From Treponemataceae bacterium (lineage in GTDB: Bacteria; Spirochaetota; Spirochaetia; Treponematales; Treponemataceae): DNA of 32,807 nucleotides. The notes beneath the pieces are model-generated. The model made no database searches and was not told the DNA's origin. It saw only the letters and a list, made by a program, of their open reading frames with translations. The translations under genes and the position numbers were made by a program. Positions 1 through 32,807 of this stretch are shown here, in pieces. The number at the start of each line of letters is the position of its first letter. Positions within the stretch are counted from its first letter, which is position 1. The stretch covers positions 1 through 32,807 of the forward strand of contig JAILBN010000104.1 in assembly GCA_024680915.1 (NCBI GenBank), written 5' to 3'.

Positions 1-2007
1 CACATGATCCCCGTTTGGCAACGTAATCATACCAGTAAACTGGAAATATCCGTTTTGTTCGTTTCCACGTCTGGACGATGATTGAGGAACAAACTTCATA
101 TCCGTTACATCAAGCGTCATACCAGAAATACCAAGCTCAAAATTACTACTATAAGTAGCATCTGCTAAGTTAAAGCCCTTGTAATCAACCAAATTGCACC
201 GGAAATTTTCCATAGGAATATTACTTTCATCTATATAATATCCGCTCGGCAGTACGATTCCGCTGTTATCCATGCACAAATAAAGTTTCGCAGGCTCCAA
301 GCTGCCATCAGGATTCTTCATCTGTTCAATTTCAAGATGAGAGCCTTTCGTTGACGCAATGATATAATTCGAAACATAGAAAGAAGTGCTTTCCTCGCGA
401 TGGGCAACAAGCTCTTTTACCATGCCGTCGAATCCTATATAGAACTTCTCAACTGTCATGCGGGAACCAGAAAATATTCCAGGCAAGGCTTCCGGAAGGT
501 AGAGAGTTCCTGAAAAAATTATTCCGTCATCCACAAAAGACGCCTTATCCAAAATAAAACCCATTCCGCATATTTGTAAAGAGCAGAAAGGAATTTCATA
601 CTGTTCCACCCTACCATCAAAATTAAGATAAAGATCATTGAAGTACATTTCAGAAAGACAGCTGTTCTGGGGAAAAGCAAGGGTGGCCCTGCTTATATAA
701 AACTTCTCCTCTTCCATCAAGAGGGTAACGTCCTTTGAAAGCAGCTCTGAATCTTCGAAGCCGAAATTTCTATTTTCATAATAAGTTTGGTTATCATAGG
801 GAAGCAGGCTTCCATCTGCTTTTGCTATAAAATAATAATACTGACCCTTCTTATTTGCCTTGGGAAATTTCGTCAAAACCCTGATTCTTAATCCTTGGGC
901 ATCAAAATAGCAGTTGTCCACTATATCATCATCACACAGAATCTTGGTCTGAACTTCTGAATCATAGCTTCTGCCACCAACAAAACGCCAATGAGCATTC
1001 TCAGAATAATAATCATGATGAAAGAAGATATCCCCCAGGGGCATTTTTCTTCCTTGAAAAAGCAGACTGGAAGCGAAAATCTTGATATCATCATTTTTGC
1101 AATCCTGATATATGAGGATTCTTTTCCCTTGCAGACTATAACCACGATATTTGAAGCTGCTTCCAGACCCCTTCAGAGGGGCGGTTATCTCTTCAGGAGA
1201 AAAGCATATCTCATAAGCATTGTAATTTCCAATTAAATTAAGGCCGGGAACCTTTATGGTTCCGCTGCCATAGAGTTTTTCTCCATCAAAACGGACAGAA
1301 GAAATCTGGAAGGCATAGCCATCGCCTCCAGAAACAGGGGCCAGACCTTGCTTATATTCCTCAGAGGTCAGCAGATTGCACTGAGCATCAAAGGCGAGCC
1401 TGCCTAAGTTTACATAGGCGAAGGGATATCTCAAGACAAGATTGCCCAGGACGACATAGGAATCCCCTTTTTTCTCTAAAGTGCTTTTGTAAAAAGAAAA
1501 ATCATAATCCTCATTCAGATAGATATCGCTCCAATCATCCAAGGATTCACCACTTATTACAGAACCGTCGCTCTTAAGGCAAAAATCTTTGAAGTATAAT
1601 GAAATACAGGGAGAACTCTCTTCCAAGTCCGACAGGCAGTCAGTATTTACGAACACCTCCGCAGGGCCGTGCAAGCCTTCTTCATCAATCGTAAAGCTAA
1701 GAAAAAGTATGTTCAGGGAATCTTTTCTCAAATTCAGGGCGTATATATATTTTTCTGAGGTATAGTAGATAAAAGGGGATGCCTCGAAGTCCACTGGCAT
1801 GCTTTCAAATAAAGCCTTTACTTCACAAGTCTTTTTATCTGTTTCGGCTATCAAGGACTGGTCAGGACTTGTTTCTAAGTTTTCTTTCTTTACCCACTTT
1901 TGTCTGAAGACTTCTGTTTCTTCAAGGGTAAGTTCCCTGAAAAGAAAGGGGTAGCAGAGATTAGAAATAAATAAAAAAACAGATAAAAAGAAAAGCTTTC
2001 TTTTCAT
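1..2007 (-). CDS. Large secreted protein of unknown function, C-terminus cut by the window edge
   Basis: The frame is open for 669 codons from an ATG at 2007 to the left edge, so the stop lies outside. The start follows AAGGA spaced 4 bases from ATG. Residues 1-20 form a Sec-type signal peptide (MKRK, then a hydrophobic core); a cysteine at 18 lacks a convincing lipobox, so I favour a periplasmic or exported soluble protein. The rest is rich in aromatic, Asp and Gly residues with beta-strand-like alternation and no further membrane segment. A degenerate unit recurs: an 'F.DG' element followed by 'GSGTIKVPG' (about 247-255), 'FSGTLYLPEALPG' (498-510) and 'FTGMITLPNG' (657-666). This suggests a repetitive beta-solenoid or beta-sandwich array. 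I do not recognise the family. It is divergent from the glycosidase gene at 2139. Confidence 0.8.
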   Translation of the reverse strand, partial: MKRKLFFLSVFLFISNLCYPFLFRELTLEETEVFRQKWVKKENLETSPDQSLIAETDKKTCEVKALFESMPVDFEASPFIYYTSEKYIYALNLRKDSLNILFLSFTIDEEGLHGPAEVFVNTDCLSDLEESSPCISLYFKDFCLKSDGSVISGESLDDWSDIYLNEDYDFSFYKSTLEKKGDSYVVLGNLVLRYPFAYVNLGRLAFDAQCNLLTSEEYKQGLAPVSGGDGYAFQISSVRFDGEKLYGSGTIKVPGLNLIGNYNAYEICFSPEEITAPLKGSGSSFKYRGYSLQGKRILIYQDCKNDDIKIFASSLLFQGRKMPLGDIFFHHDYYSENAHWRFVGGRSYDSEVQTKILCDDDIVDNCYFDAQGLRIRVLTKFPKANKKGQYYYFIAKADGSLLPYDNQTYYENRNFGFEDSELLSKDVTLLMEEEKFYISRATLAFPQNSCLSEMYFNDLYLNFDGRVEQYEIPFCSLQICGMGFILDKASFVDDGIIFSGTLYLPEALPGIFSGSRMTVEKFYIGFDGMVKELVAHREESTSFYVSNYIIASTKGSHLEIEQMKNPDGSLEPAKLYLCMDNSGIVLPSGYYIDESNIPMENFRCNLVDYKGFNLADATYSSNFELGISGMTLDVTDMKFVPQSSSRRGNEQNGYFQFTGMITLPNGDHV

Positions 2008-2138
2008 TATTTCCTTAAAAACTGGCGGCAGCTTATGAAAACTATTTAAACTAAATCTCCGAGACAGCTTAATTCTATCATCATTTAGATTATAATAGAA
2101 AGAGCATATATGAATTAAAACACTTGACTGGGGGAAAA
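2008..2138. promoter_or_regulatory. Divergent promoter region with a symmetrical -10 box
   Basis: This 131-bp intergenic region separates the left-edge secreted protein (minus) from the glycosidase (plus). It holds ATTATAAT at 2089-2096, which is its own reverse complement, so a TATAAT is present on both strands (2091-2096 plus, 2094-2089 minus). Only weak -35 matches exist (TTAATT at 2069-2074 for the plus strand, spacer 16). The plus-strand leader would be about 35 bases and ends in GGGGG four bases before ATG 2139. Confidence 0.45.
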
Positions 2139-4271
2139 ATGTCCTTAACAGATATCATAAAAAATCCATCTGATGATTTCACTCCGATTCCCTTTTGGTT
2201 CTGGAATGACAAGCTTTCAGAAGAAGAAATTGAAAGACAGATGCTTCAGTTCAAAGACAAGGGAGTCAACGGCTTCGTAATACATCCGAGGAAGGGGCTT
2301 CCCAAAGAAATACCCTATCTTTCTGAGGACTACTTTCATTTCGTCCGCTTTGCGGTGGAGCTTGCCGCAAAAAACAATATGCAGGTAGTGCTTTACGATG
2401 AGGCCATGTACCCCTCAGGCTCCTGCCACGGAAAAGTCGTTGCGGAAACCCCAGGCTTCGCATCCATGGGCTTGGCAATGGTCTCACAAAACTCACAGGT
2501 GGCGGCTCCTGGCAAAACTTCGGCAAAAGCGGCCTGTGGCGAAACTTCGATGAAAGCCGCTTCTGAAAAAACATACGCAACAGCAGCCTGTGGCGAAACT
2601 TCGATGAAAGCCGCTTCTGGCGAAACTTCCGCAAAAACAGCTTCTGGCGGCATTTCAGCCGCATCCTGTATTCCAGTGGCTTCCTGGGACGGATACGATT
2701 TTGTGCTTATGCCCACCGGCGGCACAATCCGGGGAGTTCACCCGGGTGAGGACGACGGGGAGCCGGATGCTCCTAAAAGCGCAGACCTGCTGAACCCGGA
2801 AGCTGTAAAAAGCTTTATCCGCAATACCCATGATTTATATTACGCCCACCTAAAGGAATATTTCGGCACAGTCATAAAGGCTTTTTTCACGGACGAGCCT
2901 GCCGTTATGGGTAGGAATCCGGCTCCCGGCCTTATTCCCTGGAGCTCCGGCATTTACGAGGAATATCTTGCCGCCGGTGGGAAAAAGGAGAACCTGCGTT
3001 TTTTGTTCGAGCCGACTGAAGAAAAGGGGCTGACAGAGGGACTTGAACCGGGAAGCCTTCCTGGCGGCAGCAAAGCCGGGGAAAAACAGTCAGAAAGGTC
3101 CAGAAAAGTCACTGCCAGGCAGGAGCAGGGGAAGGTTGCATCGAACATAGCCGCCGAAACACGCGCCATATACCGTCGCGTAATCCACCAACGCCTTTCC
3201 CAAGCTTATTACAAGCCGCTTCACGACTGGTGCGAAGACCACGGAATAGCCCTCACCGGCCACCCGGAAAAAAGCACTGACATAGGCTATCTGCAATACT
3301 TTCACATACCCTCCCAGGATGTGGTATGGCGTTTTGTGGCCCCGGAAGAGAGCAAGGCAATAACTGGCGAGCACTCCTGCATGGCCAAATGCAGCTCCGA
3401 CTCCGCCCGCCACCGGGGAAAAATAAGGAACGGAAACGAATGCTTCGGCGTATGCAGTCGGCCTGAAACTCCCTATTCCTTCACCCAGGACGAAATGCGC
3501 TGGTACTTGAACTGGCTTTTTGTCCGGGGCGTGAACATGATTTTTCCTCATGCTTTCTTTTACTCCATAAGGGGCGACAGAAAGGACGAAAGACCACCCG
3601 ATGTGGGGCTTCATTGCGGCTTCTGGGACAATTACAAGCAGATGACAGATTTTATAAAAAGGACTTGCACCTTGCTTACAGGCTCCAGCAATCTGGCTGA
3701 AATAGCAGTCTTATGCACCAGTGACAATCTTTCCTGGCGCATAGCAAAGCCTCTTTTTGAGAATCAGGTGGAATTCAACTATCTTGAGGAAGAGCTTCTT
3801 CCCCTTTGTGTAATGGAAAAGGGCCGGCTTAAAATCCAAAAGCAGGACTACAAATTCCTGATTTATGAAAGGTCTGAGACCTTCAAGCCGGAGACAAAGA
3901 AGCTTATGAAGGAGCTTTCAGAGAAAGGGCTTTGTCTTATTCCCTTTGAAGATGAGGAAAGCTTAATCCAGGAGCTTTTGACTCCCAAGGCTGCTACCAA
4001 GATCAACCGGGTTTTCCTGACGGAGACCACAGAGACAGAAGCCCAACAGGAAAATGTCCCTGAGCCCATGCTCAGGGTTACTCTTTGCAGAAAAGAAGGG
4101 GAATATTTCGCCCTGCTGGTCAATGAAGGCTTCGAGCCGATAAAATCCAAGCTGCAGATAAAGGGCTTCAAAGCACTTTCCTTTTATGATGCCTTCACAG
4201 GAGAACGAAGCAGTGAATACAAGGGTCTTAAAGCTAACCAATGCCTGATTGCAGTGCTGGAAAAGCTTTAA
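2139..4271 (+). CDS. GH106-like TIM-barrel glycoside hydrolase with low-complexity inserts
   Basis: A 710-residue protein without signal peptide, probably cytoplasmic. I chose ATG 2139 because GGGGG lies four bases before it; the longer frame begins at a TTG at 2124 with no such signal. The N-terminus has 'PIPFWFWND...' then 'GFVIHPRKGLP' and 'LYDEAMYPSG'. Further on are 'FFTDEP', 'TGHPE', 'RNGNECFG' and 'HAFFYS.RG'. This order resembles alpha-L-rhamnosidase-like GH106 and related families of clan-A-type barrels, with acidic residues of TDEP and GNE as candidate catalytic groups (inference). Two inserts are odd: a 9-residue tandem repeat at residues 125-177, and a charged Gly/Glu/Lys/Arg-rich stretch encoded around 3005-3150. 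The substrate is unknown. It lies 171 bp before the hydrogenase-maturation genes and has no evident functional link to them. Confidence 0.7.
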   Translation: MSLTDIIKNPSDDFTPIPFWFWNDKLSEEEIERQMLQFKDKGVNGFVIHPRKGLPKEIPYLSEDYFHFVRFAVELAAKNNMQVVLYDEAMYPSGSCHGKVVAETPGFASMGLAMVSQNSQVAAPGKTSAKAACGETSMKAASEKTYATAACGETSMKAASGETSAKTASGGISAASCIPVASWDGYDFVLMPTGGTIRGVHPGEDDGEPDAPKSADLLNPEAVKSFIRNTHDLYYAHLKEYFGTVIKAFFTDEPAVMGRNPAPGLIPWSSGIYEEYLAAGGKKENLRFLFEPTEEKGLTEGLEPGSLPGGSKAGEKQSERSRKVTARQEQGKVASNIAAETRAIYRRVIHQRLSQAYYKPLHDWCEDHGIALTGHPEKSTDIGYLQYFHIPSQDVVWRFVAPEESKAITGEHSCMAKCSSDSARHRGKIRNGNECFGVCSRPETPYSFTQDEMRWYLNWLFVRGVNMIFPHAFFYSIRGDRKDERPPDVGLHCGFWDNYKQMTDFIKRTCTLLTGSSNLAEIAVLCTSDNLSWRIAKPLFENQVEFNYLEEELLPLCVMEKGRLKIQKQDYKFLIYERSETFKPETKKLMKELSEKGLCLIPFEDEESLIQELLTPKAATKINRVFLTETTETEAQQENVPEPMLRVTLCRKEGEYFALLVNEGFEPIKSKLQIKGFKALSFYDAFTGERSSEYKGLKANQCLIAVLEKL
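2511..2669 (+). repeat. 27-bp in-frame minisatellite, about six units
   Basis: Successive 27-bp units encode GKTSAKAAC, GETSMKAAS, EKTYATAAC, GETSMKAAS, GETSAKTAS and a final 8-residue GGISAASC. Units two and four are identical at the DNA level. The period is a multiple of three, so slippage would change insert length without breaking the frame. Confidence 0.9.
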
Positions 4272-4442
4272 TCCTGCAAGAGACCGCTCCGCCATGAGAT
4301 ACTCTCCCCTTACCCAGGGCTTACCCCTTGACAAAAAAGGCTTATAAGGGAAAGATTATGTCGCACGTAAGTGCAAGAACTTTTCAAGAAAACACTTTTC
4401 TAAGATTAAGGACAGGAGATGTCTGAGATTGAGGAGGAAGTC
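4272..4442 (+). promoter_or_regulatory. Intergenic region with a candidate promoter for the hydrogenase-maturation genes
   Basis: A perfect -35 box TTGACA lies at 4328-4333. Downstream -10 candidates are imperfect: AAAGAT at 4351-4356 (spacer 17) or GATTAT at 4354-4359 (spacer 20). Small dyads follow, GCAC-GTAA-GTGC near 4363-4374 and TTTTC-AA-GAAAA near 4380-4391. No GC-rich stem with a T-tract is visible after the glycosidase stop, so read-through from it is possible. Confidence 0.4.
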
Positions 4443-4709
4443 ATGGAAACCAAACCAAATGCTGAACGCTCCGTAGGAGTTATAGCAGTCATAATCAAAA
4501 AGCGTATGGAAAGCGCCACCGCCGTGAACAAGGTACTGACGGAAGCCGGGTCTATCATTATCGGAAGGATGGGCATACCCTACAGCGAACGAGACCTCAA
4601 CATCATCACACTCATAGTAGACGCCACCACAGACCAGATTGGTTCCCTTACGGGGAAGCTGGGTCAAATAGAGGGCGTCACCGTAAAGTCCACCTTAGCA
4701 AAGCTATAA
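4443..4709 (+). CDS. TM1266-type putative regulator of the iron-only hydrogenase system
   Basis: An 88-residue ACT-like protein. The frame also has an ATG at 4419, but the ATG at 4443 follows GAGGAGG with a 5-base gap, and the shorter form aligns with the usual family N-terminus, which begins just before the first strand (here 'SVGVIAVIIKKR'). Family features are 'VNKVLTEAGSIIIGRMGIPY', 'IITLIVDATTD' and 'ALTGKLG'-like 'SLTGKLGQIEGVTVKS'. The family (TIGR03959 type) occurs next to hydE, hydF and hydG in fermentative anaerobes; its ligand and mode of action are not established. Here it lies 41 bp upstream of hydG and probably shares its transcript. No DNA-binding motif can be seen. Confidence 0.85.
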   Translation: METKPNAERSVGVIAVIIKKRMESATAVNKVLTEAGSIIIGRMGIPYSERDLNIITLIVDATTDQIGSLTGKLGQIEGVTVKSTLAKL

Positions 4710-4750
4710 GCAGCCTAGAAAAGCAGATCAAAAACAAAAGGGGTATCAGT

Positions 4751-6307
4751 ATGAAAGAGTGTGAGGCAAGGACCTGCTCTGGCGAAAAAAGGGAAAGTGT
4801 AGCCAGCTGGGTAAAAAATCAGATTAAACAGGATGAGATCGACCGTTACATGAATAACGGACACGATTTTATTGACGACAGCTACATAGCAAGGACTCTG
4901 GAAGAGAACCGGAATGTAGAAAAAGAAAGAATCCGGGGAATTCTGAATAAGGCCCACGAAGTCCGCCTTATGGATGATGCGGATGTGGCAGCTCTCTGCA
5001 ACATCACAGATCCAGACTTAAGGGCAGAGGTTTTCCAGGCCGCTGAGGAAATAAAAAAACAGGTTTACGACAACAGAATCGTAATGTTCGCACCGCTTTA
5101 TTTAAGCTCAAAGTGCGTCAATGCATGCAGGTACTGCGGCTTCCGGGCAGACAACGCAGAACAGGAAAGAACAGTTCTTACCCAGGCTGAGGTTGAGGCA
5201 GAGACCCACGTTCTTGCCTCAAAGATAGGCCACAAAAGGCTGGTCATCGTCTTTGGAGAGCATCCTGAGTCCGCGGTGGACTACATCATAGACTGCATGA
5301 AGACCATATACTCAGTTCACGACCAGGTCCGTAACGGCGTAGGAGAAATCCGCCGGGTAAACGTCAATGCGGCTCCTATGAGCATTGCTGACTTAAAAAA
5401 ACTGGAAAAGGGGGGAATCGGTACCTTCCAGGTTTTCCAAGAAACCTATAACCACGAAATCTACCGGACCATGCACCCGGCAGGAACCCTTAAGGGCAAT
5501 TACGGCTGGAGGCTTTATTCCCTCCACCGCGCCATGGAGGCAGGAATAGACGACGTTGCTATAGGCTGCCTTTTTGGTCTGGCAGATTGGAAAAGCGATG
5601 TGCTTGGCATGGTAGCCCACGCCCGGGACCTTGAGAATCGCTTCGGTCTTGGCCCCCATACAATTTCAGTTCCCCGTCTTGAGCCCGCTATCGGCACTGA
5701 TTTCAGCTTCATCAAGAATTGGGTAAGCGATGATGACTTCCGTTATCTGGTGGCAGTCCTCCGTGTGGCAATTCCTTATGCGGGGCTTATCGTTACCAAC
5801 AGGGAAAAACCAGAGATGATCCGCTCCCTCAGCGACATCATCACCCAGAGGGATGCGGACAGCCGCATCGGTCTCAGGGCATACTCAGAGGCCTTCAAGG
5901 TTGGGCTTAACACGAGCAATGACAAGCAGAAGCTTGAAAAGGAACAGTTCGAGCTCAGTGATACAAGAAGTCTTGATGAGGTTATCCGGGAAGCCGCCGA
6001 GCTGGGTCACATAGTTTCTTTCTGTACAGCAGGCTACCGCTGCGGACGTACCGGCAAGAAAATCATGGATCTGCTCAGGACAGGTCAGGAGGGCTGCTTC
6101 TGTAAGCTCAACGCAGTGCTTACCTTCCAGGAATGGCTCGATGACTTCGGCTCAGAGGAGACACGGAGAATCGGTATGGATCTTATAAAGAAGGAAATTG
6201 AAGAAATACGAGGAAGAACACCTTCTGTTTACACAAAGGTTTTGTTCAATAAATTCTACGGAGATTATCAGAAAGTCGTAGCCGGACAGAGAGATTTGTA
6301 CTTCTAA
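4751..6307 (+). CDS. hydG: [FeFe]-hydrogenase maturase HydG, radical SAM tyrosine lyase
   Basis: A 518-residue radical SAM enzyme. In the family it cleaves tyrosine to p-cresol and makes the CO and CN- ligands as an Fe(CO)2(CN)-cysteine synthon for the H-cluster. The SAM-cluster motif CVNACRYC gives Cys122, Cys126 and Cys129 (CX3CX2C). Length and the surrounding sequence match HydG rather than ThiH. The C-terminal auxiliary-cluster region is unusual: the family motif is CX2CX22C, but here Cys425 is followed by Gly428 where the second Cys is expected, with a cysteine at 431 instead; Cys449 and Cys451 follow, the latter at the expected third position. GGGG seven bases before ATG serves as ribosome binding site. 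It follows the TM1266-type gene and precedes hydE, separated from it by 98 bp with a strong stem-loop. Cytoplasmic. Confidence 0.93.
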   Translation: MKECEARTCSGEKRESVASWVKNQIKQDEIDRYMNNGHDFIDDSYIARTLEENRNVEKERIRGILNKAHEVRLMDDADVAALCNITDPDLRAEVFQAAEEIKKQVYDNRIVMFAPLYLSSKCVNACRYCGFRADNAEQERTVLTQAEVEAETHVLASKIGHKRLVIVFGEHPESAVDYIIDCMKTIYSVHDQVRNGVGEIRRVNVNAAPMSIADLKKLEKGGIGTFQVFQETYNHEIYRTMHPAGTLKGNYGWRLYSLHRAMEAGIDDVAIGCLFGLADWKSDVLGMVAHARDLENRFGLGPHTISVPRLEPAIGTDFSFIKNWVSDDDFRYLVAVLRVAIPYAGLIVTNREKPEMIRSLSDIITQRDADSRIGLRAYSEAFKVGLNTSNDKQKLEKEQFELSDTRSLDEVIREAAELGHIVSFCTAGYRCGRTGKKIMDLLRTGQEGCFCKLNAVLTFQEWLDDFGSEETRRIGMDLIKKEIEEIRGRTPSVYTKVLFNKFYGDYQKVVAGQRDLYF

Positions 6308-6324
6308 TCAGGAAAGGCCTGGAA

Positions 6325-6363
6325 ACTTAAGGACAGAGCAAACCTCCTGCACTGTCCTTAAGT
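6325..6363. repeat. 12-bp perfect inverted repeat between hydG and hydE
   Basis: ACTTAAGGACAG (6325-6336) and CTGTCCTTAAGT (6352-6363) are exact reverse complements around a 15-base loop; GCA/TGC at 6338-6340 and 6348-6350 can extend the stem past one mismatch. No T-tract follows, so it is not a classical terminator. It may be an mRNA processing or stabilising hairpin or a protein-binding dyad. Confidence 0.85.
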
Positions 6364-6405
6364 CCCGACTTTTCCATAAATCAAAAAATTCAGGAAATAT
6401 ACAAA

Positions 6406-7443
6406 ATGATTCGGAAGCTGATTGATGCACTGGCTGACGGTGAAATGCAAGAGAAAGCTGATTTTATCTTTTTACTGGAAAACATAGATGAAGATGAAAG
6501 GAGCTATCTCCATGAGAAAGCCCGTAGACTTACGGAAAAAATCTACGGAAAAAAGATTTTCATCCGGGGCTTGATAGAATTCTCCAACTATTGCCGCAAC
6601 AACTGCTTTTATTGTGGAATAAGGCAGGCAAATAAAGAGGCGGAAAGATACCGGCTTTCAAAGGAAGATATTCTGTCATGCTGCCGCCAGGGTTTTCAAT
6701 TAGGCTTCCGAACCTTCGTTCTTCAAAGCGGGGAGGACGATTATTATTCCGCAAAAGATATTGCTGACATTGTAAGAACGATAAAAGAGGAATACCCTGA
6801 AGTGGCGGTGACGCTTTCCATAGGAGAACGCAGTAAAGAGGACTACCGCCTTTTCAGGGAAGCCGGGACAGACCGCTACCTGCTGCGCCACGAGAGCGCA
6901 GACAAAAAACACTTTGAGAGGCTTAAGCCTGCCTCCTTATCCTTTGACAAGAGGATGAGCTGCCTAAAAAATCTTAAGGAGCTTGGCTACCAGACAGGCT
7001 GCGGCTTTATGGTGGGCTCTCCCTATCAGACAAAGGAAGCGCTGGCCCAAGATCTTCTTTTCATAAAGGACTTCCAGCCGGAAATGATCGGAATCGGGCC
7101 CTTCATCCCCCACCACAATACTCCCTTCAAAGACTTCCCCCAAGGCAGCACGGAAGAGACCCTGATTCTTATCTCCTTGCTAAGGCTTTTACAACCCCAT
7201 GCCCTTATTCCTGCCACCACAGCACTGGGAACCGCCGACCCGGATGGAAGGAAAAAGGGAATTCTGGCAGGGGCAAACGTCATTATGCCCAATCTCTCCC
7301 CACTTTCCATAAGAAAGCAATACCAGCTTTATGACAACAAAATATGCAGCGGCAATGAGACTGCAGAAGGGCTTGAAAGCCTGAGAAAAGAATTGAGGAC
7401 TATAGACCGGGAGATAACAATTGACCGGGGCGACATGAAATAG
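6406..7443 (+). CDS. hydE: [FeFe]-hydrogenase maturase HydE, radical SAM protein
   Basis: A 345-residue cytoplasmic radical SAM protein of typical HydE length. HydE acts after HydG, converting the HydG-made iron-cysteine synthon toward the dinuclear core that HydF carries to the hydrogenase. The SAM-cluster motif CRNNCFYC gives Cys63, Cys67 and Cys70. Other family features are 'LQSGEDDYYS', 'TLSIGERS', 'YLLRHES', 'GCGFMVGSPYQT', 'IGPFIPHHNTPF' and 'GANVIMPNLSP'. The extra cysteine triad that binds a second cluster in some HydE proteins is absent: only one Cys is seen in the 'LYDNKICSG' region. ATG 6406 follows AGGAA at a 9-base gap. It converges on the heparinase-like gene with 22 bp between the stops and no visible terminator. 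Confidence 0.92.
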   Translation: MIRKLIDALADGEMQEKADFIFLLENIDEDERSYLHEKARRLTEKIYGKKIFIRGLIEFSNYCRNNCFYCGIRQANKEAERYRLSKEDILSCCRQGFQLGFRTFVLQSGEDDYYSAKDIADIVRTIKEEYPEVAVTLSIGERSKEDYRLFREAGTDRYLLRHESADKKHFERLKPASLSFDKRMSCLKNLKELGYQTGCGFMVGSPYQTKEALAQDLLFIKDFQPEMIGIGPFIPHHNTPFKDFPQGSTEETLILISLLRLLQPHALIPATTALGTADPDGRKKGILAGANVIMPNLSPLSIRKQYQLYDNKICSGNETAEGLESLRKELRTIDREITIDRGDMK

Positions 7444-7465
7444 CCTCCCCCAGTCTCCACAGTTT

Positions 7466-9172
7466 TTAGCGTATGTTCCTTATTTTTATAAGCCTTTCAA
7501 AGGGAATGAAGTCGGTAAAATAAACTGTGACGCAGGTCACCGATTTCTTCTCGCTGCCGAATTTACCGTTGGTAAAACGGTGCTCGGCAAAAGCCGGTCC
7601 CACCTTTATTTCCGAACAAGAGTCCGCAAAGGACACAAAGCCCGACTTGACGATGACCGCACTGCCAGGAGAAGCAGGAACTTCGAAGGCATCACTGAAC
7701 ACTCTTTCCGCCCCGGAACAGGCAAGCTCCACACGGAAAGGAGCAGACTTTACCCCGCCAGTTTTTATACGAACATCCAGGCCAAGACCGTCCTCATCAG
7801 ATACCTCCTCCACGGAAACCTCAAAGTTTATATCCGGGCCGTGCAGCTTCTTACGGGAGGCATTGTCCATCTTCCACCAGTCTGTGGTATCGGGCTTCTC
7901 ATCGAAGGGAAGATAGTACCAGCCGTGCATGGTCTGGGAAAGAAGGCAGCCTGGTCTTCCTTTGCCAGAAGCCTTGCCATAGCAAGAGCTTTTCAAGGCG
8001 TCGTTAGGCTCCATTTTCTCCGGGACAAAGGCCCGGTGCTCACAGAAGCTTCCCGCCAGCTTCATCTCTATCACCATTGATCCGTTGGTAAAATAAAGGA
8101 AATTTGACTTTCCTTGAAGCAGGGTCCAGGTAATAGCTCCACTATGGGTGCGGGATATTCCGGAATCCTTGTAGAAGCAGGCAAAATCGGGCTGGACATA
8201 GCTTCCCTCATGCTCCACATCAATCAGTTTCTGATTATTCATCATCCACATAAGATAATCCGGAGCCTCCAGCTTTTTCTCATCTATAATCTGGAAAATC
8301 CTGTTTGCCATATCAAGGAATTCAGGAATGTCAAAGTCATGTCCCATACGGAGATATTCTGTGTAATAATCCACAGGATAAATACGGCAGCCATTGTCCT
8401 GACGGGTAGAATTCGCTGTGAAAATGCTTCCGTCCGGCTCTATGTAAGTCAGCATCATGCGGAGGTTCCGTATGGCGTGCCCGTAATAAGCCTGGTCCCC
8501 TGTACAGTCTCCTATGGTTATCATTGCATCATTGTTTATGCGGTTATAGTTTCCTGCTGATTTCTCCGCATACTCCCCGTCCTCATTACAATCAATGCCT
8601 TCGTTAAGATAAGCCCGGGCCGCTTTACCCCACTCCGGCCTGTCAAAGCACTTGCCACATTCCATAAGGATAGAGGCGATTGCCCATCTGTGATTGGGAG
8701 TATGGAAGCCACCCCTGACAGCCATGCCATCTGCAGCTTTGCTTATTATGTCGCTTATTTTCCCGTAAAAAACGCATTTTACATCAGCGGGGCTGTATTC
8801 ATTCTTGTGACTTTCCAGCCACTGCCAGGAGGGAAGCAGCCTTTTCACACAGAATGCGGTGTCGGGAGCGGAGTTGAAATTGCAATCGATATAATCAAAA
8901 AGACCGCTTTCATTCTGAACCCTATGAAGGAAATCCAAAGCAATAAAAATGCTTTTCTCAAGCTGCTCAGAGTTATAGAAGGAGCTTTCCTCATTGCAAT
9001 AAAGACCCATCATGGTGTTTATTCTGTAAATGGTAAATTTTGCCTGAATCAGTCCGTCAGGATCCCTGAAGCCTCCGAAATACTCATTTTCAGGATCAAG
9101 CACCTGCTCCGGCAAGAATTTTCTCACCATGGATTCGCTGTCTTTTATCATCTTTAAGTAATGCGCTCTCAT
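7466..9172 (-). CDS. Heparinase II/III-like protein, candidate polysaccharide lyase
   Basis: A 568-residue protein without signal peptide. The open frame extends to 9199, but ATG 9172 follows GGAGG at a 4-5 base gap and this start does not overlap the upstream gene, so it is preferred. The N-terminal two thirds look alpha-helical with motifs typical of an (alpha/alpha) toroid: 'GLFDYIDCNFNSAPDTAF', 'GGFHTPNHRWAIAS' and 'YNRINNDAMITIG'. The C-terminal third is beta-rich. This layout matches heparinase II/III-like lyases, with the Asn-His pair in 'TPNHRW' as candidate catalytic or substrate-binding residues (inference). Alternatively it is a glycosidase of similar fold. It is the last gene of the minus-strand group, 13 bp after the GH38 stop. 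Being cytoplasmic and beside GH105, it may cut imported uronic-acid oligosaccharides to give the unsaturated ends GH105 removes. Confidence 0.55.
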   Translation of the reverse strand: MRAHYLKMIKDSESMVRKFLPEQVLDPENEYFGGFRDPDGLIQAKFTIYRINTMMGLYCNEESSFYNSEQLEKSIFIALDFLHRVQNESGLFDYIDCNFNSAPDTAFCVKRLLPSWQWLESHKNEYSPADVKCVFYGKISDIISKAADGMAVRGGFHTPNHRWAIASILMECGKCFDRPEWGKAARAYLNEGIDCNEDGEYAEKSAGNYNRINNDAMITIGDCTGDQAYYGHAIRNLRMMLTYIEPDGSIFTANSTRQDNGCRIYPVDYYTEYLRMGHDFDIPEFLDMANRIFQIIDEKKLEAPDYLMWMMNNQKLIDVEHEGSYVQPDFACFYKDSGISRTHSGAITWTLLQGKSNFLYFTNGSMVIEMKLAGSFCEHRAFVPEKMEPNDALKSSCYGKASGKGRPGCLLSQTMHGWYYLPFDEKPDTTDWWKMDNASRKKLHGPDINFEVSVEEVSDEDGLGLDVRIKTGGVKSAPFRVELACSGAERVFSDAFEVPASPGSAVIVKSGFVSFADSCSEIKVGPAFAEHRFTNGKFGSEKKSVTCVTVYFTDFIPFERLIKIRNIR

Positions 9173-9185
9173 ATATCCTCCATCA

Positions 9186-12100
9186 CTAAGAAAGAACAAT
9201 TGTCTTTACTTCGAAAGGCCTGAAAGTTAAAGCTATACTGCCATCTTTTATTTTCAAGGCTTCAACAGGCTGCTTCTCGGTCATATCCGTTTCATAAGCA
9301 TTCTTCACACAAAGCAAAGTCCTAAGCTGGCAGGAAGCAGACTTCCCCGTGGTCTCATAGAGGCGGAGCACAGTTTTTCCATGGCTTTCATCCGCTTGTT
9401 TGACTGTCTCCAGCATAATATCAGCATTGTCCAGTGAGAAAAAGCTCCTTGAACCATGGGCTGTATTTGGGGAAGGAACTTTATTCTCATTCCCGGCCGA
9501 AGAATCCTCTTGGGCGCAAGCAAGTGAGACAGGAATAAGCACAGGAGGATTATTCAGCTTATAGGCCTCCTTTATGACCTCACTTTCAGAAAAGCTTCCA
9601 TTAAAGACATAAAGGCTGTAGGTCATCTCCTGGATTCCTTGATCCGCATACATATCAGGAATTACAGGGGATTTGAGCAGAGTAAGGGAGATTGTTCCTT
9701 CATCAAGGCTGACTCCATACTTGCAGTCGTTCAGTACAGCGACTCCCCGGCTGCCGTCAGTAAGGCAGGTATATTTATGATTGCAGACCTCGTATCTGTC
9801 ACGGTCAAACTGCCGGGTCCTGTGAACCGGCCTTTTTATAAAGCCGAACTGGATATCGCATATGGCCTCGTCTGTGTAAATTCCAAGAGGGAAGTCCGCC
9901 TTAAGGATTTTATGCTTCTCCTGCCAGTCAATTTTCGTCACAAAGTCTATCCGCCGACTCTGAGCCCTCATCTCTATGAACTGTTCCAGCTTTGACTTAT
10001 TTATATCCCGGCATATCCTCAAACGGACAAAATCCTTCTCGTTCTCCACTATTTCCACCCTTCCAGTGTCGTCCAGGGCAAGGGGAGCCTCTCTATACAT
10101 GGGTGAAAGCTCCCAGGCATCATAGAAGGGGGTGACATCCTTATACATGGAGAAATTATTGCAAAGGCCCGCAGAAAGCTCCCTGCCGCTTTCTTTATCG
10201 AAGATAGAGGATAGCCGTCCGCATTCATCCACACTGACCTTAAGATATTCGTTCTCCAGCAGGATGGAAACTACGCCATTCTCATTGACTGTACAGCAGG
10301 AGACAGTTCCCTTTCGATCAGCAAAAAAATCAGAGTCCACACTCTTGCCGTTCTCTCTAGGGGCAAGAACATAACCACAGGGAGGGAGCTTTACCCAAAA
10401 GGCTTTTCCCCTTTCTTTGTCCTCTACACGCTCCAGCCTTTCCCAAGGCAAGCTGTTAAGGATAAGGCAGCTGTCAGAGTCCTCATCCTCAGTAACCCCA
10501 GCCACGGAACAGGCCGCACTTTCCGCCAAGGCTCCAGCTTCATGAATAACCTCCAGAAGAGCTTTCTCTGCTTCATCATGTACTCTTTTTATGGAAGTAC
10601 CGGAGAGAATATCATGGAACTGGCATAAAAGAAGCTTCTGCCACAATCCGTCTAACTGCTGAAGATAAGAAGCCGCCCGGGGGCTGCAAGGCTTTTCCGC
10701 CGCATCTGACAAGGAAGCAGAAACCAGGGCACACCAGAACTCCGCATTGTGGAGGGCTACCTCCGCCAGCCTGTTATAGCGCTTGGTTTTTGCTTGGGAA
10801 GTATAGGCCCCCCTGTGCCAGGAAAGATAAAGCTCTCCCCTGTAAACATTCTGAGGGTGAGGATTAAGGCCATATTCAGATGCAGCTGACGCATCCTCGG
10901 CCTCTTTCCTTTCAAGACGCTGGAAAAAATCCGTCAAGGTCTCATACTCAACCTTAGGAAGCCCTTCCAGATTATGGGTTCTTCTTACTGCCTCCAGCAT
11001 ATCCCTGGTAGGACCACCACCGCCGTCACCGTAACCGAAGGGAAAAAGCATACCTTCTATATTCTCTTCCTGCTTCCTGTCATTATTCCAGCGTTGGGAA
11101 AGAGAAGCCGCTGTATAGACTGCATTATTCTTCTTATGTATATGGGAAAGAATCTTTGTGCCGTCTATACCCTGCCAATAAAAGTTATTGTAGGGGAACT
11201 GATCGCAATCAGGGTCAATGCGGAGAAGCTTTTGGGTCGTAAAATATTTTATACCGCAGCCTGCAAGAATCTGGGGCAAGGCCCCGGAAAAACCGAAGGA
11301 GTCAGGAAGCCATGCCGTCTTGGAATCCTTTCCCAAATTGTCGCGGAACCACTTTCTTCCACGGACGAACTGACGGATTAACGCCTCTCCGCAGGGCAGG
11401 TTGGTATCATTCTCGACCCAGAAGGCTCCGTCACAAAAAATCTGTCCTGACTCTATTTTTTCTACAATACGTGAATAAAGATCTGGGTATAAGTTCTTTA
11501 TAGTCTCAAGGATATAAGGCTCACAGGCCAGGAACCTGTACTCCGGATATTCTTCCATAAGAGAAAGCTGGTTGGAATAGGTTCGGGCACATTTACGTTT
11601 AGTCTCTTCCAGGGGCCAAAGCCAGGCTAAATCAAGGTGGGACTGGCCGAAGGCACTCATAAAGGGAGCTGTGGAACCGTTCACACAGGAAAGGGCAGCC
11701 TTTAACACCTCTCCCGCCTTAAGGATAGAAGCAGTCCTTTCCTTCTCAGGCAGCTCCAAATCCGCTATAAGAGTGAACCTTTTCAATGCGTCGGCAACCT
11801 TCTGGCCACGAAGGGATTTTTCGTCCATAACAGAAAGCAGGCTATACAGGGTAAAGGCATCCATAGCGACCTGGTAGACCTCTTCATTCCAAACACCCCA
11901 GCTTATTCTTCCAACCTCCACCTGCTTTTCCGCAGGCTCCGGCACAGGCACCTCCCCATCTGCATAGGGGCCGCCGTTCTCCGGCCGGATACCGTGCCCG
12001 GCATAGACTTCTGAAAGCATAGAAAAGGCTTCACCACCAGAGGCTTTTGGGGTCAGCGTTATCCAATAATGGAATTTATCAAAGGCACCGGCAGCCTTTC

Positions 12101-12428
12101 CGTTCACAAAAACTAAGCTTTCTGCCCCGGTATCCGGCCGGCAGACAATCCTCTTCCCGGCCATATTCTGAGGCAGACGCAATTCATATTTGAACCAAGC
12201 GTATTCCCACTTTGCGCCCCATTTAGTACCGGGCAAAGCTTTATGAATTTTCGGAAGATCGGAAGCACCCTTTTTCCCTTTAAAAACTGCCTCTGCTTCC
12301 TCCATTGAAAGGAAATCATAGGTGGTGAAAAACACAGCAGGGAGAGAACCACACTCAGTAAAGAAAAAGCCAGGTAATTTCTCCATCCAAATTTTTATAC
12401 GCTCATTCCACTGTCTTCCTAGATCCAT
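9186..12428 (-). CDS. GH38 alpha-mannosidase
   Basis: A 1080-residue cytoplasmic enzyme that removes alpha-linked mannose by a retaining mechanism with a bound metal ion. The catalytic domain begins near residue 255 with 'GQSHLDLAWLWP'; metal ligands His264 and Asp266 are present. The expected nucleophile is Asp376 in 'WLPDSFGF', another likely metal ligand. Further family blocks are 'ENDTNLPCGEALIRQ' (about 339-353), 'FPFGYGDGGGGPT' (462-474) and the helical three-helix region with 'QFHDILSGTSIKRVHDEAE'. The C-terminal beta domains follow. The residue two before His264 is Gln, where most members have His; it is not a known metal ligand. A Ser/Asn-rich loop lies around residues 980-1000. GGGGG lies before the ATG. 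It is flanked by the HAD gene (60 bp upstream) and the lyase-like gene (13 bp downstream), so probably one transcript. Confidence 0.92.
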   Translation of the reverse strand: MDLGRQWNERIKIWMEKLPGFFFTECGSLPAVFFTTYDFLSMEEAEAVFKGKKGASDLPKIHKALPGTKWGAKWEYAWFKYELRLPQNMAGKRIVCRPDTGAESLVFVNGKAAGAFDKFHYWITLTPKASGGEAFSMLSEVYAGHGIRPENGGPYADGEVPVPEPAEKQVEVGRISWGVWNEEVYQVAMDAFTLYSLLSVMDEKSLRGQKVADALKRFTLIADLELPEKERTASILKAGEVLKAALSCVNGSTAPFMSAFGQSHLDLAWLWPLEETKRKCARTYSNQLSLMEEYPEYRFLACEPYILETIKNLYPDLYSRIVEKIESGQIFCDGAFWVENDTNLPCGEALIRQFVRGRKWFRDNLGKDSKTAWLPDSFGFSGALPQILAGCGIKYFTTQKLLRIDPDCDQFPYNNFYWQGIDGTKILSHIHKKNNAVYTAASLSQRWNNDRKQEENIEGMLFPFGYGDGGGGPTRDMLEAVRRTHNLEGLPKVEYETLTDFFQRLERKEAEDASAASEYGLNPHPQNVYRGELYLSWHRGAYTSQAKTKRYNRLAEVALHNAEFWCALVSASLSDAAEKPCSPRAASYLQQLDGLWQKLLLCQFHDILSGTSIKRVHDEAEKALLEVIHEAGALAESAACSVAGVTEDEDSDSCLILNSLPWERLERVEDKERGKAFWVKLPPCGYVLAPRENGKSVDSDFFADRKGTVSCCTVNENGVVSILLENEYLKVSVDECGRLSSIFDKESGRELSAGLCNNFSMYKDVTPFYDAWELSPMYREAPLALDDTGRVEIVENEKDFVRLRICRDINKSKLEQFIEMRAQSRRIDFVTKIDWQEKHKILKADFPLGIYTDEAICDIQFGFIKRPVHRTRQFDRDRYEVCNHKYTCLTDGSRGVAVLNDCKYGVSLDEGTISLTLLKSPVIPDMYADQGIQEMTYSLYVFNGSFSESEVIKEAYKLNNPPVLIPVSLACAQEDSSAGNENKVPSPNTAHGSRSFFSLDNADIMLETVKQADESHGKTVLRLYETTGKSASCQLRTLLCVKNAYETDMTEKQPVEALKIKDGSIALTFRPFEVKTIVLS

Positions 12429-12488
12429 AAAGCCCCCTTTACCGATGAAAAACCAGGCTGACCGACAAAGCCAACCCCATAACGATTA

Positions 12489-13025
12489 CTATAAAGACCT
12501 GCTGCAGGCAACATCAAGATCAAGAAGGAGCTTATAAAGCTCTTCCCTCGTCGAAACACAGTAATCCGGGGTTTCGTCCTTATTGGCGGGTATCATATTA
12601 TAACGGGGGGACCAGTCATATAAAATGGAGGTGATACCAAACCTATTAGCCCCCAGAATATCCCGGGGAAGATTGTTCCCAATCATGACAACCCGGCTCT
12701 TATCCTTATCCGTAAGAGAAAGAGCATCCATTGCCCCTTGGAACATACAGGCAGCAGGCTTTCTGTCAGGCATGACCTCTGAAATTATACGGGCAGAAAA
12801 AACATCAGACAAGCCGTGCTGCTCATAAATATTCTTGAAGGACTCGACCTCACCGTCTGCAACCAGAGCAAGGGTAAAGCCCTCGTCATAAAGCTGACGC
12901 AAAAGCCTGCCTCCCTCATCGTGAAGCTCCGCTTTCACCACTATTCCCCGCTGGTCACGCACTTCCGTGGACTCATCCACAAGGGTATCACCGCTATCAA
13001 AAAAAACAATAAGCTTACGTTTCAT
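12489..13025 (-). CDS. HAD-family phosphatase
   Basis: A 178-residue cytoplasmic HAD-like hydrolase. Motif I is 'FFDSGDTL' with nucleophile Asp10; the residue at +2 is Gly rather than the usual Asp, a variant also found in other 'FFDxGxTL' members. Motif II is in 'TLALVADGE', Lys of motif III in 'MPDRKPA', and motif IV in 'VVMIGNNLPRDILGA'. The ATG directly follows the stop codon of the upstream ABC ATPase in the same frame, so translation is probably coupled. Its place between sugar transport and GH38 suggests a sugar-phosphate substrate, but the sequence does not show which. Confidence 0.8.
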   Translation of the reverse strand: MKRKLIVFFDSGDTLVDESTEVRDQRGIVVKAELHDEGGRLLRQLYDEGFTLALVADGEVESFKNIYEQHGLSDVFSARIISEVMPDRKPAACMFQGAMDALSLTDKDKSRVVMIGNNLPRDILGANRFGITSILYDWSPRYNMIPANKDETPDYCVSTREELYKLLLDLDVACSRSL

Positions 13026-14057
13026 TTAACGTTTCATCTTCTCCTGAGAAAAACTGAAGGTCTTTGAGAAGCCCTTCAGCCGGAGCTCTTCCGCCCTATG
13101 ACAGGCGACAAAGTGACCGTTGCCTATATCCTTGAGCTCAGGGGCGAAATTCTTGCAAGTCTCCGTACAATAACGGCAACGCTCATGGAAATAGCAGCCT
13201 GAGGGAGGATTAGCAGGGTTAGGAATCTCACCTTCCAGGGGAATACGTTCCATAACAAAATCCGGGTCGGCCACAGGGACGGCAGAAAGAAGAGCCTCAC
13301 TATAAGGATGTTTAGGATTGGTGAACAATTCCTCAGTCTCCGCATACTCCACCATCTTGCCCAGGTACATGACTCCCACCTTATCGGAAATATGTTCCAC
13401 AACGGAAAGATCATGGCTTATGAAAATGTAGGTCAGGTTGAATTCCTTCTGAAGATCCTTCAAAAGGTTTATGACCTGAGCCTGAATTGATACGTCAAGG
13501 GCCGATACAGCCTCATCGCATACAACGATGCGGGGTTTTATAACAAGGGCACGGGCAATTCCTATGCGCTGTCTCTGACCACCGCTGAAGGCATGGGGAT
13601 AACGCTTAAGATAAGACACATTCAGTCCCACCTTCGCTGCCATATCCATACAAAGCTGGTTCATCTCATCCTTTGAAAGATGGGGAAAGTTAGCTTCTAT
13701 GGGCTCCCGGATTATATCGATTACAGTCATACGAGGATCCAGGGAGGAATAGGGATTCTGGAAAATCATCTGGATATCCTTACGTATTTCCTTCATCTTG
13801 GCCTTGTCAGCCTTGAGGAAGTCCAGCTTTTCCCCATCCTGGGTGTAATATATGACCTCACCGGAGGTGGAGGGAATAGCCCGGCAAACACAACGGCCTA
13901 AAGTCGTCTTACCACAGCCAGACTCGCCTACAATACCGATTGTCTCACCTTCGTTTACATCAAAGCTTACGTCACTTACAGCATGAACGCATATTTTCTT
14001 TGAGGTGAAGTCCTTGCTCACGTTTTTCACCTCAAGAATTTTTTTATCGGATCTCAT
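13026..14057 (-). CDS. Opp/Dpp-type ABC transporter ATPase, second subunit (OppF/DppF-like)
   Basis: A 343-residue peripheral ATPase of the inner membrane. Walker A is GESGCGKT at 44-51, the signature is FSGGQRQR at 157-164, Walker B is 'IVVCDEA' at 177-183 (Ala where Pro is usual, seen in other OppF-like proteins), and the switch His is in 'FISHDLS'. The C-terminal oligopeptide extension has the cysteine cluster '[14 protein letters not shown]' and 'VACH', which resembles the iron-sulphur-binding tail known in some Dpp ATPases. It overlaps the preceding ATPase gene by 4 bases (ATGA) with GGAGG upstream. Paired with the OppD-like subunit, two permeases and a binding protein, it should energise oligosaccharide or peptide uptake. 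Confidence 0.93.
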
Positions 14058-15109
14058 TCACCGGCCTCCTTTTTTGTGGCAGTGTCTGAAGCACTCTTTC
14101 CGCCGCATTTCCCAGAACAGGCCCAGCATGCAACCTGATGCTCAGAACCCATATCCACCAGCTCCGGATCCTTAACATTACACAAGCCTTCAATTCTCTT
14201 GGAGCAACGGTCATAAAAGCCGCAGCCTGCGGGAAGGTTCAAAGCCAGAGGAACAGTTCCCTCAATTGAGAAAAGCCTTTCCTGCTTTTTTCCACCGATT
14301 TTATGGACAGAACCGATAAGTCCCTGGGTATAGGGATGAGAGGGCTTCTTGTAGATCTCGGATACAGGGGCTGACTCCACAATCTTCCCCAGATACATTA
14401 CGGCCACCCTGTCGCACATGGCAGCAACGGTTCCCAGGTCATGGGTTATGAAAAGAATGGACATATGAAGGTCCTTCTGAAGCTCCTTCATAAGGTCAAG
14501 GATCTGGGCCTGAATGGTAACGTCCAAGGCTGTGGTAGGCTCATCAGCGATGAGCAGCTTTGGGTTACAGACAAGAGCCATAGCTATGAGCGCCCTCTGA
14601 AGCATACCGCCGGAGAACTCATGGGGGAACTGGTCATAGCGTTTCTCGGCATTGGCTATTCCCACCTTTTTCATCATGGCGATGGAAATCCCCTTGGACT
14701 TTTTCTTGTCTTTAGTTATATGAAGCCTTGTGCATTCATTTATCTGGTTTCCTATGGTATTCATAGGAGAGAATGCAACCATAGGCTCCTGGAAAATCAT
14801 GGAGATCTGCTTGCCTCTTACATCCCTTATTTCCTTTCCCTTAGAATTTAAGGCAAGAAGGTTAGTCTTGCCACTCATATTAGTGTCAAAGATGATTTCT
14901 CCCTCTGACACACATTTTTTATCGTTGATACCCAGTATTGCCTTACTGGTCAATGACTTTCCGCAGCCGGACTCACCCACCAGCCCCAAAGTCTCGCCTC
15001 TTTTTATGGAGAAATTAACGCCCCGGACAGGAGTAAGGGTTCCTTCCTCCATCTTAATGGAGACTTTCAAGTCTTTTACTTCAATGATAGTTTCTTCATT
15101 ATCTGCCAT
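14054..15109 (-). CDS. Opp/Dpp-type ABC transporter ATPase, first subunit (OppD/DppD-like)
   Basis: A 351-residue ATPase. Walker A is GESGCGKS at 45-52, the signature FSGGMLQR at 164-171, Walker B 'LLIADEP' at 184-190, and the H-loop is in 'FITHDLG'. The C-terminal oligopeptide-type extension includes 'CGFYDRCSKRIEGLC' and 'VACW'. These features and the gene position mark it as the OppD/DppD partner. It starts 17 bp after the second permease gene, with GGAG nine bases before ATG, and overlaps the OppF-like gene by ATGA. Its neighbours are glycosidases, so the imported compound is more likely an oligosaccharide than a peptide (inference). Confidence 0.93.
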   Translation of the reverse strand: MADNEETIIEVKDLKVSIKMEEGTLTPVRGVNFSIKRGETLGLVGESGCGKSLTSKAILGINDKKCVSEGEIIFDTNMSGKTNLLALNSKGKEIRDVRGKQISMIFQEPMVAFSPMNTIGNQINECTRLHITKDKKKSKGISIAMMKKVGIANAEKRYDQFPHEFSGGMLQRALIAMALVCNPKLLIADEPTTALDVTIQAQILDLMKELQKDLHMSILFITHDLGTVAAMCDRVAVMYLGKIVESAPVSEIYKKPSHPYTQGLIGSVHKIGGKKQERLFSIEGTVPLALNLPAGCGFYDRCSKRIEGLCNVKDPELVDMGSEHQVACWACSGKCGGKSASDTATKKEAGE

Positions 15110-15126
15110 TTCACAAGTCTCCTTAA

Positions 15127-16305
15127 TTATTTATAGGGGTCGGCGGCATCGCGGCAGCCGTCTCCGAAGAAGTTGAAAGCAAGAACTGTAAGTATTACGA
15201 AAAAGAGAGGAATAAGCTTCCAGGGATAATTCGCAATGCTTGTTATATCCTGGGTCTCTTTCAGAAGAACACCCCAGCTTGTAGCCGGCGCACGCATACC
15301 AAGACCAAGGAAGCTCATGGAGGTCTCACCGATAATCATTCCAGGAATACCCAAGGTCAGGCTGACTATAAGATAACTCATAAAGCCAGGAACCATGTGC
15401 TTGAAAAGGATCTTCCAGGTAGACACACCGGCAATCTGGGCGGCCATTATATAATCCTCGTTCTTTATGGACATGAACTTTCCTCTTACGATTCGAGCCA
15501 AGCCTGTCCATCCTATAAAGGAAAGTACCACAGTGATAGAAAGATACATGGCAGGCACAGGGATATCCGCGGGGATGGCGGCGGAAAGAGCCATCCAGAG
15601 AGGAATTGAAGGCAGGGCTGAGATAACCTCGATAATTCTCTGTATCAGGTTGTCTACCCAACCGCCGAAGTAGCCGGAAATCCCGCCAAGGATAATACCC
15701 AGGATAAAGGATATGAGACAACCGGCGAAGGGTATTGTCAGCGATACCTGGGAGCCTATAAGGATACGGCTGAAAAGGTCGTTTCCAAGGTTGTCACCAC
15801 CGAAAAGAAGTATTTTTGCCTTATCGCCACCCTTCTCTCCCTTAACCTCAAAGAGGTGATGGCTGCAAGGAATAAAACCGAATAGCTTATAATCACGACC
15901 TTCAGCAAAAAACTTGACGAAATATTTTTCAGAGGTATCTTCAACCCATTCCTTTTTGAAGGTCTGCATGTTATTTTTGAAGGTCAAAGCATAGACATAG
16001 GGGCCTACGAAATTTCCTTCCTCATCATGCCAATGGATTTTAGTGGGGGCCGCATTCTTGTAGTTGCTGTCAAAATCATTTAGCCCATAGGGTGCTATGA
16101 AATTGGCAAAAAGGGCGTTGAAATAAAGTATACCAAGAATCCACATACTGACTTTGGCCAGCTTATGCTTGACCAGCTTACGTCCCATGAGGGTCCACTG
16201 GGAAGCCAGGTAATAGTCTTCCTCAGTCTTTTGTTTTTTCTTGAATATGGAAGCAAACTTTTTCAAGCCGCTACCTGTTTTTGTCAGAATATCAGATACG
16301 GTCAT
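15127..16305 (-). CDS. Opp/Dpp-type ABC transporter permease (OppC/DppC-like)
   Basis: A 392-residue inner-membrane permease. The open frame reaches an ATG at 16338 inside the upstream gene, but the ATG at 16305 follows GGAGG about nine bases upstream, so the shorter form is chosen. After a long cytoplasmic N-terminus comes one membrane helix ('MWILGILYFNALFANFI'), then a loop of over 100 residues with 'PTKIHW', 'FFAEGRDYKLFG' and 'HLFEVKG', then 'LGNDLFSRILIGSQVSL' and the remaining helices. The EAA-like coupling loop is near 'AAQIAGVSTWKILFKHMVP'. The long periplasmic loop is a feature of a subset of OppC-like permeases that I associate with carbohydrate loci (from memory). It lies between its partner permease and the ATPases. 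Confidence 0.9.
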   Translation of the reverse strand: MTVSDILTKTGSGLKKFASIFKKKQKTEEDYYLASQWTLMGRKLVKHKLAKVSMWILGILYFNALFANFIAPYGLNDFDSNYKNAAPTKIHWHDEEGNFVGPYVYALTFKNNMQTFKKEWVEDTSEKYFVKFFAEGRDYKLFGFIPCSHHLFEVKGEKGGDKAKILLFGGDNLGNDLFSRILIGSQVSLTIPFAGCLISFILGIILGGISGYFGGWVDNLIQRIIEVISALPSIPLWMALSAAIPADIPVPAMYLSITVVLSFIGWTGLARIVRGKFMSIKNEDYIMAAQIAGVSTWKILFKHMVPGFMSYLIVSLTLGIPGMIIGETSMSFLGLGMRAPATSWGVLLKETQDITSIANYPWKLIPLFFVILTVLAFNFFGDGCRDAADPYK

Positions 16306-16318
16306 CTTCAAAGCCTCC

Positions 16319-17317
16319 TTAGTCCCTGCCCTTCTCATAGCGGATACGGGGATCCATCCAAGCTAGGATGATGTCGGAAACAAGCGTTCCTACAACTACA
16401 AGGAAAGCCTGAGTCAGAAGTATTGTTCCAGAAAGATATGTGTCCTGGGTCTTCAAGGCCTCAAAAAGAACTGGTCCTTGAATAGCAAGGTTCATAACGA
16501 TTGCCGATATGGTGGAACCTGAGAATATGCTGGAAAGAGAACCGGCAAGTCCGGAGACCACCGGATTAAGAGCTGCGCGAAGGCAGTACTTATAGGTGAT
16601 GGTCGCCTCAGAGACACCCTTTGCCCTTGCCACCAGAGCATACTGCTTAGCCTGCTCATCAAGCATCTGGGCTCTTACTGTACGGATGATACCACAGGTA
16701 CCAGAGGTACCGATAACAATGATAGGAATGACCATACGCTTAAGGAATTCCCCGAAATTATACCAATGAACGCCATTCTGCAACATCTCAGGGGAGAAGA
16801 GCCCCAGGAGGGGATCTCCCGTTATTTTAAAGGATGCGTACATAAGGATAATGGCAAGCAGGAAGTTAGGGGTCGCCATACCAAGGAAGCCCACTACGGA
16901 CAAGGCGTAATCACCCACTGAATACTGGTGGAGGGCACTGTATATTCCTATGGGAAGGGAAACAAGATAGGTGAAAAGCATAATCGTAAGGGAAACTAAT
17001 ACAGTAAGCCAGAAACGGTCCATAATGACACTCCATACAGGCCGGCCGTAGGCGAAAGAATAGCCGAAATCTCCCTGGGATATTATTTTCCACACCCACT
17101 GCACATAGCGGACAGGCCAAGGCTTATCAAGACCATACTCTGCCCTCAAGGCTGCCACGTCAGCCTCGGTGAAGACTTCACCTTCAGCCTGCATACGGGC
17201 GACATAACTTGAAACATAATCACCTTCTGGAAGCTGCATTATAAAAAATATGACAAAGGAAATGATGACTATCGTAGGTATGAACAAAAGTACACGCTTA
17301 ACAATATATTTCCACAT
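16319..17317 (-). CDS. Opp/Dpp-type ABC transporter permease (OppB/DppB-like)
   Basis: A 332-residue inner-membrane permease. The N-terminus 'MWKYIVKRVLLFIPTIVIISF' is the typical first helix of OppB/DppB proteins, followed by a periplasmic loop with 'GLDKPWPVRYVQWV' and 'QGDFGYSF', and about five further helices. The coupling loop is 'ALVARAKGVSEATITYKYCLRAALNPV', and the C-terminus has 'LVSDIILAWMDPRIRYEKG', both family hallmarks. AGGAG lies nine bases before ATG. It starts 201 bp after the binding-protein stop, in contrast to the tight spacing of the other transporter genes. The gap holds stem-loops that may lower its expression relative to the binding protein. Confidence 0.93.
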   Translation of the reverse strand: MWKYIVKRVLLFIPTIVIISFVIFFIMQLPEGDYVSSYVARMQAEGEVFTEADVAALRAEYGLDKPWPVRYVQWVWKIISQGDFGYSFAYGRPVWSVIMDRFWLTVLVSLTIMLFTYLVSLPIGIYSALHQYSVGDYALSVVGFLGMATPNFLLAIILMYASFKITGDPLLGLFSPEMLQNGVHWYNFGEFLKRMVIPIIVIGTSGTCGIIRTVRAQMLDEQAKQYALVARAKGVSEATITYKYCLRAALNPVVSGLAGSLSSIFSGSTISAIVMNLAIQGPVLFEALKTQDTYLSGTILLTQAFLVVVGTLVSDIILAWMDPRIRYEKGRD

Positions 17318-17518
17318 CTATGGTTTCTCCTTTCATTTTTTTTCAAGGATCACAAGCAATTCTGGTCAGCACTGGAAAAACCTCCTGACAAAAATCCTCT
17401 CAAGAAGCTTTCCCCCTGCTGCCAAGTCCGGCACCGAAAGAGGGGCAGGCAAGCACTTTCGCAAGCTTTATTCCACCTGCCCTCTTACGGTCCGCTGCCT
17501 CAGCAGCTCATCCTTTCT
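17318..17518 (-). promoter_or_regulatory. Stem-loop region between the binding-protein and permease genes
   Basis: On the transcribed strand two stems follow the binding-protein stop: a 5-bp GC stem with a 4-base loop (17494-17507), then a long stem pairing 17476-17486 with 17438-17449 (11 pairs with one bulged base). Neither is followed by a T-tract, so they look like mRNA-stabilising or processing hairpins rather than full terminators. Such elements commonly give more binding protein than permease. No coding frame of interest is visible here. Confidence 0.55.
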
Positions 17519-19468
17519 TTAGTCCTTAAAGAAGCAGCAGTCAATATGGGCTATTCCAAGACCACGCTGCTCATCAGAGAACATTGCGGTTACAGGGAAG
17601 TTCTTTATCTTGCTGTCAACTATGTAAAGAAGTGAGCTCGGGCGGATATAACCGATAACCCAAAGATTCTCCTCATGGAGCTTATACATCTGCATTGCAA
17701 GCTCTTCACGCTCTGCCGGATTGGCAGAATTACGGAAGCTCTTGTAAACATCACAGAGCTTTGCCAGATCGCCTGTAGGAGCAACACCAGAGGCACCGTT
17801 TGATGCAACCCATGTTCCTATGTCACCGTACCATTCTGCATAATTTCGAACTGGAACGAGGGTATCCGGGCGGAGTGCCAGGCTGATTGTTTCTGCAGGA
17901 GCAACCGGGCTAATTACGGCATCGTACTGGTTACCAGTGATAAGGTTGTTCAAGGTATCCTTATCCATTGGTTTGTATGTTGACTTGATACCGATTTTCT
18001 TCCAGTACTCGTTGAGGAGCTGGTATGAATCATCTGCACCGGAGCCTGTATATGTCAGGAAATCTATACAGAGATCAGTTCCGTCCGGGCAGTCATAGAA
18101 GCCGTCTTTGCCTTTCTTACAGCCGAGCTTTACAAGAAGAGCCTCTGCAGCGGCAGGATCGTACTCACACCACTTGTTTGCCCATTCTTCTGTATAACCC
18201 ATAGCACCTTCAGCAGGAGCAGCCTGTCCTGGCTCTGACCAACCACCGGATATATTCTTTGCGAACTCTGTACGGTCTACGGAAATTGAGAGAGCCTGAC
18301 GGAATTCCTTAGTCTGGAAAAGAGCTCTTTCAGCAAGCTCAGGAGCTGTCTGGTTGAGCTCAACCTGTGAAGAGGTGTCTGACCAACCTGATGTAGCCCA
18401 CTGATAAATTGTATAGCCGACTTTATTGGAGTTATCAGAAAGTGTTTCTATATCAGCCCAAGCACCTGTAGCGAAGTCAACTTCACCGGCCAGAATTTTG
18501 ATAAGGATCTGGCTTTCGTCAGAAACCTTTGTCCACTGAATTGAATCTACATAAGGAAGCTGTTTGCCTTCCTGATCGACTTTCCAGTAATAAGGATTAC
18601 GTACGAATTCCCAGTATGTTCCGTTGGTATCGTTCTTTCCGGGTTCTGTGGAAAGTACATAAGGATTAAGAGTAGGAATACCAGAAACGTTCCAGAAATA
18701 ATATCCTGTTTCCTTTCCCATCTTCTTCGCATCGCTGAAGCCCATTTCCTTGGCTTTCTTCTCAGCAGCTTCTGCACCGATGAACTCAGGCAGAACAGTC
18801 TTCATGTAATGGGCAGGAGCATAGCACCACTTTCCGTTGATAGCCAGCTCTTCAGGGAAAAGAGGTTTAGGATCCTTGAAGGTAACTGTGAAGGTTACAT
18901 CGTCAATCTGCTTGAAGCTACATTTGTTCTTGTTTCCAGCAGCATCCGTGGTATAGAAGCATCCCCAGAGAGATTTTCCGAAGGTTTCAGGAAGACACAT
19001 ATGATCATAGAAGAAGCAGCAGTCATAAGCTGTGAAGGGCTGACCGTCAGACCATTTCATGCCCTTGCGGAGGTGAATTGTCCAGACAGTATAATCGGAG
19101 TTGGCTTCCCAGGATTTTGCCACGTTGGGCTCCACTGTACCATTGTTAGTAAAACGGAAAAGTCCCTGCTCTATAGGCTTTCCTGTACCCCAACCGGCAC
19201 TTGTTCCGACCATCTGGAAGTCTCCACCGTAGGTTCCCACATACTCAAGGGATTCAACCATAACATCAGATGATACGGGTATACGATTCTCAAGAGAAAG
19301 CAGTGTTCCTGCCGCAACCTGAGCAGCAAGAGCCGGAGCTTCCTTTGCTACAGAAACTGTCGTCTTTTTAGTCGTGTTCGTTTTCTCTTTTGTACCACCT
19401 GCAAAAACTAAAGAACAGGCGAGCACTACCATAAGTAAAACAACCAATACACGTCGCAAATTTTTCAT
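17519..19468 (-). CDS. Family-5 extracellular substrate-binding protein, probably for oligosaccharides
   Basis: A 649-residue exported protein of the SBP_bac_5 (OppA/DppA) family. The signal peptide is residues 1-24 with probable cleavage after 'VFA' before 'GGTKEK'; a cysteine at 18 could instead be a relaxed spirochaetal lipidation site. The family block 'EQGLFRFTNNGTVEPNVAKSWE' and 'WTIHLRKGMKWSDGQPFTAYDC' is clear, and 'FRQALSISVDRTEFAKNI' follows. It is longer than most peptide binders (about 500-550), in keeping with members that bind sugars in thermophiles and soil bacteria (family knowledge). AAGGAGG lies close before ATG. It follows the GH105 gene by 60 bp with an intervening hairpin and precedes its permeases. 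Confidence 0.9.
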   Translation of the reverse strand: MKNLRRVLVVLLMVVLACSLVFAGGTKEKTNTTKKTTVSVAKEAPALAAQVAAGTLLSLENRIPVSSDVMVESLEYVGTYGGDFQMVGTSAGWGTGKPIEQGLFRFTNNGTVEPNVAKSWEANSDYTVWTIHLRKGMKWSDGQPFTAYDCCFFYDHMCLPETFGKSLWGCFYTTDAAGNKNKCSFKQIDDVTFTVTFKDPKPLFPEELAINGKWCYAPAHYMKTVLPEFIGAEAAEKKAKEMGFSDAKKMGKETGYYFWNVSGIPTLNPYVLSTEPGKNDTNGTYWEFVRNPYYWKVDQEGKQLPYVDSIQWTKVSDESQILIKILAGEVDFATGAWADIETLSDNSNKVGYTIYQWATSGWSDTSSQVELNQTAPELAERALFQTKEFRQALSISVDRTEFAKNISGGWSEPGQAAPAEGAMGYTEEWANKWCEYDPAAAEALLVKLGCKKGKDGFYDCPDGTDLCIDFLTYTGSGADDSYQLLNEYWKKIGIKSTYKPMDKDTLNNLITGNQYDAVISPVAPAETISLALRPDTLVPVRNYAEWYGDIGTWVASNGASGVAPTGDLAKLCDVYKSFRNSANPAEREELAMQMYKLHEENLWVIGYIRPSSLLYIVDSKIKNFPVTAMFSDEQRGLGIAHIDCCFFKD

Positions 19469-19501
19469 ATTTCCTCCTTAAAAATTTTTGCAACTACAAA
19501 A

Positions 19502-19519
19502 CCGCAGTCTTCCCTGCGG
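19502..19519 (-). terminator. Short GC-rich hairpin between GH105 and the binding-protein gene
   Basis: CCGCAG and CTGCGG pair perfectly around a 6-base loop, and on the transcribed strand TTTTG follows at once. The T-run is short, so I read it as a partial terminator or an mRNA 5'-end stabiliser for the binding-protein transcript. The GH105 stop is only ten bases upstream. Confidence 0.5.
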
Positions 19520-19528
19520 AAAGATTCT

Positions 19529-20629
19529 TTATAATGTTGAACTCTTCATTTCCATCAGAAAGAGCATCGCCAAAGCCTGTCCGTAAGGCATAGACCTTAT
19601 CGGAATCTGTCTGTAGAAATCCTTGGTCAACCTTCCCATAGGTGTTCCGTAAGACACCTTGTGAACCACACCTTCATCATCAATACAGTCCAATATAGGT
19701 TCCAGCGCTTTTTCCGCGCAAGCACGGTATTCATCTCCTATAAGTCCCATATTGCAAGCACGGAGAATACCATACGCTATTCCGCATGTCGCAGAAGCTT
19801 CCTCATAAGAAGAGGCATCGTCCACAAGCGTATGCCACATTCCAGACTCGTCCTGGTTCTCCGCCAGCGACCTCACCTGTTTTTTCAGCAGCTCCACAAG
19901 GTAACGTCTGTCGGGTTCCTGGCAATCCACAATAGACAAAAACTCCGGGATAGCCGCCGTTACCCAGCAATTACCACGTCCCCAAAAGGCCCCCGCAAAA
20001 TTGTTTCCTTCTTTAAAAGACCAACCATGGAACCAGAGTCCAGTCTTGCGGTCAGCCAGATATTTTGCATGAACCAGAACCTGATACACAGCCTCGACCG
20101 TATATGCTTTCCTATTGGAAATTCGCCCCATGTTAGCCAAAAAAAGCACCGTCATAAAAAGCGTGTCATCCCAAAGTTCACTATCATTAATACAATCTGA
20201 GGTTATATGCTGGAAACCGCCCTCTTCTGTACGGGGAAAGGAAGTAAGGATCCACTCAGCCCACTCCTGGCAAACCGCAAGATAATCAGCATTTCCGGTT
20301 TTCTCAGCAAGAAAGGACAGGGTAAGCAGCGGCGTCACTGTATTCACGTTCTTACCCGGCAGTCCGATTTTAAGCTGCCTGTCATAATAGCTCTGCAAAA
20401 TATCCAGGTATTTCTCATCTCCTGTATATTCGTAGCAACGCCAGAAACCATAAAGTCCGACACCCTGGGTCCATTCCCAGAACTGATATTTTTTAAGCTC
20501 ATCCGCATGAACATTGTTCTTGCGCATATTCTCAAGAAATATCTCGTCTTCTTCATAGAGAACTTTCAAAAAGCTTTCAGTCAATTTAGAAAATTTCGCG
20601 TTGATTTTCTCTACAAGTTCCTTTTGCAT
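19529..20629 (-). CDS. GH105 unsaturated glycuronyl hydrolase (YteR/YesR-like)
   Basis: A 366-residue cytoplasmic (alpha/alpha)6-barrel enzyme. The family removes the 4,5-unsaturated uronic acid that polysaccharide lyases leave at the non-reducing end of oligosaccharides, by hydrating the double bond. Family blocks are 'WTQGVGLYGFW' (53-63), 'FPRTEEGGFQH' (131-141), 'LWDDTLFM' (152-159, with the Asp pair 154/155 including the likely catalytic residue), 'TGLWFHGW' (196-203), 'WGRGNCW' (216-222) and 'SYEEASATCGIAYG' (274-287). Length is close to YteR. GH88 is the main alternative, but the 'HGW' and 'WGRGN' blocks favour GH105. No Shine-Dalgarno sequence is visible. A weak promoter and a TTGC-rich dyad lie upstream. 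It starts the transport operon. Confidence 0.92.
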   Translation of the reverse strand: MQKELVEKINAKFSKLTESFLKVLYEEDEIFLENMRKNNVHADELKKYQFWEWTQGVGLYGFWRCYEYTGDEKYLDILQSYYDRQLKIGLPGKNVNTVTPLLTLSFLAEKTGNADYLAVCQEWAEWILTSFPRTEEGGFQHITSDCINDSELWDDTLFMTVLFLANMGRISNRKAYTVEAVYQVLVHAKYLADRKTGLWFHGWSFKEGNNFAGAFWGRGNCWVTAAIPEFLSIVDCQEPDRRYLVELLKKQVRSLAENQDESGMWHTLVDDASSYEEASATCGIAYGILRACNMGLIGDEYRACAEKALEPILDCIDDEGVVHKVSYGTPMGRLTKDFYRQIPIRSMPYGQALAMLFLMEMKSSTL

Positions 20630-20722
20630 GGTTTCAGAATAAGGGAGAATTTTTAAGCGAACAACGCAATTTTTGCCGATTTTCTTTAAATATATTGCAT
20701 TTCTTGCGTTTTAACAGAAATT
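20630..20722 (-). promoter_or_regulatory. Candidate promoter and operator upstream of GH105
   Basis: On the minus strand TTGTTC (20664-20659) and TATTCT (20641-20636) are 17 bases apart and could be weak -35 and -10 boxes; the predicted start falls at or within a few bases of the ATG at 20629. An inverted repeat, AACGCAA at 20663-20669 and TTGCGTT at 20704-20710, overlaps the -35. TTGCATT (20695-20701) and TTGCGTT form a direct repeat with 9-bp spacing. The AraC gene nearby is an obvious candidate binder. Confidence 0.4.
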
Positions 20723-21595
20723 TTACAGCATCCGTGTGCTTTTTTTGTATTCCTCGAAGCCCGGTTTCCTTGACTGACGCTTATCAGCCATGGGTATGCT
20801 CACAAAAAAGAACATCAGGGTGTTCACCACAGCTCCTGCGCACAGGAACCACTTCTCTGGCATGGCTGAAAGGCTGGTCAGGGCCACTCCCCACCACATA
20901 AGGATTTCGCAGGCGTAGTTAGGATGGCGGGAATGCTTCCACAGACCGGTGCGGATAAAACCACCCTTACCCTTGCTCCTGAAGACATGCATCTGAGAAT
21001 CAGCTATTCCCTGGCATACCGTCGCCCCAAAGCAGAGCAGCAAAAACACTGAGCACAAGGGGCGGAATGCAGGCCCAAAATACACAACGGCGACAGCCGG
21101 CAGGACACACAGATACACGACAATCGTGGGAAAAAGATGTATTCCTAGAAAGTTTATGAGCAAATAGATTTTTCCAGTTTTTTCATGAAGCATGGAATAG
21201 CGCCAGTCCTGAAAATCAAGACCCTTGAAGGTATATGCCCAATTTGCGGTAAGCCTTAGGCCCCAGAAAAGAACTGCCGCAAAAATCAGAAGCCCCAGGA
21301 GTGAGCTTCCGCACCGGGAGAGAGCAAGGCTCAAAATAACAGGAGGCTGAACACTCCAGTAAGGATCATAGACAGAAGCGTTCTTAAAAATCAAAGAGAA
21401 AATAAAAACAAGGATTGTGGCCGCCACGTCCGCAAGAAGGAGAGGCAGCAAAAAAGGGAGTCCCACAACACAGCTCTTATCGGTGACACCCAGCAGTCCC
21501 TTAAAATAATCGAATACAAAAACCCCGGCAAGAACCGCAAGTACGTAAACAAGGGCAATTACAAGAAATGAAAGACTACGTTTTTTCAAAATCAT
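20723..21595 (-). CDS. DUF1295 / steroid 5-alpha-reductase-like membrane protein
   Basis: A 290-residue polytopic membrane protein with about seven or eight hydrophobic segments. The frame can start at a TTG at 21610, but ATG 21595 has GGAG nine bases upstream within that stretch and is preferred. The family hallmarks are 'VYDPYWSVQPP', 'WGLRLTANWAY', and near the C-terminus 'GLWKHSRHPNYACEILMWWG', which resembles the NADPH-binding end of the isoprenylcysteine methyltransferase/steroid reductase fold. The substrate of DUF1295 proteins is unknown. It lies 24 bp after the AraC gene and probably shares its transcript, an unexpected partner for a sugar regulator. Confidence 0.85.
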   Translation of the reverse strand: MILKKRSLSFLVIALVYVLAVLAGVFVFDYFKGLLGVTDKSCVVGLPFLLPLLLADVAATILVFIFSLIFKNASVYDPYWSVQPPVILSLALSRCGSSLLGLLIFAAVLFWGLRLTANWAYTFKGLDFQDWRYSMLHEKTGKIYLLINFLGIHLFPTIVVYLCVLPAVAVVYFGPAFRPLCSVFLLLCFGATVCQGIADSQMHVFRSKGKGGFIRTGLWKHSRHPNYACEILMWWGVALTSLSAMPEKWFLCAGAVVNTLMFFFVSIPMADKRQSRKPGFEEYKKSTRML

Positions 21596-21619
21596 CGATC
21601 TCTTCTCCAATATCCCTGC

Positions 21620-22531
21620 CTACTCCGTATATGTGGCCAAGCGTCCTGCATAATCAGTGTGAGTCCTGTAGGCAGACGGAGATATACTGCAGAACTTATT
21701 GAAGGTTCTGTTGAACTGAGAGAAGCTTGCGAAACCGCAATCCTCAGCGATTTCAGTTATTTTCTTATCCGTATACAAAAGAAGCTGCTGCACATTTCGT
21801 ATCCTGGTAAGCTGTATATAGCTGACTACGGTAAAGCCTGTAACCCGCCTGAACTGATGGGACAGATAATAAGGACTCATATTGAACCGCTCTGCCAGCA
21901 TCTCAAGGGTTATATTCTGTCTATAGTTCTCGTGAATCCATGCGGTAATAGTATATATACGGAATTCGGAGGTATCCGGCATTATACCACGCTCATAAAT
22001 GTTATGACGGCGCTCCATATAGACTGTATACAGAAACTCCACGAATTTCGTATGGATCGTAAGATCCCGGATAGGGTCAGGATTTTTTCCCTGGGTAAAA
22101 ATATCGTTCAGAAGGGAGAAAATCTGCTTTTGATGCTCAAGAGAGAAACGGAAAACAGGTACTTCGCCGTCAAAAACAGAAAAAATCCTTTCCAGAGAAC
22201 GGGAAAAGGGAGTCTCCTTTTGAGGCATATAAAAATTGATTATAAGCCGCTTTACAGGAGGTCCCGGTGGATACTCGGTCTTGTGAAGACGTGTAGGCTT
22301 GAGGAAAACCATATCGTACATCTTGAGAGGATAGTATTTTCCTTCGATAATGTGAGAGGCATTCTCATCCAGAAGAATGAAAAGCTCATAGAAGGGGTGG
22401 AAATGCTGGAACTCCATATTTATGGCATAGGAACGAACATCGTAGTCGAAGTAATAAAAAAGAGAATCCTGTTCCTGGTTCACACGTATAGCATAAGCCT
22501 GCTCATAAAGAAGCCCCTCAGAATAATTCAT
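21620..22531 (-). CDS. AraC-family transcriptional regulator with cupin-type sensor domain
   Basis: A 303-residue regulator. The N-terminal half is a cupin-like ligand-binding barrel with the recognisable 'FQHFHPFYELFILLDENASHIIEGKYYPLKMYDMVFL' pattern (written here only as a landmark: His and Glu of 'HFHPFYEL' about residues 43-50). The C-terminal hundred residues (about 198-297) hold the double helix-turn-helix: 'NITLEMLAERFNMSPYYLSH' and 'KITEIAEDCGFASFSQFNR', ending in the 'SPSAYR' signature. Such proteins usually activate sugar-catabolism genes when the sugar binds. Its ATG overlaps the stop of the upstream gene (ATGA), so translation is coupled. It lies inside the glycan locus and is the best candidate regulator of GH105, transport and GH2. 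Confidence 0.9.
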   Translation of the reverse strand: MNYSEGLLYEQAYAIRVNQEQDSLFYYFDYDVRSYAINMEFQHFHPFYELFILLDENASHIIEGKYYPLKMYDMVFLKPTRLHKTEYPPGPPVKRLIINFYMPQKETPFSRSLERIFSVFDGEVPVFRFSLEHQKQIFSLLNDIFTQGKNPDPIRDLTIHTKFVEFLYTVYMERRHNIYERGIMPDTSEFRIYTITAWIHENYRQNITLEMLAERFNMSPYYLSHQFRRVTGFTVVSYIQLTRIRNVQQLLLYTDKKITEIAEDCGFASFSQFNRTFNKFCSISPSAYRTHTDYAGRLATYTE

Positions 22532-23133
22532 TCCTCAGTCTTTTCCTCTGGGGCTTTTTTTTCTTCATCGGGGCTTACATCCTCAGGAGCAGACTCTACT
22601 TCGTCAACAGCGTCTTCAATTTTTGCTGCTGGCTCTGCATCTCCTGCATCTTCCTCTTCCGTCACGAAAAGAGACTTTATACGCTCTTTTATGGTCTCAG
22701 TGGGTTTCAAGTAGCAGTCCTCTACAGGATGATGCTCCTCAACCTCCTCACGAAATCCTTGAAGATTCTCGAAAGTTGGGGGAAGCTGGATGAATCTATC
22801 CACGCTTTCCTCATATACGAAGATATAGCCTTTCTGAATTCCTTCCACTACAAAGCCTGCATAGGAAATAAGATCCCACTCAAACTCCATTTTTGTTCCG
22901 TCGGAAGTCCTTACTGTAAAACCGTCAGTGTAAGTGGTTATCCTGGCACTCATAATTTTTGACACGGCCTTAAGGACAGTATAGGCCGCAAAAAGACAAA
23001 CTCCAAGAATTATGAGGGCCACTATAGTAGGAAGAAAGAAAAAAGATCCTATTCCAAGCACAAGACATGCAATAAGAACAAGATAGACTTTGATAGACTC
23101 CTTGTTCAGCTTCATACTGTATTTATAAACCAT
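22528..23133 (-). CDS. Small membrane protein with PH-like segment and acidic tail
   Basis: A 201-residue protein. The frame also has a TTG at 23139, but the ATG at 23133 follows AGAGG at a 6-base gap. Two hydrophobic helices lie at about residues 14-32 and 35-55. A soluble segment follows ('ITTYTDGFTVRTSDGTKMEFEWDLISYAG', residues roughly 67-95, spans given only as landmarks) that resembles bacterial PH/YcxB-like domains. The last 55 residues are almost all Glu, Asp, Ala, Pro and Lys, and are probably disordered in the cytoplasm. I do not know its function. It overlaps the AraC start by ATGA and lies 60 bp after GH2. Confidence 0.7.
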   Translation of the reverse strand: MVYKYSMKLNKESIKVYLVLIACLVLGIGSFFFLPTIVALIILGVCLFAAYTVLKAVSKIMSARITTYTDGFTVRTSDGTKMEFEWDLISYAGFVVEGIQKGYIFVYEESVDRFIQLPPTFENLQGFREEVEEHHPVEDCYLKPTETIKERIKSLFVTEEEDAGDAEPAAKIEDAVDEVESAPEDVSPDEEKKAPEEKTEE

Positions 23134-23170
23134 AATCAACCTCTTTTATCACTAAGGATCAAAATCCACC

Positions 23171-23193
23171 AGGACAGGCTCCGGATCCTCGTC

Positions 23194-23196
<3 letters not shown>
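23171..23196 (-). terminator. Stem-loop at the GH2 stop codon, weak terminator candidate
   Basis: AGGAC-AGG pairs with CCT-C-GTCCT across an 8-base loop, with one bulged base, and overlaps the GH2 stop. On the transcribed strand only a short T-run (ATTTTG) follows after several bases, so termination would be partial. Confidence 0.35.
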
Positions 23197-26473
<3,277 letters not shown>

Positions 26474-28519
26474 CTACTTCTTTCCCATTGTGCGTTTGAT
26501 ATTCTCAGAGAAAAAATCGTTCACATTATCCATGGGTTTTACGGAGAAAATAGGAACACCCTCTTCATCATGACGATATACATTCTCAGGGTCAGATACG
26601 GTATAAGCAGGGCTGGCCTTATTGTTTATCCACCAATCAAGGACAGCAAGGACAGCTGATGTATATTTCAAAAGGTTCAGGTTATTCGCCTGTTTTGACT
26701 GTTTACCACCCAAAAGAACATCAAGGCGCTTTGAGACTGGAGTGGAAAGGGCGAAGACATAGGGCCCCCAAAGGTTCAGGACTCCTAAAGCTTCATCTTT
26801 ATATGCCTCTTCACCTTCAGTTTGCAGTGCATTTTCCGCCCTTTCTATTATCTCCGCGAAAAGCTCCCGTAACATAGATACCTGTCTGTACAAAGGCGGC
26901 AATATATGATCGGCTTCCTGTTTATCCAAGAATTTCAATTCAAACTTAAGAAGGGGCAGAAACTGGTTATGCGCATACCACTGTAAATTCGACATATTCC
27001 TTCTACCGAATTGAGTCTTTGCATAATCAAGATTCGCATACATATTATTTACGTAATCACGCATAAAGCTCATATAATTACGGTCAAAAAGCACCTCACG
27101 GTATTCCGCCCAACTATCCATGAACTCCTGAAGGTTCTGCCCCTCAATTATACTCCTCAGCTCTCCATCCAGCTGGAAATTGACATTACGACAGCCAGAA
27201 AGGAAATCCTCAGAGATGCGCAGCAAAATCATAGTGATCAACAGGGGATTTTCCGGACTAAGATAATTCAAGCCCTCTTTGAACTTATAAAGCCCATGGA
27301 AATATGCGAACATATCCGGCAGCTTGTTTATCTCCCTCCAACCCGATGAGGGGAACATAATATCAAGTATGTTTATTCCCTGTACTATCTGATCCTTGTA
27401 TTTCTTCTCACGGGCACGTAGTACTTCATCTTTCTCAGATTTATTTTCCGTTTCCGCCTGACTCTGAGCAATGACATCATCATCCTTATCAGGGAAAACC
27501 ACGTCATATTTCGTCATTCCAATGAAAGAAAGAATATTGCTGCTCTCACTTTTCATCATGTCAGGATATAAGACAAGGTCAGAACAGCACATTCTCATAA
27601 GCAGGGGATAGAGACCTTTCATACAATGCTCATGAAGGTATATCCAGCTTGATGATGCATTGCGCTCAATACTTTGCATCTGCTCACTTTCCGACATATT
27701 CTGCTGCTTAGCGATGTCCGCCACCAGGCGTTTTATATATTGTGATACCCTTTCTGCACCTAAAAAATACAGTCTGTACAAAAATGCATATATCTCTCTG
27801 ACAATCGGAATAAGCTTTTGCACAGTAACATCTAAGTTAGAAGCTCTTATCTTCTGGTATTCTGTCAGCAAAGGTTTTTCATCCCATGTCGTAATGACTT
27901 TCAGTGTCTGGAAATAGGTAGACTTATCCTGCTGTATTTTTGATTTATAATCATCGTTCGTCCTATCGACAAGCCTTGCTACGGATTCATAGAAAGTATG
28001 AATATTTTTCATATGGACAGCAAGCTGATCAGTCAAGAATTCTTCTGTAACTCTATCTCCTCTGTTAAAAGCCCTGTTTATAAGCTGAGAGAAAAAACCA
28101 AGCTTAGGTTTTATTCTGTTCATCACAAGGATTTCATCCATTGCCTGGCGTATTTTTGAAGAAAGGTTCGGAAGAACATCCCGGGAAGCATTCTTCTTTT
28201 TTTCATAGGATGTAGCAGAGGAATAAGATTTTGATGAAGAAGAATCGGAAGAATAGCCCGATGAACTGGAAGAAGAAACAGAAGATGATGATGAAGAACC
28301 AGAAGAAGCCCGTCTTGAAACATAAGTCCGTGTCCTAGACGGCATCTTGGACTCATCGAATGAAGCGGATTTTTCTACACCGATCTCGCCACCCAGCTTT
28401 CTCATGAGCTCCTGGGCTTCGTCTGCGTCCAGAATACCAAGGTTCCTTCGGGTTTTCTCAAGCTCCCCAGGCTCATATACAGCCTTAGGACGACTACTTC
28501 TCAGCTGATTGTCTGACAT
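26474..28519 (-). CDS. Ser-rich protein of unknown function, possibly spirochaete-specific
   Basis: A 681-residue soluble protein with no signal peptide and no clear membrane helix. Residues 1-70 are polar, residues 72-104 are nearly all Ser with a few Gly, Tyr and Asp, and 105 onward is mainly alpha-helical with many aromatic and charged residues. I see no nucleotide-binding or catalytic motif. Landmarks are 'SSKIRQAMDEILVMNRIKPK' after the Ser tract, 'SSSWIYLHEHCMKGLYPLLM' in the middle and 'LLKYTSAVLAVLDWWIN' near the end. The size and helical nature would suit a scaffold or cytoskeletal role, but this is a guess. GGGG lies nine bases before ATG. A 12-bp triple repeat lies just upstream. 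Confidence 0.75.
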   Translation of the reverse strand: MSDNQLRSSRPKAVYEPGELEKTRRNLGILDADEAQELMRKLGGEIGVEKSASFDESKMPSRTRTYVSRRASSGSSSSSSVSSSSSSGYSSDSSSSKSYSSATSYEKKKNASRDVLPNLSSKIRQAMDEILVMNRIKPKLGFFSQLINRAFNRGDRVTEEFLTDQLAVHMKNIHTFYESVARLVDRTNDDYKSKIQQDKSTYFQTLKVITTWDEKPLLTEYQKIRASNLDVTVQKLIPIVREIYAFLYRLYFLGAERVSQYIKRLVADIAKQQNMSESEQMQSIERNASSSWIYLHEHCMKGLYPLLMRMCCSDLVLYPDMMKSESSNILSFIGMTKYDVVFPDKDDDVIAQSQAETENKSEKDEVLRAREKKYKDQIVQGINILDIMFPSSGWREINKLPDMFAYFHGLYKFKEGLNYLSPENPLLITMILLRISEDFLSGCRNVNFQLDGELRSIIEGQNLQEFMDSWAEYREVLFDRNYMSFMRDYVNNMYANLDYAKTQFGRRNMSNLQWYAHNQFLPLLKFELKFLDKQEADHILPPLYRQVSMLRELFAEIIERAENALQTEGEEAYKDEALGVLNLWGPYVFALSTPVSKRLDVLLGGKQSKQANNLNLLKYTSAVLAVLDWWINNKASPAYTVSDPENVYRHDEEGVPIFSVKPMDNVNDFFSENIKRTMGKK

Positions 28520-28540
28520 ATGCGTTTTCCCCTATAAATG

Positions 28541-28574
28541 CAATCTGCAATTCAATCTGCAACTCAATCTGCAA
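28541..28574. repeat. Three tandem copies of CAATCTGCAA with 12-bp period
   Basis: Exact copies lie at 28541-28550, 28553-28562 and 28565-28574, separated by two variable bases. They sit 22 bp upstream of the start of the 26474-28519 gene, between it and the DUF2804 stop. The 12-bp period is a little over one helical turn, which suits a protein binding the same face. Confidence 0.85.
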
Positions 28575-28612
28575 CAACGAACATAAAAATAATTTTTTAT
28601 TGTCCGCCCTTT

Positions 28613-29671
28613 TCACATACGAAGATACTGCTTTTGTGCTATTCCAGGAAAATCTTTAAGATGCAGCATATCTCCGCTCTTTGTCTGCAAATCACCCTCA
28701 AATGTTCCATAAACTGTATGGTAATCTGCCGTAAGTATAAAAATACTTGAAACCCTGCGATGATCAGACAAAGGCGTAAAATATAAATCTATCATATTCT
28801 CTGTATCCTGGATAATCCATTTCCCATCAACTCCAAAAGGACAGGTTATGGTGACCGGAGGCAACAGAGTGATGTCATTGTCCAGGAACAATGCGTTATC
28901 ATTATATCGGTCGTTTTCGGTCGCATCATGATTCGTACTTGCAAGCCGCAGAACAAGTTGTTTTCCTTCGTAATGCCCAGTACCTGTTATGAACATTTCC
29001 CATGTCCTGAATTTCGTGAAAATACGCCGAATATCAAAAAAACAAATATTCTCATCGGGATTCTTTGAAACAACCCCTGTATTATGATTAATTATAGAAC
29101 CTTTAAAAGGTGCCGCACAATAATATGTTGCCGAGCACCTTCTTTTTATAGGAGCCGGAGTAACGGCAAACCATTCAGCGGCCCTGTCTCCTGACATATC
29201 AAGCCGTAAATCCGCAGAGAAAGAAGGGCGCGCATTATCTCCCTTCATCGTAAAGACCAGGGAAACCTTTTTCTTATCGCGATCCCAGCTTACCCGTATA
29301 TAACGATTTTTTTTAAAGGTAAAGCTGCGACCTTTATCCAAATTTTTAGAAACAAGTCTGCGGAATCCGAAAACATACCGGTATGCATATTTTTTCCCTG
29401 TCGTCTTCTCCCATATCACGACTTCAGAAAAGCAAAAATACTTTACGTCAAAAAGGGTTATTATCCCGGTAAATTCATCAGAAGAAAAAACAAGAGAAAT
29501 ATCAGCCCGTATGCGCAGCTTTGAAATAAAACGGGGCATCTTGATAGCGGAATAAGGGTTCCGGACATCACTGATGTCAAGTTTTTTCGGAGGATGAGAA
29601 AAAGCCCCGAAAACAGGTTTTCCATTGCATACAATTCGAGAAGGTGGTTCTGTCAATGTTCTGGAATACAA
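28613..29671 (-). CDS. DUF2804 family protein
   Basis: A 352-residue protein without signal peptide or membrane helix, largely beta-stranded. The sequence has the family's layout: an N-terminal 'LTEPPSRIVCNGKPVFGAFS' segment, 'VFGFRRLVSKNLDKGRSFTF', a central 'ICFFDIRRIFTKFRTWEMF' region, and the C-terminal 'DLYFTPLSDHRRV' and 'VYGTFEGDLQT.SGDML.LKDFPG'. The function of DUF2804 proteins is unknown; the fold is thought lipocalin-like. The start is TTG at 29671, well supported by AAGGAAG four bases upstream; no ATG fits nearby. Its promoter is divergent from the lipid-kinase gene. Confidence 0.82.
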   Translation of the reverse strand: MYSRTLTEPPSRIVCNGKPVFGAFSHPPKKLDISDVRNPYSAIKMPRFISKLRIRADISLVFSSDEFTGIITLFDVKYFCFSEVVIWEKTTGKKYAYRYVFGFRRLVSKNLDKGRSFTFKKNRYIRVSWDRDKKKVSLVFTMKGDNARPSFSADLRLDMSGDRAAEWFAVTPAPIKRRCSATYYCAAPFKGSIINHNTGVVSKNPDENICFFDIRRIFTKFRTWEMFITGTGHYEGKQLVLRLASTNHDATENDRYNDNALFLDNDITLLPPVTITCPFGVDGKWIIQDTENMIDLYFTPLSDHRRVSSIFILTADYHTVYGTFEGDLQTKSGDMLHLKDFPGIAQKQYLRM

Positions 29672-29720
29672 TTTTCTTCCTTACTTTTAGAAAAGTATTA
29701 AACAAAACTCCAATATATAG

Positions 29721-29748
29721 ATTATACAAAAACTAAAAAAAATGCAAA
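29721..29748 (-). promoter_or_regulatory. Promoter of the DUF2804 gene
   Basis: On the minus strand TTTGCA (29748-29743) and a perfect TATAAT (29726-29721) are 16 bases apart. The leader would be about 40 bases and carries the AAGGAAG ribosome site, a conventional arrangement unlike its divergent neighbour. Confidence 0.6.
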
Positions 29749-29760
29749 TTCATAAAATTA

Positions 29761-29796
29761 TTGACACTTACGATTTTGCGAAGGATAATCTAAAGA
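29761..29796 (+). promoter_or_regulatory. Strong promoter placing the start point at the lipid-kinase start codon
   Basis: A perfect -35 TTGACA (29761-29766), a 17-base spacer and GATAAT (29784-29789). Only seven bases separate the -10 from the ATG at 29797, so the transcript would begin at or one base before the start codon. Confidence 0.75.
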
Positions 29797-30981
29797 ATGA
29801 AAGGATTATTGCTGACTCCTGAACTACTTGTTCAGAATATAAAACCTGTCATTGAATCATGCGTTTTATGGCAGAACAAAAGTTTAAAAGTCATTATTAT
29901 AGCCAACCCTACGGCAGGAGGCTTCACTCAAAAGAAGAAATCCATCAAGAACGCAATTGTACTTCAAAAAGCTGAGGAAAAAGCAAGGGAAAGCCTTAAA
30001 AAGGGAAAGAAGACGGATGTGGTGTCTGTGGAGCTGCTAAAAACAGAACATGCAGGCCACGGAATCCAGATGATCACGGGGCTTCTCGAAGAGGCAGTCA
30101 ATTCCGGTGACGACTACCTTGTGATAACAGCAGGAGGAGACGGTACCCATCTTGAAGTTCAGACGACTCTTTTGAAGGCCGCTTTTGCGGATGAGACAAA
30201 AAAGAAAATCGTAACCGAGAAAATAACAGTCCTAAGACTACCCTTCGGAACAGGAAACGATGGTTCTGACGGGCGGGAGATAGAAGACACTTTGAGACGT
30301 CTGACGGAGCCTTCACATTTCTCACTTCAGAAAGCCGTCAAGGTTTGGTACGAAGGCAAGACCCCGGACGGAGAAAGCAGACGCAAGGTAGATACTTACG
30401 ACAGCCTTGATGCGCTTCCTCCTTGGTATGCCTTCAACATAGCCAGCATCGGTATCGACGCTTTCATAACATACATGACAAATAAGACAAAGGGAGTAAT
30501 GCCCGGAGATTTTTATCAGATGTGGGTAGATCTTGCCTGTGTTTTTTACGGCAGCAAATTCCCGTCACGCACCATGACAATTTCAGTCTTCAATGAAAAA
30601 GGCGATAAAACAGATACAGTCTCTTCTGCCGTGGAATTCTGCCTTCTGGGAGTCTCAGGCCACAGAACTTACGGAAGCAATCACAAGATTCTTCCTACTG
30701 ATGACACCTTCTGCACTGTCAAGAAAATGGGACTTATTACAAAGCTTCTTCAGAAACATACATTCAACGACGGAACTCATGCAGGAAAGCCGACTACAGT
30801 TTTGGAAATGGCCTCAAAAATCCGTGTTGACTACGACCAGGATATCCTTGTTCAGATGGACGGGGAAGTTCATCTGCTGCAACCGTCCCAGTACCCACTT
30901 TTCATGGAGCATACAGAGCCGGTGATAAGAATAATAGAGTGCAATGATGCCCCGTATTATAAGGGTGCGGATGCAATCTAA
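29797..30981 (+). CDS. Diacylglycerol/lipid kinase-like protein
   Basis: A 394-residue cytoplasmic protein with the catalytic core of the diacylglycerol/sphingosine/NAD-kinase superfamily: 'VIIIANPTAGG' (32-42), 'ITAGGDGTHLE' (110-120) and 'LRLPFGTGNDGSD' (146-158). The last is the nucleotide-binding loop, and GGDGT carries the phosphate-binding residues. The C-terminal beta-sandwich ends with 'VDYDQDILVQMDGE', where such kinases have the conserved 'QxDGE'. It is longer than YegS/DgkB (about 300), because of a Lys/Glu-rich insertion at 45-90 and another at 184-205. The lipid substrate cannot be told from the sequence. It converges with the dCMP deaminase gene. Confidence 0.85.
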   Translation: MKGLLLTPELLVQNIKPVIESCVLWQNKSLKVIIIANPTAGGFTQKKKSIKNAIVLQKAEEKARESLKKGKKTDVVSVELLKTEHAGHGIQMITGLLEEAVNSGDDYLVITAGGDGTHLEVQTTLLKAAFADETKKKIVTEKITVLRLPFGTGNDGSDGREIEDTLRRLTEPSHFSLQKAVKVWYEGKTPDGESRRKVDTYDSLDALPPWYAFNIASIGIDAFITYMTNKTKGVMPGDFYQMWVDLACVFYGSKFPSRTMTISVFNEKGDKTDTVSSAVEFCLLGVSGHRTYGSNHKILPTDDTFCTVKKMGLITKLLQKHTFNDGTHAGKPTTVLEMASKIRVDYDQDILVQMDGEVHLLQPSQYPLFMEHTEPVIRIIECNDAPYYKGADAI

Positions 30982-30985
30982 GGGC

Positions 30986-31039
30986 AAAAAAACACTGTTT
31001 GAGGTCTGCCGGCTCTCATAACTGCCAAGCGGCCTCAAA
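30986..31039 (-). terminator. Intrinsic terminator of the dCMP deaminase gene
   Basis: On the minus strand TTTGAGG (31039-31033) pairs with CCTCAAA (31004-30998), with further CCG/CGG pairing inside, and a run of seven T follows (30992-30986) after five bases. There is no T-run on the plus strand, so it works for the deaminase transcript and not clearly for the lipid-kinase one. Confidence 0.65.
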
Positions 31040-31047
31040 TCCACGCT

Positions 31048-31536
31048 TCAGTAACCCATAGTTCCTTCAAGCGACTCATCATCCTCTATCCAGTCTGATA
31101 CTTTAATCTCCCGGTAATGATCCTTGTCATCCCGGACGTAAACGTAATCTATACCAGCGTTTATAACGAGTCTCTTGCACATGGAACAGCAGATGGCGTT
31201 TTTTACGTATTCGCCTGTATCAGCTTCTATACCGACAAGGAAAAGCGAGGATCCTATCATTTTGTCCCGGCTGCAGCTTATAATAGCATTCGCCTCCGCA
31301 TGGACACTACGACAAAGCTCATAGCGCTCTCCCCTGGGGATATTCATCTTCTGCCTTATACACATGCCTATGTCCGTGCAGTTTTTGCGCTGACGGGGAG
31401 CACCCACGTAACCAGTAGAGATGACCTCATCATTTTTCACGATTACAGCCCCATAATGACGGCGTAAACATGTGCTGCGCTGCGATACGACCTCTGCCAA
31501 ATCAAGATAGTAGTTTTTTTTGTCTCGTCTTTCCAT
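31048..31536 (-). CDS. dCMP deaminase
   Basis: A 162-residue cytoplasmic zinc enzyme of the ComEB/dCMP deaminase type, which converts dCMP to dUMP for dTMP synthesis. The zinc-site motifs are 'HAEANAI' (His79, with Glu81 as proton shuttle) and 'CCSMCKRL' (Cys117 and Cys120); the residue before Cys117 is Cys rather than the usual Pro. Other family blocks are 'STCLRRHYGAVIVKND' and 'STGYVGAPRQRKNC'. Length is typical. There is no Shine-Dalgarno sequence: a perfect TATAAT lies eight bases before the ATG. It is divergent from the sensor-kinase gene, and a terminator follows it. Confidence 0.93.
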   Translation of the reverse strand: MERRDKKNYYLDLAEVVSQRSTCLRRHYGAVIVKNDEVISTGYVGAPRQRKNCTDIGMCIRQKMNIPRGERYELCRSVHAEANAIISCSRDKMIGSSLFLVGIEADTGEYVKNAICCSMCKRLVINAGIDYVYVRDDKDHYREIKVSDWIEDDESLEGTMGY

Positions 31537-31544
31537 GAGAAGAA

Positions 31545-31550
31545 ATTATA
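31545..31550 (-). promoter_or_regulatory. -10 box of the dCMP deaminase gene
   Basis: TATAAT on the minus strand, followed by eight bases (TTCTTCTC) and the ATG at 31536. A G-rich stretch replaces a good -35 box. A leader of at most three bases is predicted. Confidence 0.6.
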
Positions 31551-31601
31551 CCCCCTTTCCCCTAAAAAAGCGAGTGCCGTCAGCTGCCCCATAATCCCAT
31601 T

Positions 31602-31629
31602 TTGCAATTCCTGTAAAATCCTATATAAT
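31602..31629 (+). promoter_or_regulatory. Promoter of the sensor kinase gene
   Basis: TTGCAA (31602-31607), a 16-base spacer and a perfect TATAAT (31624-31629). Six bases then separate the -10 from the GTG at 31636, which itself falls where transcription should begin. Confidence 0.6.
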
Positions 31630-31635
31630 CAGATT

Positions 31636-32807
31636 GTGTCTTTTCAGAATGGATCGCTTAAACTTAAAATAACGATAATCACTATCGTTTTTTCTCTTAT
31701 AATAGCATTTGTCATAGCAGCTGCCACCTTCTGGTGGTACCGTTCCTCTGTAAGGCAGAACATGGTACAAGCCGCGGAATTCAACCTGCAGCTGGTAGAG
31801 GGAATAATAGACCCCAAGCTTTCCTCAGTACAGATGCTGACCCGCTGGTGCAGCACGAACAGGCAGCTCTCATCCTATTTCGGCAACGAAGACAGCGACA
31901 ACCTATACAGACTTGAGGCCTACGAAAGAATAAGGGAACAGATGCAGAACAGCGATGCCGCATATTACCTGAACAGGGTCCTCATAGTGGGGGAAGGAGA
32001 AAAGCAGATACAGACAGGAAGCAGGATGACGCAAAGTCTTCCTATCACAAGAGAGAATATAAGCCTATTGGAAAAATACAATAAAGGAGAGCCCTGCTGG
32101 TTTAAAAGCATCATCCCGGATCCCCTGAGCTTTGAGAAAGACAGCGTAATCCTTCTTTCCCAACCCTTGCTTCATCTGTATACGAAAGAAGGCATAGGAA
32201 CAATCTATATAGCCATATCCACCGATATGTTTACCGACCCCTTGAAAAGCTATTATATCCAGCCTGACAGCAGCATTTTCCTTTCTTTGAACGAAAATTC
32301 CTATAAGATATCGGGAAATACACTAACTCCCTCTGACATTGACTTCTCAAAAACTGAACCCATGAATATAGCCACGATCAATACAAAAACAAAAGTCGGC
32401 AAGTTGAATATACAAGGGAAATCTCATATTTATGTCCGTTATCCATTTTTGACGGAAGGCATATACCTGACACAGATTCTATCTGCCAGCCAGGACGCCG
32501 AGCAGATGAAGCTTTTTTTCAGGATAGCAGTCTGCATGGTTATCCTTCTTGTATTATTCGCCATGGTATTAAGGCACATCATGAACAGGCTTGTGGGAAT
32601 ACCTGTCAACAAACTGACCAAGCGGATGAAAACAATTTCAGAAGGCGATTTCTCTCATGATCCTGACATAGAATGGCAGAATGAGTTCGGAATACTGGGC
32701 AAAGGAATCAATAATATGTCCCAGAACATAAAAGAACTGATGAACACTGCCGTGGAAAATGAAAAAAAGAAGAGGGAAATTGAGTTCAAAATGCTGCAAA
32801 GTCAGAT
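31636..32807 (+). CDS. YesM-type sensor histidine kinase, cut by the right edge
   Basis: An open frame of 390 codons that runs off the window. It starts with GTG; the first membrane helix begins at about residue 12 ('KITIITIVFSLIIAF'), so no later start fits. Residues about 36-290 are an extracytoplasmic sensor region of Cache type, followed by a second helix (about 292-314, 'FRIAVCMVILLVLFAMV'), a HAMP segment ('GIPVNKLTKRMKTISEGDF') and the beginning of the kinase region 'EIEFKMLQSQ', which in this family continues into the phospho-accepting 'INPHFLYN' block beyond the edge. Such kinases pair with AraC-type response regulators, often next to sugar ABC transporters. The partner is not in the window. 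Confidence 0.88.
   Translation, partial: MSFQNGSLKLKITIITIVFSLIIAFVIAAATFWWYRSSVRQNMVQAAEFNLQLVEGIIDPKLSSVQMLTRWCSTNRQLSSYFGNEDSDNLYRLEAYERIREQMQNSDAAYYLNRVLIVGEGEKQIQTGSRMTQSLPITRENISLLEKYNKGEPCWFKSIIPDPLSFEKDSVILLSQPLLHLYTKEGIGTIYIAISTDMFTDPLKSYYIQPDSSIFLSLNENSYKISGNTLTPSDIDFSKTEPMNIATINTKTKVGKLNIQGKSHIYVRYPFLTEGIYLTQILSASQDAEQMKLFFRIAVCMVILLVLFAMVLRHIMNRLVGIPVNKLTKRMKTISEGDFSHDPDIEWQNEFGILGKGINNMSQNIKELMNTAVENEKKKREIEFKMLQSQ

Follow-up and report, generated by a model that had tools for sequence, protein, structure and literature searches.

The hydG gene of the window (i.e., the whole stretch of DNA analysed here, 32,807 nucleotides; all features given below are on the + strand) lies at positions 4751..6307 and encodes a protein of 518 aa with a glycine in place of the second cysteine of the C-terminal motif C-x2-C-x22-C. 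The question raised by this locus is whether such a protein is still a HydG and which residues hold its auxiliary cluster. It belongs to the HydG family but departs from the canonical C-x2-C-x22-C type. In the reading that we favour, with a probability of about 0.72, the protein is a functional HydG from a second and widespread clade (clade II): tyrosine (or a very similar substrate) would be cleaved at the SAM cluster, Fe(CO)2(CN)Cys would be assembled at the C-terminal iron-sulphur cluster, and this cluster would most likely be held by C425, C431 and C451 instead of by C-x2-C-x22-C, the extra iron being still on H303.

The C-terminal motif and the fold

The protein scores 426.8 bits with the HydG model TIGR03955 (cut-off 312.15) and 218.4 bits with the ThiH profile TIGR02351, i.e., under the cut-off of 380. 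Most of the traits that define a HydG in the broad sense of TIGR03955 are found in the window: the score, the radical SAM motif CX3CX2C (C122, C126 and C129; 5114..5137), and C425, C451 and H303 together with a third Cys at 431. HydE, HydF and an [FeFe]-hydrogenase also co-occur in the genome. For the remaining trait, the production of CO and CN- from tyrosine and the delivery of the Fe synthon, the indication is an indirect one, i.e., the active hydrogenase obtained with the S. wolfei maturases (see below). Two traits of the canonical (clade I) HydG are absent: (i) C-x2-C-x22-C, due to G428; (ii) the Thr299/Ser318 crown, occupied by N350 (5798..5800) and D368 (5852..5854). The clades are named here by residue 368 (Ser in clade I, Asp in clade II), and residue 350 follows this division without exception.

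The codons read in the window confirm the five residues on which the sequence-only reading was built: C425, the first cluster Cys (tgt, 6023..6025); G428, at the site of the canonical second Cys (ggc, 6032..6034); C431, the probable relocated second cluster Cys (tgc, 6041..6043); C449 (tgc, 6095..6097); and C451, the last cluster Cys (tgt, 6101..6103). In the alignment, G428 is opposite the second Cys of CTACYR in Thermoanaerobacter italicus HydG (4wcx). The likely ligand set, as judged from the sequence, is C-x5-C-x19-C. H303 (5657..5659) is aligned with H265 of 4wcx, the histidine that we take to bind the extra («dangler») iron. Position 293, the second His of the canonical HxxH and an Asp in the window, was considered as a lost iron ligand and was rejected, because the entry numbering (an offset of 14, obtained from the C-terminal ends of the alignment) puts H265 at H303, which is invariant. 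A histidine is mentioned for HydG in a review, the available part of which gives no number (PMC6212873).

The AF2 model of the protein (52 sequences) has a mean pLDDT of 90.3 and a pTM of 0.91. Its best match is 4wcx, with a Z of 52.4, an rmsd of 1.4 over 452 residues and a TM-score of 0.96 (by target length). The motif region belongs to the portions modelled with less certainty (block means of 70, 76 and 85 over 421-450). The canonical 4wcx shares with the window protein the fold, CX3CX2C, the first and last C-terminal Cys and H265. It differs by the spacing of the motif (C-x2-C-x22-C vs. C-x5-C-x19-C), by the phenol pocket (Thr/Ser vs. Asn/Asp) and by the residue at TcThiH position 128 (Glu vs. 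Val). ThiH (7pd1, 7pd2) shares the tyrosine-lyase barrel (Z 41), but its alignment stops at residue 427-428, which is consistent with ThiH having no C-terminal cluster domain.

The spacing itself has been in print since 2022: C-x(5)-C-x(19)-C is given for one Clostridium autoethanogenum protein, CLAU_RS03260, in the portion seen of a paper that cites Duffus 2012 for motif variability and in which hydG was not found in 5/8 acetogens (PMC9431212). The likeness of this protein, one sequence in a motif survey, to that of the window is one of printed motif spacing. Clade II itself may be already visible in published trees; the part consulted of PMC3785491 refers to a HydG tree of 87 taxa, given as a supplementary figure, and to a previous phylogeny of the maturases. 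No report of the change of Thr/Ser to Ala/Asp in the pocket, nor of proteins without the second Cys, was found in the open-licence library searched; the variability of the motif may already have been noticed in Duffus 2012. Neither structural nor spectroscopic data were found for any clade II HydG.

Conservation of the cluster cysteines

Three samples were compared. The first consists of 59 related genomes, including that of the window, 28 of which match at E <= 1e-60. The eight nearest relatives (60-79% identity) all have C425, C431 and C451 with Gly428, and among 19 relatives at 40-44% identity C428 is present in all 18 that reach the motif. The second is a contig search from which the best 80 of 83 loci were taken (Spirochaetota, Bacillota, Bacteroidota, Omnitrophota, Neomarinimicrobiota and others), among them loci from Treponema and its kin with 77-80% identity to the window HydG, on the basis of which the window phylum is taken to be Spirochaetota. 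C425, C431 and C451 are present in 74/74 of the loci reaching the motif, in a set that is clade-biased by construction because the queries were N-terminal peptides from four clade members; position 428 is Gly in 72 of them, Ala in L120 and Asp in L133. The third consists of surveys of the window phylum (HydG match in 95/296 genomes), of the phylum of Dethiosulfatibacter (158/299) and of the order that contains Syntrophomonas wolfei (41/63). At least 22 of the 95 matching genomes of the window phylum carry clade II, and 2 of these 22 keep C428.

The 337 proteins thus gathered (with the window, 4wcx and 4rtb) were reduced to 275 distinct ones by removing 6 short pieces, 2 unreadable rows (those having a gap where a residue was scored) and 54 copies with identical cores. 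It must be kept in mind that the class counts below are not prevalences, because the surveys were read in part (the returned loci, 100 stretches picked for their score or identity and 12 longer ones). C425, C451, H303, R351 and CX3CX2C are invariant in 275/275. Cys428 is found in 154 proteins, Cys431 in 111, neither in 10 and both in none. All 139 clade I proteins have C428. The 136 proteins of clade II are divided into C428 (15), G428 with C431 (92), D428 with C431 (18), A428 with C431 (1) and, with neither cysteine, G428 (8) and D428 (2, both with L431). Every protein without C428 falls within clade II, and C431 is found in 0/139 proteins of clade I.

The 73 named loci with C431 belong, according to their NCBI records, to 18 phyla or unranked candidate groups, many of them being MAGs. 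The proposal of a HydG subgroup with another ligand set is thus upheld as far as sequence goes, the shift being conserved over many phyla and within one clade. A sequencing or assembly error at the motif, the objection that the sequence-only reading had raised against itself, has a practically nil probability and is excluded, because C425, C431 and C451 recur in independent genomes; nothing was found in its favour. By its own terms, that reading would also be refuted if CTAGYRCG proved common in proven HydG. With C431 in 111/275 (again not a prevalence) they are not rare, and a maturase set whose HydG has CTADYRCG gives an active hydrogenase (see below). C449 was rejected as a ligand: Cys is found there in 16/136 clade II proteins, and the extra Cys is therefore a lineage detail; His replaces it in 2/8 of the nearest relatives.

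The absence of any protein with Cys at both 428 and 431 is expected if one replaces the other, and this, together with the retention of C431 in 111/136 clade II proteins, argues that C431 is the new ligand. It is unlikely, although to be weighed seriously, that C431 is incidental or in the second shell and that the cluster is held by C425, C451 and a non-Cys ligand (Asp428, Glu447, water) or an added cysteine. For this speak the ten clade II proteins with neither cysteine, two of which combine D428 and L431, the 18 others in which D428 accompanies C431, and E447, which is found in 77/136 proteins of clade II vs. 0/139 of clade I. The first of the trees described below points in the same direction: on it, the Gly group without Cys requires three changes and the Asp pair without Cys one. 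A common replacement Cys was sought in the proteins lacking C428 and C431 and none was found: some have a Cys at 416 or 420, two have one at 445, and both D428/L431 proteins have one at 440. All ten come from genomes with HydF and HydA, so the clade may be able to do without a third thiolate.

Two kinds of clade II sequences deserve a separate mention. L197 and L198 (also L342 and L341; genomes G122 and G110) form a related pair with Asp428 and no Cys431, in which the cluster is perhaps Asp-ligated. L194 and L196, of the window's class, keep C428 and have a further Cys432 (CTACYRSCRTG), i.e., one past the variant position.

The tyrosine pocket and the probable order of changes

The rest of the protein had been described as intact. 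This is right for CX3CX2C and not quite right for the pocket of the tyrosine phenol, in which two residues differ (N350 and D368); neither this change nor the proteins without second Cys had been noticed in the sequence-only reading. In ThiH with bound L-tyrosine, the phenol oxygen has T299, S318 and S321 around it, and R306 points to it; the accessible part of the same paper calls these four residues strictly conserved in HydG, and states that a Glu or Asp of HydG at position 128 makes up for ThiH E158 (PMC9046217). By alignment, T299, S318, S321, R306 and position 128 correspond to residues 350, 368, 371, 357 and 167 of the window, and ThiH R300 to R351.

Position 350 is Thr in 139/139 clade I proteins and Ala, Asn, Cys or Val in 136/136 of clade II; position 368 is Ser in 139/139 and Asp in 136/136, respectively. 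Ser or Thr is kept at position 371 in 131/136 clade II proteins. Position 357 is Arg in 29 and Lys in 6 of the 41 clade II representatives with Gly or Ala428 and C431, and Ile in the window. Position 167 (V167 in the window, 5249..5251) is Glu in 96/139 clade I proteins, and an acid at 167 or 206 is found in 0/136 proteins of clade II. A scan of the 275 proteins for another acid present in more than 90% of clade II and in less than 30% of clade I gave none other than D368. His is gained in clade II at 171 (92%) and 259 (86%), where clade I has mostly Asp.

These values could be taken to mean that the substrate of clade II is not free L-tyrosine, and that an Asp at the phenol site, with no acid at the two positions of the carboxyl partner, goes with another amino acid. 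The pocket residues are replaced at 350 and 368 in every clade II protein, no exception is found at 167/206, and the available text of PMC9046217 describes T299, S318, S321 and R306 as strictly conserved in HydG. On the contrary, R351 is invariant, Ser/Thr371 is largely kept, and both acids are missing in 17/139 proteins of clade I too. The S. wolfei HydG, moreover, works in Escherichia coli, and its substrate is therefore available there. Another substrate is thus considered improbable, and tyrosine remains the substrate of the favoured reading.

The trees are quick ones, with SH-aLRT support only. In the first, calculated without the motif columns and with ThiH as a long branch, all C428-lacking representatives are in one set of 62 rows (SH-aLRT 99), which also holds 7 rows with C428, all with D368. 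In the second, without the motif and pocket columns and without ThiH, the S368/D368 split corresponds to one change (SH-aLRT 96), while C428 needs three changes and C431 six. Given these numbers of changes, and with direction and order inferred from the nesting, the pocket change most likely preceded the cysteine change. The second thiolate would afterwards have been moved, replaced by Asp or lost, most likely more than once. In the case of the window, its shift along the loop would be of three residues and would most likely have followed the exchange of the Thr/Ser crown for Ala(Asn)/Asp.

Maturation partners and a working relative

In the window, hydG is preceded by a gene of the TM1266 family, a putative regulator of the iron-only hydrogenase system (4419..4709; TIGR03959 103.5 bits, cut-off 60.8), and followed by hydE (6406..7443; TIGR03956 543.3 bits, cut-off 254.6). 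Around the hyd genes, at 2124-4271 and 9186-26379, are GH106-like, GH38, GH88 and GH2 genes and an oligopeptide-type ABC transporter set. The genome contains no second HydG: two other matches have 23-24% identity and one of them is hydE itself. It contains one HydF over the cut-off (546.3 bits) and four matches to Fe_hyd_lg_C, the two best of which are incomplete, one of them being at a contig start. A second HydE-like radical SAM gene is found on contig 118 of the same genome (1447-2445 of the locus, + strand; TIGR03956 156.1 bits, cut-off 254.6), close before hydF and apart from the true hydE beside the window hydG.

The same association is found in other genomes. Only HydF matches over the cut-off were used, because the loose threshold gives a match in 14/14 control genomes, in which HydF over the cut-off, Fe_hyd_lg_C and HydG are each found in 1/14. 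HydF over the cut-off and Fe_hyd_lg_C are present in 27/27 genomes tested, 26 of which are clade II by residue (G103 being the remaining one); these 27 include the ten genomes in which HydG lacks the second Cys. Among the 28 matching relatives of the first sample, HydF over the cut-off is present in 9/9 clade II genomes. No second match over the HydG cut-off is found in 41/44 clade II genomes (all 44 with D368 and C431). Additional HydG are a clade I protein in G067 (L153) and a clade II protein with C428 in G083 (L158); G063 has a second partial match and G098 a second match of 280.7 bits, under the cut-off. A single HydG match is found in 9/10 of the genomes without second Cys, the tenth (G415) having also a clade I HydG (L248). 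The fetched flanks of 51/75 loci contain hydE, hydF or a TM1266 gene. Against the favoured reading, 24/75 lack any further hyd gene there, in some cases with full 8-kb flanks.

A degenerate or repurposed radical SAM protein that has lost its role as maturase is highly improbable. The altered motif and pocket are the only points in its favour, and against it stand the family score, the invariant catalytic residues, the adjoining hydE and TM1266 genes, the fact that it is the only HydG of a genome that also contains HydF and HydA, and a relative that works, that of S. wolfei.

Active Hyd1ABC was obtained in E. coli when hyd1ABC of that organism was co-expressed with its hydE, hydG, a 348-bp ORF and hydF (Losey et al. 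2017, PMC5626996). The portion of this paper available here reports 94.5 U/mg for the recombinant hydrogenase (NAD+ reduction with H2) and states that co-expression of the maturases was necessary for an active enzyme; it contains no discussion of the motif. The 348-bp ORF of the published amplicon, in the maturase locus L361, is without known domain. S. wolfei was identified with genome G387 by the published primer sites: both maturase sites are present without mismatch (19 and 18 bases, L361), as is the HydF site (22 bases, L352), and the genomes nearest to G387 differ at the first maturase site by one or two mismatches. Two other primers of the same paper, for hyd1ABC, gave no match within two mismatches in the loci compared, which do not extend over that stretch. 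Its HydG (SWOL_RS05190) has 487 aa, scores 517.5 bits with TIGR03955 and contains CTADYRCG, A350 and D368. It resembles that of the window by its clade, the absence of Thr350, D368 and C431, and differs from it by Ala350, Asp428 and Ile447 (Asn, Gly and Glu in the window). To our knowledge, E. coli has no hydEFG of its own. Since the S. wolfei maturase set gives an active hydrogenase in this host, a clade II HydG of the C431 type takes part there in H-cluster assembly, the activity being that of the whole maturase set. It must be noticed, against the favoured reading, that this protein has D428 and not G428, and that its HydG is known from the joint expression of maturases.

Beyond the window, it may be proposed tentatively, and at somewhat less than even odds, that there are two mechanistically distinct HydG enzymes. 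The second would bind tyrosine via Asp (with a neutral phenol, or with Asp as base) instead of the phenolate crown, and would carry its auxiliary cluster on a relocated thiolate or, in 10/136 proteins, on only two of the usual thiolates or on Asp. If this is true, ligands regarded as essential can drift freely. The natural variant questions which HydG residues are indispensable. With its second thiolate moved, replaced by Asp or missing, and its pocket altered, the clade is a ready-made natural mutant series, which can test (i) which cluster ligands matter and (ii) the need for a phenolate crown in C-alpha-C-beta cleavage. Moreover, the maturase of clade II anaerobes is overlooked when hydG is sought by means of C-x2-C-x22-C.
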